Shown: piece after piece, positions 1-64,000 of the stretch
How the letters are laid out: each line of letters begins with the position of its first letter
How positions within the stretch are numbered: position 1 is the stretch's first letter
Source of the DNA: Clostridia bacterium
GTDB lineage: Bacteria; Bacillota; Clostridia; Acetivibrionales; DSM-27016
Assembly: GCA_026414765.1 (NCBI GenBank)
Contig: JAOAIJ010000046.1
Span: forward strand, 1 to 64,000
Reading direction: 5' to 3'
Length of the DNA stretch: 64,000 nucleotides
Made by a program: the position numbers and the translations under genes
The notes under the pieces: generated by a model
The model's database searches: none
Told to the model about the DNA's origin: nothing
What the model saw: only the letters and a program-made list of their open reading frames with translations

Positions 1-1
1 A

Positions 2-3000
2 GTTCCGTCACTGAATTCCGAGGTTCTAAATCCGAACATTGATTTTATCAATACCCCGTTTATAGTGCAGCAGACACTTACCGAATGGAAACGGCCGGTG
101 GTTGAGCTGAACGGCGAGGTCAGTGAATACCCGAGGATCGCCGGTATTTCATCTTTTGGAGCAGGAGGGGCAAATGCTCATGTGGTGATAGAGGAATATA
201 TACCAAAGGGCATGGAAGGGTATCAGATAAGAGTTGATGATAAAAACCCTGCGATAATCGTGTTGTCGGCTAAAAATGAAGAGAGGCTCAAAGAGCGGGC
301 GCGGCAGTTGCTCACTGTAATCGGGGAGCAGAGATATTCCGGTGCAGACCTTGCCGATGTGGCATATACTCTTCAGGTCGGGCGGGAAGCTATGGAAGAA
401 CGTCTGGCTGTGATGGTTGTATCAATTGATGAGCTTGTACAAAAGCTGAAGGATTTTATTGAAGGGAAAAATGATACGGAAGGCCTGTTCAGGGGGCAGG
501 CAAAAGGCCATAAGGATACTTTGACCGCTTTAACGGCAGATGAAGAAATGCAGGAAACAATAGAGAAATGGATTCAGCGCAGAAAGTATGGAAGGATGCT
601 AGAGCTTTGGGTCAGGGGGGCGGCATTGGACTGGAAAAAGCTGTACGGAGTCAGTAAGCCCCACCGTATCAGCCTGCCCACTTATCCGTTTGCCAGGGAG
701 CGGTACTGGATACCGGACAGTAAAACAAAACCTGCCGGCAGTACGACGGCAAACCTCTCCACTGCAGCCTTCATTCATCCGCTGCTGCATCGGAACACAT
801 CGGATTTATTTGAGCAGCGGTTCAGTTCAACCTTTACGGGAGAGGAGTTTTTCCTTTCAGATCATGTAATAAACGGGCAGAAGGTATTGCCAGGGGTAGC
901 TTATCTGGAAATGGCCCGGGCAGCAGTGGAACAGGCAGCGGGGAGTCTGATGGAAGGCAATATAGGGCTTAGGTTAAAGAACGTAGTTTGGACTCATCCC
1001 ATAACAGTGAAAGAGCAGCCGGTCCAGGTGCATACCGGACTTATTCCCGAAGACACCGGCGAGATAGCTTTTGAGATATACAGTGAGCCAGGTGTAGCCG
1101 GCTCGGAGCGTATGGTACATAGCACAGGGAAGGTAGTACTGAGAGCGGATGAAGAAGATCCGGTCCGGGACTTAGAGTCCGTGCAAGCCCAGTGTACCGG
1201 AAAAATCCTTTCCGGCAGCCAATTATATGAAGCGTTTAAGGAAGCGGGTATTGCCTATGGTTATGGATACCAGGGTATTCAGGAAGAGTACATCGGCCAG
1301 GGCCAGGCATTGGCCAAATTATCTTTGCCTTCTTCCGTTTTTGACACTCAAAATCAATTCATTCTGCATCCCAGCCTGATGGATTCAGCCTTACAGGCAT
1401 CAATAGGTTTAATGGTAGGCTCTGGAGAAGGTAAGGCAATGAATTTGAATATTGCCCTGCTCTTTGCTATACAGGAGCTTGAAATCCTCAGCAGTTGCAC
1501 CCCCACAATGTGGGCTTTGATTCGACTGAGCGAAGGCGGCAGATCAGATGGTAAAACGCAGAAATTTGATATTGATATATGTGATGAACAGGGGAAAATC
1601 TGTGTACGGATGAGGGGCGTTTCATCAAGAACACAGGAAGGAATGGGTCAAAACAGTGCTGTGCCGGACAAGGTTTATTCCGGGGCTTACAGTGAGGACT
1701 TAGCTGGAACCATAATGCTGGTTCCGGTATGGGATGTAGAGTCAATTGAGAAGAGTCAAATCTTTCCATACTTAACGGACCAGATTGTGGTTATAGGGGG
1801 GAATGAAGAAAATAGGAGCATTATAGGACAGTGTTATCCGAAAGCGTGCGTATTGGAGATTGCTCCAAAAGATACTATGGATGAAATAGCAAGAAAACTG
1901 GAAGTTTGCGGGTCTATTGACCATATTCTGTGGATAGCCCCTTATAATCCCTTAAAATCCTTAGATGATGATGCATTAATCGAAGGACAAAACCAGGGTG
2001 TTCTTCAAGTGTTCCGCATTATTAAAGCCCTGCTTAGTTTGGGCTATGCTGATAGAGATCTAGGCTGGAGCCTTATTACTACACAGTCCCTGTCAATCCA
2101 CAAAAATGATTTGGTAAATCCGGTTCATGCGGGTATTCAAGGATTGGTCGGTTCACTGGTGAAGGAATGCCAAAACTGGAAAATCCGGCTCATTGATCTG
2201 GAGGCCGGCTGTAATTGGCCGGTTGAAGATATTGTCACTATGCCCCCGGATCCACGGGGAGAGCCCTGGGTTTACCGGAGAAAGGAGTGGTACCGTCAAA
2301 AACTGGTTCCATTCCATTGCCCCTCTTTACTAGATCAGCAACTATACAAAACTGGCGGAGTGTATGTGGTGATTGGCGGCAGCGGCGGAATTGGAGAAGC
2401 TTGGAGTGAATATATGATACGTACCTGTAAAGCCCAGATTATCTGGGTCGGCCGTCGTGAAAAGGATAAAATAATCCAAGCTAAACTGGATAGGCTCGCC
2501 GCCTTGGGACCTGCTCCTCATTACATTGCTGCTGATGCTGCTGAAAAGGAGGCTCTTGAACAAGCCTATGAAGAGATTATAAAGAGGTATTCAAAGATTA
2601 ACGGGGTGGTTCATTCTGTTGTGGTATTTTCTGGACAGGTTCTGGCGGACATGGAAGAGGAACGGTTCCAGGCCGTACTCTCGTCCAAGGTTGATGTGAG
2701 TGTCCGCATAGCGCAGGTTTTTGGAAAGGAATCCTTGGATTTCGTAATGTTTTTCTCCTCCATCAATTCATATCTGAAAGCATATGGGCAAAGCAACTAT
2801 GCTTCAGGGTGTACCTTCAAGGATGCGTTTGCCCGCCAGCTCTCAAGAGAATGGCCTTGTGCCGTAAAAGTGATGAACTGGGGATATTGGGGCAGTGTCG
2901 GGGCTGCTGCCGGTTCTGACGATTTTCATATTTGGATGGAAAGGAAAGGCATAGGCTCTATTGAGCCAGTGGAAGCCATGGATGCGTTAAACGTACTACT

Positions 3001-6000
3001 GGCTGGGCCAATGGATCAGATTGCCTTGATGAAACCTACCAAACCTTCCGGTTTTGAGGGAATTAAACCGGCAGCGGAATTGATAACGGCACACCCGAGA
3101 CATCTTCCCTCAGAAATACAAAATATGCAGAAAAATATTCCGGAACGCCGCCCACCGGTTCAAGATATCAAACCAGAAGAAAATTTGCAGATAAAAGAGA
3201 TAAACAGTCTTCTCTGTAAATTGCTGCTGGGCCAATTGCAGTCTGTCGGGCTATTTACACAGGATAATCAAGTGAAACTTAATTTCAAAACGAAAACCGC
3301 GTTGAACAATTTAAATGATAAATGGCTTGAAGAAAGTATAGCGGTTTTGGTAAGGAATAATTATCTTAAGCACGATGGAACCGCCTATACCTTGGCCGAT
3401 AATGCACCGGTGAAGGTGGATGAAGTATGGGAAAAATGGGATGGACAGAAAGGTCCATGGCTGCAAGATGTCAATTTGAAAGCTCAGGTGGCTTTGGTGG
3501 AGGTAATGCTGCGGGCCTTGCCGGAAATATTGACTGGAAAAGTTCCCGCCACAGATATCATGTTTCCAAACTCCTCTATGGAGTTAGTTGAAGGAATTTA
3601 CAAAAATAACCTGATTGCAGATTACTTTAATGAAGTACTTGCCGATGCAGTCATTTCATATTTGCAAGAGAGGTTAAAGCAAGACCCGTCCGCGCGGATC
3701 AGCATCATTGAAATTGGTGCAGGTACCGGAGGAACCAGTATCAAAGTATTCTCCAGACTGGAGCCTTACCGGCAACATATTGGAGAATATTGCTTTACCG
3801 ATATCTCCAAAGCTTTTCTGTTGCATGCGGAAAAAGAATATGGACCTCAGAACCCTTACCTGACCTATAAAATATTTAATGTCGAAGAGCCGGCTGCGGT
3901 ACAAGGCATTGAGTCCGGTGGCTATGATATAGTGATTGCGGCCAATGTACTGCATGCTACCAAAGATATCCGCCAGACACTATGCAACGCCAAGGCGGTC
4001 TTAAGGACAAACGGCTTAATTATATTAAATGAGTTGTGTGATAAGAATTTATTATCTCACCTGACTTTTGGCCTTCTTGAGGGATGGTGGCTATATGAAG
4101 ATCAAGCACTGCGCATTCCCGGCTGCCCCGGATTAACTCCTGAAACCTGGCAGGAGGTCCTGGAAGTTGAAGGATTCCGGTCGGTCATTTTCCCTGCGCG
4201 GGAGGCCTATGAACTGGGACAGCAAATTATTGTCGCTGAGAGTGATGGAATTGTCAGGCAAAAACAGAGCCCAGCGCTTGTGAAGCAGGGAGCTGATACC
4301 AGTACAGGCCGGCCAGCAGGTTATAAGGCTTCACAACTACCTGGGGTAAGCAGCCAGTCTCATACTTTACCTGAAACCGGCAAAATACAAAGAGGTATTG
4401 ACACAACCGACCAGGCAGCCAAGGATTTTGTTAAAGAGACAATTATCTCAAAATTATCAGAATCATTAAAATTGAATCCGGATAAAATTGATGCAGAGGT
4501 ACCATTTGCAGATTACGGGTTGGATTCTATTATTAGCGTTAAATTGGTGCAGGTCATAAACCAGGTTTTATGTATAGAACTGGATACCACAAGCCTGTTT
4601 GATTACAGCTCCGTAGGCCAACTGGCAACATATATTGTATCAAAATATAAGGATACAATTGTCAAAACATTGGGACAAAGCATTAAGCAGGAAAATTCGG
4701 AAAATAAATTAGGTAACAACCTTGAAGAGAAGCAACCTGCTTATCCATATTCCAAACGATTTGCAGGAAGAAGGCTATTAAGGGAATTTGAAATGAGGGA
4801 AAAGGAAGAGAGTACTGAAGACCCGGTTCAAAATTCCATAGCAGTTGTTGGTATGTCGGGGCAGTTCCCCGGCGCTAAGGATGTAAATGCCTTTTGGCAG
4901 AACTTAATCCAGGGGAGGGATTCGGTCCATGAACTACCTTCTCAATATTTGGATCAGAACCGGTACTACAGAAGTGAAAAACAGGCCGGGAAGACCTATT
5001 GCAAGTGGGGAGGCATTTTAGAAGAAAGGGACTGTTTTGACCCCTTGTTTTTTAATATATCTCCATGGGAAGCACAGTACATGAACCCTCATCAGCGCTT
5101 AATCCTTCAGGAGGGGTGGAAAGCGTTGGAGGATGCCGGCTATAACCCGAAAACATTAGCGAATTCCAAGGTCGGAATGTTTATTGGCGCAGAACATACA
5201 GAATACTCCTATGAATCATTTACAGGTTCTTCGGATGCAATTATCGCGTCCCGCTTATCTTACTATTTGGATTTGAAAGGTCCTGCCTTTGTTGTCAATA
5301 CAGGTTGTTCTTCTTCAGGTGTAGCCATTCATCTGGCCTGTGAAAGCTTAAGAAGGGGAGAGTCCTCGGTAGCGATTGCAGGAGGTGTTTTTGCGAACCT
5401 TGATCAGGGTACTTTAATCAAGCTATCGGAGATTGAAATGCTTTCTCCTACCGGAAGGTGTAAAACATTTGATGAATCGGCTGATGGTACGGTTTTATCC
5501 GAAGGTGTAGCCGTTGTAGTGCTGAAAAGTTTAAGAAATGCAATTACTGACGGGGATCACATCTATGGGATAATACGGGGCTCAGGAATAAACCAGGACG
5601 GTGCCAGCAATGGAATTACCGCTCCAAACGGTGTAGCCCAGGAAGAGCTGATTTCAGATGTCTATAAACAATACCGGATCAATCCGGAAAAAATAACCTA
5701 CGTCGAAGCTCACGGAACAGGAACAAAGTTAGGTGACCCAATAGAGGCAAATGCGCTTGTTCGTGCATTTAAACAGTTTACCGGCAAAGAACGGTATTGT
5801 GCCATAGGGAGCGCCAAATCCTGTATTGGACATACGGGAGCTGTTGCCGGTGTTACCGGTTTGATTAAGATTTTATTATCATTACAACATCATAAGCTCC
5901 CGGGATTAATCAATTTTAATAAACTAAATCCTTTCATCAATCTTAACGGCTCGGCTTTTTATGTGAGTGCGGAACCGGTGGAATGGCGGCCGGAAGATGG

Positions 6001-9000
6001 TGGACCGCTGATGGCAGCTTTAAATTCTTTTGGACATGGTGGAACCAACGTTCACCTTGTTGTCCAGGAATATGTTCCCGATATGACATATTCCAACACT
6101 TTGAAGCTTCTTAATAAAGAAAATGCTGTGATTATTCCTCTTTCCGCAAAGAGCAAGGAGAGGTTAAAGGACTATGCGGGTAAGCTTCTGGAGTTCTTAA
6201 AGGATTCTGCCGGCGAGGACAGCCCGGTATCTCAGAAAGCTGGAAAAACAAGCAGTGATGTCAGTAATCCGACGCTCAATCTGGAGGGAATAAGCTATAC
6301 ACTTCAAATAGGACGTGAAGCAATGGAAGAACGGGTAGCTTTTCTGGTAAAAGATATCCCTGAATTGATGGCAAAACTTGCAGCTTTCTTAGAAGGCAAT
6401 AAGGAAATCGACAATTGCTGGGAGGGACAAGTCAAACAGGGCAAAAACATATTCCGTCTTTTTACTTCAGATGAAGATATGCAGGAAACTGTTGAAAAAT
6501 GGATTGCCAAAGGCAAGATGAAGAAAGTTGCTGAACTATGGACTCAAGGTTTTGCAATAGATTGGGAGTTGTTTTATGGGGATGTAAAGCCGCAGCGCAT
6601 CAGTCTGCCAACATACCCGTTCGCCAGGGAGCGGTACTGGGTATCCGGGGCTACTGCCGGCTTCGTCGGCATAGCAGTGAAAAATTCTGATATTGCTGAT
6701 ATGATCCATCCTTTATCACAACAGAATACGTCGGATCTTTCAGAACTGCGGTTCAGTCCAACCTTCACAGGGCCATCTGAGACAACGGATACACTGATGT
6801 TTGAGCCTGTATGGAAGGAACAAAACGTTGCGAAGGAAACCGGGGTATCCGGATATGCACAGCATATAGTAATGCTTTGTGAAATGGATGGCATTTCAAA
6901 GGATAATATTGAAAGTATGATGGAAGGCATAAGCTGTATCATACTGCGGTCTGACCGTGGAGAAATAAGGGAGCGTTTTGAGGCCTATGCAGTAAAGGTC
7001 TTTGAAGTAATCCAGGGCATCCTCAAGGGTAAATCTGATGGTAAAGTATTTGTACAGGTGGTGGTTCCGTTCCAGGGTGAGGGGCAGCTCCTTACCGGAC
7101 TTGATGGAATACTGAAAACTGCCGGGCTGGAGAATCCAAAACTTATAGGGCAGTTGATTGAGGCTGAAGCAGGTGAAGATACCGGAGGAATCATAGAGAA
7201 ATTGATAGATAACAGGGTATCCCCAATGGATAGCCGTATACGTTATCAAGGTGGAAAAAGGTATGTCTCCACGTGTGAGGAAGTTGATGTCTCCCAAAAC
7301 GAAGCAAGTGTTCCGTGGAAAGACAGGGGCATATACCTGATCACGGGGGGAATGGGCGGATTAGGATTGATTTTTGCACGGGAAATTGCGCAAAAGGCAT
7401 CCGGAACAACACTGATCCTTACAGGCAGGTCAGGTTTGGACGGGGAAAAGCAAATGCGGCTTACAGAACTGCAAGGCCTGGGGGCCAGGGTAGAATACAA
7501 GCAGGCAGATGTTTCCGAAAGGGAAGCCGTCAACGGCTTGATAAAGAGTATACAGGAGGATTATGGCAGTCTTGACGGCATAATCCATAGTGCGGGAATA
7601 ATCAAGGACAACTATATAATAAAGAAGACCGGTGAAGAAGTAAGAGAGGTAATGGCGCCCAAAACAGCAGGGCTGGTAAACCTTGACGAGGCAAGCCGGG
7701 ATATGTCCCTCGATTTCTTTATCCTGTTCTCTTCGGCGGCTGGGGCTATGGGTAACCCAGGTCAGGCGGATTACTCTGCCGCCAACGCCTTTATGGATGC
7801 CTATGCCGGATACCGCAATTCACTGGTTTTATCCGGACAACGCAAGGGCAGAACTGTATCCCTTAATTGGCCTTTGTGGAAAGAGGGTGGGATGCAGGTG
7901 GATAAGGAAACTGTAAAGATGATGCAAAGCACAGGTATGGCTGCCATGGAGACTGCGGCCGGTATCAGGGCGTTGTATCAGGGGTTGGCGTCCGGCAGGG
8001 ATCAGGTTATGGTAATGGAAGGCTGTACCGCAAAGATACGGGGACAGTTGTCCGGCAAGGCATTAAAAGCCCGGGCGGATTCCCCTAAAGCATCCGTTAA
8101 AGAAGCGGACCGGGCATTACTTAAAGACAAAGCTTTGCATAGGCTAAAAGCATTCATAAAAGAAATCACTAATCTAGGTATAGAGAAGATTGAAGCCGAT
8201 GAGCCCCTGGAAAGCTACGGGATTGATTCTGTTATGATTATCCGGATGAATCAGAAGTTTGACAGTATTTTCGGGGAGTTGTCAAAAACTCTGTTATTTG
8301 AATACAGGACGCTAAATGAGCTGGCAGAATACTTTGTTGAAAACCATCCGCAAAAGTGTATGGAATGGACAGGGATTGGAGAACAGGTTCAATCAAAACA
8401 GGAAGAAAGGCCTTCACCCACGGCAGGTTTAAATAGCGGATTACCTATACTGACATCACCGAAAAAGGGAAATATGGTGCCGGTAAACTTCAGTTCCGCC
8501 AACTCAAGCCATATGAATAGGGAGCCTATAGCCATAGTTGGTATGAGCGGCCGCTATCCAAGTGCAAAAAATCTGGAAGAGTATTGGGACAATTTAAAAG
8601 CAGGGCGGGATTGCATAGTAGAAATTCCTGAAGAACGCTGGCCTTTGGACGGGTTCTACTGCCCTGATCAGGTGGAAGCTGCAGCACAAGGCAAAAGCTA
8701 TAGTAAGTGGGGTGGATTTATTGAAGGCTTTGCGGATTTTGATCCCCTGTTCTTCAATATTTCACCCAGGGAAGTAATGAACATTGATCCTCAGGAACGG
8801 TTGTTTATAGAGTCGTGCTGGGCAGCTTTGGAAGATGGGGGATATACAAAGGAACAGCTTTCAAAGCGGTATAACGGTCGGGTAGGTGTCTTTGCGGGAA
8901 TTACCAAAACAGGGTTTGCTTTATATGGGCCCAAATTATGGGAACAGGGGGAGCAATTCTACCCCTACACATCTTTTGGTTCAGTAGCCAACAGGATTTC

Positions 9001-12000
9001 CTACCTTCTGGATTTGAAGGGGCCCAGTATCCCGGTGGATACTATGTGCTCTTCGTCGTTAACTGCAATTCATGAGGCATGTGAACATCTGCACCGTGGA
9101 GAATGTGAAATGGCAATTGCAGGCGGGGTAAACCTGTACCTTCACCCTTCCACCTATATTGGACTCTGTGCGCAGCGGATGCTATCCAAAGACGGGCAGT
9201 GTAAGAGCTTCGGGTATGGAGGGAATGGCTTTGTGGCAGGTGAAGGAGTGGGTGTCATACTGCTGAAACCCTTATCCAGAGCTATAGATGATCAGGACAA
9301 TATTTATGCTGTGATTCGGGGATCAGGTATTAACCACGGTGGAAAAACAAATGGATATACTGTCCCGAATCCTACGGCCCAGGGTGAGCTGATCAGGGAA
9401 ACCCTTGACAAAGCAGGCGTAAATGCACGGACAGTGAGCTATATTGAAGCCCATGGTACTGGGACTGAGCTCGGAGATCCCATTGAAATTACGGGGCTTA
9501 ACCAGGCATTCCGTAAGGATAGCAGGGATGCAGGATTTTGTGCAATTGGCTCTGTGAAATCAAATATCGGGCACTTGGAAGCTGCTGCGGGAGTCGCGGG
9601 AGTTACCAAGGTCGTATTGCAGATGAAACACCGGAAGCTTGTTCCAAGCTTGCATTCGGAAGAATTAAATCCAAATATTAATTTTATCAGCACCCCATTT
9701 GTGGTTCAACAGGAACTGGAGGAGTGGAAACGTCCTGTGGTAACGCTAAACGGTGAGACCAGGGAATACCCGAGGATTGCCGGCGTTTCGTCCTTTGGAG
9801 CAGGGGGGGTAAATGCCCATGTGGTGATTGAAGAATACATTCCAAATGACAGGGAAATGAATCAAATAAGGGTGGATGATAAAAACCCTGCAATAATAGT
9901 GTTGTCGGCTAAAAATGAAGGGAGGCTCAAAGAGAAGGCAAGGCAGTTGTTGACGGTAATCTCGAGGCGGAAATACACAGACACAAACCTTGCCGATGTG
10001 GCATATACGCTCCAGGTCGGACGGGAAGCCATGGAAGAACGGTTGGGTGTCACAGCCGGGTCTATGGGTGAGCTTGAACAAAAGCTGAAAGCTTTCATAG
10101 AAGAAGAGAGTAATCCTGAAGGTTTGTACAGGGGACAAGCTAAAGGTAATAACGATACTTTGACTGCTTTAACGGCAGATGAAGAGATGAGAGAAGTAAT
10201 AGAAAAGTGGGTTCAACACAGAAAGTATGGAAAAATTCTTGAGCTTTGGGTCAAAGGTATGGTATTCGACTGGAACAGGCTGTATGACGGCAGCAAGCCC
10301 TGTCGTATCAGTCTGCCTACTTATCCATTCGCCAGGGAGAGGTATTGGATACCTGATGCAGTAACAAAGGCTGGAAATATGGCAGGTAATACAAATACAA
10401 CCGTATTGGAAGCAGAAAACCAGGATTACCCGGATGCCGCAATACAGGAGAGTTATGAGCTGGCAACCTTTGAAGAAGTCTGGCAGGAGCAGGCTTTCCA
10501 GGACGCTTCCAATGAAGAGATAAAGACCATGGTCTGTTTCCTTTCAGATGAAGAAAACCGTCAAGAGGCTATAAAAGAAATACAGGCTTTTAGCCGTCAA
10601 ACTAAGATTATTTTCATAGCACAGGGGGCTGCTTACCAAAAACAGTCGAAACAAGCATACAGCATCTTACCCACAGACAGAAATAGCTATACTGATGCTT
10701 TCAAGGGTATAAGGGAGGATTATGGTGAAATAGATGCGGTGCTCTATCTATGGGCACTTGAGGATACTGGACGTATCCGGGATTATTCCTGTATTGTATA
10801 TATTTTGCAGGCGGTTGCTGCTGCCAAACTAAAGCCGGGGCGGATACTTCTGGCAGCTCAATTTGATAATGGTCTGGACCGCTGTTATGCAGAATCATGG
10901 ATTGGTTTCGAACGTTCCTTGGGGCTGATCATGCCGGATACACAAACGGCCGGAATCTATCTGGAAGTATCTTGTGAAGACCGGAAAGAAAAAATAAGAG
11001 GTTGGATGCCGAGAATATGGTCTGAACTACGGTGCCATAAAACCGAAAGTGTGTTGTATCAGGGCGGGAAACGGTATATATGCAAAATACGGCCAACAGT
11101 GATACAGCATGGGAACAGTCTGCTGAGGACGAAGGGTACCTATCTCATAACCGGGGGCTGCGGAGGGCTCGGATTAATATTTGCCGGACACCTGGCAAGG
11201 CAGTATTCAGCAAATCTGATTCTTACCGGCAGGTCTCCGCTGACTGAGGAAAAACAATGCAAAATCAAAGCATTGGAAGATTCGGGAAGCCGGGTCATAT
11301 ATGTACAGGCTGATGTCTGTGATGAAACCGCTATGAGGGAGGGAGTAAAGCAGGCAAAAGAGCTTTTTGGAGAGATAAACGGGGTAATACATGCAGCAGG
11401 GCTTGAAGATGTTCAGAGTATCCTTGAAAAGGATATGCAAAGCTTTTACAAGATACTTGATCCAAAAGTTAAGGGAACCATTGAGCTGGGTAAGCTGTTT
11501 GAACAGGAAGCCCTGGACTTTATCTGTTATTTTTCCTCATCGTCAGCGATAATAGGAGACTTCGGATCTTGCGCCTATTCAGTCGGCAACCGTTTTCAGA
11601 TGGCTTATGCCCTGTACGGGGACAATAAGCATCCCCGAAGCAAGAAGGTTATAATCAACTGGCCTCTGTGGAAGGATGGAGGCATGGGTTCCGGTGAGAG
11701 TGAAAGCAGTAAAATGTATCTCAAATCCAGCGGCCAACGCTTTCTGGAAGCTGGTGAAGGTGTTGCGGTATTTGAAGATTTACTGGTTCAAACAAATATA
11801 CAGCATTTAGTCATAGCCGGACAGCCCAGCCGTGTATCACGCTTCTTAGGTATCGCTCCGCGGGAGCAATCCTCCGGGACCGCTGCTATCGCGGCAAGCA
11901 GCTTGGGCAAGGGAAGGCGTAAGGAAATGAAGGGGTTAAACCTGGAACAATGCCTGGAGTGGGATTTGAAAGAGAGTGTCAGCAAATTACTTAAAATTTC

Positions 12001-15000
12001 AAGGGACAGGTTAGACCCTGAAGGAAATTTGGCGGACTACGGGTTTGATTCCATAAGCTTGGCGGAATTTGCAGCCCTGTTGACCAGGCATTACGGAATT
12101 GAAATCACACCATCTCTGTTCTTTGGGTATCCTACACTTAAAAAACTGGGTCAATATTTCATCACGGAACATAAAGAACCTATTGAGAAATTCTACAGTG
12201 AAGATGCTGCACTACAGGATGTCCGCGAGAGAGAACAGGTGCCGGCGGCAGCATTTAAAGAGCAGAGGCAGAATAACTGTGCACTTGAAGATGTGAACCC
12301 TTCTGAAAGCGTACAGGAACCAATAGCCATTATCGGAATGAGCGGAAGATTTCCGGAGGCACGGAATATTGGTGAAATGTGGACAATCCTTGTTGAGGGG
12401 CGTGAGGCTGTCACTGAGATCCCAATAGAGCGTTTCGACTGGCGGCAATATTACGGTGATCCTGCAAAGGAACCGGGTAAAACCAATTGCAAGTGGTGTG
12501 GTACTATTCCCGGTGTCAGCGAATTTGACCCATTATTTTTCGAGATTTCTCCCATGGAAGCCGAAACTATGGATCCAAGACAGCGGCTCCTTCTTCAGGA
12601 ATCATGGAAAGCCTTGGAAGATGCGGGATATGGGTCGGAACATATCCGCAGCAGCAAAATCGGGATGTTCGTTGGGGCTGAACAGGGGGACTATCAGTTC
12701 CTGGTCAAAGAAAACAGCAGTGTCACCTCAAACCATAATGCTGTTTTAGCGGCGCGCCTGGCCTACTTCCTGAACCTGAACGGACCGGTTATGGCTATTG
12801 ATACTGCCTGCTCATCAGGTTTGGTTGCTGCACATCAGGCATGCCTAAGCTTGCGGAGCGGAGAATGTGACACAGCGATTGCTGCCGGTGTCACTCTGCT
12901 GCTCACCCCGGGGTCTTATCTGGCGATGGGTCAGGCCGGAATGCTATCAGATAATGGGAAATGTTATGCCTTTGACAAACGGGCTAACGGGATAGTACCG
13001 GGAGAAGCGGTAGCGGTTGTAGTGCTGAAAAGATTGTCAAAGGCTGTAGCAGATGGAGACCCGATATATGCCGTTATCAAAGGAAGCGGTATCAACTATG
13101 ACGGTAAGACCAACGGTATTACCGCTCCCAGCGGTGTAGCCCAGGCAAGGCTGCTTAAAGGGGTATATGATCAGTACCAGGTGAATCCGGCAGAGATTGG
13201 GTATATCGTCACTCACGGAACAGGAACAAAATTGGGTGATCCTGTTGAAGTCAATGCGTTGTATGAAGCCTTTAAGGGATATACAAAGAGGCAAGGCTAT
13301 TGTGCGCTTACTTCAACGAAGACCAATTTCGGGCATACCTTTGCAGCTTCGGGACTGGTGAGCCTGATAAGTCTGGTGCAGGCTTTGCGTTATGGGACAA
13401 TTCCAGTGAGTCTGCACTGTGAGCAGGAGAACAACTATATAAATTGGAAGGAAAGTCCGTTTTATGTCAATAAGGTTAATAGACCCTGGACCAATAGTCC
13501 GGGAAAAAACAGAACAGGTGCTGTAAGCGCATTTGGTATGAGCGGCACCAATGTGCATATGGCAGTACAGGAGTATACCCGCGAGGAGATTAGTATGCCA
13601 GGGTGTCGGGCACCATACTCCCTACTTGTACTATCGGCTAAAAGCCAGGAAGCACTGCAGGAAAAAATCAGGGATATGATTGTCGCGCTGGGGAGTAAGG
13701 AATTGCAGGAAAAGGGTTTGGCAAGCGTAAGCTATACCCTGCTGGAAGGCAGGCAGCACTTTAATCACCGTTGCGCAGCGGTGGTCCAGGACATGGAGAA
13801 TGCCGTATATGTATTGGAGCAGGCCATTGGAAAGGAAAAATTGCCAAACCTGTTTTATGGGAAGGTCTCCAGAGATTTTACCGGCCAAAAGGCCATCCGG
13901 CAGTATGCACAGGATATGATAAAGCAAAGCCTGTCTTTATCGGCGGATAAGGACAAATACCAGGAAACGCTTTATGCGTTGGCGGAACTGTATTGCCAGG
14001 GCTATGACATGGAATGGAGCCAGCTTTTTGGTGATAGCAGGCCTTGTCGTGTGAATCTTCCTACATACCCTTTTGCCAAAGAATCCTACTGGGCTCCGGC
14101 CCCTAAAGACTACGCCATGACCGGAGGCATAACCGGCCCGGCCTCCAATACTGCCGGCCAGCCATCTATACTGCATCATACCCAAGACTTGTATGAACGG
14201 CATAGTCAGGATAGTAGGGAAACTGATCCGATACTTTTATTTACTGTATCTTATCTTACCAATGTATTATCAAGTGTTTTAAAAATCAGCCCGGAAAAAT
14301 TTGACCCTGAAGCGGGGTTTGGCGAATATGGGATGGATTCTATCGTTATTACGCAGGTAAACAGGGTGTTGGAAGATGCTTTCGAATCAATTCCTGCCAC
14401 TTTGTTTTTCACATATAAAAGTATAAATCAGTTAGCGCAGTACTTTGTAAAAGAGCATTGTGAAAAAGTCAAATTCATGTATCAAAAATTAAATGACAGC
14501 AGTAATCTCATGCTGATGGAGGAGAATGACCAATATCAGACCGGGGAAAACTGCCAAAATCAACAGATGGAGAATGTAGATTCTAAAGTGAAACAGCAAA
14601 ACTTAGCCAATACCGGACGAGATAATCTGGATGCCTCAGACAGTGATATAGCCATAATCGGTATCAGCGGGCAATACCCCCAGGCAGCCGATATAGATGA
14701 ATTTTGGGAAAATCTGAAATCCGGCAAGGATTGCATTGTCGAAATTCCTAAAGAACGGTGGGATTATAGGAAGTACTACCGGCAGGAAAGCGGAAATGGA
14801 GGAAAATCCGGGGGCATGTATTGTAAATGGGGCGGATTTTTATCTGATGCGGATAAATTTGATCCTTCATTTTTTAGTATTTCTCCCATTGAAGCCCGGT
14901 ATACTGATCCACAGGAACGGCTATTCCTGCAAACGGTATCTGCATGCTTTGAAGATGCAGGTTATTCCCGGAAGCTGCTAAAAGATAGCGATGCGGGAGA

Positions 15001-17047
15001 TGGCAGGGCTTCGGTGGGTGTTTTCGCGGGTGTGACTTTTAACAATTTTCAATTGTATTTGTTGAAGGAATTTGAAAGAGGAAATTTCGTCCCCATCAAT
15101 TCCCAAATTTATTCTATTGCCAACCGGGTATCATACTTTTTTAACCTGAGGGGACCGAGCTTGAGCGTTGATACTGCCTGTTCATCTTCTCTTTATGCCA
15201 TTCATCTGGCCTGTGAAAGCATAAAAGCAGGGGAATGCGAAATGGCTATCGCAGGGGGGGTCAATCTCTCGTTACACCCAAGCAAATATATGTCGTTATG
15301 TGTTTCGCAGTTTGCCTCAAGTGATGGACGCTGCCATTCATTTGGCAAGGATGGGGATGGTTATGTTCCGGGGGAAGGCGTGGGAGCGGTTTTATTAAAG
15401 CCTCTTAATAGGGCAATTGCCGATGGCGATCATATTTATGCCGTTATCAAAGGGACAGCGGTCAATCACGATGGGAAAACTTATGGCTATACCGTTCCAA
15501 ATCCCGTTGCTCAAGCTGAGGTAATCAGGAAAGCTTTGGAATCAGCCAAGCTAGACCCACGCTCCATTAGTTATGTTGAAGCGCACGGCACCGGAACCAA
15601 GCTTGGTGACCCCATTGAAATTACTGGGTTAAACGATGCATTTAAAGGCTATACCACACATAAGCAGTATTGTGCAATCGGCTCTGTAAAGTCAAATATC
15701 GGCCATTTGGAGGCGGCAGCCGGAATTGCCCAATTAACTAAAGTAATCCTTCAGATGAAGCACCGGAAGCTGGCTCCGACCTTGATTCACTCAGACATGC
15801 TAAACCCTGGCATTGATTTTGTGAATACACCCTTCTTTGTTCAACAGACTCTGGAAGAATGGAAACAGCCAGTTATCCGGGTTTACGGAAGAGAAGAAGT
15901 TTTACCCCGCCGTGCCGGAATAAGTTCATTTGGGGCGGGCGGAGTTAATGTCCATATAGTGGTAGAGGAACATCAGGGCGATTCCGGAAGAAAAGAGCAC
16001 GGAGAAAAGGATGAAAGCCCTGTGATTGTAGTGTTGTCGGCAAAGAAGGAAAAAAACTTGCGTACCTATGCTGAACTGTTACGGAACTATTTGAAAAATG
16101 CAAATAAAAATCAGCGGGAAGCAATTAAGCTGAAGAATATTGCTTATACCCTGCAAACAGGCAGGGAACCCATGCCTGTCAGGCTGGCATTTACGGCCGG
16201 AAACTATGGGGAGGCAATAGCTAAACTGGAGATGTTCCTGGATCGGACTGGTATTACGGAAAAAACCGGGGTATATACGGGGAATACCGTACCGGGAAAA
16301 GGCAGTATGAAGCTGGTTGATAATGAAAAGCTTTTAGCCGGCCTGTATGAAAACCGTGAATTGGGTAAGATTGCGGAGCTCTGGGTAAATGGGGAAGAAT
16401 TTGACTGGGAAATGCTGTACCAAAATGATTTACCCTGCCGTGTGCCGCTGCCAACCTACCCTTTTTCGCGGGAAAGGTACTGGATCGAAGAGCACCCCGA
16501 TGAATTTCCGGAAGATCACAAAGTGGCCCCGGGTATTGATATGGAACAAGCAGCGGGGACGAAAGAAGATAAAAAACAGAACACCCCGCGAAACTCAGCG
16601 ATTCTATCGGAGCTGTGCAATGCACTGGAAGGCGAACGCCAGGAAATACTTGAAAAGTATATCCAGAATTTAGTTGCTGAGCTACTGGCATATATACCGC
16701 CCGATGTACCGGAACTTGAGCAAGGTTTTTTTGACATGGGGATGGAGTCGATCATGGTTGAAAGATTTAGGGCTTTGCTTGAAGAATGCGTAAGGTTCAG
16801 TATTCCCGATACAGCTATGTTTGATTATCCAAATATTAGGCAGCTATCCCGGTATCTGCTGGAACTTATACCTTTCAGTGAATTGGAAAGCCAGCATATC
16901 AATAGAGAAGGGCATCTTGACGATTTTTTGCTTCTTAACGGGGCAGATATTCTCAATCTGGGTGTGTCGGAGGAAGTGGATCAAATGTCTTTGGAGGAAG
17001 TAGCTGATGGGCTGAGAGTTTTACTGAACAAATACCAGGACTACTAA
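2..17047 (+). CDS. trans-AT type I polyketide synthase, five carrier modules, 5' partial
   Basis: The reading frame is open from base 2, so the start lies upstream of the window. Domains by position: C-terminal end of a KS (2-210); DH (about 770-1640, HxxxGxxxxP near 860, DxxxQ near 1380); KR (Rossmann glycines near 2370, Ser/Tyr near 2750-2800); C-methyltransferase (3470-4220, IGAGTGG near 3712); ACP (DSI near 4520). Then KS (4830-6080), KR (6790-8050), ACP (near 8220); KS (8520-9840), KR (10460-11840), ACP (near 12045); KS (12315-13580), ACP (near 14335); KS (14640-15970), ACP (near 16740). There is no AT domain anywhere, so malonyl units should come from a separate acyltransferase not seen here. 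The four complete KS domains keep Cys-His-His. Each KS is followed by a linker ending in a LPTYPF motif. The last ACP has GMESI instead of GMDSI. The acidic C-terminal tail (16920-17044) looks like a docking segment for the next protein. Expected chemistry is one alpha-methylated reduced unit, two beta-hydroxyl steps and two unreduced steps; the product is unknown. Confidence 0.95.
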   Translation, partial: VPSLNSEVLNPNIDFINTPFIVQQTLTEWKRPVVELNGEVSEYPRIAGISSFGAGGANAHVVIEEYIPKGMEGYQIRVDDKNPAIIVLSAKNEERLKERARQLLTVIGEQRYSGADLADVAYTLQVGREAMEERLAVMVVSIDELVQKLKDFIEGKNDTEGLFRGQAKGHKDTLTALTADEEMQETIEKWIQRRKYGRMLELWVRGAALDWKKLYGVSKPHRISLPTYPFARERYWIPDSKTKPAGSTTANLSTAAFIHPLLHRNTSDLFEQRFSSTFTGEEFFLSDHVINGQKVLPGVAYLEMARAAVEQAAGSLMEGNIGLRLKNVVWTHPITVKEQPVQVHTGLIPEDTGEIAFEIYSEPGVAGSERMVHSTGKVVLRADEEDPVRDLESVQAQCTGKILSGSQLYEAFKEAGIAYGYGYQGIQEEYIGQGQALAKLSLPSSVFDTQNQFILHPSLMDSALQASIGLMVGSGEGKAMNLNIALLFAIQELEILSSCTPTMWALIRLSEGGRSDGKTQKFDIDICDEQGKICVRMRGVSSRTQEGMGQNSAVPDKVYSGAYSEDLAGTIMLVPVWDVESIEKSQIFPYLTDQIVVIGGNEENRSIIGQCYPKACVLEIAPKDTMDEIARKLEVCGSIDHILWIAPYNPLKSLDDDALIEGQNQGVLQVFRIIKALLSLGYADRDLGWSLITTQSLSIHKNDLVNPVHAGIQGLVGSLVKECQNWKIRLIDLEAGCNWPVEDIVTMPPDPRGEPWVYRRKEWYRQKLVPFHCPSLLDQQLYKTGGVYVVIGGSGGIGEAWSEYMIRTCKAQIIWVGRREKDKIIQAKLDRLAALGPAPHYIAADAAEKEALEQAYEEIIKRYSKINGVVHSVVVFSGQVLADMEEERFQAVLSSKVDVSVRIAQVFGKESLDFVMFFSSINSYLKAYGQSNYASGCTFKDAFARQLSREWPCAVKVMNWGYWGSVGAAAGSDDFHIWMERKGIGSIEPVEAMDALNVLLAGPMDQIALMKPTKPSGFEGIKPAAELITAHPRHLPSEIQNMQKNIPERRPPVQDIKPEENLQIKEINSLLCKLLLGQLQSVGLFTQDNQVKLNFKTKTALNNLNDKWLEESIAVLVRNNYLKHDGTAYTLADNAPVKVDEVWEKWDGQKGPWLQDVNLKAQVALVEVMLRALPEILTGKVPATDIMFPNSSMELVEGIYKNNLIADYFNEVLADAVISYLQERLKQDPSARISIIEIGAGTGGTSIKVFSRLEPYRQHIGEYCFTDISKAFLLHAEKEYGPQNPYLTYKIFNVEEPAAVQGIESGGYDIVIAANVLHATKDIRQTLCNAKAVLRTNGLIILNELCDKNLLSHLTFGLLEGWWLYEDQALRIPGCPGLTPETWQEVLEVEGFRSVIFPAREAYELGQQIIVAESDGIVRQKQSPALVKQGADTSTGRPAGYKASQLPGVSSQSHTLPETGKIQRGIDTTDQAAKDFVKETIISKLSESLKLNPDKIDAEVPFADYGLDSIISVKLVQVINQVLCIELDTTSLFDYSSVGQLATYIVSKYKDTIVKTLGQSIKQENSENKLGNNLEEKQPAYPYSKRFAGRRLLREFEMREKEESTEDPVQNSIAVVGMSGQFPGAKDVNAFWQNLIQGRDSVHELPSQYLDQNRYYRSEKQAGKTYCKWGGILEERDCFDPLFFNISPWEAQYMNPHQRLILQEGWKALEDAGYNPKTLANSKVGMFIGAEHTEYSYESFTGSSDAIIASRLSYYLDLKGPAFVVNTGCSSSGVAIHLACESLRRGESSVAIAGGVFANLDQGTLIKLSEIEMLSPTGRCKTFDESADGTVLSEGVAVVVLKSLRNAITDGDHIYGIIRGSGINQDGASNGITAPNGVAQEELISDVYKQYRINPEKITYVEAHGTGTKLGDPIEANALVRAFKQFTGKERYCAIGSAKSCIGHTGAVAGVTGLIKILLSLQHHKLPGLINFNKLNPFINLNGSAFYVSAEPVEWRPEDGGPLMAALNSFGHGGTNVHLVVQEYVPDMTYSNTLKLLNKENAVIIPLSAKSKERLKDYAGKLLEFLKDSAGEDSPVSQKAGKTSSDVSNPTLNLEGISYTLQIGREAMEERVAFLVKDIPELMAKLAAFLEGNKEIDNCWEGQVKQGKNIFRLFTSDEDMQETVEKWIAKGKMKKVAELWTQGFAIDWELFYGDVKPQRISLPTYPFARERYWVSGATAGFVGIAVKNSDIADMIHPLSQQNTSDLSELRFSPTFTGPSETTDTLMFEPVWKEQNVAKETGVSGYAQHIVMLCEMDGISKDNIESMMEGISCIILRSDRGEIRERFEAYAVKVFEVIQGILKGKSDGKVFVQVVVPFQGEGQLLTGLDGILKTAGLENPKLIGQLIEAEAGEDTGGIIEKLIDNRVSPMDSRIRYQGGKRYVSTCEEVDVSQNEASVPWKDRGIYLITGGMGGLGLIFAREIAQKASGTTLILTGRSGLDGEKQMRLTELQGLGARVEYKQADVSEREAVNGLIKSIQEDYGSLDGIIHSAGIIKDNYIIKKTGEEVREVMAPKTAGLVNLDEASRDMSLDFFILFSSAAGAMGNPGQADYSAANAFMDAYAGYRNSLVLSGQRKGRTVSLNWPLWKEGGMQVDKETVKMMQSTGMAAMETAAGIRALYQGLASGRDQVMVMEGCTAKIRGQLSGKALKARADSPKASVKEADRALLKDKALHRLKAFIKEITNLGIEKIEADEPLESYGIDSVMIIRMNQKFDSIFGELSKTLLFEYRTLNELAEYFVENHPQKCMEWTGIGEQVQSKQEERPSPTAGLNSGLPILTSPKKGNMVPVNFSSANSSHMNREPIAIVGMSGRYPSAKNLEEYWDNLKAGRDCIVEIPEERWPLDGFYCPDQVEAAAQGKSYSKWGGFIEGFADFDPLFFNISPREVMNIDPQERLFIESCWAALEDGGYTKEQLSKRYNGRVGVFAGITKTGFALYGPKLWEQGEQFYPYTSFGSVANRISYLLDLKGPSIPVDTMCSSSLTAIHEACEHLHRGECEMAIAGGVNLYLHPSTYIGLCAQRMLSKDGQCKSFGYGGNGFVAGEGVGVILLKPLSRAIDDQDNIYAVIRGSGINHGGKTNGYTVPNPTAQGELIRETLDKAGVNARTVSYIEAHGTGTELGDPIEITGLNQAFRKDSRDAGFCAIGSVKSNIGHLEAAAGVAGVTKVVLQMKHRKLVPSLHSEELNPNINFISTPFVVQQELEEWKRPVVTLNGETREYPRIAGVSSFGAGGVNAHVVIEEYIPNDREMNQIRVDDKNPAIIVLSAKNEGRLKEKARQLLTVISRRKYTDTNLADVAYTLQVGREAMEERLGVTAGSMGELEQKLKAFIEEESNPEGLYRGQAKGNNDTLTALTADEEMREVIEKWVQHRKYGKILELWVKGMVFDWNRLYDGSKPCRISLPTYPFARERYWIPDAVTKAGNMAGNTNTTVLEAENQDYPDAAIQESYELATFEEVWQEQAFQDASNEEIKTMVCFLSDEENRQEAIKEIQAFSRQTKIIFIAQGAAYQKQSKQAYSILPTDRNSYTDAFKGIREDYGEIDAVLYLWALEDTGRIRDYSCIVYILQAVAAAKLKPGRILLAAQFDNGLDRCYAESWIGFERSLGLIMPDTQTAGIYLEVSCEDRKEKIRGWMPRIWSELRCHKTESVLYQGGKRYICKIRPTVIQHGNSLLRTKGTYLITGGCGGLGLIFAGHLARQYSANLILTGRSPLTEEKQCKIKALEDSGSRVIYVQADVCDETAMREGVKQAKELFGEINGVIHAAGLEDVQSILEKDMQSFYKILDPKVKGTIELGKLFEQEALDFICYFSSSSAIIGDFGSCAYSVGNRFQMAYALYGDNKHPRSKKVIINWPLWKDGGMGSGESESSKMYLKSSGQRFLEAGEGVAVFEDLLVQTNIQHLVIAGQPSRVSRFLGIAPREQSSGTAAIAASSLGKGRRKEMKGLNLEQCLEWDLKESVSKLLKISRDRLDPEGNLADYGFDSISLAEFAALLTRHYGIEITPSLFFGYPTLKKLGQYFITEHKEPIEKFYSEDAALQDVREREQVPAAAFKEQRQNNCALEDVNPSESVQEPIAIIGMSGRFPEARNIGEMWTILVEGREAVTEIPIERFDWRQYYGDPAKEPGKTNCKWCGTIPGVSEFDPLFFEISPMEAETMDPRQRLLLQESWKALEDAGYGSEHIRSSKIGMFVGAEQGDYQFLVKENSSVTSNHNAVLAARLAYFLNLNGPVMAIDTACSSGLVAAHQACLSLRSGECDTAIAAGVTLLLTPGSYLAMGQAGMLSDNGKCYAFDKRANGIVPGEAVAVVVLKRLSKAVADGDPIYAVIKGSGINYDGKTNGITAPSGVAQARLLKGVYDQYQVNPAEIGYIVTHGTGTKLGDPVEVNALYEAFKGYTKRQGYCALTSTKTNFGHTFAASGLVSLISLVQALRYGTIPVSLHCEQENNYINWKESPFYVNKVNRPWTNSPGKNRTGAVSAFGMSGTNVHMAVQEYTREEISMPGCRAPYSLLVLSAKSQEALQEKIRDMIVALGSKELQEKGLASVSYTLLEGRQHFNHRCAAVVQDMENAVYVLEQAIGKEKLPNLFYGKVSRDFTGQKAIRQYAQDMIKQSLSLSADKDKYQETLYALAELYCQGYDMEWSQLFGDSRPCRVNLPTYPFAKESYWAPAPKDYAMTGGITGPASNTAGQPSILHHTQDLYERHSQDSRETDPILLFTVSYLTNVLSSVLKISPEKFDPEAGFGEYGMDSIVITQVNRVLEDAFESIPATLFFTYKSINQLAQYFVKEHCEKVKFMYQKLNDSSNLMLMEENDQYQTGENCQNQQMENVDSKVKQQNLANTGRDNLDASDSDIAIIGISGQYPQAADIDEFWENLKSGKDCIVEIPKERWDYRKYYRQESGNGGKSGGMYCKWGGFLSDADKFDPSFFSISPIEARYTDPQERLFLQTVSACFEDAGYSRKLLKDSDAGDGRASVGVFAGVTFNNFQLYLLKEFERGNFVPINSQIYSIANRVSYFFNLRGPSLSVDTACSSSLYAIHLACESIKAGECEMAIAGGVNLSLHPSKYMSLCVSQFASSDGRCHSFGKDGDGYVPGEGVGAVLLKPLNRAIADGDHIYAVIKGTAVNHDGKTYGYTVPNPVAQAEVIRKALESAKLDPRSISYVEAHGTGTKLGDPIEITGLNDAFKGYTTHKQYCAIGSVKSNIGHLEAAAGIAQLTKVILQMKHRKLAPTLIHSDMLNPGIDFVNTPFFVQQTLEEWKQPVIRVYGREEVLPRRAGISSFGAGGVNVHIVVEEHQGDSGRKEHGEKDESPVIVVLSAKKEKNLRTYAELLRNYLKNANKNQREAIKLKNIAYTLQTGREPMPVRLAFTAGNYGEAIAKLEMFLDRTGITEKTGVYTGNTVPGKGSMKLVDNEKLLAGLYENRELGKIAELWVNGEEFDWEMLYQNDLPCRVPLPTYPFSRERYWIEEHPDEFPEDHKVAPGIDMEQAAGTKEDKKQNTPRNSAILSELCNALEGERQEILEKYIQNLVAELLAYIPPDVPELEQGFFDMGMESIMVERFRALLEECVRFSIPDTAMFDYPNIRQLSRYLLELIPFSELESQHINREGHLDDFLLLNGADILNLGVSEEVDQMSLEEVADGLRVLLNKYQDY

Positions 17048-17097
17048 AACTCGAAGAAATACTGAAACAGAATTATCATCATAAGGGGGTTAATCTT

Positions 17098-20000
17098 ATG
17101 GCTGTTGAAATGGGACAAGAGGATTATTTATTATTACTAAAAAAGTCATTAAGCACAATTAAAAAATTAGATGCAGAATTAGAAATGCAAAGGAAAGAAA
17201 AAGAGCCGATTGCCATAATTGGCATGGGATTCCGTTTTCCGGGAGGGAGTCATGATCCTCAGACGTTCTGGGAGTTTTTAACGGAGGGAAGGGACGGAGT
17301 TATAGGGGTACCTAAGGATAGGTGGTGCATTGACGAGCTTAATGTTCCCGGGGTACATCTTAGGGAAGCCGGCTTTCTTCACGAGAATGTGGGGGAATTT
17401 GATGCTCACTTTTTCGGAATATCTCCACGTGAGGCTGTAGAAATGGACCCCCAACAGCGGCTGCTGCTGGAAGTGAGTTGGGAGGCGCTGGAACGGGCCG
17501 GTATTGCTCCAAGTAAGCTTCAAGGGACGAAAACAGGTGTTTTTATCGGTATTATAGGTTCGGATTATTCTACTTTGCCGCGTAAGGATATGAATCCATA
17601 TTTTCTTACAGGCTCACTACCGAATATTGCCTCCGGAAGGATTTCATACATTTTAGGAACCCATGGCCCGGCTATTTCTGTAGATACAGCCTGTTCTTCA
17701 TCATTGGTGGCTGTTCACCTTGCCTGCGAAAGCTTGCGAAGAGGTGAATCCACATTGGCTTTGGCAGGAGGAGTAAGCCTAATGCTGTCACCTGCTGCTT
17801 TTATATCACTCTGCAGTTTTAATGCTATTGCTGAGGACGGAAGGTGCAAGACCTTTGATGCCGGCGGAGATGGCTATGGGCGGGGTGAAGGCTGTGGAGC
17901 AGTAGTATTGAAAAGACTTTCAGATGCAATAAAGGATAAGGACCCGATTTTAGCGGTGATCAGGGGGACCGGCGTTAATCAGGACGGTCCCGGCAGTGGG
18001 TTGACAGTTCCTAATGGGACGGCTCAGAAAGAGTTAATCTTGAAAACACTTGAAGAATCTAACGTCTCACCTGAGGAAATCAGTTATTTTGAAGCCCATG
18101 GGACAGGAACTTCACTGGGAGACCCTATCGAAGTCCAGGCGTTAACCGAGGTATTCGGCAAAAAGACGGGAGGCCGGACAGAACCATTGATTATCGGATC
18201 GCTGAAAAGTAATATCGGACACCTGGAAGCAGCGGCCGGTATTGCGAGCCTGATCAAGATTATTTTATGTTTGCAGAATAAAGAGATCCCGCCTAATTTA
18301 AACTTAAAAACACTTAACCCGAGAATCCACCTGGAGAGAATTCCGGCAATTGTCCCCCAAAAAACCATTCCATGGGGAACGGCAGGAAAACCAAGGATGG
18401 CAGGGATCAGCTCATTTGGATTTAGTGGAACAAATGCTTACGCAATAGTTGCCGAACCGCCTAAGGATATGTCTATTAATAATGACTTGAAGCCTGCTTG
18501 TGAAAGGCCTTTGCATATCCTGGCACTCTCAGCCAAAAGCGAAAATGTTTTAATGCAATTGATAACTAAATATAAAAGCTATTTTGAAAACCCAAATAAT
18601 GAAAAATTGGAGAATATATGCTTTACAGCCAATACGGGGAGGACTCATTTTACCCGCCGGATTTCCTTTGCTGCTGAAAACCCGGAGCAGATGAAAAGTA
18701 AGCTTGCAGAGTATTTGCAAGGCAATCCGGAGTCCGGAATCAATGGAGTAAGGGGAAAAGAAAATGCTGATTCAAAACTTGTCTTTATATTTAACGGTAA
18801 AACAAATATAGAGATATGCAAATCCCTGTTTGATACGCAGCCGGTTTTCCGGAAAGCCTTGCTATCATGCAATGAAAGGCTGCAGCAGTTTGCAGATACA
18901 TCTTTCTTGGATAGTGTTCTGATCAATGATTTGAAACAGGATGATAGTATCCCAGGATATATGAAGGATGTAATCTCATTTTCTTTACAATACAGTCTGT
19001 TAAAACTATGGGAGAGCTGGGGTGTTAAGCCTAGTGCTGTTTTGGGAAGTGGAAATGGACAATTTGCTGCTGCTTGCGCAGCAGGAGTAATGAGTATGGA
19101 AACTGCTCTGTTATTCATTTTGGAAAATCAAGGTATTGCGTTACAAGCAGATGCTGAAAAAGTCTTAAACCAGTTTAAGATACGTATGATATCTGCCGCC
19201 GGAGAAGGCTTTATTGAAAAGCAAGAGGCCGTTTCAAGCCGTTATTGGGAAAGAGTCCTTAGTATTGAACCAAAGATCAGAAAAGGAATTGAATACCTTA
19301 TCCAGCAAGGGTATAAGCATTTTTTGGAGATAGGGCCGGTAGATGAGCCGGACTATCAGGGGGATGTTCTTATTAATTCCTCAATCTCATATTTTTCTTT
19401 CCCCTCTTGCGGGAATCCATGGAGGGCTTTAGTCAATATATTGGGAAGTCTTTACTGCTCGGGAGTGGATATAGACTGGTCGGGTTTTGATCAGGGCTAT
19501 GACAGGCATAAGGTGGTATTGCCGACATATCCGTTCCAAAGAAAGTATTTTTGGTGTGATGCCATTCCCTTTAATGAATATTTCAGGAAAATGACGGGGA
19601 TAGAAAGGGAAGAAAGTGCCGGCAGCAGCCTGGATGGCAGGATTATTAATTCTCCCGTTAAGGAAAAACAGATTGAATACAGCCTGAGCCTGGATGCGAT
19701 TCCGGATTTAAAGGATACACATGGAGTATTGCATGTAGGGTACTACTTTGAAATCCTGTACCGGGCGGTCAGGAAAATCTATAACAGATCTTTTGTATTG
19801 AAATCGATTGAATTTCTGAGTGCTTTGATTGTTCCTGAAAAGAGCACACTGAATATGTCGTTGATTTTGCTGGCTAAGGAACGAGGAGAAATAGAGTTTT
19901 CTTTTTACGGATGTAAGGAAAGCAATAACTGGAGCAAGCATACGCAAGGAGTGATCCTGATTGATGATACAAGTACGGCGTTACAGACTTATCGCGACGT

Positions 20001-21672
20001 TCGGGCAGACATTATAAACCAGTGTCAAGAGCAGTATTCCGGTACGGAATTCTATCGGAAGCTTCAAGAGAGAGGGATTCTTTTGGGCGAAAGTGTTCAA
20101 TGCATAGAAAATGTTTGGTGCAGAGAAGGAGAGGCATTGGCACGGTTCAAGCAATCACAAAAGCCGGATACTTCCAATGGATATGAAACCGGAGTCCACC
20201 CGGGTGTCTTTGATGCCTGCGCGCAGTTGTTTCATGCAGCTTTGCCTCAAAGTGCAGATAAAGGCATGAAATATATGGTTACCAGGTGGGAGGGTTTTAG
20301 CTTCAATCCTGGAGACGAAATGCGAGAATTGTGGTGCCATGCAGTTCTTCGAGACAGTCTGCAAGCACCGGACCTTTTAACTGGGACATTTCAATTGCTT
20401 GACCAGGACGGAAAACTGATTGCACAGATAAGCAACGGTCTTATGAAAGGAATAAGCAAGGAGCATGAGGATGCTTTTAAAAAGTATATGGAAAGCGAAG
20501 CGGCAAAAGGAACGGAAGGTGAATCGGAAACTCTGAATAATTTAAGATGCGTAACTTCTGATAAATGGGGAGAGATAATAACCGGCTATTTACAGCACTT
20601 ATTTGCCTCAATATTAAGAATGGAGGCATCTGAAATTGATATAAATGAATCGCTGATGGATTTAGGTATGGATTCGCTGGTGGGTGTTGAGGCCAAGCTA
20701 AAGATTGAAAAGGAATTCAGAATATTCTTGCCTCTGGAATTACTGATTCAGGGTCCGAGCATTCAGAAACTGGGGGAATCAATTATCCCCCTTGTTCCGG
20801 TAGAACCTGGAAGGAGTGACAGCTTAAAGGCTGACAGTATCCATAAGGAAAATAAAATAGATATTAGCCGCTGGATTGTTCATCGTAAGACGAACCCTTC
20901 AGCGAAGATCAAATTATTCTGTTTTCCATATGGGGGTGGCGGTGCCTCGATATATAGAAGATGGCAGACAAAACTGCCTGACCATATAGAAATCTGTCCT
21001 GTCCAGCTTCCCGGAAGGGAAAACCGGATTAAGGAAAAAGCATTTGTTGATATCGGTACGGCAGTTAAAGCTCTGAAGGAAATGATCTTACCTGAACTAG
21101 ACCGGCCTTATGCCTTTTATGGACATAGCGTGGGCGCTCTGGTTTCGTACCGGTTGGCTTATGAATTATGGAAAGAGGTTGATAACAAGCCGAAACATGT
21201 ATTTGCGGGAGGGTATTCATCGCCGGTTATTTTACCAAATCCCTTTCTTGCGGTTCAAAGAGAAAAATTCCAAAAGCTTGGCTATGAGGATATTCCCGCT
21301 CCGGAAATTCTTTCTTCAGCTACACCGGAACAAGCAAAAAAGATTCTGGAAATCACAGGAGGTATTCCTGGTCCGGAAACAGATATAAACGAAGAATTGA
21401 TAAAGGTCTTTTTACCGATAGGGCTTGCAGATTTACAGTTGGTAAATAGTTTTAGCTCAATCGGTGAAGCTGCTTTTGATGTTCCCATATCAGCGGTTCA
21501 CGGAAAAAAGGATATAAGGGTCAACGAACCGGAAATGCGCCAGTGGAAAAAATTGACCAAAGGTGCGTTTAAGCTTCATATCTTGCCTGGAGATCACCTT
21601 TTTCTCCATGAAGAACAGGACCAAAAACAATTATTGGAATTAATCTGTAAGCAACTAGAAAAATATGTTTAA
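17098..21672 (+). CDS. terminal PKS module: docking-KS-inactive AT-DH-like-ACP-thioesterase
   Basis: 1524 residues, starting 50 bp after the preceding PKS behind an AAGGGGG ribosome site. The N-terminus (residues 1-38) is a short coiled-coil docking segment. The KS follows with GMGFRFPGG, Cys199 in TACSSS, HGTGT and NIGH; these motifs resemble cis-AT PKSs rather than the KSs of the previous gene. Residues about 560-800 align by eye with a malonyl-AT (TQPVFRKAL, LWESWGVKPSAVLG, AACAAGVMS, FLEIGPV). The nucleophile elbow GHSxG is GSGNG (residues 650-654), so the catalytic Ser is missing and the domain is probably non-functional. A DH-like double hotdog follows (about 865-1120): VHPGVFDACAQ is present but the HxxxGxxxxP motif is not recognisable. 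Then come an ACP (GMDSL, near 1190) and an alpha/beta-hydrolase TE with GHSVG (Ser1344) and GDHLF, of the GrsT/RifR type II style. It should take the chain from the preceding PKS and release it. Confidence 0.94.
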   Translation: MAVEMGQEDYLLLLKKSLSTIKKLDAELEMQRKEKEPIAIIGMGFRFPGGSHDPQTFWEFLTEGRDGVIGVPKDRWCIDELNVPGVHLREAGFLHENVGEFDAHFFGISPREAVEMDPQQRLLLEVSWEALERAGIAPSKLQGTKTGVFIGIIGSDYSTLPRKDMNPYFLTGSLPNIASGRISYILGTHGPAISVDTACSSSLVAVHLACESLRRGESTLALAGGVSLMLSPAAFISLCSFNAIAEDGRCKTFDAGGDGYGRGEGCGAVVLKRLSDAIKDKDPILAVIRGTGVNQDGPGSGLTVPNGTAQKELILKTLEESNVSPEEISYFEAHGTGTSLGDPIEVQALTEVFGKKTGGRTEPLIIGSLKSNIGHLEAAAGIASLIKIILCLQNKEIPPNLNLKTLNPRIHLERIPAIVPQKTIPWGTAGKPRMAGISSFGFSGTNAYAIVAEPPKDMSINNDLKPACERPLHILALSAKSENVLMQLITKYKSYFENPNNEKLENICFTANTGRTHFTRRISFAAENPEQMKSKLAEYLQGNPESGINGVRGKENADSKLVFIFNGKTNIEICKSLFDTQPVFRKALLSCNERLQQFADTSFLDSVLINDLKQDDSIPGYMKDVISFSLQYSLLKLWESWGVKPSAVLGSGNGQFAAACAAGVMSMETALLFILENQGIALQADAEKVLNQFKIRMISAAGEGFIEKQEAVSSRYWERVLSIEPKIRKGIEYLIQQGYKHFLEIGPVDEPDYQGDVLINSSISYFSFPSCGNPWRALVNILGSLYCSGVDIDWSGFDQGYDRHKVVLPTYPFQRKYFWCDAIPFNEYFRKMTGIEREESAGSSLDGRIINSPVKEKQIEYSLSLDAIPDLKDTHGVLHVGYYFEILYRAVRKIYNRSFVLKSIEFLSALIVPEKSTLNMSLILLAKERGEIEFSFYGCKESNNWSKHTQGVILIDDTSTALQTYRDVRADIINQCQEQYSGTEFYRKLQERGILLGESVQCIENVWCREGEALARFKQSQKPDTSNGYETGVHPGVFDACAQLFHAALPQSADKGMKYMVTRWEGFSFNPGDEMRELWCHAVLRDSLQAPDLLTGTFQLLDQDGKLIAQISNGLMKGISKEHEDAFKKYMESEAAKGTEGESETLNNLRCVTSDKWGEIITGYLQHLFASILRMEASEIDINESLMDLGMDSLVGVEAKLKIEKEFRIFLPLELLIQGPSIQKLGESIIPLVPVEPGRSDSLKADSIHKENKIDISRWIVHRKTNPSAKIKLFCFPYGGGGASIYRRWQTKLPDHIEICPVQLPGRENRIKEKAFVDIGTAVKALKEMILPELDRPYAFYGHSVGALVSYRLAYELWKEVDNKPKHVFAGGYSSPVILPNPFLAVQREKFQKLGYEDIPAPEILSSATPEQAKKILEITGGIPGPETDINEELIKVFLPIGLADLQLVNSFSSIGEAAFDVPISAVHGKKDIRVNEPEMRQWKKLTKGAFKLHILPGDHLFLHEEQDQKQLLELICKQLEKYV

Positions 21673-21787
21673 AAGTGGGGAAAAAGTAAATTTAAAGAAG
21701 GAATTAATGTATTATTGGAGAATCAGTAATGTATTGCAATTAAGAGGGACACCTGGAGAAACCTTTTGTTTTGTGAGGAGGATGTAA

Positions 21788-23050
21788 ATGGTATCTGTTG
21801 GAATCGAAGCGATGAACGTTTTTGGCGGAACAGCGTATCTTGACGTGATGCAGCTGGCCAAACACAGGAAATTGGACACGGCAAGGTTTGAAAATCTTTT
21901 GATGAAAGAAAAAACCGTAGCTTTGCCATATGAAGACCCTATAACCTTTGGAGTCAATGCGGCAAAACCAATCGTGGATACGCTTTCCGAAGGAGAAAAG
22001 GACAGGATTGAGCTATTAATTACCTGCACGGAATCGGGGGTTGATTTTGGGAAGTCCCTGAGTACATATATTCACCATTACTTGGGACTAAACCGGAATT
22101 GCCGATTGTTTGAACTCAAAAATGCATGTTATTCGGGAACTGCCGGGTTTCAGATGGCAGTCAATTTCATCCTATCACAGACATCTCCCGGTGCGAAAGC
22201 TCTTGTAATTGCAACAGATATTTCGCGGTTTATGGTGGCAGATCCCGGTGAGGCACTAACAGCGGACTGGTCTTTTGCCGAACCAAGTGGTGGGGCTGGA
22301 GCTGTAGCGATATTGGTGAGTGAAATCCCATATGTATTTAAAGTGGATGTGGGTGCTAACGGATACTACGGCTATGAAGTGATGGACACTTGCCGGCCCA
22401 TTCCTGACAGTGAGGCGGGGGATGCAGATTTATCCCTGCTGTCATATCTGGACTGTTGTGAGCAGGCGTTCCGGGAGTATCAAAGGAGGGTAACAGGGGT
22501 AGATTACCGGGAGACATTTCATTACCTTAGCTTTCATACTCCTTTTGGTGGAATGGTGAAAGGAGCACATCGCACGATGATGCGAAAAATGACCCAAGCT
22601 AAGTCCCCGGATATCGAAGCAGACTTTGAACGACGTGTAATGCCGGGAATGCTGTATTGCCAACGGGTCGGAAACATTATGGGCGCTACAGTGTTTCTCT
22701 CGCTGTCAAGTACTATTGACAACGGCTGGTTTGAAGCTCCAAAACGGATTGGCTGTTTTTCCTATGGCTCGGGCTGCTGTTCGGAGTTTTATAGCGGAGT
22801 GGTCACACCTGACGGTAAGGAACGTCAAAAACGTTTTGAGATTGAGAGGCAATTAAACGGACGTTACCAGTTATCTATGGACGAATACGATGCATTATTG
22901 GCGGGAAGTGGTGCAGTGAAATTTGGCACACGGAATGTCAAGCTGGACTTCGATTTGATCCCTGGTACGTCAGTTGTATCTGGTGGAAAGCCCAGGTTGT
23001 ACCTGGAGGAGATCCGGGAATTTCATCGTAAGTATAGGTGGGTATCATGA
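21788..23050 (+). CDS. pksG: HMG-CoA synthase-like beta-branching enzyme (HCS)
   Basis: 420 residues, start behind GAGGAGG. It belongs to the 3-hydroxy-3-methylglutaryl synthase family used in polyketide beta-branching (PksG/MupH/CurD type). It condenses an acetyl group, delivered on a dedicated ACP, with a beta-keto thioester on the PKS. The nucleophilic Cys is at residue 114 in the motif KNACYSGTAG. Length and order match the known cassette: it is followed by two enoyl-CoA hydratase-like genes, an ACP and a KS decarboxylase. The 3' end overlaps the next gene by four bases (ATGA), pointing to translational coupling. Cytoplasmic, acting on carrier-bound intermediates. Confidence 0.93.
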   Translation: MVSVGIEAMNVFGGTAYLDVMQLAKHRKLDTARFENLLMKEKTVALPYEDPITFGVNAAKPIVDTLSEGEKDRIELLITCTESGVDFGKSLSTYIHHYLGLNRNCRLFELKNACYSGTAGFQMAVNFILSQTSPGAKALVIATDISRFMVADPGEALTADWSFAEPSGGAGAVAILVSEIPYVFKVDVGANGYYGYEVMDTCRPIPDSEAGDADLSLLSYLDCCEQAFREYQRRVTGVDYRETFHYLSFHTPFGGMVKGAHRTMMRKMTQAKSPDIEADFERRVMPGMLYCQRVGNIMGATVFLSLSSTIDNGWFEAPKRIGCFSYGSGCCSEFYSGVVTPDGKERQKRFEIERQLNGRYQLSMDEYDALLAGSGAVKFGTRNVKLDFDLIPGTSVVSGGKPRLYLEEIREFHRKYRWVS

Positions 23051-23811
23051 ATTATCAAACAATTAAAGTCCGTTTTCAGGAGCCGGTTTGCTTTATACAG
23101 TTTCACCGTCCGGAGGCAAATAATACGATTAATGATATATTAATTGAAGAGTGCCATCAGGTGTTGGCACTGTGTGAAGAGAAGATGACAGTTATTGTTT
23201 TGGAAGGCTTGCCGGAAGTTTTTTGCTTTGGGGCGGATTTTAAAGGAATACAGGAAAAATCGGCAAGCGGGCAACAAACTGAAAATAATCCTGAGCCACT
23301 ATATGATTTGTGGTTGAAACTGGCTACCGGACCCTACATAACGGTTTCACACGTTAGGGGGAAGGCAAATGCGGGTGGAATGGGGTTTGTAGCCGCCAGT
23401 GATATTGTTATTGCCGATCAGACTGCACAATTCAGCTTGTCGGAATTACTATTCGGGCTTTTCCCGGCATGTGTCCTGCCATTCTTAGTAAGGCGGATAG
23501 GATTTCAGAAAGCCAATTACTTAACGTTAATGACTCATCCGATACTGGTCCAACAGGCACATACCCTGGGTTTGGTTGATGCCTACGATTCTCAAAGTAA
23601 TGATTTGCTGCGGAAGCATCTGCTGCGTCTTAGATTATTGCCAAAAAGAGGGATTTTACGCTATAAACGCTATATGGGTGAGCTGGATGGTGCACTTCTT
23701 AAGTCCAAATCATTGGCAATAGCCGCAAACCGAGAAATGTTTTCAGACCCTCGCAATATTGAAGGAATTATACGCTATGTTGAAAATGGGCGGTTTCCCT
23801 GGGAAAAATGA
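23047..23811 (+). CDS. pksH: enoyl-CoA hydratase-like dehydratase of the beta-branching cassette (ECH1)
   Basis: Crotonase-superfamily protein. The start is taken as ATG 23047, which overlaps the HCS stop in an ATGA arrangement; an in-frame GTG at 23038 is possible but less likely. The N-terminal oxyanion segment FCFGADFKGIQ and the second segment GKANAGGMGFVAASDIVIAD fit ECH1 (PksH-like). ECH1 dehydrates the HMG-type branch to a glutaconyl intermediate. The family assignment rests on order in the cassette and on these motifs. The gene ends in another ATGA overlap with the next frame. Confidence 0.88.
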   Translation: MNYQTIKVRFQEPVCFIQFHRPEANNTINDILIEECHQVLALCEEKMTVIVLEGLPEVFCFGADFKGIQEKSASGQQTENNPEPLYDLWLKLATGPYITVSHVRGKANAGGMGFVAASDIVIADQTAQFSLSELLFGLFPACVLPFLVRRIGFQKANYLTLMTHPILVQQAHTLGLVDAYDSQSNDLLRKHLLRLRLLPKRGILRYKRYMGELDGALLKSKSLAIAANREMFSDPRNIEGIIRYVENGRFPWEK

Positions 23812-23912
23812 TATATTTCTTATCCAGTAAAAGTTTCGGAATAAATAAGCTCAAGAGCGGCAGGAAGCGGTTTCATGCTGTTTTATATCTTAAGCCTACG
23901 AAAGGAATGGTT

Positions 23913-24683
23913 ATGACAATGATGCAATCTGTGGTTAATTTACAGGAAATCGACCCGGGAATTGTTCAGTTGACAATGGAAGACAGGGTCAATAAAAACA
24001 CTTTCTCAGAGGAATTATCTCTTGGACTGATTCAGGCATTTGATGAGATTCAAGCTGATTCTAATTATAAAGTAGTGATTTTAACCGGGTACGACAGCTA
24101 TTTCGCTTCTGGCGGAACCCAAGAAGGGCTGTTGGCTATCCATGAGGGAAGGGTAAAATTTACCGATGGCCCCGGGAATGGAAAGAACATATACAGTTTG
24201 GCATTGGATTGTAAAATTCCGGTGATTGCAGCTATGCAGGGGCATGGTATCGGAGGCGGGTTTGTCATGGGGTTGTTTGCTGACTTTGTCATTTTAAGCC
24301 GGGAGAGTGTTTATACAACCAACTTTATGAAATATGGGTTTACGCCGGGAATGGGTGCGACTTATATTGTACCCAAGAAATTGGGACACAGTTTGGCAAT
24401 GGAGCTTTTGCTGAACGCTGGAAATTACCGGGGAGCGGAGCTTGAGAAACGGGGGATTCCGTTTCAGGTGCTGCCGAGAACAGAAGTGATGGAGCATGCG
24501 CTTCAATTTGCCCGCCAGCTTGCTGAAAAACCAAGGCTTTCATTAATTACCCTTAAGGATCACCTGGTTGCCGAAATCCGCCGGGAACTTCCAAGGTTTA
24601 TTGAGGAAGAACTGCTAATGCATGAGAAGACCTTTCATCAGCCGGAAGTAGGGGAACATATTATGGCGTTATTTGGAAAGTAG
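23913..24683 (+). CDS. pksI: enoyl-CoA hydratase-like decarboxylase of the beta-branching cassette (ECH2)
   Basis: Crotonase fold, PksI-like. Conserved-looking sequence starts at VVNLQEIDPGIVQLTM and continues with NKNTFSEELSLGL, FASGGTQEGLL and MQGHGIGGGFVMGLFADFV. ECH2 decarboxylates the glutaconyl intermediate to leave a beta-methyl branch. Start choice: the frame is open from ATG 23808, which overlaps the previous stop, but the extra N-terminal residues are basic and unlike the family. ATG 23913 has AAAGGA six bases upstream and gives a family-like length of about 256 residues. ATG 23907, 23919 and 23922 are alternatives. Confidence 0.87.
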   Translation: MTMMQSVVNLQEIDPGIVQLTMEDRVNKNTFSEELSLGLIQAFDEIQADSNYKVVILTGYDSYFASGGTQEGLLAIHEGRVKFTDGPGNGKNIYSLALDCKIPVIAAMQGHGIGGGFVMGLFADFVILSRESVYTTNFMKYGFTPGMGATYIVPKKLGHSLAMELLLNAGNYRGAELEKRGIPFQVLPRTEVMEHALQFARQLAEKPRLSLITLKDHLVAEIRRELPRFIEEELLMHEKTFHQPEVGEHIMALFGK

Positions 24684-24727
24684 TACCGCCAATAAACAAT
24701 AAAAATAAACTTAGTGGAGGAATAGTA

Positions 24728-24976
24728 ATGAATAAAGAAGAAATTTTTAGGCTTATTGTACAGCACGTTTGTGAAGTGATTCCTGAATTGGAGGGGCATG
24801 AGTTTAAGTTTGACGACCGTTTGGTTGATTTGGGAGCAAATTCGGTAGACAGAGCTGAAATAGTGACAATGACAATGGAGTCTTTATCGCTGAAAATCCC
24901 ACGTGTAGAATTGTTTGGAGTGAAAAATATAGGTGAGTTGGCTGAGGTGATCTATGAAAAATTGCAGTCAGTCTGA
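24728..24976 (+). CDS. acpK: discrete acyl carrier protein of the beta-branching cassette
   Basis: 82 residues with the phosphopantetheine site LGANSVDRAEI. The residue before the Ser is Asn rather than Asp, as in AcpK-type donor ACPs. It carries the malonyl group that is decarboxylated to acetyl and then used by HCS. Good ribosome site GTGGAGG. Its 3' end overlaps the next gene by 23 bases. Confidence 0.92.
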   Translation: MNKEEIFRLIVQHVCEVIPELEGHEFKFDDRLVDLGANSVDRAEIVTMTMESLSLKIPRVELFGVKNIGELAEVIYEKLQSV

Positions 24977-26186
24977 GGTAGTCATTACAGGGATTGGTGT
25001 TACTTCTGCTATAGGGCAGGGGAAAGCGGATTTCACTTCAGCCTTGCTGCAGGGATGCCACCGGTTCAGGAAAATGCAGCGTGAGGGAAGACAGAAGGAT
25101 ACATCTTTTATTGGTGCTGAAATCGATTCGCTGTCATATCCTGAACATTTTTCAAAACGGGTATTGCGGGGGGCATCATTCACTGAACATGCTGCACTTG
25201 TAACACTTGATGAAGCGTGGAATGAAGCGAAGCTAGGTGAAGTGGATCCTCATCGGATAGGGCTGATTATAGGTGGTTCAAACCTTCAGCAAAGGGATTT
25301 GATGCTGACCTGTGAGAAGTATAAGGATAATGAACATTTCATAACGCCTACCTATGGAGTATCATTTATGGACAGCGATCTTTGCGGAATCTGCACAGAG
25401 CAATTCGGTATCAAGGGCATGGCTTATACTGTGGGAGGAGCTTCAGCAAGTGGTCAGGTAGCTGTGATTCAAGCGATACATGCGGTTCAGACAGAGCAGG
25501 TAGATGCATGTGTTGCCATGGGAGCCTTGATGGACCTTTCTTATAGAGAATTTCTGGCATTGAGGTCTTTAGGAGCTATGGGGACAGACCGCTACGCTGA
25601 TGAACCCGAAAAAGCCTGTCGCCCTTTTGATAAGGACAGAGATGGATTTATATATGGCGAGGCTTGCGGTGCCGTGGTCGTTGAGCGGGCAGATTTTGCA
25701 TCAGCCAGGAAAGCAGGTTCTTATGCAAGACTTTTGGGATATGCTATGGCAATGGACGGAAACCGAAATCCCAACCCATCCTATGAGGGGGAGATGAGGG
25801 TCATAAAGAAAGTGTTAGAACAAGCAGGAATGACAGCAAGTGACATTGATTATGTCAGTCCCCATGGTAGCGGTTCGGTAGTAGGGGATGAGCTGGAACT
25901 TAAAGTGATTCACGATTCACGGCTCTCACATGCATATATGAATGCGACGAAATCCATAACCGGACATGGGCTGACTGCAGCAGGTACTATAGAAATTATT
26001 GCAACTCTTATACAGATGAAGGAGTCACGCCTGCATCCGTCGAGAAATCTCATGAACCCAATACATGATTGCTGTAACTGGGTAAAAAACGAACCGGCAG
26101 CTCATATTGTAAAAAATGCTATAAGCTTAAGCTTTGGGTTCGGTGGGGTTAATACAGCTATTTGCATTCAAAACGCTATGATATGA
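24954..26186 (+). CDS. pksF: decarboxylating ketosynthase of the beta-branching cassette
   Basis: 410 residues, thiolase-fold KS. The active-site Cys is replaced by Ser164 in the motif GGASASGQ, the hallmark of PksF/CurC-type decarboxylases. These turn malonyl-AcpK into acetyl-AcpK and do not condense. The two catalytic His residues are kept (SPHGSGS and KSITGHGLTAAG). The start ATG lies within the 3' end of the acpK gene behind GAGGTG, so the two are probably translationally coupled. It is the last gene of the polyketide operon and is followed by a terminator. Confidence 0.93.
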   Translation: MKNCSQSEVVITGIGVTSAIGQGKADFTSALLQGCHRFRKMQREGRQKDTSFIGAEIDSLSYPEHFSKRVLRGASFTEHAALVTLDEAWNEAKLGEVDPHRIGLIIGGSNLQQRDLMLTCEKYKDNEHFITPTYGVSFMDSDLCGICTEQFGIKGMAYTVGGASASGQVAVIQAIHAVQTEQVDACVAMGALMDLSYREFLALRSLGAMGTDRYADEPEKACRPFDKDRDGFIYGEACGAVVVERADFASARKAGSYARLLGYAMAMDGNRNPNPSYEGEMRVIKKVLEQAGMTASDIDYVSPHGSGSVVGDELELKVIHDSRLSHAYMNATKSITGHGLTAAGTIEIIATLIQMKESRLHPSRNLMNPIHDCCNWVKNEPAAHIVKNAISLSFGFGGVNTAICIQNAMI

Positions 26187-26278
26187 ATAGGGAATAATTC
26201 TCTTTTAATAACGCGTTTCCATAATTGGATTGTGAAATTAATTGAATATATGGTTACATAACCAATAAGTCATTATTG

Positions 26279-26304
26279 AGCATCTCATTGCAGATGCTTT
26301 TTTT
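26279..26304 (+). terminator. Rho-independent terminator of the PKS operon
   Basis: A 7-bp stem AGCATCT / AGATGCT with a 6-base loop is followed by seven Ts. It lies 92 bp after the decarboxylating KS gene and would end the polyketide transcript. Confidence 0.75.
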
Positions 26305-26727
26305 GTATATAAGCGGTGTAATCCAGGTAGAGGGAATGGCAAACCTTATTTCTCTGTTCAAATCTGGGCGACGCCTTCAAATCATCACGATAGATGTGTT
26401 ACAATGGAAATTCCTTGATTTTAAGGGGTTTTTATTGTTTTTAGTGTAAAAAACGAGCTGAAATTTCTTTGCTAGTGCAGCTTTAATTCGGATTTGATGG
26501 AGCCAATGCACACCTTTTATTTTTATATCAATTGTATGATTGAGAGTTATTATTTGGCAGAAATATTGTCGATACTTTTCTTTAAACAGCTCGCCTGTAT
26601 TGAACAGGCTTTGAAAGTTTTTCATCTTACTAGGGTCAGGTGTTTTTTTGTTAAGGAGATTTTAAATTTACACAGAATTTAGCTCATACGCAAATTAGTC
26701 AGTAAACCGCTAATCCTGCAAATATAA
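26305..26727. other. intergenic stretch without recognised gene
   Basis: AT-rich. A minus-strand frame of 82 codons (26377-26625) and a plus-strand frame of 62 codons overlap here, but neither has a ribosome site or a family I recognise. It may be decayed sequence. Confidence 0.4.
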
Positions 26728-26756
26728 TTGACAATACTAATCATTAGTTTTATAAT
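26728..26756 (+). promoter_or_regulatory. consensus sigma-A promoter of the TetR/phosphotransferase operon
   Basis: TTGACA (26728-26733) and TATAAT (26751-26756) are separated by exactly 17 bp, a full match to the vegetative consensus. Between the two boxes sits a 13-bp perfect palindrome, ACTAATCATTAGT (26736-26748). Such a strong promoter implies that a repressor normally holds it off. Confidence 0.85.
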
Positions 26757-26758
26757 AA

Positions 26759-26775
26759 ACATACCGGCGGTATGT
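26759..26775. promoter_or_regulatory. probable TetR operator, 17-bp perfect palindrome
   Basis: ACATACCGGCGGTATGT has 8-bp arms around one central base. It starts two bases after the -10 box, so it covers the expected transcription start. The shape is typical of TetR/AcrR operators, and autorepression by the next gene is inferred. Confidence 0.8.
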
Positions 26776-26809
26776 AAATACTGTTAGAATGTTCGGGAGT
26801 TGTGATACT

Positions 26810-27490
26810 ATGTGGATATCAAAAGAAGCTGAAGTAAGAAAAAAAGAAATACTTGATGCAGCATTAGAGTTGTTTTACGAAATTGGTTACGATAAGACCT
26901 CAATAAACGATGTTATAAATAGGGTTGGTGTCACAAAAGGCTCATTTTATTACCATTTCAAATCTAAAGATGAAATATTGGAAACAATTGCTCTTCAGCA
27001 AGCAGAAGAAATGGTTGCTGTCTTTGGAAAAGCAGCGGGTGAAAACAATAAAAATTCATTGGAAAAGATAAATATAATAATATCTGATATGCAGCAATAC
27101 AGAGCTGAGACGAAGGAGAAGAGATTCAAGCTATTTGAAATTCTGAATAAAAGTGAGAACTTGAAGCTTAAACAGAAAGTATTTGAAAATTATATGAGAT
27201 TAGGCAAGCCGATAATAGGGGAGATAATTGAGCAAGGGATAAAAGAAGGCACTTTTGCAACTGACTTTTCTGATGAATTAGCTGAATTTTATATCCATTT
27301 TTTTATTATTGTTCACGGCACGATTAATATGTTGATAAGGGCTTTGGACGAAAAACCTGAAAATATAGAAATAATAAAAAGAAAAGTATCTTTTTATGAG
27401 GAGATGTTTGAAAAAATTCTTGGAGTTAAAAAAGGCTCAATAAATTTTGCAGAACCTGTCTTAAAAATTCTAAACTATACAAAGGGCTAA
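26810..27490 (+). CDS. TetR/AcrR family transcriptional regulator
   Basis: About 226 residues from ATG 26810, chosen because GGGAG lies ten bases upstream; an in-frame ATG at 26789 is possible. The N-terminal HTH reads TSINDVINRVGVTKGSFYYHFKSKDEIL, a clear TetR DNA-binding domain. The C-terminal ligand domain is helical and not assignable. It is followed after 51 bp by the phosphotransferase-like gene, probably in the same transcript, and preceded by palindromes in its own promoter. The ligand could be the polyketide made next door, but that is inference. Confidence 0.92.
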   Translation: MWISKEAEVRKKEILDAALELFYEIGYDKTSINDVINRVGVTKGSFYYHFKSKDEILETIALQQAEEMVAVFGKAAGENNKNSLEKINIIISDMQQYRAETKEKRFKLFEILNKSENLKLKQKVFENYMRLGKPIIGEIIEQGIKEGTFATDFSDELAEFYIHFFIIVHGTINMLIRALDEKPENIEIIKRKVSFYEEMFEKILGVKKGSINFAEPVLKILNYTKG

Positions 27491-27541
27491 AACAGTGATT
27501 TTTATCGTCATAAGCTGATGATTGTTGAGGAGTGAGTGTCA

Positions 27542-29911
27542 ATGATATTTGTTCAAAGTTTTGAGGAAATGGAAGAAAAAATAATGGTTTATGCCGGAGG
27601 AAAGGGCAGAATACTGGCTAAACTTCTTCAGTCCGGCTATCCGGTACCAGAAGGTTTTGTTATTTTCCCATTTGCTTTTGAGAGCGGGCGGTTGATTCAG
27701 GCTGCAAAAACACAAATACAAACAAATATTGACAAGCTAAGAATTAAAGACAAGAATGTTTCTTTTGCAGTACGTTCTTCCGCTTTATCTGAAGATTCAG
27801 AAAAAGCATCATTTGCAGGTGAGTTCGAAACGGTACTTGATGTCGCAAATGAAGAAGATATTTATAATGCGATATACACGGTATATAACTCGCGTGAAAG
27901 TAAGCGTGTAAAGGCATATAGCATGGCCAAAGAAATGGAAATGAAGCATGATATGGCTGTAGTAGTACAGATTTTGGTGAAGGCAGATATTTCAGGGGTG
28001 CTTTTTACGGTTGACCCAATTACCGGCAGCAGGGCAGATATGATTGGGAACTATGTGCATGGAATGGGAGAAGCACTTGTATCCGGTGAAGCCACTCCAT
28101 ATTCATTCAAGCTCAAACGTCCGAAAGGCACATTTGACGGGCCGGCTTTATTTAAGCGCTTTGCAGGAAAGCTTTACAAACTTGCCCTCAATCTGGAGAA
28201 TAATATAGGTACTCCACAGGATATAGAATGGGCTATCACAGGCAGAAGGATTTATATCTTGCAATCTAGGCCTGTAACTAATTTGAAAGGCAATAACCCG
28301 ATTACTGGTGAATGGAACGACAGCCTCGCAGGTGATTACTTATGGTCCAATGCGAATCTTACTGAAGCGACTCCGGATGTTATGACACCGCTTACTTGGT
28401 CGTTGATAAAGATTATGCACGTAGAAAACCAACCGTTCAAAATACCTGGAGATTATCCCATGGTGGGCAATATTGGAGGGCATCCCTACATAAATCTCAG
28501 CTTGCTTGTTTCAATGATTCATGTTTTCGGAACAGATGTAGAAAAAATACTTAATAAATGGGTTGATGTATTTGGTCTTGTTCCCAAGGGAATAGATGTG
28601 CCGCTGATACCTTTTAAGATTACTCAGCTCCTTGCTACTATCCCGGATAATATCAGATGGGAATTTGAAGCGAATCGTCTTTATAAAGAATTACCCGGAT
28701 TTATTGAATCAAACCCGAGATGGTGCGAAAATGCCCGCCATGCAATACAGAATTCCACTACAAATGAAAAAATGGCTTCATTGTGGATTGAGAATATTAA
28801 ACCTCACTATATCCTCAGCTGCCAGCTGCTGAGAGTGGTTATGAAAAAATTCCAGGAACCTGTATTTAAGTTGAGGCCAAAGCTAAAAAAACTTGTTGGA
28901 CTGGAGGATGCAAATATTCTCTTGTCCAATCTGAGGGGCAATTCATCATTGGCTTCCATTGAGCCGCTCATAGCCTTGTCAAAGCTTGCAGATGGAAAGA
29001 TTAGCCGAGAAGAGTATCTGAAGCAATATGGACATAGAGGGCCACATGAATTTGAGACTTCCATACCCGGTGCAGATGAAAATCCCGGATGGATTGAACA
29101 GCAGTTGGAAAGCTTCAGAAAGTCTCCCGTGGATGTAGAGTTACTATTATCAAAACAGCAAAATGAATATGATGAGGCGATGAATAGGCTGAAGGAACGT
29201 CATCCTAAAAAATACAAATATATAAAGTCTAAACTTGAAGAAATTTCTTATACTGCTTGCATACGTGAAGCGCTTCGTTCGGAGTTCGTACGCACATACA
29301 GGGTGCTCCGTGTTTTTGCTGGCAAGGCTGGTGAATTGACAAAAATTAAGGATGATATATTTTTCCTCTATGTTGAAGAAATACTTGATTTATTATCAGG
29401 TAAGAGCGATTCATTAGCCTATATAGAGATAAGGCGGGAAACACATAAGAAATATTGTTCACTTCCGCCATATCCGATGCTGATTAACGGGGGCTTTGAT
29501 ATTTTCCGATGGGCTGATGATCCGGATCGCAGAAGCGATTTGTATGATTCCCATTCAAAAAATATTCAGTCATCATCCGATATCATCAGAGGTTTTGCAG
29601 GGGCTGCGGGAGTAGTTGAAGGAATTATACGCAGGTTGGAAAATGTGGAAGAGGGGGATTTGCTTCAGCCTGGTGAAATATTAGTTACTACTGTAACTAA
29701 TATCGGCTGGACGCCATTATTCCCACGTGCGGCTGCCATAGTGACCGATGTAGGCGCGCCCTTGTCTCATGCCGCTATTGTTGCACGTGAACTAGGCATT
29801 CCTGCGGTCGTAGGCTGTGGAAATGCTACAATGCTCTTGAATACAGGTGACAGGGTCAGGGTTGATGGAGGGACTGGGATTGTAAGAATTATTGATACTA
29901 CAGGGAATTAA
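27542..29911 (+). CDS. PEP-synthase / rifampin-phosphotransferase-like enzyme
   Basis: About 789 residues; start ATG 27542 behind GAGGAG. The N-terminal ATP-grasp (PPDK N) domain shows GGKGRILAKLLQSGYPVPEGFV, FAVRSSALSEDSEKASFAG and a SGVLFTVDPITG segment. The C-terminal swivelling phosphohistidine domain has GAPLSHAAIVARELGIPAVVG with His743. This ATP-grasp / central / His-domain order and length fit rifampin phosphotransferases and their uncharacterised relatives, which move the beta-phosphate of ATP via His to a substrate hydroxyl. The PEP synthase motif has Cys next to this His (TCHAA); here the residue is Ser. The central domain, which sets substrate choice, is not recognisable. Downstream of a TetR gene and next to a PKS cluster, it may inactivate the polyketide or a related antibiotic. 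Confidence 0.85.
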   Translation: MIFVQSFEEMEEKIMVYAGGKGRILAKLLQSGYPVPEGFVIFPFAFESGRLIQAAKTQIQTNIDKLRIKDKNVSFAVRSSALSEDSEKASFAGEFETVLDVANEEDIYNAIYTVYNSRESKRVKAYSMAKEMEMKHDMAVVVQILVKADISGVLFTVDPITGSRADMIGNYVHGMGEALVSGEATPYSFKLKRPKGTFDGPALFKRFAGKLYKLALNLENNIGTPQDIEWAITGRRIYILQSRPVTNLKGNNPITGEWNDSLAGDYLWSNANLTEATPDVMTPLTWSLIKIMHVENQPFKIPGDYPMVGNIGGHPYINLSLLVSMIHVFGTDVEKILNKWVDVFGLVPKGIDVPLIPFKITQLLATIPDNIRWEFEANRLYKELPGFIESNPRWCENARHAIQNSTTNEKMASLWIENIKPHYILSCQLLRVVMKKFQEPVFKLRPKLKKLVGLEDANILLSNLRGNSSLASIEPLIALSKLADGKISREEYLKQYGHRGPHEFETSIPGADENPGWIEQQLESFRKSPVDVELLLSKQQNEYDEAMNRLKERHPKKYKYIKSKLEEISYTACIREALRSEFVRTYRVLRVFAGKAGELTKIKDDIFFLYVEEILDLLSGKSDSLAYIEIRRETHKKYCSLPPYPMLINGGFDIFRWADDPDRRSDLYDSHSKNIQSSSDIIRGFAGAAGVVEGIIRRLENVEEGDLLQPGEILVTTVTNIGWTPLFPRAAAIVTDVGAPLSHAAIVARELGIPAVVGCGNATMLLNTGDRVRVDGGTGIVRIIDTTGN

Positions 29912-29970
29912 CTTTTTGGCGATATGACAAACGTTTTTGTTGTTTTTAGGGGCAACGTTGCTGTTTGATG

Positions 29971-30276
29971 TACAGAAAGAAACTGGATGAATAGATTGTA
30001 AAAAGGATAAGAATTTGTTGCTGGAAACGCTGGAAGAGAGTCGGGATCAAAAAGAACAAACTTATCAAGCCTGGGATTGACAATTACAAAGCGTGGGAGT
30101 ATGCGAACACAAGAAAAGGCTACTGGAGAATCTCCAACAGCCCTATACTTACAAGAGTTCTAACTAATAAAAAGATTAGGAAACAAGGGTTTCCGACAAT
30201 TTTTAGCTGCTGTATACCGGACAGTATGTACGGTGGTGTGAGAGGTCGGGAAAAATTACATGATTTAAATGTGTAA
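29971..30276 (+). pseudogene. 3' remnant of a group II intron reverse transcriptase/maturase
   Basis: One frame reads YRKKLDE, a TAG stop (29992-29994), then IVKRIRICCWKRWKRV, NLIKLG-like NKLIKPGIDNYKAWEYA, NTRKGYWRISNSPIL and TRVLTNKKI, ending at TAA 30274. This is the maturase/X-domain and C-terminal end typical of bacterial group II intron LtrA proteins; the stop sits where the family has Trp. The bases at about 30207-30250 (TATGTACGGTGGTGTGAGAG) resemble the 3' end and domain V region of such introns. No 5' part of the intron is seen, so this is a dead fragment. Confidence 0.85.
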
Positions 30277-30297
30277 TGACACTTGGCTGGAATTTAC

Positions 30298-31821
30298 TTA
30301 TTTGATTTCAAAAACACTTGTATTTATTTTGAATACTGAGCTCTTTATACTGGGTCCTTGACCGTAATACACCCTGTACGTATCGTTGCTTACTTTAAGT
30401 ATAGAAGGGTCAAATAAGCGGTTATCAGTTCCCGAAGATGATGCTTGCGGCAGTATGTTTTTTGGCTGGGAGAATGTCAAACCGTCCTTGGTGACAAACC
30501 CATGAAGTCCATATGGATATCCACTTAAAGGACCTTGAGGGTGGGATGTTATTATCCAATAGTACCCGTTTGACAATACAGCTATAGAAGGATCATTAAA
30601 ATTAATCAAGGAAGTTCTTTTTCCATTCTCAAAAGTAAATTTCAATCCGTCAGTCGATATCAACGAGCTGATTCCGGTCTTACCTTCATAATCAGTACTG
30701 TCTTTCCACTTTATATCATTAAATACATTATCGGTTATTACATATACCCTAATACTTCCATCCGGCAATTGGACCGCTTCCATAGCTGAATCATAAGTAG
30801 CATAGTGGTCTTCTGGCTCAATTCGGACTCCTTCATCGACAAAATTCAGCCCGTCGTCAGAAATGGCTGAAGCAAGTTTATGTTTAAGACCCTGTGAACT
30901 GTTGTAGAACAAGCCATAATACATCCTGTATTTGCCCTGCGGTGTCTTGACGACAGTAGGGTGTGCGGCATTTCTGACCCTGATGCCATCTTCCCTAGTA
31001 AAGTTAATGCCGTCTGAAGAAATAGCGGACTCAATATTACCTCCATTGCCATAATATAACCGTATTCTTCCATCATCTAGAACCAATGCATAGGGAGAAT
31101 TGCCTGAGGATATTCTTGTACCTGAATCTTCAGTATAACTGGCAACAATATTGTTTGATATAAAATTGGCTTTTAGTGAATCTACAGTTTTTTTACGTGT
31201 ATTTATCCTGTTTTCAAAATTAGTTTTATCTAACTCGTTTTTTGCTGATGAAGTTTTTTCCCTTGCTATTGCTTCCAGACTGCTGATATTGATAAAATTA
31301 TCTACTGTTGAGAGCGGCGCTTTTTCGTAGTTAGAGATAGCCTGTTCAATTTCGCTGTTAGCAGCTTGACTATTGTTATCTGTATTATTTGGTTCAGGTG
31401 TTTTGGTCGGCACAGGAGTTTTTGTTGTTTTAAAAGTTATTGTAATTTTCTTGGCGTACGGCTTCTTGGATGCATCAATAAAGGAATTTGCAGGGACAGT
31501 GAGGATATAGTCTGTCAAATATTGCAGTGCTGTATTTGGTTTGATTGTTACTTTTGTTTTGCTTATGCTTACTTTAAGCGCGACTGTTTTTTTGTTGCTG
31601 GAAGTGATAGTAATATTTTTATAATTGCTCCCCTGAGAGACATTTTTGTTAAAGGTAAGTATTACTGAAGTGTCTACCCTTACGTTTTCTTGTTTGTTTT
31701 TTATGCTTACACTGAGTAGGGATAATGCTGCTGGATTAGAAGCAGCTGCAGTTGGACTGCTGATCATTATTATGTGTAAAATAAGGCAAACGCATACGAT
31801 AATCGATATTGCTTTTTTCAC
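30298..31821 (-). CDS. secreted protein with Ig-like domain and beta-propeller-like repeats
   Basis: 507 residues; start GTG at 31821 behind AAGGGGG. There is an N-terminal signal peptide (KKAISIIVCVCLILHIIM, cleavage near AAAS). Residues about 33-130 form a bacterial Ig-like (Big_5/SbsA-like) domain with VDTSVILTFNKNV. A Pro/Thr-rich linker (TPVPTKTPEPNNT) and a helical segment follow. Residues about 225-507 carry repeated blades with SSDGINFT, SDDGLNF, STDGLKF and TKDGLTF, plus phrases such as RIRLYYGNGG and YRMYYGLFY. This resembles the five-bladed propeller of GH32/43/68-like or sialidase-like proteins, but no catalytic residues can be assigned. Probably extracellular or cell-surface, perhaps carbohydrate-related. 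Confidence 0.8.
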   Translation of the reverse strand: MKKAISIIVCVCLILHIIMISSPTAAASNPAALSLLSVSIKNKQENVRVDTSVILTFNKNVSQGSNYKNITITSSNKKTVALKVSISKTKVTIKPNTALQYLTDYILTVPANSFIDASKKPYAKKITITFKTTKTPVPTKTPEPNNTDNNSQAANSEIEQAISNYEKAPLSTVDNFINISSLEAIAREKTSSAKNELDKTNFENRINTRKKTVDSLKANFISNNIVASYTEDSGTRISSGNSPYALVLDDGRIRLYYGNGGNIESAISSDGINFTREDGIRVRNAAHPTVVKTPQGKYRMYYGLFYNSSQGLKHKLASAISDDGLNFVDEGVRIEPEDHYATYDSAMEAVQLPDGSIRVYVITDNVFNDIKWKDSTDYEGKTGISSLISTDGLKFTFENGKRTSLINFNDPSIAVLSNGYYWIITSHPQGPLSGYPYGLHGFVTKDGLTFSQPKNILPQASSSGTDNRLFDPSILKVSNDTYRVYYGQGPSIKSSVFKINTSVFEIK

Positions 31822-32042
31822 GGAATGGCCCCCTTTTTTAATTCAATAAATACGGAAAATTAATTAAGAATAGTTGTAGTGCTAGAGCTTATTGATATAT
31901 AATAGTATTTTACCAACTTTAATAATATTATATTACAAGATCATTGATGCTTCAACTAATAAAGAACTCTATGATGTTCACTTTTTAGCGATATTTAAAA
32001 CAACAGCTGTTTGTCATACTACTATAAAAGGGGTAAAAATCT

Positions 32043-32138
32043 ATGATCCAAAATGAGATTTATGAGCTTATGAATCAGAATCCGGGATTTTATATGGCGA
32101 CTTGCGAAAATGATCAACCGAGAGTCAGGAGGATGTGA
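32043..32138 (+). pseudogene. truncated N-terminus of a pyridoxamine-phosphate-oxidase-like flavoprotein
   Basis: 31 codons with an AAAGGGG ribosome site encode MIQNEIYELMNQNPGFYMAT and CENDQPRVRRM, which matches the first strand of general-stress PPOX-family proteins (..FYLAT.EGDQPRVR..). It then stops. The stop overlaps the start of the next PPOX-type gene (TGATG), so it is either a leftover piece or now works as a leader peptide. Confidence 0.7.
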
Positions 32139-32626
32139 TGAGGAGAAAAGATAGGGAAGTATCAAATATAGAAGAAATAAAAAGCATAATCGAAAAATGT
32201 AGGGTTTGTCATCTTGCTATGGTAGATAAAGGCTTACCGTATGTAATACCCCTTAATTTCGGCTATAAAATAGCGGATAATTCTTTGGTGTTGTTTTTTC
32301 ACAGTGCAAAGGAAGGGCGAAAAATTGATATTCTGAAAGAAAACAACGAAGTCTGTTTTGAAATGGCATATGAAGGTAAACTGGGTCATGTAGAAAATCC
32401 ATGCAATTCGGGGTACTATTTTGAAAGTGTACATGGATTCGGTCATGTTGAATTCATTGAGGATATTGATGAAAAATGTAATGCACTAACACAGTTAATG
32501 AAACATCAGACAAATCAAGACTTCATATTTACAGAAATGCAAGCAAACAGTGTTTGTATTTTAAAGGTAGTATCCTCGAACTTTGTAGGCAAGAGAAAGC
32601 CGAATCCGAACATGCATACAGAGTAA
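32138..32626 (+). CDS. NimA-like pyridoxamine 5'-phosphate oxidase family protein
   Basis: About 162 residues; ATG 32138 is chosen because AGGAGG ends five bases upstream. The flavin split-barrel fold is suggested by CRVCHLAMVDKGLPYVIPLNFGY, FHSAKEGRKIDILKENNEVCFEM and the end segment VSSNFVGKRKPN. Relatives include the 5-nitroimidazole reductases NimA-F and many unassigned FMN proteins. Monocistronic apart from the short overlapping leader frame, and followed by a strong terminator. Confidence 0.85.
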   Translation: MRRKDREVSNIEEIKSIIEKCRVCHLAMVDKGLPYVIPLNFGYKIADNSLVLFFHSAKEGRKIDILKENNEVCFEMAYEGKLGHVENPCNSGYYFESVHGFGHVEFIEDIDEKCNALTQLMKHQTNQDFIFTEMQANSVCILKVVSSNFVGKRKPNPNMHTE

Positions 32627-32675
32627 AGTTTATTACAAGAACAATAAGATAATATAATTAATCTGGATTTATTTG

Positions 32676-32703
32676 AAACTTGACACACTTGTGTCAAGTT
32701 TTT
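32676..32703 (+). terminator. strong Rho-independent terminator after the NimA-like gene
   Basis: A 12-bp perfect stem (32676-32687 and 32690-32701) with a CT loop runs straight into a T tract. It separates the NimA-like gene from the next promoter. Confidence 0.85.
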
Positions 32704-32742
32704 GAGTTATGAACGTATTTTATCAAATATGGATATTTTGTA

Positions 32743-32790
32743 TTGACACAAAGTCTCATATTTAATATAATGAGTATGCACTCAATGAGT
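32743..32790 (+). promoter_or_regulatory. consensus promoter with TGAGT/ACTCA operator array
   Basis: TTGACA (32743-32748), a 17-bp spacer and TATAAT (32766-32771) form a full consensus promoter. TGAGT (32771), ACTCA (32780) and TGAGT (32786) follow at once, giving two overlapping inverted repeats over the transcription start. This fits an autoregulated TetR operator. Confidence 0.82.
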
Positions 32791-32804
32791 AAGGAGTCAA
32801 TGGA

Positions 32805-33392
32805 ATGTCTAAGACGCAAAGACAGCAACAGAAGGAGAATACTAGGCAGCTTATTATCGATGTGGCTCTGAAACAATTTGCCAAGGATGGCTTAACAGCT
32901 GCGCGGACTTCGGATATAGCAAATGCTGCAAAAGTATCACATGGCACTGTATTTGCACATTTTCCTACACGCGAGATTCTTTTGGATACTGTAATTGAAG
33001 AGTTTGGCATGCGGATTACAAATCGGCTTCATGAACTTGTAAGTGAGAATTGCGGGATCAAGGAAGCACTTGAAGCTCATGTAAAAGGACTAAGTGAGTA
33101 TGAGGGGTTTTATACCCGTTTGGTTTCTGAAGCTAGGTTAATCAATGAAAGCTCACGAAATTCATTGATTATGATACAGTCTGCCATTTCATTTCACATT
33201 AGCCAGGTTGCCGAGCGGGAGGTTAAAGCAGGTAAAATACGTCCAATTTCTGTTGCTCTCCTTTTCAATACATGGGTAGGCTTGGTACATCACTATTTAA
33301 TCAACAGTGATTTATTTGCACCAGAAAGCCCGGTTTTAGAAAGATACGGTAAGCAATTAATTGAACACTTTATAAATCTGATTACTAAATAG
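32805..33392 (+). CDS. TetR/AcrR family transcriptional regulator
   Basis: 195 residues. The N-terminal HTH TAARTSDIANAAKVSHGTVFAHFPTREILL is a standard TetR head. The C-terminal domain holds YEGFYTRLVSEARLINESSRNSL, which looks helical. Upstream lies a consensus promoter overlapped by an operator-like array, suggesting autorepression. The zinc-ribbon gene follows 16 bp downstream, so the two are likely co-transcribed. Confidence 0.92.
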   Translation: MSKTQRQQQKENTRQLIIDVALKQFAKDGLTAARTSDIANAAKVSHGTVFAHFPTREILLDTVIEEFGMRITNRLHELVSENCGIKEALEAHVKGLSEYEGFYTRLVSEARLINESSRNSLIMIQSAISFHISQVAEREVKAGKIRPISVALLFNTWVGLVHHYLINSDLFAPESPVLERYGKQLIEHFINLITK

Positions 33393-33408
33393 GAAGGGGT
33401 TAATCAAT

Positions 33409-33651
33409 ATGAAGACATGTATTGCATGTGGTATGCCAATGAAAACAAAAGAAGATTTTGCTTTGGGAGATGAAAACAAGGCTTATTGCAAATACTGTAC
33501 AAGGCCTGACGGTACAATGCAGTCCTATGATGAAAAGCTAAAGGGGATGACAGGGTTTATTATGAAAACCCAAGGGTTGGATGAAGAGGCCGCACGGAAA
33601 GCCGCCGTGGGGATGATGGCGAAGTTGCCGGCATGGAAGGATAAAAGTTAG
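33409..33651 (+). CDS. small zinc-ribbon protein
   Basis: 80 residues with CIACGMPM and YCKYCTRPDG, two Cys-x2-Cys knuckles of the 'putative zinc ribbon' family often coded beside TetR regulators or as extra domains on other proteins. Ribosome site AGGAAGGGG. Probably in an operon with the TetR gene. The function is unknown; a zinc-bound regulator partner or stress protein is possible. Confidence 0.82.
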   Translation: MKTCIACGMPMKTKEDFALGDENKAYCKYCTRPDGTMQSYDEKLKGMTGFIMKTQGLDEEAARKAAVGMMAKLPAWKDKS

Positions 33652-33668
33652 AGCAGGAGATGTGTAGG

Positions 33669-33779
33669 ATGAAATACGATAATTTTTTCTTGCCTGTCAA
33701 CAACCTTGATGAGGCAAAAAGCTACTATAACGGTGTTCTTGGGCTGGGTTTGAAGTTTGATTTTTCATCCTTGGTATAA
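33669..33779 (+). pseudogene. truncated VOC (glyoxalase/bleomycin-resistance fold) gene
   Basis: 36 codons read MKYDNFFLPVNNLDEAKSYY and NGVLGLGLKFDFSSLV, then TAA. This is the first beta-alpha-beta unit of a VOC-family protein, whose usual length is 110-130 residues. The rest is gone, so this is a deletion remnant. Confidence 0.8.
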
Positions 33780-33838
33780 CAGACTACTCAAAGACAAGTA
33801 CATTACGGGTTGAATGTTAATAGATTGGGGGTGAAAAT

Positions 33839-34303
33839 ATGGCTAAGAAATCATATAATGAAAAACTGAATGACAGCAAAAATATGCCTGAAGTCGTTGA
33901 AATTACTGATCCTAAAGCAGTTGCAAAACTTGGCGGTACAAAAATGCTTATAGCACCTCCTCTTGCCTATGATGAAATCATGAAAAAGGTACCGAAGGGT
34001 AAAGTGATTACATCGGACTACATCAGAAGTTATCTGGCCCTAAAACATGGTGCGGATTACACTTGCCAGCTGACTGCGGGAATTTTTATAAATATTGCAG
34101 CAAATGCCTCTTCGGAAAGGGGGGTGGACGAGACACCTTATTGGAGGACACTCAAAAAGGATGGGGAATTGAATGAAAAGTATCCCGGCGGTATTGATGC
34201 CCAAAAGTTCCACCTTGAAATGGAGGGTCACTTTATTATTCAAAAAGGCAAAAGACATTTTGTTAAGGATTATAAAGGGAAATTATATGAAATCTTAGAA
34301 TAA
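33839..34303 (+). CDS. MGMT-family-like protein without the alkyl-acceptor Cys
   Basis: 154 residues behind GGGGGTG. It shows KVPKGKVITSDYIRSYLALKHG, TAGIFINIAANASSERG, TPYWRTLKKDGELNEKYPGG and HFIIQKGKRHFV. This fits the winged-helix part of the O6-methylguanine methyltransferase family (annotated as MGMT family protein), but the PCHR active site is absent, so DNA binding without methyl transfer is likely. It stands alone between decayed fragments. Confidence 0.7.
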   Translation: MAKKSYNEKLNDSKNMPEVVEITDPKAVAKLGGTKMLIAPPLAYDEIMKKVPKGKVITSDYIRSYLALKHGADYTCQLTAGIFINIAANASSERGVDETPYWRTLKKDGELNEKYPGGIDAQKFHLEMEGHFIIQKGKRHFVKDYKGKLYEILE

Positions 34304-34354
34304 TATAGAAATCTTTATTAATACTTTTATATTGACTATAATATATTTGAGAGA

Positions 34355-34450
34355 TAAAAACACGATCCGGTTGGTAGTCCGGATGCAGGATATCCTGTCA
34401 GTAACCTGCCCTCCTGGGGTTGTCCGTTCTCTTGATAGTAACTTACAGGA
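34355..34450 (+). ncRNA. yjdF-motif riboswitch
   Basis: The leader contains ATCCGG...CCGGAT, the block GATGCAGGATATCCTGTCAG and AACCTGCC, followed by a C/T-rich segment just before the ribosome site AGGAGG of a yjdF homolog. Layout and conserved blocks fit the yjdF RNA class known to bind aza-aromatic compounds. Identified by context and eye; the exact ends are uncertain. Confidence 0.72.
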
Positions 34451-34460
34451 GGAAACACAA

Positions 34461-34871
34461 ATGAATACCAAATTGACGGTCTTTTTTGACGATCCTTTTT
34501 GGGTCGGAGTGTTTGAAAGGCTTGATGAAAGCTTGCTTGAAACTTCAAGAGTTGTTTTTGGTGCAGAGCCAAAGGATTATGAGGTCTATGCTTTTATCCT
34601 TGAAAATTATTTTATGCTTAAGTTCAGCAGGCCTGTTAAGGTTGAGGTTGGGTTTGAAAAAAGGATAAATCCAAAGAGACTTCAGAGAAAAGTCAGGAAA
34701 GAAACCTCTATATCAGGAATTGGTACAAAGGCGCAGCAAGCAATAAAGCTTGAGCAGGAAAGCCGGAAATCAGAGAATAAGAAGGCTTCAAAGCAAAAGC
34801 GTGAGGAAATGGAGCAGCTCAAATTTGAGAAAAGGCAGGAGAAAAAGAAGGAAAAGAAAAAAGGTCACTGA
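34461..34871 (+). CDS. yjdF: YjdF family protein
   Basis: 136 residues from ATG 34461 behind ACAGGAGG. An open frame further upstream (34332) runs through the riboswitch and is not coding. The sequence MNTKLTVFFDDPFWVGVFER, VVFGAEPKDYEVYAFILENY and LKFSRPV is diagnostic of YjdF (DUF2992). The C-terminal third is very rich in Lys/Glu/Arg and likely a charged helix. The biochemical role is unknown; control by an aza-aromatic riboswitch suggests response to toxic planar compounds. Confidence 0.9.
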   Translation: MNTKLTVFFDDPFWVGVFERLDESLLETSRVVFGAEPKDYEVYAFILENYFMLKFSRPVKVEVGFEKRINPKRLQRKVRKETSISGIGTKAQQAIKLEQESRKSENKKASKQKREEMEQLKFEKRQEKKKEKKKGH

Positions 34872-34899
34872 ACTGCAGCAAAAAAGTTGCAGTTTTTTT
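34872..34899 (+). terminator. terminator of yjdF
   Basis: An 8-bp stem ACTGCAGC / GTTGCAGT with a six-A loop and seven Ts starts one base after the yjdF stop codon. Confidence 0.85.
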
Positions 34900-34900
34900 G

Positions 34901-34936
34901 TTGACTCTCACAGTGTGTGAGGGTCTTCAATAGAAT
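34901..34936 (+). promoter_or_regulatory. MerR-type operator/promoter candidate
   Basis: TTGACT is overlapped by a dyad GACTCTCACA-N3-TGTGAGGGTC (34903-34925, one mismatch), the arrangement of MerR-family promoters with overlong spacers. A fair -10 box (TAGAAT, 34931) is too far away for normal sigma-A use. It now drives only a broken gene. Confidence 0.5.
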
Positions 34937-34972
34937 TACAATCCGGACTGTAAGACCAAGCAAGGAGGTACA

Positions 34973-35107
34973 ATGTTTAAAACTGTTTATGATGTTACAA
35001 ACAATGCTGCCTGGGCAGCTGAAACACACTTTGGACTCACGGCGGGAAAGGATTTGACCAATGAATTTGCCTCCTGTCATGCAGGTCAGCCTATACGGAT
35101 TCTGTGA
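34973..35107 (+). pseudogene. truncated cytochrome b5-like heme-binding protein
   Basis: 44 codons behind a perfect AAGGAGG. They read VYDVTNNAAWAAETHFGLTA, GKDLTNEFASCHAGQPI, the core of small cytochrome b5-like (heme/steroid-binding) proteins including the first heme His region (HFG) and the CHAG segment. The usual N-terminal strand and the C-terminal end are missing. The 3' end runs into the remains of an MFS gene on the other strand, so a deletion joined the two. Confidence 0.65.
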
Positions 35108-35493
35108 TTTATCAGGTGTTTCCGGATTTTTACAAAAGATAATGTTGATACTGTCAAAAAAGCCCCTAAAATGTCAACAAGCATTACGTATTGAAGTGTT
35201 GTTATACTCATTAAAAATGCCCCAAGCATAGGCCCCACCATAGAGGTTGCTGAGTTGATCATTTGACCGAATCCATCTGCTTTTGTTAGTTTTGATGGAG
35301 GGACTAGCTGGGGAATAGCAGCTTGCGGCAGCAAGCCTATAATACTGGCTATTGTCAATGCAAAAGCTGAGCCTGTTTCCATGGTAATTCACCAGATGGT
35401 TGAAAATTGTACGCTACTCGGACTTAATAGTGAAAATGCCTGACCTGTATAGATTGTAAAAAAAGATTTTCTCCAATTCTCATTTTGTCTCAT
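35086..35493 (-). pseudogene. decayed MFS transporter
   Basis: From ATG at 35493 the frame reads MRQNENWRKSFFTIYTGQAF, then SLLSPSSVQFSTIW, a TGA where family members have Trp, then ITMETGSAFALTIASIIGLL. It jumps at LPQA to IPQLVPPSKLTKADGFGQMI, which normally lies around TM4-TM5, so TM2-TM4 are deleted. It ends after about one more helix pair. At least a nonsense change, an internal deletion and a 3' truncation are present. Confidence 0.78.
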
Positions 35494-35497
35494 ATCA

Positions 35498-36745
35498 TTA
35501 CCTTTCAAGACAATTTACAATGATTTCTGCACATTCCATAGCTCCGTTTTCAGCAGCAATGTTTTTGCCGAGGGCTTTAGCATTTGCAACGATTTTATCA
35601 GTTAAGGCAAAGCTGATTGCATCGGCAAGCTTATCTGCAGACAATTCCTTTTTGGGAATGGGTTTTGCAGCAACCCCTAAATCATAAGCTCTATGAGCCC
35701 ATGCAAACTGATCATTGGAAAAAGGTATAACAATGCTGGGAATTCCTGCTTTAAATCCAGCCGCGGTTGTACCTGCTCCACCATGATGGCATACCGCTGA
35801 AACTCTCTCAAATAGCCATGAGTGAGGAATGCTGTCAATTGCAATGATGTTTTTCGGAAGATTTGCCGGTTTACCCATACCGCAGATTATACCACGCTTG
35901 CCGCTTTTTATAATGGCCTCCGCTGCCATTTCTGCCAGTCCATCATGCTTTTCTATGGAAGTCATACTTCCAAATCCAATGTATACAGGTTTTTCACCCG
36001 TACTTAAGAAAGCTGCAAGCTCATCGGATGGACTGTAGTCAATAGCCTCTTCGACAAACCAGTAGCCATTCTGGTGAATATTCTCGTTCCAATCATCAGG
36101 CTTTTTAAAGACGAAATTACTACAGGAGACAATGGCAGGATGTGTTTTATCTGTATGCCGTTCAAAGGGACAGCCAAAATTGTCAGGTACTTCTCCAAAA
36201 CGCTTTTTCCAGAAGCCTTTTACAGAGTTTTTTGAGGCCATCCAGAGCATTCCTTGAATCATAGCATAGCTGACTTTTTTTGTAAGAATATTGGATTGAG
36301 TTTTCCCATACATCACTACAGATAAATATTCCTTAGTCTTGTGCATTGGGAAGGGAGAAGCCAGGACAGAAGGAATACCGAATTTTTGTGCTGCGAAATA
36401 GCCGATAGTACAGCCTGGGTGGTAGATAATGAGCTCACTTCCTTCGCAAGCTGAATAGTAATCGTTTACCATGTAAACACCATATTTCTTCATTTTATTG
36501 AAAGTCAAAAGCATTTTTAAAGGATTATCAGATGAACCGGCTGCTTTCAAAAGCTTTGGATCAACGTTCAAAGTTTCAATATCTGCCTCTATTGGATAGA
36601 CATCTATTCCATAACTCCTTATAAATCCTTCAAAGCTTTTGCTTCCGGTGATGCGAATATCCTTCCCTAACTTTTTTAGCTGCTGTGCAAGAGCAATATA
36701 CGGTTGAATATCGCCACGTGAACCAGAACAAAGAATCGTAATCAT
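35498..36745 (-). CDS. GT1-family (UDP-glycosyltransferase-like) glycosyltransferase
   Basis: 415 residues. The N-terminal MITILCSGSRGDIQPYIALA matches sterol/macrolide-type GT-B enzymes. The C-terminal donor-binding signature is SAVCHHGGAGTTAAGFKAGI and VIPFSNDQFAWA. A sugar-nucleotide donor and a small hydrophobic acceptor are expected. It is divergent from a TetR gene across a short region with an operator-like dyad, so it is probably repressed until a toxic compound appears. It may glycosylate and inactivate a drug, but the substrate is unknown. Confidence 0.9.
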   Translation of the reverse strand: MITILCSGSRGDIQPYIALAQQLKKLGKDIRITGSKSFEGFIRSYGIDVYPIEADIETLNVDPKLLKAAGSSDNPLKMLLTFNKMKKYGVYMVNDYYSACEGSELIIYHPGCTIGYFAAQKFGIPSVLASPFPMHKTKEYLSVVMYGKTQSNILTKKVSYAMIQGMLWMASKNSVKGFWKKRFGEVPDNFGCPFERHTDKTHPAIVSCSNFVFKKPDDWNENIHQNGYWFVEEAIDYSPSDELAAFLSTGEKPVYIGFGSMTSIEKHDGLAEMAAEAIIKSGKRGIICGMGKPANLPKNIIAIDSIPHSWLFERVSAVCHHGGAGTTAAGFKAGIPSIVIPFSNDQFAWAHRAYDLGVAAKPIPKKELSADKLADAISFALTDKIVANAKALGKNIAAENGAMECAEIIVNCLER

Positions 36746-36880
36746 ATTTTTTTACCTCCAGTATGAGTTTGTTTGTGTAAATTCATTTTTTTATCCAATC
36801 TGTGTATTTAGCCTTCCTTTCAAAATGGGTTTGAGAATGACTGACTTCTTTATTTTTAAGTTATTTATGGATCTTGTTTT

Positions 36881-36899
36881 ATACGACAACTTGTTGTAT
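36881..36899. promoter_or_regulatory. candidate TetR operator in the GT/TetR divergent region
   Basis: ATACGACAACTTGTTGTAT is a 19-bp dyad with 9-bp arms around a central C and one mismatch. It lies upstream of the TetR ORF and between it and the divergent glycosyltransferase gene. Confidence 0.6.
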
Positions 36900-36977
36900 G
36901 ATTATAGTATACTGTTGCCCAAGACAACTATCAACCAACAATCAAGCAGTAAATGTCGGATTAAGGGAGATGTAAAA

Positions 36978-37541
36978 ATGAAGAAACAACCAGAAATCAC
37001 TGCACAGACCAGACAAAACCTGGTTGATGCATTTTGGTCTCTTTACTGTGAGAATAGGATTGAAAAGATTACAGTAAGGGAAATAACCCAGAAAGCAGGA
37101 TACAATAGAGGAACGTTCTATGAATACTTTACTGATGTGTATGATGTGCTGGAAAACATAGAGAATTCCTTGATTCCGACGCTTGATGAGCTTCCACCGC
37201 TTTCAACACCCACAGGAACAATGGGAATGCCATTGGATATGTTTCTAAAGCTTTATGAAAGAAATAGCAAGTATTATTCTGTATTGCTTGGAGACAATGG
37301 GGACCCTGCATTTGCAAGCAAACTAAAAAACTCAATCAAGCCAACTATAATGGAAGTGTTTGCTGATAAGTCAAATGTTGATCTGATGGAACTGGACTAT
37401 ATAATGGAATATACGCTTTCAGCTATGATTGGTATTATGAGCTATTGGTTTAAACAAACGGAGACTCTGACAAGTGAAAAATTGTTTGAATTGATATACC
37501 GATTGATGGAGGAGGGGGTAATGAAGCAGCTCCCAGTGTAA
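36978..37541 (+). CDS. TetR family transcriptional regulator
   Basis: 187 residues from ATG 36978 behind AGGGAGA; the frame is open from 36825 but that part overlaps the likely promoter. HTH: ITVREITQKAGYNRGTFYEYFTDVYDVLENIE. The C-terminal region is helical and resembles the TetR class with C-terminal YSVLLGDNGDPAF. It probably controls the divergent glycosyltransferase and itself. Confidence 0.9.
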   Translation: MKKQPEITAQTRQNLVDAFWSLYCENRIEKITVREITQKAGYNRGTFYEYFTDVYDVLENIENSLIPTLDELPPLSTPTGTMGMPLDMFLKLYERNSKYYSVLLGDNGDPAFASKLKNSIKPTIMEVFADKSNVDLMELDYIMEYTLSAMIGIMSYWFKQTETLTSEKLFELIYRLMEEGVMKQLPV

Positions 37542-37586
37542 GAACGGAAAAATGCACAGAAATTTTTGATAAAAGGGCATTTTTTT

Positions 37587-37842
37587 ATGAAGATAACAGC
37601 TTTTGATTTGAACTCTTTTTCAAAATCTTTTGATGGTGGAAATCCGGCAGGAGTTGTACTTGCTTCCGATGAGCTTTAAGAAAAAGATATGAAAAAACTT
37701 CTGGTATTATTGGATATAGTGAAACAGCCTTTGTGATGAAGTCGGAACTGGCAGATTTCAAGGTAAGGGTTTTACACCAATTGAAGAGGTTTACATCTGT
37801 TGACATGCTATGATAGCGGCATTTCTAGTATTATTGAACTAA
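37587..37842 (+). pseudogene. PhzF-family gene remnant with two frameshifts and a stop
   Basis: Pieces in three frames follow family order: MKITAFDLNSFSKSFDGGNP with AGVVLASDEL; then GYSETAFVMKSELADFKVR; then TPIEEVYIC, TGA, HAMIAAF. In PhzF-like epimerases these read as an unbroken N-terminal domain (..GYSETAFV.., ..TP..EV.LCGHAT.AA). The stop replaces the Gly before His. The rest of the gene is absent. Confidence 0.85.
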
Positions 37843-37956
37843 AACATAGTTAAGCAAGGCAATTAAGAAACCAAAGCTGAAATTTTGAACGTACTTAGAT
37901 TTGTATTGACATGTTTCATTATATACATATAAGCATCTACTCCATATTTTTTAAAG

Positions 37957-38175
37957 GTGTCCAAAAAGCTGCTGATATATTTCTGTGAATGGACAAAACA
38001 AAAATTTACATTTGCTATTCATCCAATTTTCCCAAGGAGCCTTGTTTATGAAAATATAAAAAGTAGCGGTGCATGGAAAGGGGTTTGCATTGAATCATTT
38101 GATAGTAGATTAGCCAATATCTCACTAGACCAAATAGGAAACATCATTCCGGTGCATGATATCAAAAAGCTTTAG
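37957..38175 (+). CDS. hypothetical short ORF, possibly a 3' gene fragment
   Basis: 72 codons, GTG start, weak or no ribosome site. The stop codon lies inside the stem of a strong terminator, as expected for the true end of a gene. No family recognised. It may be the tail of a decayed gene like its left neighbours. Confidence 0.3.
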   Translation: MSKKLLIYFCEWTKQKFTFAIHPIFPRSLVYENIKSSGAWKGVCIESFDSRLANISLDQIGNIIPVHDIKKL

Positions 38176-38206
38176 AAGTGATCATTGACATCTTCTAAAG
38201 CTTTTT
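38164..38206. terminator. bidirectional terminator
   Basis: A 15-bp perfect stem (38164-38178 with 38192-38206), A-rich on the left and T-rich on the right, sits between a plus-strand frame and the minus-strand cupin gene, so it can end both transcripts. Confidence 0.88.
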
Positions 38207-38221
38207 AATAGTTTATTGATA

Positions 38222-38824
38222 TTAGTGGTCATGCCCTTCTTCAGCAGCTTTCGCATCTGCTTTAGTTTTATGAACTGTACCAAAGGGATGCTGAGGTGGT
38301 GCATAAATAGAATATAATTTCAGGGGCTTATTGCCTGTATTGATTAAGTTGTGCCATTTACCAGCAGGTATAATGAACGCATAGTCATCGCTGACATATG
38401 CCTGAAAATCCAACCTGTCTTTCGTATCACCCATTTTTACAAGTCCTTGACCTTCTTCAATACGTACAAATTGATCGAGATTGGGATGGATTTCCAAACC
38501 TATGTCTTCACCAACATTAATACTCATCAAGGTAAGCTGCAAATGGTTTCCTGTCCATAAGACAAGACGGAAGTTGTCGTTTTGCTTGGTGGCTTCCTCG
38601 ATATCAACTACAAACGGATTAGGCCCATAATCCTTTAATATAATTGGGGTACTTGCCTTGGCTTGATTCATATAAGGAAGATATTGATTAGGTAACTGGC
38701 TCCATAAATCCGGGTTACACATTGGGGTATTGGCAAAGTAAGGACACTGGTACATATTATATGCGTTATACATTGGAGTGTTAGCATTATTTGGGTATTG
38801 ATACATATTCGGGGCATTATACAT
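38222..38824 (-). CDS. cupin domain protein with Tyr/Asn/Pro-rich N-terminal repeats
   Basis: 200 residues from the ATG at 38824, chosen because AAAGGA lies nine bases upstream; an in-frame ATG at 38842 has no clear site. Residues 1-40 repeat the pattern NTPMYNAYNMYQCP / NTPMCNP, low-complexity and Tyr-rich as in spore coat proteins. The cupin part follows: LEIHPNLDQFVRIEEGQG and PAGKWHNLINTGNKPLKL hold the metal-binding His residues and the two cupin motifs. It ends HPFGTVHKTKADAKAAEEGHDH. Similar cupins are common in clostridia. A spore-surface location is inference from the N-terminus. Confidence 0.82.
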   Translation of the reverse strand: MYNAPNMYQYPNNANTPMYNAYNMYQCPYFANTPMCNPDLWSQLPNQYLPYMNQAKASTPIILKDYGPNPFVVDIEEATKQNDNFRLVLWTGNHLQLTLMSINVGEDIGLEIHPNLDQFVRIEEGQGLVKMGDTKDRLDFQAYVSDDYAFIIPAGKWHNLINTGNKPLKLYSIYAPPQHPFGTVHKTKADAKAAEEGHDH

Positions 38825-38842
38825 AGTGCTCGTTCCTTTCAT

Positions 38843-39323
38843 AAGCGTATAGTATATATTATGTTTTATGTAAAGGAGATGTGCTTTGATTTGCCGGAAT
38901 GATACCTTTAGAGCAGTGCAGTATCATCAACATTCTTTTGCTTTCTAAATATGCAAAGCTGCTCAAAGTAGAGAAAAAAGTCTGTACTTAACAGGCTGCT
39001 AGATAAAAGAGAGTCGATATTTTCCCAGATATCCTGGATTAGAAGGGTAGTTGCCAGTGAATTCGGTTTCTCCTTTGTATCAATATATCCGTCAAGCTTA
39101 GTAAAATTTTTTTAAAATTATTCAAAAAATAGCCCATACAATGCAAAAATCTGCCAATGGAATGCCATATATCTCAAATGTTGGTAAGATTGGGCCGTAT
39201 GTAAGCATTTGGAACAGTTGCGTCAATTACAAAATATATAGAAAAGTACAGATAATCAATATTGTAGCCGGAAGAACGAATAAACTGATACATAACATAA
39301 ATCTGAATAGCGTCTCCAAGATG
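38843..39323. other. intergenic stretch without recognised gene
   Basis: About 480 bp of AT-rich sequence. A 66-codon basic frame (39141-39341) has no ribosome site and no recognisable family. Probably non-coding or decayed. Confidence 0.4.
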
Positions 39324-39371
39324 AAAGTGGCTAAACGATAACCTGTAAATTGTTACTGTTTAGCCACTTTT
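39324..39371. terminator. hairpin between non-coding stretch and the adenylation gene
   Basis: A 13-bp stem AAAGTGGCTAAAC / GTTTAGCCACTTT with a 21-base loop lies just after the minus-strand stop at 39386. The T tract is short in both directions, so termination strength is uncertain. Confidence 0.55.
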
Positions 39372-39385
39372 GTTCCCTGCCCCAA

Positions 39386-42300
39386 TCACTTACACAGGGT
39401 TATTGCGAATACATGCATATTTGGGCAATAGGGCAAAGTAATTTCCTGTAAATTATCATTGTCAGGAATAGAGTAGCATTGAGCAAACAGTTTGCCTAGT
39501 ATGGGTATGGTGTCTATACGATCCGGGCCGGTTTCCATTACGCTTCCGCTCCATACAATGGATTCATTAAAGAAGCCATTGTTAAGTGAATAATCTGTAA
39601 AATCCAGTGCCGATCTCTCAGTAAGCCCGCTTTCATATTCTAATAGCATAGTAGTAGGATGAGAAGTAAAATCACAACATCCTACTATAAAGATCTTTTT
39701 ATATCTGCCGGGGTTGTCTAACACGATCTTTTGTCCGAGGCAGAGTATGTTGTCAAAAGCTTCTGATTTGTATTCAGGCAACTTGTAACTAATATCATTA
39801 AACTTTAGAACCGCGCTGCTTATTATTTTTTCATCCGCAACCAGATAGGTATGTCTTCCATGGTCTTCTACAAAGCTGGCATCACGAGTATTTCCCAAAT
39901 CAGAAAATGCTCTGTTGTTCAAATAATCCTTCAAGTCAAGCAAATGGTTTTCCCTTATGTCCTTAGTCAACTCCTCACCATTAATTACTATGTTTTCAAA
40001 AACATAATCTTTATCGTATTCATATGTAGCTTGGAGCAGATTTTGTGCAAATTCTTCTTCAAGTACCGCAATCTCGAGGATTTTCTTTGCAGCTGCATAG
40101 GAGACTTCTTTCTTGAAAGCTTTATCTGAAGACAAACATGCTTTTATAATAAAGCCATATATTGAGTTCCATATAAAACCGATTCTATTAATATCGGATG
40201 CGTATTTTTCCAGTATTCCTATTTTGTTTTTCTTACCAAGATAGGCTAAGCTTTCACCGAAGTGAATCCTGTTGCGGTATAGCTGCTGCAACTGGACGAA
40301 GATGTGGGAGAAGAATACATCAGTGTCCATGAACTCCCTTATTTCCTGTTCTATATCATTACAGTTTTCCAGGGCTTTTGAGAAATTTATCATTTGTTCA
40401 AAAGTGTTGAATCCATTTACTTTTTCATACATGTATGAGATTCTCTCTCTTAATATATCCTGCCAACTACCTGTCAGGTGTGATGTGTCCTCATCCACTG
40501 ACATGGTCAGCATGTACTTATTAAAACCATTCAAAAAATGTTCCTTTGGCAAGAAATCCCCATAATTCATAGGAGATGAGTCAATGCAAAACAAATTGTC
40601 ATTACTGTCAATACCGTTTATTGTGCAGAAATGTTGACCGTGATACTGCTGATAAGCTACCTGAAACCATGGACACCAGAAAATATCAAGATTTATGGCA
40701 ACTGGTCTGCCTTCACAAATTTCATTTCTGATTAATTTCAGAGCTTCTTTTGCGTCTTTGCAATTTTGCTCGGTCAGCTTTATTCCATGATATTTATGTA
40801 ACAAATCTATTCTTGTGCTTAAATCAGATTTTGGGCTGAGGCACTTACCCAACAGATCCCCTTTAGTTTCATCAAATTCAAAGTCCCAATCCTTAAGGTA
40901 AAGCATCTGGTGATCCCTTCCAAGCCATGAAGCAAGGGAGGCGATCAAATCTTCATAGCAATTCCTTGTATCTTCATGTAAGGGTATTATGTCCTCAAGA
41001 ATTATTTTATCTTTATTTCCGCTTTTAATATTTGCATTTTGTTCGATATACTTACTGAGATCACAAACTGTCGGGTAGGCATACATTTCACTCAGGAATA
41101 ATTTGAAATCAAATTCCTTTTCTATTTCCATAATCAGCATATGAGTAGCAACGGAATTTCCACCTAATTCAAAAAAGTTATCATTTACGCTTAATTTGCC
41201 TATTCTAAGAACCTTCTTGAATAAGTTTAGTATTTTTTTCTCAAATATATTAGCTGGCTCATCACTGTCTGATGCGGTTGGAGACTTTTCCTCAAGATTT
41301 TGAATATCTATAACAGTATCTTTGAATTCTCCGTTTTGATATCTTGACGCTAGACTGGAACGTTTCAGTTTTCCGCTTACTGTTTTTGGAATGCTGCTGA
41401 TAGGGACTATTTTTTGCACACCTAGTGAAGTTCTTTTGTTTATATGTCTGATAATCATGCTTGCAGTCAGATTTGTATCGGCAATATCTTCTCCTGCAGC
41501 CATAAATACTATGATTTCATCAGTATGCCTGCTGCTGTCATATACTCCCACTACTGCGATATCGCCGGTGCTGATAGTGTCCAGTTCAGTTGCCACTGCT
41601 TCGATATCATGAGGGTAGTAGTTTTTGCCGTTCAGTAAAATAATATCTTTGTGTCTGCCGGTTATAATAAGGCGGTTGTTTTTGATAAAACCCAGATCTC
41701 CTGTTCTCAGCCAGCCGTCCGGTGTAAAAACGCTCCGTGTCCGTTCTTCGTCATTGTAATACCCTAAAGAAAGCTGCCTTCCTGATAATTGTATATGTCC
41801 GATGTAACCTTCATCAAGCTCCTTGTCATTGTCATCGCAGATACGCATTTTACAGGAACTCAACGGATATCCTACATCAACAAAGGATACGCAATTGCTT
41901 TTGTCTTCCGGTATGTCATCGCTTATTTTATTTCCTGTAGTTGTCGTGTTTCTGTCCAGAGTGTATTGTATGATTTCAGAGCCGTATGGAGAAAAGGAAA
42001 CAGCTGCACAAGCTTCCGCTATACCGTAGGAGGGAACGATAACAGTGTCTTTTATCTTGTGTACTGCCAGTATGCTCATGAATCTCTTACATAATTCATA
42101 GGAGATTGGTTCCGCACCGTTTATTATAATTCTTATACTGGACAGGTCACATTCCTTTAATGCATCCTCGCTATAATATGATAATAGATGGCTGAAGCCG
42201 AAATTAGGGCATCCTGTCATAGTTATCCGGTATTCAGAAGCTTTTTTCATCCACAAGAGCGGATTTTGAATGAATAACTGGGTTGGCATTACGTACTGGT

Positions 42301-42988
42301 TTATTCCGTTTATTACACCATGTATATTAAAAAATATCAAGCCCATGTTATGAGTAAGGGGAGACCAGTACAGGAAAGAATCTTTTTCCGTTATATCCAA
42401 TGCTGATGTAGATGCTCTCAAATTTGTGAGTATTACTTCATGGGAGTTAATTACACCCTTAGGTTCTCCTGTAGAGCCGGACGAGAATTGAATAAGGGCT
42501 ATATCATCTGGAAGAGCCTTTTCGATTTTTCCAGGCTCATTTGCTGATAAAGCTTCTTCCAGTACTAAAACCGGAAAGTCAGGGCAGATATCGTTATCAC
42601 GAGTATTTTTCTCTTTTATGTAATAGCTAATGTGTTCAGAGGCTTGCCTGGTTGAAATTAGACACGGATCTTTAAGCACTTTCCAAATATTAAATGTTCT
42701 TGAATTCACATCCTCTATATTTCCACCGGATACAGGCACCGGAATAATACCACCCAGTATACATGCCCAAAATATATAGACAAAACTTTGATTGTCGTCT
42801 ATACGTATAACCATCTCCTGTTTTGGTTTTACTCCGCTTAGCTGTAAGTAATGTAGAACTTTGAGGGATTTTTCATACAATTTGCTGTAGGGAATATATA
42901 TAGTTTTTTCAGCATCCTCAATAAAATACAACCCTTTTTCATTGGTTTTCTTAAGACTTTCAAGATACTCAGATAGGGTAAAAAACAT
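39386..42988 (-). CDS. adenylation - carrier protein - BtrH/C39-like - beta-domain fusion
   Basis: 1200 residues; start behind GGAGG. Residues 1-560 are an acyl/aminoacyl-AMP ligase (FSSGSTGEPKG near 169, PSYGIAEACA, GWLRTGDLGF, GKNYYPHDIE). A carrier domain follows with FFELGGNSVATHM, Ser612 as phosphopantetheine site. Residues about 665-830 look like a BtrH N-terminal / papain-like fold: Cys677 in NCYEDL, His786 in YHGQHFCTINGID and Asp803 in CIDSS could form a triad. A helical region (840-1010) and a Cys-containing beta-rich C-terminus complete the protein. BtrH-type domains move acyl groups from carrier proteins to amines, so activation, loading and amide transfer in one chain is a reasonable model. 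No condensation, TE or reductase domain is present. Monocistronic; the substrate is unknown. Confidence 0.8.
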   Translation of the reverse strand: MFFTLSEYLESLKKTNEKGLYFIEDAEKTIYIPYSKLYEKSLKVLHYLQLSGVKPKQEMVIRIDDNQSFVYIFWACILGGIIPVPVSGGNIEDVNSRTFNIWKVLKDPCLISTRQASEHISYYIKEKNTRDNDICPDFPVLVLEEALSANEPGKIEKALPDDIALIQFSSGSTGEPKGVINSHEVILTNLRASTSALDITEKDSFLYWSPLTHNMGLIFFNIHGVINGINQYVMPTQLFIQNPLLWMKKASEYRITMTGCPNFGFSHLLSYYSEDALKECDLSSIRIIINGAEPISYELCKRFMSILAVHKIKDTVIVPSYGIAEACAAVSFSPYGSEIIQYTLDRNTTTTGNKISDDIPEDKSNCVSFVDVGYPLSSCKMRICDDNDKELDEGYIGHIQLSGRQLSLGYYNDEERTRSVFTPDGWLRTGDLGFIKNNRLIITGRHKDIILLNGKNYYPHDIEAVATELDTISTGDIAVVGVYDSSRHTDEIIVFMAAGEDIADTNLTASMIIRHINKRTSLGVQKIVPISSIPKTVSGKLKRSSLASRYQNGEFKDTVIDIQNLEEKSPTASDSDEPANIFEKKILNLFKKVLRIGKLSVNDNFFELGGNSVATHMLIMEIEKEFDFKLFLSEMYAYPTVCDLSKYIEQNANIKSGNKDKIILEDIIPLHEDTRNCYEDLIASLASWLGRDHQMLYLKDWDFEFDETKGDLLGKCLSPKSDLSTRIDLLHKYHGIKLTEQNCKDAKEALKLIRNEICEGRPVAINLDIFWCPWFQVAYQQYHGQHFCTINGIDSNDNLFCIDSSPMNYGDFLPKEHFLNGFNKYMLTMSVDEDTSHLTGSWQDILRERISYMYEKVNGFNTFEQMINFSKALENCNDIEQEIREFMDTDVFFSHIFVQLQQLYRNRIHFGESLAYLGKKNKIGILEKYASDINRIGFIWNSIYGFIIKACLSSDKAFKKEVSYAAAKKILEIAVLEEEFAQNLLQATYEYDKDYVFENIVINGEELTKDIRENHLLDLKDYLNNRAFSDLGNTRDASFVEDHGRHTYLVADEKIISSAVLKFNDISYKLPEYKSEAFDNILCLGQKIVLDNPGRYKKIFIVGCCDFTSHPTTMLLEYESGLTERSALDFTDYSLNNGFFNESIVWSGSVMETGPDRIDTIPILGKLFAQCYSIPDNDNLQEITLPYCPNMHVFAITLCK

Positions 42989-43260
42989 TACTTAATACAC
43001 CTCCGTAAATTTGGATAATTTTACTGGCTTTAAGCCGGTAGTACAGATATGACTTGATAGATTGAAAAAAATGTCATATTGGAATGGTATCATCTTGTAT
43101 ATCCCATGTCAATAATTTACAGAATATAAAATATATGTTTACTATAGAGGCTTTTGATGTTGAGTAATGTAAATGTAGAAAGGGATAAAAGAAATACTAT
43201 TCTATTGATAATTGTAGAAATATATTATAAAATTACCATATGTTACCTGGGAGGTGTATG

Positions 43261-43776
43261 ATGATTATTGTTGCAATACTATCAATCGCGTTTGTCTTAA
43301 GACTTTTGACGCTTATTTTTTCTATAAAAAATGAAAGAAGGCTTAAAAATGAGGGGGCAATAGAATATGGAAAAAAAAACAGTACAGTTATGGCTGTATT
43401 GCATACGGTAATTTATTTGGGGACAATTACATATTCTGCCCTGAATAAACAGCAGTTTGATACCGTATCTTTTGTCGGTTTGCTTATATGGCTGTTCTCA
43501 TTCATAATGCTGATACTCGTAATCTATCAACTCAGAGAGGTATGGACTGTAAAACTTCTTATCGCAAAAAAACATAAAATTAACAAAAGCTTCTTCTTTA
43601 AGTATATAAGGCATCCGAATTACTTTTTGAATATTATCCCTGAGTTGATTTCCATAACCCTCATCAGTAAATTTTACATGCTATTTATTGTCGTATTTCC
43701 TGTATATCTAATTACCTTGGTTTTAAGGATAACCGAAGAAGAACGGGTGATGAAGCAAAATTTTGCAGAATTTTAG
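43261..43776 (+). CDS. isoprenylcysteine carboxyl methyltransferase-like membrane protein
   Basis: About 171 residues; ATG 43261 chosen because GGAGG lies six bases upstream (in-frame ATGs at 43240 and 43258 are less likely). Four to five hydrophobic helices. The C-terminal motif FFFKYIRHPNYFLNIIPELI and the end EEERVMKQNFAEF match the ICMT/PEMT membrane methyltransferase fold, which uses SAM. It is divergent from the adenylation fusion gene and might modify its product, but that link is only position. Confidence 0.78.
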   Translation: MIIVAILSIAFVLRLLTLIFSIKNERRLKNEGAIEYGKKNSTVMAVLHTVIYLGTITYSALNKQQFDTVSFVGLLIWLFSFIMLILVIYQLREVWTVKLLIAKKHKINKSFFFKYIRHPNYFLNIIPELISITLISKFYMLFIVVFPVYLITLVLRITEEERVMKQNFAEF

Positions 43777-43848
43777 CAGTTGTTAAGCCAGACTTGCTTT
43801 ATATGCTGGGTCGGCTTAGTTTCAGCTTATAGAATTCATATTATTTAA

Positions 43849-43886
43849 AAGCTTGGATTGTTTATTATAGCAATTCAGGCTTTTTT
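43849..43886 (+). terminator. terminator after the ICMT-like gene
   Basis: An imperfect stem AAAGCTTGGATTG / CAATTCAGGCTTT is followed by a T run, about 70 bp after the stop codon. Confidence 0.65.
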
Positions 43887-43935
43887 ATTGTTTGAGAAAG
43901 TTTATTTGTTCGTGTATATTGATAATTTTTGAAAC

Positions 43936-43962
43936 GCTGTTTTGCTTATTTAGCAAAACAGC
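43936..43962. repeat. 11-bp perfect inverted repeat
   Basis: GCTGTTTTGCT and AGCAAAACAGC flank a five-base loop, with no T tract after it. It lies about 110 bp upstream of the first glycine-rich gene and may be an operator or RNA hairpin. Confidence 0.5.
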
Positions 43963-44075
43963 AGCCAATTAGTATTGCTTTGACATCTAAAATCAGTTTG
44001 TAACACTACCCGGTATATTAACATAATATAGAGCAGAATGTATTATTTTAAACAATAAAGAAAGGTGTGAAAGGT

Positions 44076-44489
44076 ATGGCTAATGGATTTGCCGGAGGAT
44101 TTACAGGTGGAAATTTCGCAGCGCTTCTTGCAAACTATATAGGAGAAACCGTAACGGTATTTACATCAAGCGGCGGACAGTCGGGTGCGGGTTTTACCGG
44201 TGTAATACTGGCTGTCAATGAAGCATATGTACGTCTTATTACCAGAATAGGACCACCACCGGGATGCTCACTCGGAAACGCTTGTACAGGGTTTAACGTT
44301 GATGCGGAGGCTTATTGGGGTGGATCGTGTGGAGGATCATGCGGAGGGATGAATGGACCTATACTGCCGGCAAGCGAGGTCGGAGCAATAACGGCTGGCG
44401 GTTGGGATGGTTATCCTGTAGCAACAGTAGGCTCTGTAACAGATATACCGATTGCTGCGATTGTATCCTTTGTGCATAATGCCGTATAG
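44076..44489 (+). CDS. glycine-rich paralog 1, LSm/SH3-like barrel candidate
   Basis: 137 residues from ATG 44076 (site AAAGGTG); an in-frame GTG at 44067 is less likely. Conserved with the next gene: NYIGETVTVFTSSGGQSGAG, FTGVILAVNEAYVRLITRIG, PPPGCSLGNACTGFNV and the identical end TVGSVTDIPIAxIVSFVHNAV. The middle has GGSCGGSCGGMNG. The IGETVTVFT...GVxLxVNExxVRLIT pattern looks like a small five-strand barrel. No signal peptide. Not recognised as a named family; a spore-coat or surface role is a guess from composition. Confidence 0.8.
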   Translation: MANGFAGGFTGGNFAALLANYIGETVTVFTSSGGQSGAGFTGVILAVNEAYVRLITRIGPPPGCSLGNACTGFNVDAEAYWGGSCGGSCGGMNGPILPASEVGAITAGGWDGYPVATVGSVTDIPIAAIVSFVHNAV

Positions 44490-44687
44490 TGTATAGAGCC
44501 GGACAGTCAGGCTGCTTCTAACGTGTGCAGAAGCTTGGCTGTCTGTTTTGGCATAAGACACCGGTCTTATTATTAACAAGTGAAGGGGACACAGATATTG
44601 GTATATGGTGTAACACAACCATTGCAGTATACATAATATAAAGTAACAAAGCCTAATATGATATCGGTAAAGAAAGGGTGAAAATAT

Positions 44688-45095
44688 ATGTCAGATGGAT
44701 TTGGTGGCGGAAGCTTTGCAGCTCTCCTGTCTAACCACATTGGAGAAACTGTTACAATTTTTACAAGCAGTGGTGGACAGTCAGGTTCAGGGTTTACAGG
44801 TGTAGTTTTGTCTGTCAATGAATGCTTTGTACGCCTGATAACCAGGATTGGGCCTCCCCCGGGATGCTCTCTGGGCAATGCGTGTACAGGTTTTAATGTA
44901 GGCTATGGCTATGGATATGGAGGAGCAGGCACTGGCGGCAGTAATGTAGGTTATGGACCAGGCCCCGTACTTCCTGCAGGTATAAATGGTGCGGTTACAG
45001 CTGGTGGCTGGAATGGATATCCTGTATATACAGTTGGCTCAGTGACAGACATACCTATTGCATCAATTGTTTCCTTTGTTCATAATGCAGTTTAG
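44688..45095 (+). CDS. glycine-rich paralog 2, LSm/SH3-like barrel candidate
   Basis: 135 residues behind AAAGGGTG. It shares the N-terminal barrel segment, the PPPGCSLGNACTGFNV block and the C-terminal 20 residues with the upstream paralog. The variable middle is YGYGYGGAGTGGSNVGYGPG instead of the Cys/Gly/Ser run. Tandem duplication with a separate ribosome site and an own terminator downstream. Confidence 0.8.
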   Translation: MSDGFGGGSFAALLSNHIGETVTIFTSSGGQSGSGFTGVVLSVNECFVRLITRIGPPPGCSLGNACTGFNVGYGYGYGGAGTGGSNVGYGPGPVLPAGINGAVTAGGWNGYPVYTVGSVTDIPIASIVSFVHNAV

Positions 45096-45196
45096 GCAAT
45101 CAGCCTTAATTTAACGGGTGCACAGAGTAGCAGAAGGAAGGAAAACTGCTCTCCGGCTTGAGAATAGCGTAAAAAATCTGATTGATAGAACAAAAG

Positions 45197-45224
45197 AACC
45201 GGGTATCAAACTACCCGGTTTTTT
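45197..45224. terminator. terminator after the glycine-rich pair
   Basis: A 9-bp stem AACCGGGTA / TACCCGGTT, 6-base loop and six Ts. The A-rich left flank means it may also serve the minus-strand gene ending at 45230. Confidence 0.88.
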
Positions 45225-45229
45225 GTTTA

Positions 45230-45457
45230 TCAGTTTATGTTTTCATTTTCATCCTTAATATCATACAAATTGTATGTAATACATTTTGAAGCTCTTCTGG
45301 TTTTAGAGGTCTTTGCAGCTTTTACTTCTTTAGTATCTTTTTTTGTACCTCTTGCAGTTTTGGCGGAGGTTCCGCCGGATTCGGTCTTGTTTGTGCAGTT
45401 TTTGTTAGTACAGTGGTTATTAATTACTATTGACCCACAAGTACAGAATTGTGCCAA
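45230..45457 (-). CDS. small Cys-rich / Lys-rich protein
   Basis: About 75 residues. TTG at 45457 is taken as start because AGGAG lies nine bases upstream; GTG 45466 is in frame but overlaps the site. The N-terminus MAQFCTCGSIVINNHCTNKN, CTNK has a CxC...C...C metal-knuckle-like pattern. It is followed by a Lys/Thr/Ala-rich stretch (TKKDTKEVKAAKTSKTRRAS) resembling basic nucleic-acid-binding tails. No family recognised. Confidence 0.6.
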   Translation of the reverse strand: MAQFCTCGSIVINNHCTNKNCTNKTESGGTSAKTARGTKKDTKEVKAAKTSKTRRASKCITYNLYDIKDENENIN

Positions 45458-45466
45458 AAAAATCAC

Positions 45467-45812
45467 TCCTTAATATGTATAGTGCGCTATAATAAGCAGA
45501 CAGAATTTTAGTATGCAGGATAATACCTTAAGAACGATCATTTTCTTATATTCGCCTGAAGATCAATAATGTACCTTATAGTCTTGCTTATCCTACCACC
45601 TGTAGCTGCTTGAGAATATTGCACTATATATAAGTATATCACATTACAGGCATTTTTAATATTATACCCCAAAAAATATATTTTAGTCATACTGAATATG
45701 ACTGTGTCCTGTAAATTTTCTCCATAGGCCACTGTGCCCCGGACTTATTGACTTTGCCATACACACATGATATCATAATTAATAATATTTGCCGCTTTAA
45801 ATGTTTATACAT
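45467..45812. other. intergenic stretch before the tRNA gene
   Basis: AT-rich. It would hold the promoter of the minus-strand Cys-rich gene and of the tRNA. No gene recognised. Confidence 0.4.
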
Positions 45813-45901
45813 GCCGGAGTGGCGGAACTGGCAGACGCACAGGACTTAAAATCCTGCGATCTTTACCGATCGTACCGGTTCGATTCCGGTCTCCGGCACC
45901 A
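45813..45901 (+). tRNA. tRNA-Leu (anticodon TAA), CCA encoded
   Basis: The acceptor stem GCCGGAG pairs with CTCCGGC and is followed by ACCA. The anticodon loop CTTAAAA gives TAA. A long variable arm (CGATCTTTACCGATCG) and the T loop GGTTCGATTCC are as expected for a class II leucine tRNA. Confidence 0.96.
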
Positions 45902-45905
45902 GTAG

Positions 45906-45941
45906 AGAGCTGTGACTTTAGTATGGCACAGCTCTTTTTTT
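45906..45941 (+). terminator. terminator of tRNA-Leu
   Basis: A 9-bp stem AGAGCTGTG / CACAGCTCT followed by seven Ts, directly after the tRNA. Confidence 0.88.
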
Positions 45942-46030
45942 AGAATAAATTTTGTTTTACATGCCGAATTTTATAATATATAATCTAATTGCAACCATGC
46001 CTTTTATTACTTAACATAGGGGAAAGGTTA

Positions 46031-46963
46031 ATGTTTAAAAAAAAGATTTTGATAATAGATGATACGGAGCTTATGATTAAGCTTATAACCGATATACTTG
46101 AGGGAGCAGGGTATGAGGTGGTTTCTGCATCTAACGGAATTGAAGGGATACAAAAAGTTAGAGAAGAGAAACCCGATCTTGTCATTCTTGATGTTATCAT
46201 GCCCGGTATGGATGGTTTTGAAACCTGTAAGATTCTAAGAGATGATGAAAGTAATAATCTTATGCCTATTATCATGTTAACAGCTCAGGATGCAGAGGAT
46301 GATAAGTTAACAGGTCTTGAACTGGGAGCAGATGACTATATAATAAAACCCTTTAATCCTAGGGAGCTGATAAGCAGGGTAAACAATACACTGAAAAGGA
46401 TTGACAGAAACAGGTGGGCAAACCCGCTTACAGGCTTGCAGGGAAATATTGAGATCCAAACGGAGCTTAATCAAAGAATAGCTAAAAAGGAGCCCTTTTC
46501 TGTAATATATGCAGATTTGGACAGTTTTAAAGCATATAACGATGTGTACGGGTTTGCCAGTGGTGATAGAGCTATAAAGCTTACAGCCGATATTATAACT
46601 GACAATGTGCATCTGTATGGAACTCCCAGAGATTTTATCGGACATATAGGCGGGGACGACTTTGTAATAATTTCTGTTCCGGATAGCGCCGATACAATAT
46701 GTGAAGGCATAATCAAGGATTTCGACAATAAAATAATTGGATTATATTCGACCGAAGACAGAGAAAACGGGTATATTATAACTGCAAACAGACAAGGGCA
46801 GGTAATTAAATATCCAATAATGTCTATTTCTATAGCTGTTGTATCAAATGTGAATAGAAATATAATAAGTCACATACAGGTAGCGGAAATAGCCGCAGAG
46901 GTCAAGAAAAAGGCAAAAACCATATCAGGAAGTGTGTATATTAAGGATAAGAGAAAACAGTAG
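46031..46963 (+). CDS. REC-GGDEF response regulator (diguanylate cyclase-like)
   Basis: 310 residues from ATG 46031 behind AGGGGAAAGG. The receiver domain (1-120) has the acidic pair IDD, phospho-acceptor Asp in LVILDVIMPGMDGFE, Thr in MLTAQD and Lys in IIKPFNPRE. Residues 135-300 form a GGDEF fold: NPLTGLQGNIEIQTELNQRI, YADLDSFKAYNDVYGFASGD and HIGGDDFVII. GGDDF differs from GGDEF/GGEEF, so cyclase activity is likely weak or uncertain. No histidine kinase is next to it. The membrane-protein gene follows at once. Confidence 0.9.
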   Translation: MFKKKILIIDDTELMIKLITDILEGAGYEVVSASNGIEGIQKVREEKPDLVILDVIMPGMDGFETCKILRDDESNNLMPIIMLTAQDAEDDKLTGLELGADDYIIKPFNPRELISRVNNTLKRIDRNRWANPLTGLQGNIEIQTELNQRIAKKEPFSVIYADLDSFKAYNDVYGFASGDRAIKLTADIITDNVHLYGTPRDFIGHIGGDDFVIISVPDSADTICEGIIKDFDNKIIGLYSTEDRENGYIITANRQGQVIKYPIMSISIAVVSNVNRNIISHIQVAEIAAEVKKKAKTISGSVYIKDKRKQ

Positions 46964-46978
46964 AAGGTGGAGAGTATA

Positions 46979-47497
46979 TTGCTAAAGGACTATACAAGAG
47001 GGGCATTAAAAGTATTAAGTGATTATTCTATATCAATGCTGTTTTTTGCCGTATTCTTCCTTATATTTTATAAATATTTATTCGTTTATTCACTGGTTAT
47101 TTTTTTTCTAATGGTTTCATTTTTGTATTCAGGTATGAGGAAGCTGGCATTGAAGGAAAGGAAACCACAGTACAAAATAAACCATTTCCCGATAAAGGGT
47201 ATAATTTACGGAGTCTTGGGTTTCTTACCCGTTATCATAGCAACACTTGTTATCCCCATTATTCCGTTACAGTTAGAAGCATTTGATATGCAAAGATTAA
47301 AGCATGTAGCTGTTAATACTTTATTGAGTCCTTTATACTGGGTAATTAAACTTGGTAATGAAAAGTCTTATGTTTATTTACTTTCATACCTGGTAGTACC
47401 CGTTATTTCATTGTTTGGATACTTAGCAGGCTACTATGGTTTTGAGCTCCGTAAATTTTTAGGCGGAGGTATAAGAGATAGTAGAGAGGGTAGTTAG
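46979..47497 (+). CDS. membrane protein, unknown function
   Basis: About 172 residues. TTG 46979 is preferred because AAGGTGG lies eight bases upstream; GTG 46967 is within that site. Four or five hydrophobic helices (MLFFAVFFLIFYKYLFVYSL, VLGFLPVIIATLVIPIIPL, LLSYLVVPVISLFGYLAGYY). The C-terminus FELRKFLGGGIRD is cytoplasmic-like. Not recognised. It directly follows the REC-GGDEF gene and may be co-transcribed with it. Confidence 0.75.
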   Translation: MLKDYTRGALKVLSDYSISMLFFAVFFLIFYKYLFVYSLVIFFLMVSFLYSGMRKLALKERKPQYKINHFPIKGIIYGVLGFLPVIIATLVIPIIPLQLEAFDMQRLKHVAVNTLLSPLYWVIKLGNEKSYVYLLSYLVVPVISLFGYLAGYYGFELRKFLGGGIRDSREGS

Positions 47498-47534
47498 GGA
47501 TAAGGCAAATGTTGATATTCAAATAAGAGCATAC

Positions 47535-47580
47535 GCGGTATTACTGCCATTAATGCTAGTGGTATGTAGTGCCGCTTTTT
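47535..47580 (+). terminator. terminator after the membrane-protein gene
   Basis: A GC-containing stem from GCGGTATTAC to GTAGTGCCGC with G-T pairs, then TTTTT. Confidence 0.65.
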
Positions 47581-47642
47581 ATTAATGTATGTTTAGTTCA
47601 TATAAATCAAAATGAACTGTATTCGGAAGTGGAGGGAAAAGT

Positions 47643-48488
47643 TTGGAAAAGGCAAAATTGATTTTTGAGAACTATAATCATATTATTGAAAAGGGATATG
47701 ATAAAATATTATCGGGTTTTAAAGGCGACGATATACTGAAGCTTGGGGAGGAAAAAATCAACAGTCTTTTGAAAGGCGATATAAAGGAGTGGGAACATAC
47801 TCCCATACCGTCGCTGGATGGTTTAAGCCCTAAAGAGTTTTTTTATAGCCTGAATGATCTTGCCCACACTATGGAGATTTTTAGAATGGGTGCGGAGATT
47901 TGTGATAAAGATCTCCCTGAAGTATTTCTTGACAGGCTGGAATACTTTGGAGAAAGTGTCGTTGAAGAGCTTTTAAAGTTATCAGTTGATACAGTACTTA
48001 TAAACAGCAGTGAAAATTACTTTATACCAATACTTTCTATAAGAACACTCGGAAGATTAAAGAAAGAAAGTGCCATTGAGCCGCTTTTAGATATGGCATA
48101 CAAGCTAAATGAGGAAAATGAAAACCTGGTAGAGGAGATAAATGATGCTCTTGTTGCTATTGGAAAGCCGGTGATAAATCACATAATAGACAGGATCATG
48201 GATCAGAAAAGAATAGGATATATAGATGAATATGTTTTGAATGCTCTTGTAAGGGTGGGTAAAGACAATAAAAGCGATGAGATTTTCAGGTGTCTCAAGG
48301 AAGCATTTGCAAAGATGGATGACAGGATTTTGGGAGCCTTGTGCCTGAGCGATTATGGCGATGGAAGAGCTATACCTGCGCTCAGAGGCTTTTTAGAAAA
48401 AAACAGGGCATCAGTTGATAGACAGACATATCTTGAAATAGCAGCAGCGATAAAGAGGTTAGGCGGAAATATTGATGATCTGATTTGA
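47643..48488 (+). CDS. HEAT-repeat-like protein
   Basis: 281 residues with TTG start behind GGAGGG. The C-terminal two thirds are built of helical pairs: ILSIRTLGRLKKESAIEPLL, VEEINDALVAIGKPVINHII, YVLNALVRVGKDNKSDEIFR, and DYGDGRAIPALRGFLEKN. These are HEAT/PBS-lyase-like repeats used for protein binding. No enzyme motif. It lies upstream of cwlD but is separated by a terminator. Confidence 0.78.
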   Translation: MEKAKLIFENYNHIIEKGYDKILSGFKGDDILKLGEEKINSLLKGDIKEWEHTPIPSLDGLSPKEFFYSLNDLAHTMEIFRMGAEICDKDLPEVFLDRLEYFGESVVEELLKLSVDTVLINSSENYFIPILSIRTLGRLKKESAIEPLLDMAYKLNEENENLVEEINDALVAIGKPVINHIIDRIMDQKRIGYIDEYVLNALVRVGKDNKSDEIFRCLKEAFAKMDDRILGALCLSDYGDGRAIPALRGFLEKNRASVDRQTYLEIAAAIKRLGGNIDDLI

Positions 48489-48520
48489 AAGTACAGCCGG
48501 TCAGCTGGCTGTACTTTTTT
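48488..48520 (+). terminator. terminator of the HEAT-repeat gene
   Basis: An 11-bp stem AAAGTACAGCC / GGCTGTACTTT, eight-base loop and T run, beginning at the stop codon. Confidence 0.88.
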
Positions 48521-48595
48521 ATTTTTCAATCCTGCATATGTCCAACCTATACTTGAATATCCTTATAATGGATATTTAGGAGGGGTTGATACTGT

Positions 48596-49321
48596 ATGAT
48601 AGTTTTGCTCAGAAAGAATAATGTGGCTTTGATAGTACTCATTTTCCTGCTCTCTATAGCAGTTTACAGTCTGAATCTAAAAAGTGATACGATTTCCGCA
48701 ACAAATGGTCCAGAAGGACAGAGATTCATTATACTTGATCCTGGCCATGGGGGAGAAGACCCTGGGGCTGTAAGTGAATACAGCGGAATAAAAGAAAAGG
48801 ATATTAACCTGAGTATAGCGTTTAAGGTAAAGGAACTACTTGAAAAGGAAAATTATAAAATACTTTTGACAAGAAGTGAAGATAGACTGGAATATCAGGG
48901 TACTACAAGCGAGACTCAGATGAGAAAACAGGATCTAAACAGAAGGAAAAAGCTGATGGATGAAGCCGGGGCAAATTTGGTTGTAAGTATACATCTCAAC
49001 AAATTCCCACAGACACAATACTGGGGAGCTCAGGTTTTCTATCCACATAATTCACCAGAAAGTCAAAAGCTTGCAAACTACCTGCAAGCGTCGATAAAGG
49101 AAATAGCCGATCCAAATAACAAGCGGGTTGCCTTGGTAAAAGGAAAAGCTAATGAACTGCCCATAATAATATTAAGAGATTTAAAAACAACCACAGCAAT
49201 AGTAGAATGTGGATTTTTGTCTAATCCTGAGGAGGAAAAGAAGCTTGCAACGAAGGAATATCAGGATAAGCTTGCTGAATCTATTGCTGACGGGATAAAA
49301 AAGTATTTTGAAAAGAAATGA
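48596..49321 (+). CDS. cwlD: N-acetylmuramoyl-L-alanine amidase, CwlD-like
   Basis: 241 residues with one N-terminal membrane anchor (VALIVLIFLLSIAVYSL). Amidase_3 motifs: ILDPGHGGEDPGA (zinc His), Glu in GIKEKDINL, SIHLNKF (zinc His) and VECGFLSN (catalytic Glu). Length and lack of extra repeats match CwlD, which with PdaA forms muramic-delta-lactam in the spore cortex and is needed for germination. This supports a spore-forming host. Confidence 0.88.
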   Translation: MIVLLRKNNVALIVLIFLLSIAVYSLNLKSDTISATNGPEGQRFIILDPGHGGEDPGAVSEYSGIKEKDINLSIAFKVKELLEKENYKILLTRSEDRLEYQGTTSETQMRKQDLNRRKKLMDEAGANLVVSIHLNKFPQTQYWGAQVFYPHNSPESQKLANYLQASIKEIADPNNKRVALVKGKANELPIIILRDLKTTTAIVECGFLSNPEEEKKLATKEYQDKLAESIADGIKKYFEKK

Positions 49322-49421
49322 CACAGGCTATCTAAATGCTGAAAATCTTCTGAATATATAATACCTATCTTAGGATGTCTATTTACTTGTAAAATTTACT
49401 TGGTGAATTCACCTGGTGCTT

Positions 49422-49457
49422 TAGTTTATAATGTATAAACATTATGTAAACTAAAGG
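49422..49457. promoter_or_regulatory. dyad ending at the LysM gene's ribosome site
   Basis: GTTTATAATGT and ACATTATGTAAAC form an imperfect hairpin flanked by TTTA/TAAA; the right arm ends directly at AAAGGAGG. TATAAT (49427-49432) sits in the left arm and may be a -10 box. A 12-bp palindrome GGTGAATTCACC (49402-49413) lies just upstream. Either an operator or an RNA structure next to the ribosome site. Confidence 0.45.
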
Positions 49458-49467
49458 AGGGTGAAAA

Positions 49468-50985
49468 ATGCATACGGGAAAGAGGTTTACGGCAGTTATT
49501 ATAGCTTTGGTTGTAACTATATCACTCATGGGTACATCTTATGCAGAAACATCAAGTATTACAAATATCATGATAAACAACCAGCCTTTGTCAAGCAAGA
49601 CGGCAAATGTATACCAGAATGGAGCACTACTGGTACCGGCAAAAGAGTATATGAATTCGCTTGGCGGTACATTCAGCTATGACAGTTCAACAATGACGGG
49701 TATTCTAAGACAAGGAGAAAATGAGATTGCATTCAGATTGGACAATAGTATTGCCAGGCTTAACGGTAAATACATACAGGCACCTGCACCATTGAAAATA
49801 GTGGAAAACAGGTTTATGATTCCTGCACAGTTTGCCTCAGAAAAACTTGGGGCAGAGTCGTATATGAAGGTTTCAAAAAATATACTGCTTGTATTCCAGC
49901 CTGTAGATGGGAAGATAGTGTACCAGGTAATGGCGGGAGATTCCTTGTGGGTCATATCTCAATTGTTTGGAACATCTATCAATGCAATAAAGCAGCTGAA
50001 CAATCTGACAAGTGACAGCATTTTTATCGGTCAGAAGCTTATAATAAAAAATTGTACTCCTTTCAGCAGTATTTTGGAGGCTAAGACTGTAAAAACTGCT
50101 ACATTGCGGAGCGGGGCAGGGTTTGAGTTTACAGCATTAAGCTATTTGCAGGCAGAAACGGCAATAAACGTAATTGGGAAAAGTGGAGAATGGTATAAGG
50201 TAGTAACGCCTAAGGGAAATGGTTATTTGTATCATACTACCCTTTCTGTCATTCAGGATTTAGCTGATAACACTGCAAATAGTACTTATTTCAGCAGGGA
50301 AATACAAACAGATACTTCTAAGAATTTTGTGACATATTCACAGTATTCCGTCCAAAAAGGTGACAACCTATGGAGTATTGCTGAAAAAGTCGGAGTACCG
50401 GTTAATGAGCTGGCAGCTGCTAATAATATGACCTCATCATCTGTTATTTATTTAGGACAGGAACTCATGATTCCGGTGTATAACATAGCTGTAAAAAGCA
50501 CTCCGGAACCTCAATACGGAGAAATTCTCGATTGGTTTAAAGAAGCCCAGTATTTATTTTCTGTGGGCAAGACCGGTAAATTTATAGATGTTGAAACAGG
50601 AAAGAGCTTTATGGCGCGGAGGACTATGGGAGCAAGCCATTCTGATACTGAGACTGTCAGTGCTCTTGATACTGATATTATGAAAGAAATATTCGGAGGA
50701 AGCTGGAATTGGAATAGAAGATCATTCATTCTAGAAATTGAGGGCCGCAAATTTGCAGTATCTGTAGCAGGAATGCCTCATGCAGGTGTAGATGGGGTAC
50801 CATATCTGCAAAATGTGAGTGGCAGAAGCGATAACTGGGGTTATGGACCTAATTATGACAGGATATCAGGCAATGGTATGAATGGACATTTTGATGTCTA
50901 CTTCCTTAATGGTTTGAGGCATAAGGATAATAATTTAGACCCTGTCCATCAGTTAAAGGTATTGATAGCAGGAGGATTGCAATAA
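49468..50985 (+). CDS. secreted LysM / SH3 protein with copper-amine-oxidase-like N-domain
   Basis: 505 residues behind AAAGGAGGG. A signal peptide ends near SYAETSS. Residues 30-150 fit the stalk domain of the copper amine oxidase N-terminal family (VPAKEYMNSLGGTFSYD, MIPAQFASEKLGA). LysM 1 follows (YQVMAGDSLWVISQLFG..IFIGQKL), then an SH3b domain (TATLRSGAGFEFTAL..GYLYHTTL), LysM 2 (YSVQKGDNLWSIAEKVG..IYLGQEL), and a C-terminal domain (350-505) with HSDTETVSALDTDIMKEIFG and HAGVDGVPYLQNVSGRSDNW, seen in clostridial cell-wall proteins. Peptidoglycan binding on the surface or in the spore is likely. Confidence 0.88.
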   Translation: MHTGKRFTAVIIALVVTISLMGTSYAETSSITNIMINNQPLSSKTANVYQNGALLVPAKEYMNSLGGTFSYDSSTMTGILRQGENEIAFRLDNSIARLNGKYIQAPAPLKIVENRFMIPAQFASEKLGAESYMKVSKNILLVFQPVDGKIVYQVMAGDSLWVISQLFGTSINAIKQLNNLTSDSIFIGQKLIIKNCTPFSSILEAKTVKTATLRSGAGFEFTALSYLQAETAINVIGKSGEWYKVVTPKGNGYLYHTTLSVIQDLADNTANSTYFSREIQTDTSKNFVTYSQYSVQKGDNLWSIAEKVGVPVNELAAANNMTSSSVIYLGQELMIPVYNIAVKSTPEPQYGEILDWFKEAQYLFSVGKTGKFIDVETGKSFMARRTMGASHSDTETVSALDTDIMKEIFGGSWNWNRRSFILEIEGRKFAVSVAGMPHAGVDGVPYLQNVSGRSDNWGYGPNYDRISGNGMNGHFDVYFLNGLRHKDNNLDPVHQLKVLIAGGLQ

Positions 50986-51000
50986 ACCGGTGGTATATCA

Positions 51001-51051
51001 ACAGGTGACAATCACTTACATAGATAAATTATGTAAGTGATTGTCACCTGT
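51001..51051. repeat. 22-bp perfect hairpin between convergent genes
   Basis: Perfect 22-bp arms (51001-51022 and 51030-51051) around a 7-base loop. No T run follows on either strand. It lies between the LysM gene and the convergent ABC-F gene and may act as a bidirectional terminator or mRNA 3' end stabiliser. Confidence 0.7.
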
Positions 51052-51056
51052 CATAC

Positions 51057-53000
51057 TTAGATTCCCATTTCTTCCTTCTGCTGCGAAAGGTTTTCCCACA
51101 GTTCATACAAGCTTTCTAATTTGTTGTTAAGGCTTTCCTGCTCTTCATGCAGTCCGGTCAATAGTACGTGATTGCTGCAAGCCTCTTCAGATACCATTTC
51201 CATATCTATTTGAGAAAGTCTGAGCTCGATTCGGGTTATTTCCTGTTCTGTCTCGTCTAACTGCTTCAGCAGCTTACGCTGCCTGGCCTTTTCTTCCTTA
51301 CTTGCAAGCCGTTCAAGCTTTGATGAGGATAATTTTACTTCCTCCCGTATGTCTTCGGAAGTATGTTTGTTTTTACTTCTATACTCAAGGTATTGTGAAT
51401 ACTCACCCTGAAAGTCATTAATTGAAGTATTGCTGATTTCTATTATTCTGGTCGAGAGCTTATTTATAAAATACCTGTCGTGAGAGACTGAGAGTATGGT
51501 ACCTTCGAAGTTTGACAAAGCTTCTTCCAGTACTTCTCTCGAGTTTATGTCCAGATGGTTTGTCGGTTCGTCAAGTATTAGGAGGTTTGCCCCTGAAAGC
51601 ATAAGCTTTACCAGGCTGACACGGCTCTTTTCACCTCCGCTCAAAATTGAGATGGGTTTAGTTACATCTTCACCTTTAAACAAAAAAGATGCGAGAGTGG
51701 TTCTGATTTGTGTCTGCGTAAGCTTTTCATTGCCATCCCATACTTCATCGATTATTGTATTTCTTTCATCGAGGTTTTCCTGTTCCTGGTCATAATAGCC
51801 TATGAGTACATTGTGTCCGAATTCAAATTCTCCTGCCGTTTTTTCCAGCTTTCCCACAAGGATTTTCAATAATGTAGATTTTCCACAACCATTTGGTCCG
51901 AGGAGAAAAACATTTTCATTTTTTCTGAGTTTAAAACTTATATCATGGAAAAGTGGTTTGCCTGGGTATTCTTTAGTTAAGTTCTCTACAAACAGCACAT
52001 CATTTCCACTTATAACCCCTGTCCTGAACTTCATTTTTACTTTTTCAGGCAGATTTTTTGGCCTGTCTATTTTTTCCATCCTGTCAATGGCTTTTTGACG
52101 GCTTTCGGCAGCAATGATATTCTTTTCTCTGTTCCATCTTCTCTGCTGTTCTATAAAAGTTTCCATCCGGGCTATCTCTTTTTGCTGGAGTTCATAGTGT
52201 TTCTGCTGAATCTCCCTGTCAACAGCTTTCTGTTTTATATATGAGGAGTAATTGCCACTATAGGTTTTACAGTTGCAATTTTCGATTTCTATCGTTTTAG
52301 TAGTTACCGCGTCAAGAAAATATCTGTCATGCGAAATTATTACGATACTTGACCTGTAATTTTTTAAAAAACCTTCAAGCCATTCAAGTGCTGCTATATC
52401 AAGGTGGTTTGTAGGCTCATCCAAAAGAAGCATATCAGGTTCCTCAAGGAGAAGTTTGGCCAGCGAGAGTCTTGTTTTCTGACCGCCACTCAGGTTTTGT
52501 ATTTTCATTAAAAACTGCTCATCGCTAAAACCAAGGCCCCGCAGTACCCCTTTTACTCTGCTGTTGTACTCATATCCGCCTTGACTGGCAAATCTTTCGC
52601 TCAGAGCAGAGTATTCCTTCATAAGAGAGGACAGGCTGACTTCATTAACAGAGGCGCTATTACTACTTATAGCGCTGATTTTTTCTTCAAGAAATTTTAT
52701 ACGTTTTTCCATGTCAATAAGGGTGGAATAAGCCGTAAGAAGTTCATCCCATATAGTTTTTGAAGAATCAAGGCCGGAGTTTTGTTCCAGGTATCCGATT
52801 TTTTTGTCCTTAGAAATAAAAATTTCCCCACTGTCCGGTTGCAGAAAACCGCATATCATTTTAAACAGCGTTGATTTACCAGCACCGTTTACACCCACAA
52901 TGCCGACTTTTTCTGAGTCTTGTATATTAAATGAGATATTCTCCAATATTTTATTTGTACCAAAGGAAAATGATACGTTATTGCAAGCTAAAACTATCAT
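51057..53000 (-). CDS. ABC-F family ATPase
   Basis: About 647 residues from ATG 53000 (GGGAG seven bases upstream); an in-frame start at 53033 is less likely. Two ABC domains: GVNGAGKST, LSGGQKTRLSLAKLL, LLLDEPTNHLD; then GPNGCGKST, LSGGEKSRVSLVKLM, LILDEPTNHLD. The interdomain linker includes EIARMETFIEQQRRWNREKN, and a C-terminal coiled coil (LERLASKEEKARQRKLLKQL) is present. No membrane domain. Members act on the ribosome E-site or confer ribosome-antibiotic resistance; the length and C-terminal coiled coil suggest a YdiF/YfmR-like housekeeping factor rather than a resistance type. Confidence 0.92.
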   Translation of the reverse strand: MIVLACNNVSFSFGTNKILENISFNIQDSEKVGIVGVNGAGKSTLFKMICGFLQPDSGEIFISKDKKIGYLEQNSGLDSSKTIWDELLTAYSTLIDMEKRIKFLEEKISAISSNSASVNEVSLSSLMKEYSALSERFASQGGYEYNSRVKGVLRGLGFSDEQFLMKIQNLSGGQKTRLSLAKLLLEEPDMLLLDEPTNHLDIAALEWLEGFLKNYRSSIVIISHDRYFLDAVTTKTIEIENCNCKTYSGNYSSYIKQKAVDREIQQKHYELQQKEIARMETFIEQQRRWNREKNIIAAESRQKAIDRMEKIDRPKNLPEKVKMKFRTGVISGNDVLFVENLTKEYPGKPLFHDISFKLRKNENVFLLGPNGCGKSTLLKILVGKLEKTAGEFEFGHNVLIGYYDQEQENLDERNTIIDEVWDGNEKLTQTQIRTTLASFLFKGEDVTKPISILSGGEKSRVSLVKLMLSGANLLILDEPTNHLDINSREVLEEALSNFEGTILSVSHDRYFINKLSTRIIEISNTSINDFQGEYSQYLEYRSKNKHTSEDIREEVKLSSSKLERLASKEEKARQRKLLKQLDETEQEITRIELRLSQIDMEMVSEEACSNHVLLTGLHEEQESLNNKLESLYELWENLSQQKEEMGI

Positions 53001-53354
53001 TATTATACTCCCGAACAAAGTGTGTGAATACACGCTCTTAGTAATAACAACTCCCTGAAGAAGGGAATATCCTTCTGAACACTGTCAGCAGTCCTGCTCA
53101 TTATAACAAATAGTAAACCGGTTATGCAACAGGTTACCAATGGTATGAGGTATACCAAAAGGCTGGCAATATTGACAATAAAATAACAAAGATGATATAA
53201 TCACTTTGTCATATGGGATTTTTATGGAGTTTCAACTTCGCCGACAGAGGGTTTTGATTAATAGAAATTTGATTATGAGTAAAGCAGCATAATTTATGGA
53301 ATTGACATAGTGTTTTTTCCATATTAAGTTTTTTGATATGTGAGGAGGAAGTTG

Positions 53355-54005
53355 ATGAGTCTCAAAAAGAAAGTTTCAATTGCAGTAGTACGACGTTTGC
53401 CCAGATACTACAGATATCTTGCTGATCTGCTAAAAATGGATATTACCAGAATTTCTTCAAAGGAACTGAGCGCAAGGATGGGAATTACCGCTTCTCAGAT
53501 ACGTCAGGATTTGAACTGCTTTGGGGGATTCGGACAGCAGGGATATGGCTATAACGTTGAATCTTTGTATAATGAGATTGGTAACATTCTTGGTGTAAAC
53601 AACATGTTCCAGACAATAATAATAGGTGCAGGCCATATGGGGCAAGCACTGGCAAACTATGAGAACTTTGAGAGGCGAGGATTCAAAATAATTGGAATAT
53701 TTGATGTTGATACGGAGCTTATAGGAAAAAAAATAAAAGGTATAGATATACTTCACCTGGACGGTATGGATGAATTTATTAAAACCAATCAAGTTGATAT
53801 TGCTATACTTACCGTACCATACGAACAGACACCGGTTGTTGCTGATAGGGTAGCACGCTTGGGAATTAAAGGGTTATGGAATTTTTCACCTATGGATTTA
53901 AAACTTCCGTATGACGTGGTAATAGAAAATGTTCACCTGAGTGACAGCCTTATGGTATTAGGCTACAACATGAACGAAAAATTTAAAGGTAAGAAAAATA
54001 TATAA
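53355..54005 (+). CDS. rex: redox-sensing transcriptional repressor Rex
   Basis: 216 residues from ATG 53355 behind GAGGAGG. Winged helix: ISSKELSARMGITASQIRQD and LNCFGGFGQQGYGY. NADH-binding Rossmann part: IIIGAGHMGQALANY. C-terminal swap helix with GLWNFSPMDLKLP. Rex senses NADH/NAD+ and represses fermentation and respiration genes. Confidence 0.95.
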   Translation: MSLKKKVSIAVVRRLPRYYRYLADLLKMDITRISSKELSARMGITASQIRQDLNCFGGFGQQGYGYNVESLYNEIGNILGVNNMFQTIIIGAGHMGQALANYENFERRGFKIIGIFDVDTELIGKKIKGIDILHLDGMDEFIKTNQVDIAILTVPYEQTPVVADRVARLGIKGLWNFSPMDLKLPYDVVIENVHLSDSLMVLGYNMNEKFKGKKNI

Positions 54006-54029
54006 GCAGACGGTTTAGACCGCCTGCTT
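54004..54029. terminator. bidirectional terminator between rex and aroA
   Basis: A 10-bp stem AAGCAGACGG / CCGCCTGCTT with one mismatch sits directly between the convergent genes. Confidence 0.6.
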
Positions 54030-54050
54030 ATTCTTTGTCTGCTATACTAG

Positions 54051-55325
54051 CTATATACTGTTTAGTGTAGGGAAAAACTCGGGGAATGCGGTATCTACAA
54101 CCTGGGACTTTCTTATCATTGTTTCACCTTCTGCTATTAACCCTGCTATTGACAAGGACATTGCTATGGCATGGTCATTATAGCAATCTATGACAGTTCC
54201 TCTTAGCTGTTTTCCGCCTTCAATAACCATCCCGTCATCAGTCTCGCGGACTGATGCTCCCATCTTCGACAGTTCAACAATAAGATTTTTTAGCCTTCCG
54301 GACTCTTTTGTTTTGTAGCCCTGAAGATCTTTTATTACGGTAGTACCCTTTGCCATTGTTGCTGCAATAGCAATTACGGGTATTTCATCCATCAATCTGG
54401 GAATCAGCTCTCCGCCAATTGTGGTTGAATTCAGGTTTGAAGTTGATACTCTTATATCTGCAACCCTTTCATTATTCACTATATGTTCATTGGTAATGTC
54501 AATTTTTGCTCCCATTGTCTTGTATACATCCAGAATACCTGTCCTTGTAGGGTTTATACCCACATTTTTTATGACGATATCAGAGTTTGGGACAATTAGT
54601 CCGGCTGTTATAAAATATGATGCTATAGAAATATCGCCGGGTACAATAATATGTTGCCCATAGAGATTTTCTACAGGATGGCTTTTTACTGTAAGACCAT
54701 CTATCTTAATATCCGCACCAAAACAATTCAGCATCAATTCGGAATGGTCTCGCGACTTGATTGGTTCTATAACCGTGGTTTCACTATTAGCATACAGACC
54801 TGCAATAAGTATGGGAGATTTGATGTAAGTATCTTGAACGGACAATTCATAAGTAATACCCTTAAGCTTGGATGGAGCAATGGTGAGGGGACAGAAATTG
54901 CCGTCGTCCCTTCCGTTTATAAGTGCGCCCATTTGACGTAAAGGCTTTACGACTTTTCCCATAGCTTTCTTTTGAGATGATTCTTCCCTGCTCACTACAG
55001 AGTTGAATGGTTGAGCTGCTAGGACACCCAGCAGAAGCCTGATTGTTGTTCCGGATTTTCCGGTATTTAGTACCGAAGAAGGTGGTTTGAGGCCATGTAG
55101 ACCTTTACCTTGGATTCTGACTTTTTTTTCGGAGAGAATTTCAATACCTACCTGCATTTTTCTAAAACAGTCAATAGTACTTAAACAATCCTCGTTCATA
55201 AGTAATCCGTCAATCTCAGTAGTACCTTTAGCCAGCGAACCAAACATAATGGCTCTGTGAGAAATGGATTTGTCTCCAGGAACGGCTATCTCACCTCTCA
55301 AGGAGCTTCTTTGTTCAACCAACAT
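54051..55325 (-). CDS. aroA: 3-phosphoshikimate 1-carboxyvinyltransferase (EPSP synthase)
   Basis: 424 residues from ATG 55325 (GGGGGA upstream); ATG 55340 is an alternative. Motifs: VPGDKSISHRAIMFGSLAKG, NTGKSGTTIRLLLG, DTYIKSPILIAGLYA, LIPRLMDEIPVIAIAATMAKG and CYNDHAIAMSLSIAGL. It makes EPSP from shikimate-3-phosphate and PEP. The usual GNSGT segment is GKSGT here. Third gene of an aroF-tyrA-aroA group on the minus strand, with a 135 bp gap after tyrA. Confidence 0.94.
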   Translation of the reverse strand: MLVEQRSSLRGEIAVPGDKSISHRAIMFGSLAKGTTEIDGLLMNEDCLSTIDCFRKMQVGIEILSEKKVRIQGKGLHGLKPPSSVLNTGKSGTTIRLLLGVLAAQPFNSVVSREESSQKKAMGKVVKPLRQMGALINGRDDGNFCPLTIAPSKLKGITYELSVQDTYIKSPILIAGLYANSETTVIEPIKSRDHSELMLNCFGADIKIDGLTVKSHPVENLYGQHIIVPGDISIASYFITAGLIVPNSDIVIKNVGINPTRTGILDVYKTMGAKIDITNEHIVNNERVADIRVSTSNLNSTTIGGELIPRLMDEIPVIAIAATMAKGTTVIKDLQGYKTKESGRLKNLIVELSKMGASVRETDDGMVIEGGKQLRGTVIDCYNDHAIAMSLSIAGLIAEGETMIRKSQVVDTAFPEFFPTLNSI

Positions 55326-55475
55326 ACGATGTTCCCCCATCCTGTATAGATTATATTAAAGATTGCGGATTATAGACTATATTCCGTAAAAACCGGCTGC
55401 AGATAATGTTTATATGTTTGTGGTTTGGTATCTAGGTTTGGACGAATGTTCAAAATCTATAATCCTTTATTGAAG

Positions 55476-56609
55476 CTAGTTGCTTTTATATACTTTATAA
55501 CCTTTACTGCATAATAAATCAAATGCAATATTTGTACTTTCTGAATCGGGTAGTGTTATTCTGAGACATCCTTGTTCAAATTCACGGCTGTTTGATACAT
55601 TGATATTCTTTATATTAATACCATTATTGCCAAGTATTGTGGCTATCTCTCCAATTATTCCCGGTTTGTCAATTACATCAACTATTATCTCATGTATAGG
55701 TGTAATCAGGCCTTTGACAGGGTTTAATACATTTCCTGAAGTAACAAACAGATCTCTGAAATCCTTAGCAGACTTAAAAAAATCAAATATGTTTTTATTA
55801 TCTTCCTTGATTAAATTTTTCTTGAATTCGTCAAGCATGGCTTTAAAGCTGTCGAGTATTGTACAGACCTGCTGGCTGTTACTTGACACTATGTTTTCCC
55901 ACATCTCGGGACTGGAGGAGGCTATTCTGGTTATGTCTTTAAATCCCCCTGCAGCCAGCATCTGCATTTTGCCATCAGATGTGTCTGTCGCTTTCACCAG
56001 ATTTACCAGCGCAGAAGCGATTACATGAGGTACATGGCTGATGCTTGCTGTTATCCTGTCATGTTCTTTGGAGTCCAATATTACCGGTATGCCGCCCATA
56101 ATTTTAATAAGATCGGTCATTAGCTGCAAGTGATTACCATGGGTAGATTTGCTTGGAGATAAAATATAGTATGCATTTTCAAACAAGTGAGAAAAACTTG
56201 CAGAATATCCGGTCTTTTCCGAACCGGCCATAGGATGACCGCCTATAAAACAAGGAGGATTTTCCATATTGTTAACATATTCAACTATCTCTGCTTTTGT
56301 GCTTCCTACATCAGTAATTATGCAATCGGGTTTTACTTTTCCCGCTATCTCGTCAATATACTTTATAGTACGTCTTACAGGTGTACATATAAAGATGATA
56401 TCTGAATCAAGAACTTCCTGTGTTATTTCCGTATACCCGCAGGATATTGTGCCGTCTTGAATTGCATGCTTTATCGAATCCATTTGACGGGTTACAGCAG
56501 TAATACGGCTTATGCCTGCGCGCTCGCGGAGGGCTTTTGCAAGGGATCCTCCGATCAGACCCAAACCTATGATAGATATTTTAGAAGATTTTAAAGTATT
56601 ATCCTGCAT
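55476..56609 (-). CDS. tyrA: prephenate dehydrogenase with ACT domain
   Basis: 377 residues. NAD-binding IIGLGLIGGSLAKALRE, catalytic region GGHPMAGSEKTGYSAS and ISHVPHVIASALVN, and a C-terminal ACT domain HEIIVDVIDKPGIIGEIATI, NNGINIKNINV for feedback control, likely by tyrosine. The start lies within the 3' end of aroF (11-bp overlap), so translation is coupled. Confidence 0.94.
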   Translation of the reverse strand: MQDNTLKSSKISIIGLGLIGGSLAKALRERAGISRITAVTRQMDSIKHAIQDGTISCGYTEITQEVLDSDIIFICTPVRRTIKYIDEIAGKVKPDCIITDVGSTKAEIVEYVNNMENPPCFIGGHPMAGSEKTGYSASFSHLFENAYYILSPSKSTHGNHLQLMTDLIKIMGGIPVILDSKEHDRITASISHVPHVIASALVNLVKATDTSDGKMQMLAAGGFKDITRIASSSPEMWENIVSSNSQQVCTILDSFKAMLDEFKKNLIKEDNKNIFDFFKSAKDFRDLFVTSGNVLNPVKGLITPIHEIIVDVIDKPGIIGEIATILGNNGINIKNINVSNSREFEQGCLRITLPDSESTNIAFDLLCSKGYKVYKSN

Positions 56610-57624
56610 AATGGAACTCTCTTCCTACTATTTCGGCAATTTTACTTATATCTTTGCATAAATCATCGAAGTTTTGGGGAGTCAGCTGTTGAGCAGCATC
56701 TGACAATGCACATCTTGGATTTGGGTGTACTTCTATTATAAGACCGTCAGCGCCGGCTGCGATAGATGCTTTAGACAGGGGTAAAATATATTGCGTCTTG
56801 CCGGCTGCATGGCTTGGATCAACTATTATAGGAAGGTGGCTTGAATTTTTGACTACAGGTACCGCACTGATATCCAGTGTATTTCTCGTTGCAGTTTCAA
56901 ATGTTCTGATACCTCTTTCACACAGAACTACATTGTAGTTTCCTTCACTCATGATGTATTCGGCTGCATTCAGCCATTCATCGATAGTTGTTGCTGAGCC
57001 GCGTTTGAATAGTACGGGTTTTTTAGAACGCCCCACTTCTCTGAGTAGATGAAAGTTCTGAACATTCCTTGCTCCTATTTGAAACATATCTACATATTTA
57101 TCAGCAACTTCAACTGCCCTTTCACTGGTTACTTCGCTTATTATCAGAAGACCTGTGGCATCCTTTGCCTCTTTCAGCAATTTTAAGCCTTCTTCTTCAA
57201 GACCCTGAAAAGCATAAGGTGAAGTTCGCGGTTTAAATGCCCCTCCTCTGAGGAACTGAGCCCCTGTCTTTTTGATTGCGAAAGCTGCTTCTAAAATCTG
57301 CTCACGGCTTTCGACAGCACAAGGGCCAGCCATAAGGACCAGCTCTTTTCCGCCTATCTTAACTCCATTTACGTCTACTATGCTGGCTTCCGGCTTGAAT
57401 GTCTTCCCGGCAAGTTTATATGATTCTACTATAGGTACAAGCTTTTCCACTCCGGGCATGAGCTCGAGAGGAACATCGCTTAAGACTCTTTTATCTCCGA
57501 TTACACCTATAATTGTCCTTTCTGTCCCTTGGGAAATATGAACACCAAGGCCTAATGACTCAAGTACTTTGGAAATCTCGCCGATTTCTTTTTCCTGAGA
57601 GCCCGGCTTCATTACAATAATCAT
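56599..57624 (-). CDS. aroF: 3-deoxy-7-phosphoheptulonate (DAHP) synthase
   Basis: 341 residues behind AAGGAAGG. An N-terminal ferredoxin-like domain (MIIVMKPGSQEKEIGEISKV) is followed by the KDPG/DAHP barrel: LMAGPCAVESREQ, LRGGAFKPRTSPYAFQG, IGARNVQNF, LFKRGSATT, LCERGIRTFE and DPSHAAGK. It starts the shikimate pathway from PEP and erythrose-4-phosphate. First gene of the aromatic operon. Confidence 0.94.
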   Translation of the reverse strand: MIIVMKPGSQEKEIGEISKVLESLGLGVHISQGTERTIIGVIGDKRVLSDVPLELMPGVEKLVPIVESYKLAGKTFKPEASIVDVNGVKIGGKELVLMAGPCAVESREQILEAAFAIKKTGAQFLRGGAFKPRTSPYAFQGLEEEGLKLLKEAKDATGLLIISEVTSERAVEVADKYVDMFQIGARNVQNFHLLREVGRSKKPVLFKRGSATTIDEWLNAAEYIMSEGNYNVVLCERGIRTFETATRNTLDISAVPVVKNSSHLPIIVDPSHAAGKTQYILPLSKASIAAGADGLIIEVHPNPRCALSDAAQQLTPQNFDDLCKDISKIAEIVGREFHYAG

Positions 57625-57777
57625 AACAGATCCTTCCTTTCTACGTTTACGTACAACTATGTTGCACGATGGTGGGTAAACCCCGCTAAATATAATTTAC
57701 CATTCTACCATTATACATAATTACATTTTATCTTAAATTTACAATGAGAAGGTGTAAATGTCAAGATAAATAGCTCT

Positions 57778-58476
57778 TTATAGGTTTATTATAACTTTTA
57801 CCACTTTTCCAAGCACTTTAACCTCAGTTTTTGTAATATCCAAAAAGCGGGGTTGATATTCTTTGTTAGAACTGTCGGGAACAAGAGTTATAATTGAATT
57901 TGTTTTGAAAAAACGTTTGATAGTTGCGGATTCACCATCAACCATAACTACTGCTATTTCACCATTTTCAACTTCCTCCTGCCGCCTTACCAGTACTGTA
58001 TCGCCGTCAAATATTCTGGAATTGTTCATTGAATCACCTGTAACCTTTAGGCCGAAAAAATCTCCTCCTCTGGCCATCTCATAAGGTATGTATTCGTAAC
58101 CGATTATATTCTGACTTGCGGCTATAGGCTCACCGGCCCGGATTATTCCTAATACCGGTATGGAAATATATTCGGCATGAATACCTTGGGTTGCAGAGGG
58201 GTATTCAGAAACGCAAGGCTTAAGGCTGCTGATGCTGTCTGAATCCGGTATTTCATCAACCAGAAACCCCAGGGGAATATTACAGGCTTCCGCGATTGCT
58301 TTTACTACCGGGAATGTAGGGTATGTCCTGCCTGATTCTATATCGCCCATATAGCTTCTGGAAATACCTATTTTTTGTGCTAAAAGCTGCTGAGTAAGCT
58401 TTATACCTTCTTTTTTGGAAAATATCGAGCGGGCCGACTTAATTCTGTTACCCAATTCTTTCTTATCCACTATCAT
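57778..58476 (-). CDS. phage-type repressor with HTH and S24 autocleavage domain
   Basis: 232 residues from ATG 58476; GTG 58479 and GTG 58470 are in frame and not excluded. N-terminal XRE HTH: TQQLLAQKIGISRSYMGDIE, SGRTYP. C-terminal LexA/CI-like peptidase: cleavage site AG in IRAGEPIAA, catalytic Ser in KVTGDSMNNSRIFDGD and Lys in ATIKRF. DNA damage (RecA) should trigger self-cleavage and induce the tail cluster to the right. Divergently placed to that cluster, with repeated AACGTCA sites between. Confidence 0.9.
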   Translation of the reverse strand: MIVDKKELGNRIKSARSIFSKKEGIKLTQQLLAQKIGISRSYMGDIESGRTYPTFPVVKAIAEACNIPLGFLVDEIPDSDSISSLKPCVSEYPSATQGIHAEYISIPVLGIIRAGEPIAASQNIIGYEYIPYEMARGGDFFGLKVTGDSMNNSRIFDGDTVLVRRQEEVENGEIAVVMVDGESATIKRFFKTNSIITLVPDSSNKEYQPRFLDITKTEVKVLGKVVKVIINL

Positions 58477-58543
58477 CACTCCAGCTATATCTTTATTTCT
58501 TATTTATTAATATTATATTCACTCATCATTATTATACGAATAT

Positions 58544-58558
58544 AACGTCAAAACGTCA
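58544..58558. promoter_or_regulatory. direct repeat of repressor half-site AACGTCA
   Basis: AACGTCA occurs at 58544 and again at 58552, eight bases apart. The same heptamer forms the core of the palindrome at 58606. Position 65 bp upstream of the repressor start suggests autoregulation. Confidence 0.65.
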
Positions 58559-58605
58559 AACCATATTTAGAAAAAATAAGAAATTGGGAGAAAAATTTGG
58601 ATAAT

Positions 58606-58642
58606 AAATGCAAAATGACGTTAATAACGTCATTTTGCATTT
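58606..58642. promoter_or_regulatory. 37-bp perfect palindrome, candidate operator of the tail cluster
   Basis: 18-base arms are exact reverse complements around one central A. The core TGACGTTA / TAACGTCA repeats the half-site found near the repressor gene. No T tract, so it is unlikely to be a terminator. Confidence 0.75.
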
Positions 58643-58887
58643 GATGAATAGGAACATTTGGTATATATTCATCATATGCATAAGTTCAGCTATACCGTTC
58701 CCGGTCAGGTAGACCTGAAAGAATTGTGCAGAATGTGGAATTTATACAGGTAAAAAGGCAGGTTACAGAAAGATTGGTTGGAATCAGTATGAGCTTTTTA
58801 CTAACACATCATGGATTATTATGTATGGTTACTTTTTTGCTGTTAGTATCGAGGTAGAGCATGGAACTTGGAAATGGAGGGAGTTAT
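58643..58887. other. leader region of the tail cluster
   Basis: It contains a 25-codon frame (58676-58753) without a clear ribosome site and a 14-bp dyad TCAGGT-AG-ACCTGA (58705-58718). No gene recognised; it should hold the early promoter. Confidence 0.4.
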
Positions 58888-59400
58888 TTGAGTAAAATGA
58901 GAGAGACGGAAGTGCTGTTGAGGGGTTATAAACTTAACAAGGAAAGAATTATTTTTCTTGAAAATCAGCTTAAAAGATTGACCCCGGAATCACATGAAGA
59001 TTATATTGAATATAGAATGTACGAACATGGATACTCTGGGGCATCACCCATGTTTGTCATGGAAAACGGTATAGAGGTTGCAAAACTTAATAAAGTTGAG
59101 TCTACAGCTTGTGAATACCGCAGGAAATGTGAAACTGAATACAGGGATGCTAATAAAGAAATGGAAAAAGAATTAAAGAAATTAAGATTCAATACTTCTA
59201 TTATTGAAGAAAGTATAGAAGTCCTTAATAGAATAAATGCTAAATATAAAATAATTATAGAAAGCTACTATATTAATAATGTAAGAATGGAAGATGTTGC
59301 TGATTCCATACATATAGGCCGCAGTAGGTGCTATGTGCTTTGTAAGGAAGCGCTGAAATATATGGCCAGAGTCATTTTCGGCAGTCAGGCAGCGGTGTAA
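58888..59400 (+). CDS. sigma-like phage late regulator (RinA/ArpU/Xpf style)
   Basis: About 170 residues. TTG 58888 follows GGAGGGAG by four bases; ATG 58897 and ATG 58861 are alternatives. Central coiled coil (CETEYRDANKEMEKELKKLR) and C-terminal sigma-region-4-like HTH: INAKYKIIIESYYINNVRME and DVADSIHIGRSRCYVLCKEALK. In phages and diffocin-like clusters, a gene at this place activates the late operon. The phased GGACA sites 43 bp downstream are a possible target. Confidence 0.75.
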   Translation: MSKMRETEVLLRGYKLNKERIIFLENQLKRLTPESHEDYIEYRMYEHGYSGASPMFVMENGIEVAKLNKVESTACEYRRKCETEYRDANKEMEKELKKLRFNTSIIEESIEVLNRINAKYKIIIESYYINNVRMEDVADSIHIGRSRCYVLCKEALKYMARVIFGSQAAV

Positions 59401-59443
59401 GTCAGAAACAGATATTTTTAGTCTTGAAGAGTGGAAATAAAGT

Positions 59444-59481
59444 GGACAAAAAAAGGACAAATTCAGGACGACAAATGGACA
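59444..59481 (+). repeat. four GGACA/G boxes at exact 11-bp spacing
   Basis: GGACA at 59444, GGACA at 59455, GGACG at 59466 and GGACA at 59477, each start 11 bp after the last, so all face the same side of the helix. They lie between the regulator gene and the structural genes, before a GATAAT box (59506-59511). Confidence 0.75.
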
Positions 59482-59527
59482 TATTTTTGTTAGACTTGAA
59501 AATGTGATAATTTAAATTTTGATAAAG

Positions 59528-59553
59528 CTCCTGCGAAAAAACGCAGGAGTTTT
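59528..59553 (+). terminator. terminator/attenuator before the tail structural genes
   Basis: An 8-bp GC-rich stem CTCCTGCG / CGCAGGAG with an A6 loop, then TTTTATT. It stands between the activator gene and the structural genes, so late transcription must start after it, or read through. Confidence 0.82.
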
Positions 59554-59582
59554 ATTATGCAAAAAAGTCAGGGGGTATCCTT

Positions 59583-60110
59583 ATGTCAGAGATTAAGCGT
59601 GCAACTCTTCAGGCCGGTAAAAGGAATGCAGAGGGGCATGGACAGAAACTGCTGCAAAAGAATATGAATGAACTTCCAAAAACAATGGAGGAATTGAAAG
59701 CAGTAATTCAGATTGAAGGTGACCGGAGAGTAACCCAGGCACTGAAAACAGCGGGAATGAAGTGGCGGCATAAGTTTTTGGGAAAACTTGCTGCAGAGAG
59801 GAATGAAGCGGAAAGACTTGCAAATCTGACTGCCGAAAACAAAGTAAAGGAAGTATTGGAGAAATACAGGGCAGTTCTTGAAGAAAAAGAAAGGGCCATA
59901 AAAAATAAGGAACTTGAGATTAAGATAATGGGCTTTTTGTCTGAAAACAAATTACCGTTGGAGCTAAAAGGATTTGTGATATCACAGGATGAAGAAACTT
60001 CACTTAATAGAGCAGAAGAACTTTGCAGGATATGGAACAGGAGGATGCAGGAGCATATAGTGCCTGCAGAAGGTGAGATTATCTGCAAAAAGGGCTTTAG
60101 TCCATCATGA
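59583..60110 (+). CDS. scaffold-like helical phage protein (DUF4355-like)
   Basis: 175 residues. Long charged helix (AAERNEAERLANLTAENKVK, EVLEKYRAVLEEKERAIKNK) followed by FLSENKLPLELKGFVISQDE and an ending IWNRRMQEHI. This layout matches DUF4355-type minor scaffolding proteins of siphophages and myophages. A capsid gene should follow but does not; the next gene is a tail gene. It may have another role in tail assembly. Confidence 0.55.
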   Translation: MSEIKRATLQAGKRNAEGHGQKLLQKNMNELPKTMEELKAVIQIEGDRRVTQALKTAGMKWRHKFLGKLAAERNEAERLANLTAENKVKEVLEKYRAVLEEKERAIKNKELEIKIMGFLSENKLPLELKGFVISQDEETSLNRAEELCRIWNRRMQEHIVPAEGEIICKKGFSPS

Positions 60111-60122
60111 CGGAGGTACACA

Positions 60123-60557
60123 ATGATTAATGTGGAAAGAATTATTGAGAACATAGTGCAAGTATTAAGCCAGAAATATCCTGCTTTTAGTTTTTATTTG
60201 CACAGCATACCTGAGAATATCAGTGGGCCGTCATTTAACATATATCTGGACACTGACAGGTCTGAAGATAATAACCGCTTTCAGACCAATGAAATCACAT
60301 CTATAGGTATTGTCTATTATTCTCCGGCTCAAGAACAGCCGGGTGACGGGTTATCACCCATAAGTGTCTATAGTGGAATGAAAAATATATTCAGAAAAGG
60401 ATATTTTGTAGTTGACGACCGCACTCTCAAGGTTGCTTTGATTAGGGGAGGCAAACAGAATAACACTATATACCTTATTGTAAAGTTTGTCTATAGTGAT
60501 GACAGACCTTGCAATGAGGAAGCAAACGAATTAATTGGAGAGGTAAATATAAAATAA
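60123..60557 (+). CDS. phage tail terminator-like protein
   Basis: 144 residues. MINVERIIENIVQVLSQKYP at the N-terminus, YSPAQEQPGDGLSPISVYSG and YLIVKFVYSDDRP near the end fit the tail terminator/joining family (XkdI/DUF6838 position) just before the sheath gene in PBSX-like clusters. It would cap the tail tube at the head-proximal end. Confidence 0.7.
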   Translation: MINVERIIENIVQVLSQKYPAFSFYLHSIPENISGPSFNIYLDTDRSEDNNRFQTNEITSIGIVYYSPAQEQPGDGLSPISVYSGMKNIFRKGYFVVDDRTLKVALIRGGKQNNTIYLIVKFVYSDDRPCNEEANELIGEVNIK

Positions 60558-60573
60558 TCAGGAGGTATAAATT

Positions 60574-61656
60574 ATGTCTTTAGGATTACCACAAGTATTA
60601 ATAACTTTTAAGAATAAGGCCGCTTCTGCTATTACAAGAGGGAGCAGGGGTGTAGTAGCTATAGTACTGAAGGATGATTCAGTAGCATCTGGAATATCGG
60701 TTGCAGAGGTAAATGATGTGACTGAAATTCCACAGTCATTCTCCGAAACGAATAAAGATTATGTCCAGATAGCATTAACCGGGGGGGCCAAGGCGCCAAA
60801 GAAAATCATAACTGTGTCTATCCCCACAAATTCAACGAATTATACTGAAGCGCTAAATACCCTTGAGACAAGGAAATTTGACTATCTTGCCGTACCGGGA
60901 ATCACCAGTGCCGATGCATCTGTGGTTGCGTCCTGGGTAAAAGGCCTGAGAGACAACAAGGATATCAAGGTAAAAGCTGTTTTGCCGGATACTGCTGCAG
61001 ATCATGAAGGAGTAATCAACTTTTCCACCACAGATGTCGAAGTAGGAGGGAAAAAGTATACAACTTCGCAATTTACAGCCAGGATAGCGGGATTGCTGGC
61101 AGGGACACCTTTGAATTTATCAGCAACCTTTTGGCCTTTGCCAGAAGTGACAAACGTGCCAAGGCTGACCAAAACCCAGTACGACGAAGCAATAGCAGCC
61201 GGAAAGTTTGTGCTTTACCATGATGGTGAAAAGGTGAAGGTTGCAAGGGCTGTAAACAGCCTTGTTTCTACTACTGCTGATAAGGGAGAGGACTTTAAAA
61301 AAATAAAGATGATTGACATTATGGATTTAAGGCATGATGATATTAAGAAAACTGTTGAGGATTCATATATAGGTAAATACCCAAATAGTTACGATAACAA
61401 GCTTTTACTCGTAACTGCAATCAAAGGTTATGATGAAGGGTTGGAAAACGACGGGCTGCTTGATCCTTCATTTAAGAACAACACAGGTATAGACGTGGCA
61501 GCACAGAAAAACTACCTTATGAGCATAGGTACGGATACTTCGGCTATGACCGAGCAGCAGATCAAGGAAGCCAATACTCATGACAAGGTTTTCCTGCAGA
61601 GTAATATCAAGATCCTTGATGCTATTGAAGACTTCAAACTTACTACTATAATATAA
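60574..61656 (+). CDS. xkdK: contractile tail sheath protein
   Basis: 360 residues behind AGGAGG. Opens MSLGLPQVLITFKNKAASAI and contains GSRGVVAIVLKDD, FDYLAVPGITSADASVVASW, VNFSTTDVEVGGKKYT-like text and the C-terminal QSNIKILDAIEDFKLTTII. This is the compact XkdK-type sheath of PBSX and diffocins. It contracts to drive the tube into the target cell. Confidence 0.92.
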   Translation: MSLGLPQVLITFKNKAASAITRGSRGVVAIVLKDDSVASGISVAEVNDVTEIPQSFSETNKDYVQIALTGGAKAPKKIITVSIPTNSTNYTEALNTLETRKFDYLAVPGITSADASVVASWVKGLRDNKDIKVKAVLPDTAADHEGVINFSTTDVEVGGKKYTTSQFTARIAGLLAGTPLNLSATFWPLPEVTNVPRLTKTQYDEAIAAGKFVLYHDGEKVKVARAVNSLVSTTADKGEDFKKIKMIDIMDLRHDDIKKTVEDSYIGKYPNSYDNKLLLVTAIKGYDEGLENDGLLDPSFKNNTGIDVAAQKNYLMSIGTDTSAMTEQQIKEANTHDKVFLQSNIKILDAIEDFKLTTII

Positions 61657-61670
61657 GGAGCGTGATATAA

Positions 61671-62102
61671 ATGGCTATTGAAACCAAAAGGGTAATAAAC
61701 GGTACTTACGGGCAGGTCTGGCTAAATGATTCCGAAGTGATGGAAGCATATGCACTCCAGGCAAAAGTAGAAAAAAAGAAAGAAGAAATAAGTATTTGCG
61801 GAAGAGCAGGCACAGAATCAAAGATGGTAGGGTTCAACGGAAAAGGAACTCTTAAAATCAGGAAGGTGTCTTCCAGAATGGGAAGGCTTCTGGCTGAAGG
61901 CTTGAGAAAAGGACAGGATACCCGTTTCCAAATCATAAGCAAGCTTGCTGACCCTGACAGTTTTGGGGCAGAAAGGATATTGTTGAAAAATGTATCCTTC
62001 GATGACCTTACGCTGGCTGATTGGGAGGCTGCAAAAGCAGGATCAACAGATATTCCGTTTACCTTCTCGGATTTTGAGTATATGGACAGCATAGAAGGGT
62101 AA
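61671..62102 (+). CDS. xkdM: tail tube protein
   Basis: 143 residues, 14 bp after the sheath gene with AAGGAG. RVINGTYGQVWLNDSEVMEA and RKVSSRMGRLLAEGL, FDDLTLADWEAAKAGSTDIP, FTFSDFEYMDSI match the XkdM tube family. Sheath and tube side by side define a contractile tail. Confidence 0.92.
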   Translation: MAIETKRVINGTYGQVWLNDSEVMEAYALQAKVEKKKEEISICGRAGTESKMVGFNGKGTLKIRKVSSRMGRLLAEGLRKGQDTRFQIISKLADPDSFGAERILLKNVSFDDLTLADWEAAKAGSTDIPFTFSDFEYMDSIEG

Positions 62103-62111
62103 GAAAAATGG

Positions 62112-62136
62112 GGGATTGGCCGGCAAAGCCGATCCC
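62112..62136 (+). terminator. hairpin after the tube gene
   Basis: A 9-bp stem GGGATTGGC / GCCGATCCC (one G-T pair) without a T tract. It probably stabilises the abundant sheath/tube mRNA end or lowers downstream transcription. Confidence 0.5.
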
Positions 62137-62218
62137 TTGATATTTACAGAACACATTCAGATGGGGAAGGATTATAACTTTTCTGCAATTTTATAACTTT
62201 TACAGGAGGAATAAACAC

Positions 62219-62623
62219 ATGAATATTACAGAAATGCTTTTGGCAAATGACATAAGCGAGTTCAGGCTGCCGGAAAAGGAATTGGAAATAAAGAGGCTTA
62301 GCGGGCTTTATAAGCAGCCTTTCATTATAAGGTTCCGTGCCATCAGGCCTGACGAGGAGGAAGAGATACAGCGGGACTGCATGACCATCACTAAGGATGG
62401 AGTAGATGTAGACTCTTCAAAGATGAAATATATGACCGCAGCAAAATGTATCATTGATCCTGATACTAAAAACAAGGAATTGCAAAAGAAATTTGGTGCG
62501 CCTAATTACATGGAGCTGCTCAAAAAATTGTTTCTTATAGGAGAAATCACTGCTGTGTATGATGAGATACAGGAAATCAGCGGCTATGGGAAAAACAAGG
62601 TTGAAGAAGTAAAAAACTCATAA
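62219..62623 (+). CDS. xkdN: tail assembly chaperone, XkdN-like, zero-frame product
   Basis: 134 residues behind CAGGAGG. MNITEMLLANDISEFRLPEK, FIIRFRAIRPDEEEEIQRDC, CIIDPDTKNKELQKKFGA and PNYMELLKKLFLIGEITAVY match XkdN. It lies between tube and tape measure, the place of lambda gpG. Its last codons GTA AAA AAC TCA TAA hold the slippery site that extends a share of the product into the next frame. Confidence 0.9.
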   Translation: MNITEMLLANDISEFRLPEKELEIKRLSGLYKQPFIIRFRAIRPDEEEEIQRDCMTITKDGVDVDSSKMKYMTAAKCIIDPDTKNKELQKKFGAPNYMELLKKLFLIGEITAVYDEIQEISGYGKNKVEEVKNS

Positions 62624-62651
62624 GCAGGGATAGGTTGACTTATCTCTGCTT
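62611..62651 (+). promoter_or_regulatory. -1 programmed ribosomal frameshift signal
   Basis: The heptamer A-AAA-AAC (62611-62617) is in the correct phase of the xkdN frame. Four bases later an 11-bp stem (62622-62632 with 62641-62651, one G-T pair, 8-base loop) follows and spans the stop codon. Slippage by -1 joins xkdN to the frame ending at 62823. Confidence 0.88.
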
Positions 62652-62823
62652 CCGCAACTGGCAGAAGGGCGTGCTGCCTGGTGTTACAAGGAATCTTCCG
62701 GCTGGTGAGAGGATTGTCCTTGAGGCTTTTATCCATTTTGAAGATGAACAGAAGGAAAAGGCTCTTAGGGAGATTTCACAAAGTGGAATGACGTGCCCTT
62801 ATGCATTGCTAAACCAGTTATGA
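62617..62823 (+). CDS. tail chaperone -1 frame extension (gpT-like)
   Basis: The frame is open from the slippery site and reads LISRDRLTYLCFRNWQKGVL, PGVTRNLPAGERIVLEAFIH, FEDEQKEKALREISQSGMTC, PYALLNQL, with no good start of its own (only TTG 62635, no ribosome site). The long fusion product (about 202 residues) should bind the tape measure, as lambda gpGT does. Confidence 0.82.
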   Translation, partial: LISRDRLTYLCFRNWQKGVLPGVTRNLPAGERIVLEAFIHFEDEQKEKALREISQSGMTCPYALLNQL

Positions 62824-62853
62824 TTAAAGAAGAAAAGGAGGGTGGTGAGATGT

Positions 62854-64000
62854 ATGGAGGATGCAACAGCTATTAGTCGTAATATAGAAAGTACTTTGAA
62901 GAGCATTCAGAAAAACCAAAGCTTTATTGGAAGATATACGGATTTTATGAAATTTATTGATGAACGTGGATTCAGGACAAACTTACGGATTGCACAAAAT
63001 ATGTATGAGGAACAAAGTAGTTTTCATAAAAAAATAATAAATATAGTACAATTTTGTTTTAAAATTGCACTTGAATTATTATCAAGAATATTGGATGTCT
63101 TAAAGGAAATTTTGAGTAAACTACGGCCATGGATAGCCAATGGAAGCAACTATTCGCAAAAGGGAAAAAATGCAGTTTATGGAATTTATTCAGCATCAGA
63201 TAAGATAAATACTATAGATAGAGGAGTAGGAAGTGTTACAAATAATATAAGCATCACTTATGCGATTAAAGAACAAGAAAAGAGTAAGGATAGTTTTTTA
63301 AAGAAGCTATGGGAAAAGTTTTTTGAAAAATTATTGGATAAATTATTGGATAAATTAATAGACAATACTATAAGCAAAATACTCGATAAACTTCTAAAGG
63401 ACACATTAGGAAAAGTATTTGAAAAGGTTGCAGATAGAATATTTCCTGAAAAGCTAGGCAGATTCTTTGATAAACTTGCCGATAAAATAACTTCAGGCAG
63501 ATCGGGTAAAGTTAATCCTTCCGATGCCGGAACTTCAAAGCAGATACCTAAAATTGGAGGTAAAGCAGGTAGTATGCTTGGAAGCAGTATAAAAGCCGGG
63601 TTATCCTCTGGGCTTAAAGTAATAGGAAATGTGGCCTCTACAATTTTCAATGGAATAAGCAAATCAGGAAATAACACTTTGAAGTTGTTCGGAGCTTTAA
63701 GCAAATCTATTTCCAAGGTGAATGTGGGATATGGCCTATTAAGACTTGCTGCGTTAGGTGCATCAGCAGCACAATGGGTTCTTAATTCCGCATTACTTGC
63801 CAATCCCATTACATGGATTGTCGTTGGTGTTATAGGGTTAATTGCTGCTATAGTACTTCTTGTAAAACACTGGGATAAGGTAAAAGAGGCTGTTGGGAGG
63901 TTTTGGGACTTTGTTGTTTCCATATTCAGCAATATAGGAAGTTGGTTTAAAAAGCATGTTGTTGATCCAGTTTTGAGCCTTATGCCTAGCTGGCTAAAAA
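62854..64000 (+). CDS. tail tape measure protein, 3' partial
   Basis: The frame is open to the window end (382 codons seen). ATG 62854 is taken as start; in-frame GTG 62845 is closer to the AAGGAGG site and is also possible. The N-terminus has NIESTLKSIQKNQSFIGRYT; then comes a striking amphipathic run of FFEKLLDKLLDKLIDNTISK and KILDKLLKDTLGKVFEKVAD; later GSSIKAGLSSGLKVIGNVAS and the hydrophobic LLANPITWIVVGVIGLIAAI, VLLVKHWDKVKEAVGRFWDF typical of tape measure proteins. It sets tail length and goes into the target membrane on injection. Confidence 0.88.
   Translation, partial: MEDATAISRNIESTLKSIQKNQSFIGRYTDFMKFIDERGFRTNLRIAQNMYEEQSSFHKKIINIVQFCFKIALELLSRILDVLKEILSKLRPWIANGSNYSQKGKNAVYGIYSASDKINTIDRGVGSVTNNISITYAIKEQEKSKDSFLKKLWEKFFEKLLDKLLDKLIDNTISKILDKLLKDTLGKVFEKVADRIFPEKLGRFFDKLADKITSGRSGKVNPSDAGTSKQIPKIGGKAGSMLGSSIKAGLSSGLKVIGNVASTIFNGISKSGNNTLKLFGALSKSISKVNVGYGLLRLAALGASAAQWVLNSALLANPITWIVVGVIGLIAAIVLLVKHWDKVKEAVGRFWDFVVSIFSNIGSWFKKHVVDPVLSLMPSWLK

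Follow-up and report, generated by a model that had tools for sequence, protein, structure and literature searches.

The terminal PKS module encoded in the window, by which we mean the whole 64,000-nucleotide stretch analysed (G000:C46:1-64000), closes a trans-AT-type assembly line and contains an acyltransferase (psiAT) from which the catalytic parts have been removed. We propose that the dead AT core of this cis-AT-derived module has probably been kept as a scaffold, with the ACP loaded in trans by an AT encoded elsewhere. According to this model, the terminal module would descend from a cis-AT-type KS-AT module whose AT has lost the ferredoxin-like small lobe, including the catalytic His, as well as the nucleophile Ser, presumably in this order, making malonyl loading impossible. 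The psiAT core would have been retained to keep the KS, the linkers and the domains downstream correctly positioned relative to one another. A malonyl AT encoded at another locus of the genome would then load the ACP. The KS would elongate the chain received from the AT-less module upstream, with release by the TE. The features of the module and its surroundings, all on the + strand, are as follows.

65..17047, +: upstream AT-less PKS gene, open at the contig edge (5660 aa; four whole KSs and the end of a fifth)
17098-21672, +: terminal PKS module gene (1524 aa; KS-psiAT-DH-like-ACP-TE)
17203..18306, +: KS of the terminal module, cis-AT-like (TACSSS 197-202, EAHGTGT 332-338, KSNIGH 370-375)
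18514..18705, +: KS-AT linker (Pfam CurL-like_PKS_C, residues 473-536)
18772..19122, +: psiAT core, N-terminal half (residues 559-675, HMM positions 3-124)
18793..18807, +: NGKTN where GQGSQ is expected (residues 566-570)
19045..19059, +: GSGNG where GHSxG is expected (residues 650-654; Gly at the nucleophile position)
19123..19164, +: 14 residues (676-689) replacing HMM positions 125-219 (small lobe, catalytic FHS)
19165..19554, +: psiAT core, C-terminal half, and post-AT linker (HMM 220-355; FLEIGP, LPTYPF)
20008..20469, +: DH-like domain (Pfam PS-DH, residues 971-1124)
20587..20778, +: ACP (residues 1164-1227, GMDSL)
20911..21654, +: thioesterase (residues 1272-1519, GHSVG)
21788..26186, +: beta-branching cassette (HMG-CoA-synthase-like, two enoyl-CoA hydratases, KS-like protein)

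Inspection of the surroundings showed that the 5′ side of the cluster is missing, cut by the contig edge. Window positions 1-400 and the right end of contig C39 of the same genome (L065) each break within a KS on the same strand, and the 5′ part of the line may lie on C39; a search for sequence overlap between the ends of C39 and C46 found none. The genome carries, in a different PKS cluster (G000:C41:131074-132327), another HMG-CoA-synthase-like gene that shares 80% identity with the window's. Downstream from the cassette and a TetR gene, positions 27536-29911 encode a PEP-synthase-like protein whose top NCBIfam scores, all under the cut-off, were to PEP synthase and the prodiginine ligases RedH and PigC. 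The usual DH motif is HxxxGxxxxP. In the DH-like region of the terminal module (window 19555-20619) this site reads HGVLHVGYYFEI, and FDACAQ is retained. Among 58 genomes of the order, the DH-like region found a match at E 1e-20 solely in the window's own genome, and a search of genome_contigs for a close orthologue of the psiAT-DH-ACP-TE part found none.

The original prediction had identified a cis-AT remnant by a series of motifs, and each of these was present at the residues given: TQPVFRKAL (580-588), LWESWGVKPSAVLG (637-650), AACAAGV (658-664) and FLEIGP (742-747), together with the GSGNG and NGKTN substitutions. The serine of GSGNG aligns with the His of GHSxG, leaving Gly in the nucleophile column. 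However, the further statement that the module keeps the whole outline of a cis-AT had to be withdrawn because about 90-100 residues are gone, comprising the small lobe and the catalytic His. Pfam Acyl_transf_1 scored 35.4 bits (cut-off 32.7) and covered just profile positions 15-120 of 319. In the comparison with CurL (PDB 4mz0), the query matched at 580-705 and 806-937, with 13 query residues standing for 100 CurL residues. An AT HMM of 355 positions built from eight intact clostridial cis-ATs, with GHS at position 99 and the catalytic FHS at position 199, matched the query at positions 3-124 and 220-355 with 14 residues in between. In the published ZmaA-AT structure, residues 226-292 form the small subdomain, which is flanked by Ser192 on one side and by His297, part of the YASH motif, on the other (PMC4207774); taken with the gap in the HMM match, this placement indicates that the small lobe and its His were lost from psiAT.

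Structure prediction had been proposed as a check. An AlphaFold model of residues 476-845, made with 18 rows, had a mean pLDDT of 74.4, rising above 90 over much of the AT core. VIA-align matched this model to ZmaA-AT (Z 28.5) and to CurL (Z 27.7; 306 residues, 3.1 Å). The AT core and linkers of CurL were present in the model. Of the properties of a functional AT, psiAT thus retains the alpha/beta-hydrolase core, and it lacks the nucleophile Ser (GSGNG for GHSxG) as well as the catalytic His (FHS/YASH) and the ferredoxin-like small subdomain. From its sequence, psiAT is predicted to be incapable of functioning as an AT. Chance resemblance to an AT was ruled out by the Pfam score above the cut-off, the CurL alignment and the match of the model, and a sequencing or assembly artefact was ruled out by the occurrence of the same excision in many genomes. 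We also considered an active AT with a shifted nucleophile, in which Ser651 of GSGNG would stand in for the usual Ser. A serine is indeed present in GSGNG, and another copy (L041) has GSGTG, but Ser651 lies at the His position, where most relatives have E, K or Y, and the substrate lobe and its His are absent. The probability that we assign to this explanation is close to negligible.

The excision is also apparent from the distance between the end of the KS and LPTYPF. Among 87 KSs, where the motif was found, this distance was 135-181 residues without an AT, 334-364 with a gutted AT and 439-455 with an intact AT. The distance was 357 in the window and 309 in a more eroded copy (L049).

The terminal KS had been predicted to be of the cis-AT kind and to differ from five KSs upstream. 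PDB scores, phylogeny and an AU test all bore out the difference in kind; as to the number, four upstream KSs are whole and the fifth consists of a C-terminal end cut by the contig edge. The docking style, also predicted to differ, was compared by visual reading. The best single-KS match of the window KS in the PDB was CurL (480 bits), with EryAI at 430 and the trans-AT KSs PksJ and PksL at about 351; the top row, 7zma, was the sum of two stretches and not a single-KS match. For one upstream KS the order was reversed (trans-AT KS 617 versus CurL 336). In a careful tree of 39 KSs picked from 121, the window KS grouped with the KSs of two psiAT modules, L037 and L040 (100/99), then with L063 (96/91), and the group was next joined by the intact cis-AT KS of L080 (99/98). 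L080 provides the sole intact cis-AT KS in this clade, and its branch was long in the 121-row tree. All four of the whole KSs upstream were placed in AT-less clades. Forcing the four-row KS group together with 14 AT-less KSs was rejected (p-AU 0.0011). When only the window KS was forced into a group with all 16 AT-less KSs, p was 2.6e-63, a confounded value because the constraint also splits the window KS from its sisters; the fair comparison is the four-row test. Thus, by descent the terminal KS belongs to a cis-AT lineage, with one intact cis-AT KS in its clade, and not to a trans-AT lineage, as it falls outside the trans-AT clades and has 357 rather than 135-181 residues to LPTYPF. In the KSs of the nearest psiAT modules (L037:7844-10783 and L040:8219-11128), NINNGEY replaces KSNIGHLE and the active-site His is absent; the L037 cluster also encodes a DAPG-hydrolase-like protein.

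A module without its own AT could be non-elongating, with the ACP left unloaded and the module merely handing the chain to the TE. Such behavior would fit a contig on which we looked for a stand-alone AT and found none, and it would also fit the loss of the second active-site His motif from the KSs of the nearest relatives. However, the window KS retains TACSSS, EAHGTGT and KSNIGH, the ACP retains its Ser, and KS-less ATs are encoded elsewhere in the genome, on C23, C31, C41 (in tandem), C42, C43 and C47 (two). We therefore regard a non-elongating module as highly improbable. Judged by their motifs, the KS, the ACP (GMDSL) and the TE (GHSVG) look usable. Because FabD serves as the trans-AT for an AT-less module with an AT docking domain, as described in part of PMC12828459, an AT of primary metabolism is a realistic partner for the terminal module. 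A switch from cis to trans loading, as had been predicted, is plausible on these sequences.

Values of psiAT omega were 0.11-0.34 in the 9 informative pairs among 16 pairs of relatives, and KS omega was 0.013-0.16. Four pairs were saturated, two with the C47 copy of the window's own genome and two with the window; dS of the window copy being saturated, the omega values come from relatives. For comparison, two pairs of intact cis-ATs gave omega values of 0.075-0.135 for the core halves and 0.104-0.127 for the KS. At KS identities of 58-64%, the median identity of the core was 56.1% for intact AT versus 37.4% for psiAT, with the pairs not independent. Omega near 1, as expected without constraint, was seen in none of the 9 informative relative pairs. 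We conclude from the omega values and core identities that the psiAT core is constrained in relatives, but more loosely than the KS or a working AT. This constraint favors a structural part over free decay, although it is no proof of function, and faster divergence of the psiAT core than of an intact AT core would also be expected from partial decay.

The original prediction had described the domain as a fossil. In its plainest form, this explanation would be that an AT made useless by capture into a trans-AT line simply drifts, its frame staying open just because the DH, ACP and TE follow. The faster divergence of psiAT relative to the KS and intact ATs is what such drift would produce, and more eroded copies are known (L051 and L108). 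The low omega in all 9 informative pairs speaks against drift, as do the compact core seen in the model and the retention of the same core in Clostridia, Nostocaceae and Actinomycetota, and we consider this explanation unlikely. Nor is the truncated, Ser-less core a one-off relic, since it recurs in many genomes, also within cis-AT lines, and is under purifying selection in relatives. Because the same gutted form is found in unrelated bacteria, the gutted AT looks like a reused structural part.

The extent of this recurrence was determined by several searches. The psiAT region found matches in 21 of 100 genomes (own genome and relatives). Seventeen further loci, in the own genome and 15 others, were picked for near full-length colinear matches, a choice that is biased toward truncation but not toward Ser loss; in all 18 copies, including that of the window, the lobe was absent and no Ser was present at the nucleophile column. 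With a psiAT profile and 398 genomes of the phylum, the full-length matches among those listed were in the own genome (3) and G407 (3), the other matches listed being partial, as intact ATs give. A scan of genome_contigs with seven related copies yielded 20 named loci (seven Clostridia, five Nostocaceae, six Actinomycetota, one Cytobacillus and one Bacillota MAG), every one truncated and Ser-less; the search patterns select partly for the Ser-less motif but not for truncation. Ten plasmid records had one place spanning at least 80% of the query. All six plasmid records examined were truncated, four having lost the nucleophile Ser and two having kept it (Tolypothrix PCC 7601, GHSVG; Gloeothece, GQSVG). 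Since L063 (G001) lacks most of the lobe and keeps GHSIG, the truncated copies with the nucleophile Ser retained are three in all, and these are consistent with excision preceding Ser loss.

Several of these loci had further features. On the Tolypothrix sp. PCC 7601 plasmid (L128, 2306-8321) the truncated GHSVG AT lies directly upstream of an intact-AT module, and the GHSVG stretches of the two ATs are nearly identical, which would suit a recent excision. One line in G046 (L057-L059, C1:4550000-4609999) has adjoining modules with intact, partly eroded and absent ATs. In Kitasatospora aureofaciens (L116:287-8933) the psiAT module follows an NRPS in which the adenylation domain is interrupted by a luciferase-like monooxygenase.

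The arrangement of these loci bears on how often truncation arose. At all five Nostocaceae loci the psiAT module is flanked by two intact-AT modules, and in the trees the psiAT core falls among the intact ATs that belong to the downstream module (support 99), as illustrated by MIGEGIGEYVAAAIAG beside MIGHSIGEYVAAAIAG. Because of this nesting, at least the Nostocaceae psiATs look like a separate origin. Two Streptomyces plasmids likewise have a truncated AT and intact ATs on one polypeptide. An AU test disfavoured a single origin for the whole set of psiATs without rejecting it (p-AU 0.061, with an older alignment), and in the same AU test the free search missed a better tree that joined the window group and Nostoc (p-AU 0.768). 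A first AT-core tree had placed the window copy apart from other psiATs, a placement that we rejected as the C-terminal half was misaligned there. When the halves were aligned apart, all non-Nostoc psiATs came together with weak support (73), and we therefore claim no independent origin for the window copy. Three long-branch rows (L057_1587, L123_529 and L123_536) were removed from both the AU-test tree and the halves-aligned tree; 24 more rows (duplicates and stand-alone ATs) were removed from the former, and the latter was made without duplicate loci.

A gene pair consisting of a trans-AT-type KS-ACP followed by a KS-psiAT is also found on contig C43 of the own genome and in G043; the best segments were 49.7% and 42.9% identical to the window pair for C43 and 48.8% and 44.0% for G043. 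Because the same pair occurs at these two other loci, AT loss probably predates the window's cluster, and the pairing looks older than the cluster. Closely related KSs were also found beside ATs in different states. The KSs of L044 (intact AT) and L075 (psiAT) are 78% identical, and the KS of L051, with an eroded AT, is 64% identical to that of L044. In the tree, the L075 psiAT clustered with one from a different module (97), making recombination of the AT part at L075 likely. The KSs of L042 and L108 (psiAT) are 70-73% identical to those of L038, L043 and L106 (no AT). It is quite possible, and we offer it tentatively, that lobe excision at similar borders is a recurrent and stable route by which modules stop self-loading, in which excision comes first, nucleophile loss follows and the core serves as a scaffold. 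Such excision would have occurred more than once in bacteria, in both cis-AT and trans-AT lines, and its products would be intermediates between KS-AT and AT-less modules.

There is debate over how AT-less modules evolved out of AT-containing ones, and descriptions of intermediates are few. The truncated ATs can be ranked from copies with the Ser, through Ser-less and more heavily eroded copies, to complete absence, in part among modules with KSs 70-78% identical, and this series makes the route testable. It also suggests a minimal deletion to engineers who wish to turn a cis-AT module to trans loading with the KS and linkers undisturbed.

None of the titles and abstracts listed by our searches of openly licensed papers dealt with recurrent loss of the small AT lobe, and the portions of PMC6164871, PMC11425284, PMC8739492 and PMC4552970 available contained nothing on truncated ATs. 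Sections of a Bacillus genome survey suggest that truncated ATs are binding sites for trans-ATs (PMC5964695), passages of another paper term the flanking subdomain of trans-AT KSs a KS-AT linker remnant (PMC11775670), and AT displacement is proposed for algae in part of PMC4661987. Truncated ATs are already published, PepC being an example, and what is of interest here is the recurrence and the intermediates. In the passages on pepstatin biosynthesis (PMC12081711), PepC, like the window's module, has a KS, a "truncated AT domain" and an ACP and belongs to a working pathway. Unlike the window, that system has discrete NRPS and PKS genes, and the likeness is one of description, the type of truncation not being specified in those passages. 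The mixed cis/trans-AT clusters of cellulolytic clostridia have adjoining cis-AT and trans-AT KSs, as does the window (PMC3250452, in part); the word "truncated" is absent from the text of that paper, and its passages on clostridial clusters include no truncated AT. The CurL KS-AT didomain of a curacin synthase cis-AT module is laid out like the window's module, from the KS through the KS-AT linker and AT core to the post-AT linker, but it keeps GHSxG and the small lobe, such that about 100 CurL residues have no counterpart in psiAT. Finally, AT-less trans-AT modules with a flanking subdomain or AT docking domain are likewise without a working AT and can be loaded in trans by FabD or another AT, according to parts of PMC11775670 and PMC12828459. 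Whereas those modules have only a KS-AT linker remnant, the window's module keeps the alpha/beta core, with about 190 residues more between the KS and LPTYPF.

Follow-up and report, generated by a model that had tools for sequence, protein, structure and literature searches.

Can a single protein of 1,200 residues activate an acid, hold it on a carrier and release it as an amide? The question is raised by a gene in a 64,000-nucleotide stretch of a Clostridia bacterium genome (contig JAOAIJ010000046.1; hereafter the window). An earlier note on the sequence had described its product as one chain with an adenylation domain, a carrier with Ser612, a cysteine-peptidase-like transferase with Cys677, His786 and Asp803, and a beta-rich C-terminus. 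Such parts are usually found on separate proteins, or make up the final domain of the large assembly lines that produce antibiotics. We think that the protein is probably a self-contained acyl-amide synthase with a ping-pong mechanism like that of CcbD, and put the probability of this at about 0.62. If it is true, activation, tethering and amide release could be both studied and reused from one protein of this size, with neither a Condensation domain nor a thioesterase.

Domain layout and ligase type

The reading frame is uninterrupted over 1200 codons with zero internal stops (Table 1). Pfam finds AMP-binding at residues 31-411 (4e-41), PP-binding at residues 585-648 (8.6e-12) and BtrH_N at residues 731-800 (9.6e-08), all above the curated cut-offs, and together with the intact frame and the scripted numbering this bears out the one-chain description. 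Condensation, thioesterase and reductase domains had been reported as missing, and Pfam indeed finds none in the chain; an alpha/beta-hydrolase thioesterase of the NRPS/PKS type has no Pfam match either, and a papain-like fold stands in its place.

Table 1. Coordinates of the gene, its parts and its neighbours in the window.
Feature	Residues	Position	Strand	Basis or remark
Whole gene, FAAL-ACP-BtrH-helical-beta (1200 aa)		39386..42988	minus	ORF reading and Pfam
Ribosome-binding sequence GGAGGTG		42998..43004 (complement)	minus	9 nt 5' of ATG, from sequence
AMP ligase, predicted FAAL type	1-556	41321..42988	minus	Pfam, NCBIfam, PDB relatives, motifs
Ligase P-loop SSGSTGEPKG	169-178			intact, script-checked
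Ligase motif SGK	538-540			intact, script-checked
Carrier domain (ACP), GGNS motif	585-648	41045..41236	minus	Pfam and motif
Phosphopantetheine serine	Ser612	41153-41155	minus	GGNS motif, numbering script-checked
Papain-like BtrH/CtaG-type domain	~661-835	40484..41008	minus	Pfam, alignment, AF2 model
Triad cysteine	Cys677	40958-40960	minus	numbering script-checked
Triad histidine	His786	40631-40633	minus	numbering script-checked
Triad aspartate	Asp803	40580-40582	minus	numbering script-checked
Helical bundle, second half of CtaG/CcbD/AziU3-like unit	842-990	40019..40465	minus	AF2 model
Beta-sandwich domain, AziU2/Azi28 homologue	1009-1200	39389..39964	minus	profile and structure match
Cupin		38222-38842		near-core gene of the order
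ICMT-like gene		43240-43776		divergent from target, 251 bp between start codons

The adenylation domain of the earlier description is an AMP ligase, but judged by its sequence it is of the fatty acyl-AMP-ligase (FAAL) type and not of the amino-acid type. Against NCBIfam it scores 314 bits with the FAAL model, short of the curated cut-off of 600 bits, and 120 bits with the amino-acid adenylation model, also below that model's own cut-off. The closest PDB structures are 6ulw/6ulx and McyG, followed by FAALs (3pbk, 3kxw, FadD32). When aligned with adenylation domains of the same and related genomes, the ligase has HNMG where most amino-acid domains have FD, and sequence alignment with other adenylation domains also places an insertion of ~25 residues after the YGIAE motif, in a part outside the AF2 model, which covers residues 661-1200. 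An amino-acid adenylation domain was rejected on the two model scores and on the replacement of FD. The ligase most likely takes an acid that carries no alpha-amino group, and the top PDB relatives, McyG and 6ulw, which we take to be a keto-acid module, suggest that keto or aryl acids could be used as well.

The gene was also said to stand alone, and so it does: the ICMT-like gene is divergent, the cupin is a near-core gene that 42 of the order's 58 genomes carry, and no partner that could form an operon with the target was seen at the locus. A functional operon with the cupin was rejected on this near-core distribution and on its adjacency to a BtrH-beta gene, seen only in the target genome and in Anaerobacterium chartisolvens. 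The shared adjacency hints at an old common locus; the BtrH units of the two genomes are not sisters in the tree. Membership in the PKS cluster of the window was likewise discarded, as that line has a thioesterase of its own and lies ~15 kb away.

Fold of residues 661-1200 and solved relatives

The AF2 model of this part was built from a ten-sequence alignment (mean pLDDT 80.5, pTM 0.60) and has a papain-like fold with an attached helical bundle, as in the BtrH/CtaG/CcbD acyl transferases. Residues 668-988 superpose on CtaG with Z 20.3 (282 residues aligned, 4.4 Å; Foldseek / VIA-align 2) and on CcbD with Z 19.9, the CtaG and CcbD matches spanning 280-300 residues, and they match AziU3 with a Foldseek E of 5e-10. 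Residues 1009-1200 superpose on AziU2 with Z about 24.2-25 (182 aligned, 1.9 Å), and the same domain matches the carbohydrate-binding module CBM29 with Z 9. Sequence profiles, which are independent of the model, give E 3e-18 for AziU2/Azi28 and a weak E of 0.014 for AziU3; when AziU3 is aligned by HMM, the region of the His and the Asp is included and the Cys segment falls outside. From the profile and structure matches to AziU3 and AziU2, residues 661-1200 correspond to AziU3 and AziU2 joined in one chain, in which the catalytic Cys has been kept. AziU3 itself (7wuw_C / 8gs1_B) matches the CtaG/BtrH-type model with the Foldseek E given above; its His and Asp regions align, and its Cys segment does not.

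The cysteine-peptidase-type fold guessed from the letters was thus found by AF2 and Foldseek, with the triad residues present in the sequence, whereas an undescribed fold for residues 660-1200 was ruled out by the matches to CtaG, CcbD, AziU3 and AziU2. In the sequence alignment Cys677 and Asp803 are invariant in 14 homologues, and His786 is conserved in most and missing from two, so that some members of the family may not be acyl transferases. As to the beta-rich C-terminus, there is indeed a beta-sandwich, but the last 330 residues also include the helical bundle, which belongs to the BtrH unit.

CtaG, of closthioamide in Ruminiclostridium cellulolyticum, shares the fold and a proposed carrier-dependent amide formation, and the residues mutated in its PDB entries (C11, H128, D144) agree with a Cys-His-Asp triad like that of the target; unlike the target it is a stand-alone protein, with no ligase, carrier or beta domain. 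It has been proposed to move hydroxybenzoate from its carrier onto the amine of beta-alanine held by a second carrier (PMC6772006). The lincosamide condensing enzymes CcbD/LmbD are also stand-alone and have no beta domain, their triad is Cys-His-Glu, and their adenylation domain and carrier sit on separate proteins. For CcbD the ping-pong course has been described: the carrier-bound acyl group, which may be a fatty one, moves to the catalytic Cys and is then attacked by the amine (PMC12945683). BtrH, the butirosin acyltransferase, is related through the Pfam match above, takes a carrier-bound donor and an amine acceptor (PMC10318531), and differs in being stand-alone and in having an aminoglycoside as acceptor.

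Only one solved system was found to match both halves of the target, the azinomycin aziridine synthase AziU3/AziU2, with AziU3 corresponding to residues 661-990 and AziU2 to residues 1009-1200. It consists of two chains, has neither ligase nor ACP, and has another chemistry, the formation of an aziridine by displacement of sulfate (PMC12559475; PMC9570651); its complex has been called a novel fold (PMC11168924). The target would join AziU3/U2, CtaG and CcbD under one architecture. In its logic it also resembles the fatty acid amide system Oaa of Coprococcus eutactus, with acid activation, ACP and an amide with a small amine (PMC13142362), but Oaa is made up of three separate proteins and forms the amide by a Condensation domain, which the target chain does not have.

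Relatives and position in assembly lines

The genomes searched, with a protein or an alignment as query, came in overlapping sets: 58 from the order, 391 from the class and 398 from the phylum. A full-length BtrH-alpha-beta unit fused behind a carrier was found in these genomes only in the target and in an NRPS of 3709 aa encoded by a Clostridia MAG (L083); the C-terminal end of this NRPS is the nearest relative of the target unit (34% identity). The two units are sisters in the tree, with a support of 100/97 from a bootstrap that is not fully settled. Stand-alone units of ~530 aa are carried by many Ruminiclostridium genomes, by Anaerobacterium, by a Spirochaetales MAG and by others. With the whole 1200-aa protein as query, the search of genome contigs gave no relative, and with the alignment it gave nine loci; a tblastn search of plasmids returned no match to the target.

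A survey of the architecture, which had been suggested together with the claim that the layout is unusual, found the exact FAAL-ACP-BtrH-AziU2-like order once, with no second case in the genomes searched. What is unusual is the FAAL-type ligase together with the AziU2-like beta domain, whereas a ligase, a carrier and a BtrH domain on one chain recur in two related Clostridia genomes (L112, 971 aa; L113, 981 aa). These two A-T-BtrH chains differ from the target in having amino-acid type adenylation domains, and no AziU2-like beta domain was detected in either. A split version occurs in a third related genome (L078), where an operon has in succession genes for a PPTase, for an A-T protein and, directly after the latter, for a BtrH-beta protein, and the target fits this series as its FAAL version. 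The fold and the reaction type were already known, and new among the genomes searched is their combination with a FAAL, an ACP and an AziU2-like domain in one chain.

The beta domain has a distribution of its own. The phylum search found, in distant genomes, long ORFs and other proteins that have an AziU2-like domain and no detected BtrH part (L102, L103, L104, L105, L106, L108). A second clade of BtrH units is formed by L017:9474-11096 and its relatives L012, L013, L015 and L016. The C-terminal part of L017 has a weak match to DUF1349/GH43_C2 (concanavalin-like) in place of AziU2, and a beta domain may therefore have joined BtrH more than once.

The position after the last carrier is usually occupied by a thioesterase. 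In 18 of 19 multidomain chains (NRPS, PKS and compact A-T-BtrH), which were chosen among the BtrH_N matches by ORF length and not by domain order, the BtrH-fold domain lies C-terminal to the last carrier. The target shares this order, as far as domain order goes, with 17 other chains. In its own genome BtrH ends an A-T-C-A-T NRPS (L012), a C-A-T NRPS (L013) and a KS-DH-KR-ACP PKS (L009), and in related genomes it comes after the final carrier detected in L083, L080, L109, L111, L112, L113, L114 (two chains), L115, L116, L117, L119, L121 and L122, the BtrH match being weak in L080 and L109 and ~500 residues separating carrier and BtrH in L122. The sole exception is L079, with BtrH at the N-terminus; the count leaves out weak BtrH_N matches missed by the custom profile (L110, the large ORF of L118, and L120). 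This suggests that BtrH/CtaG-type domains are release domains ending NRPS/PKS lines in Ruminiclostridium-like Clostridia. If so, predictions of their products would shift to an amide with an added amine, and not an acid or a lactone. A literature search, which took in only a minority of the subscription journals, found nothing on BtrH-fold domains that end assembly lines or are fused to a FAAL.

The target genome (G000) has 18 BtrH_N matches, several of them at the ends of the NRPS and PKS proteins just named, and its BtrH-containing clusters are unusually numerous. It also encodes a BtrH protein that stands alone and bears a TubC docking domain at its N-terminus (L010:1924-3114, minus strand; 6e-16), which suggests docking onto an assembly line. 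At L015:9042-13466 a BtrH protein, an AMP ligase and a radical SAM protein are consecutive, possibly an uncharacterised cluster.

The proposed reaction and its rivals

The fold, shared with CtaG, CcbD and AziU3, and the BtrH family model strongly support a carrier-dependent amide synthase of the papain fold. An enzyme class not described before, as had been suggested, it is not, since CcbD is characterised and CtaG proposed as an amide former with the same fold. By analogy with these two the target would make N-acyl amides. The FAAL-type domain would convert a fatty, keto or aryl acid, lacking an alpha-amino group, to the acyl-adenylate and load it onto the chain's own phosphopantetheine arm at Ser612, from where the acyl group would move to Cys677 as an acyl-enzyme thioester. 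With His786 as the base and Asp803 as the orienting residue, an amine would then attack the thioester and give the N-acyl product. The acceptor side may be shaped by the helical bundle together with the AziU2-like domain; that the beta domain is an acceptor platform is our guess, from AziU2 and from the amino sugars that BtrH and CcbD take as acceptors. Taken further, this AziU2-like, carbohydrate-binding-module-like domain could hold a sugar-like or polyhydroxylated amine, the product could be a fatty or aryl acid joined to an amino sugar, and the BtrH fold could be a widespread, amine-accepting alternative to the thioesterase for release in anaerobic Clostridia, a tentative idea which we find rather doubtful. 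No genes for producing an amine were recognised beside the target gene.

Against the amide reading stands AziU3/U2: it has the fold of both halves, and yet its product is an aziridine. It is highly improbable, though, that the acid on the carrier undergoes intramolecular substitution or cyclisation by the fused unit, however well both halves match the complex by the Z and E values above, because the catalytic Cys is strictly conserved in the target's family, the AziU3 alignment takes in only the His and Asp, and the AziU3/U2 substrate has a sulfate leaving group, with no sulfotransferase noticed near the target. Papain folds are frequently hydrolases, and in assembly lines the BtrH domain occupies the place of a thioesterase, which would fit release or editing of the acyl-ACP to the free acid. 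For a FAAL to activate an acid only to have it hydrolysed again would however be futile in a one-module chain, and both CcbD and, by proposal, CtaG transfer to amines, so we regard hydrolysis as very unlikely.

That the BtrH domain instead hands the acyl group, as a starter, to an aminoacyl carrier that belongs to a different assembly line, giving a carrier-bound amide, is unlikely. CtaG is proposed to work between two carriers, carrier-based clusters are many in the genome, and the window has a large PKS/NRPS at 65-24683. That PKS, however, already has a terminal thioesterase and is encoded ~15 kb away on the other strand, with unrelated genes in between, and the closest homologue of the target unit ends an NRPS, in the position of release. 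It is established chemistry that thioester acyl-enzymes are open to attack by any nucleophile, and a hydroxyl or thiol acceptor could give an ester or thioester by the same route; we think this quite improbable, as CcbD, CtaG and BtrH, with known or proposed chemistry, all form amides. An acyl-amide synthase is the reading that we prefer.

The PKS/NRPS cluster of the window (65-26186) contains an HMG-CoA-synthase, two enoyl-CoA hydratases and a decarboxylase-like ketosynthase, a beta-branching cassette, and the thioesterase lies at the end of its protein at 17098-21672.
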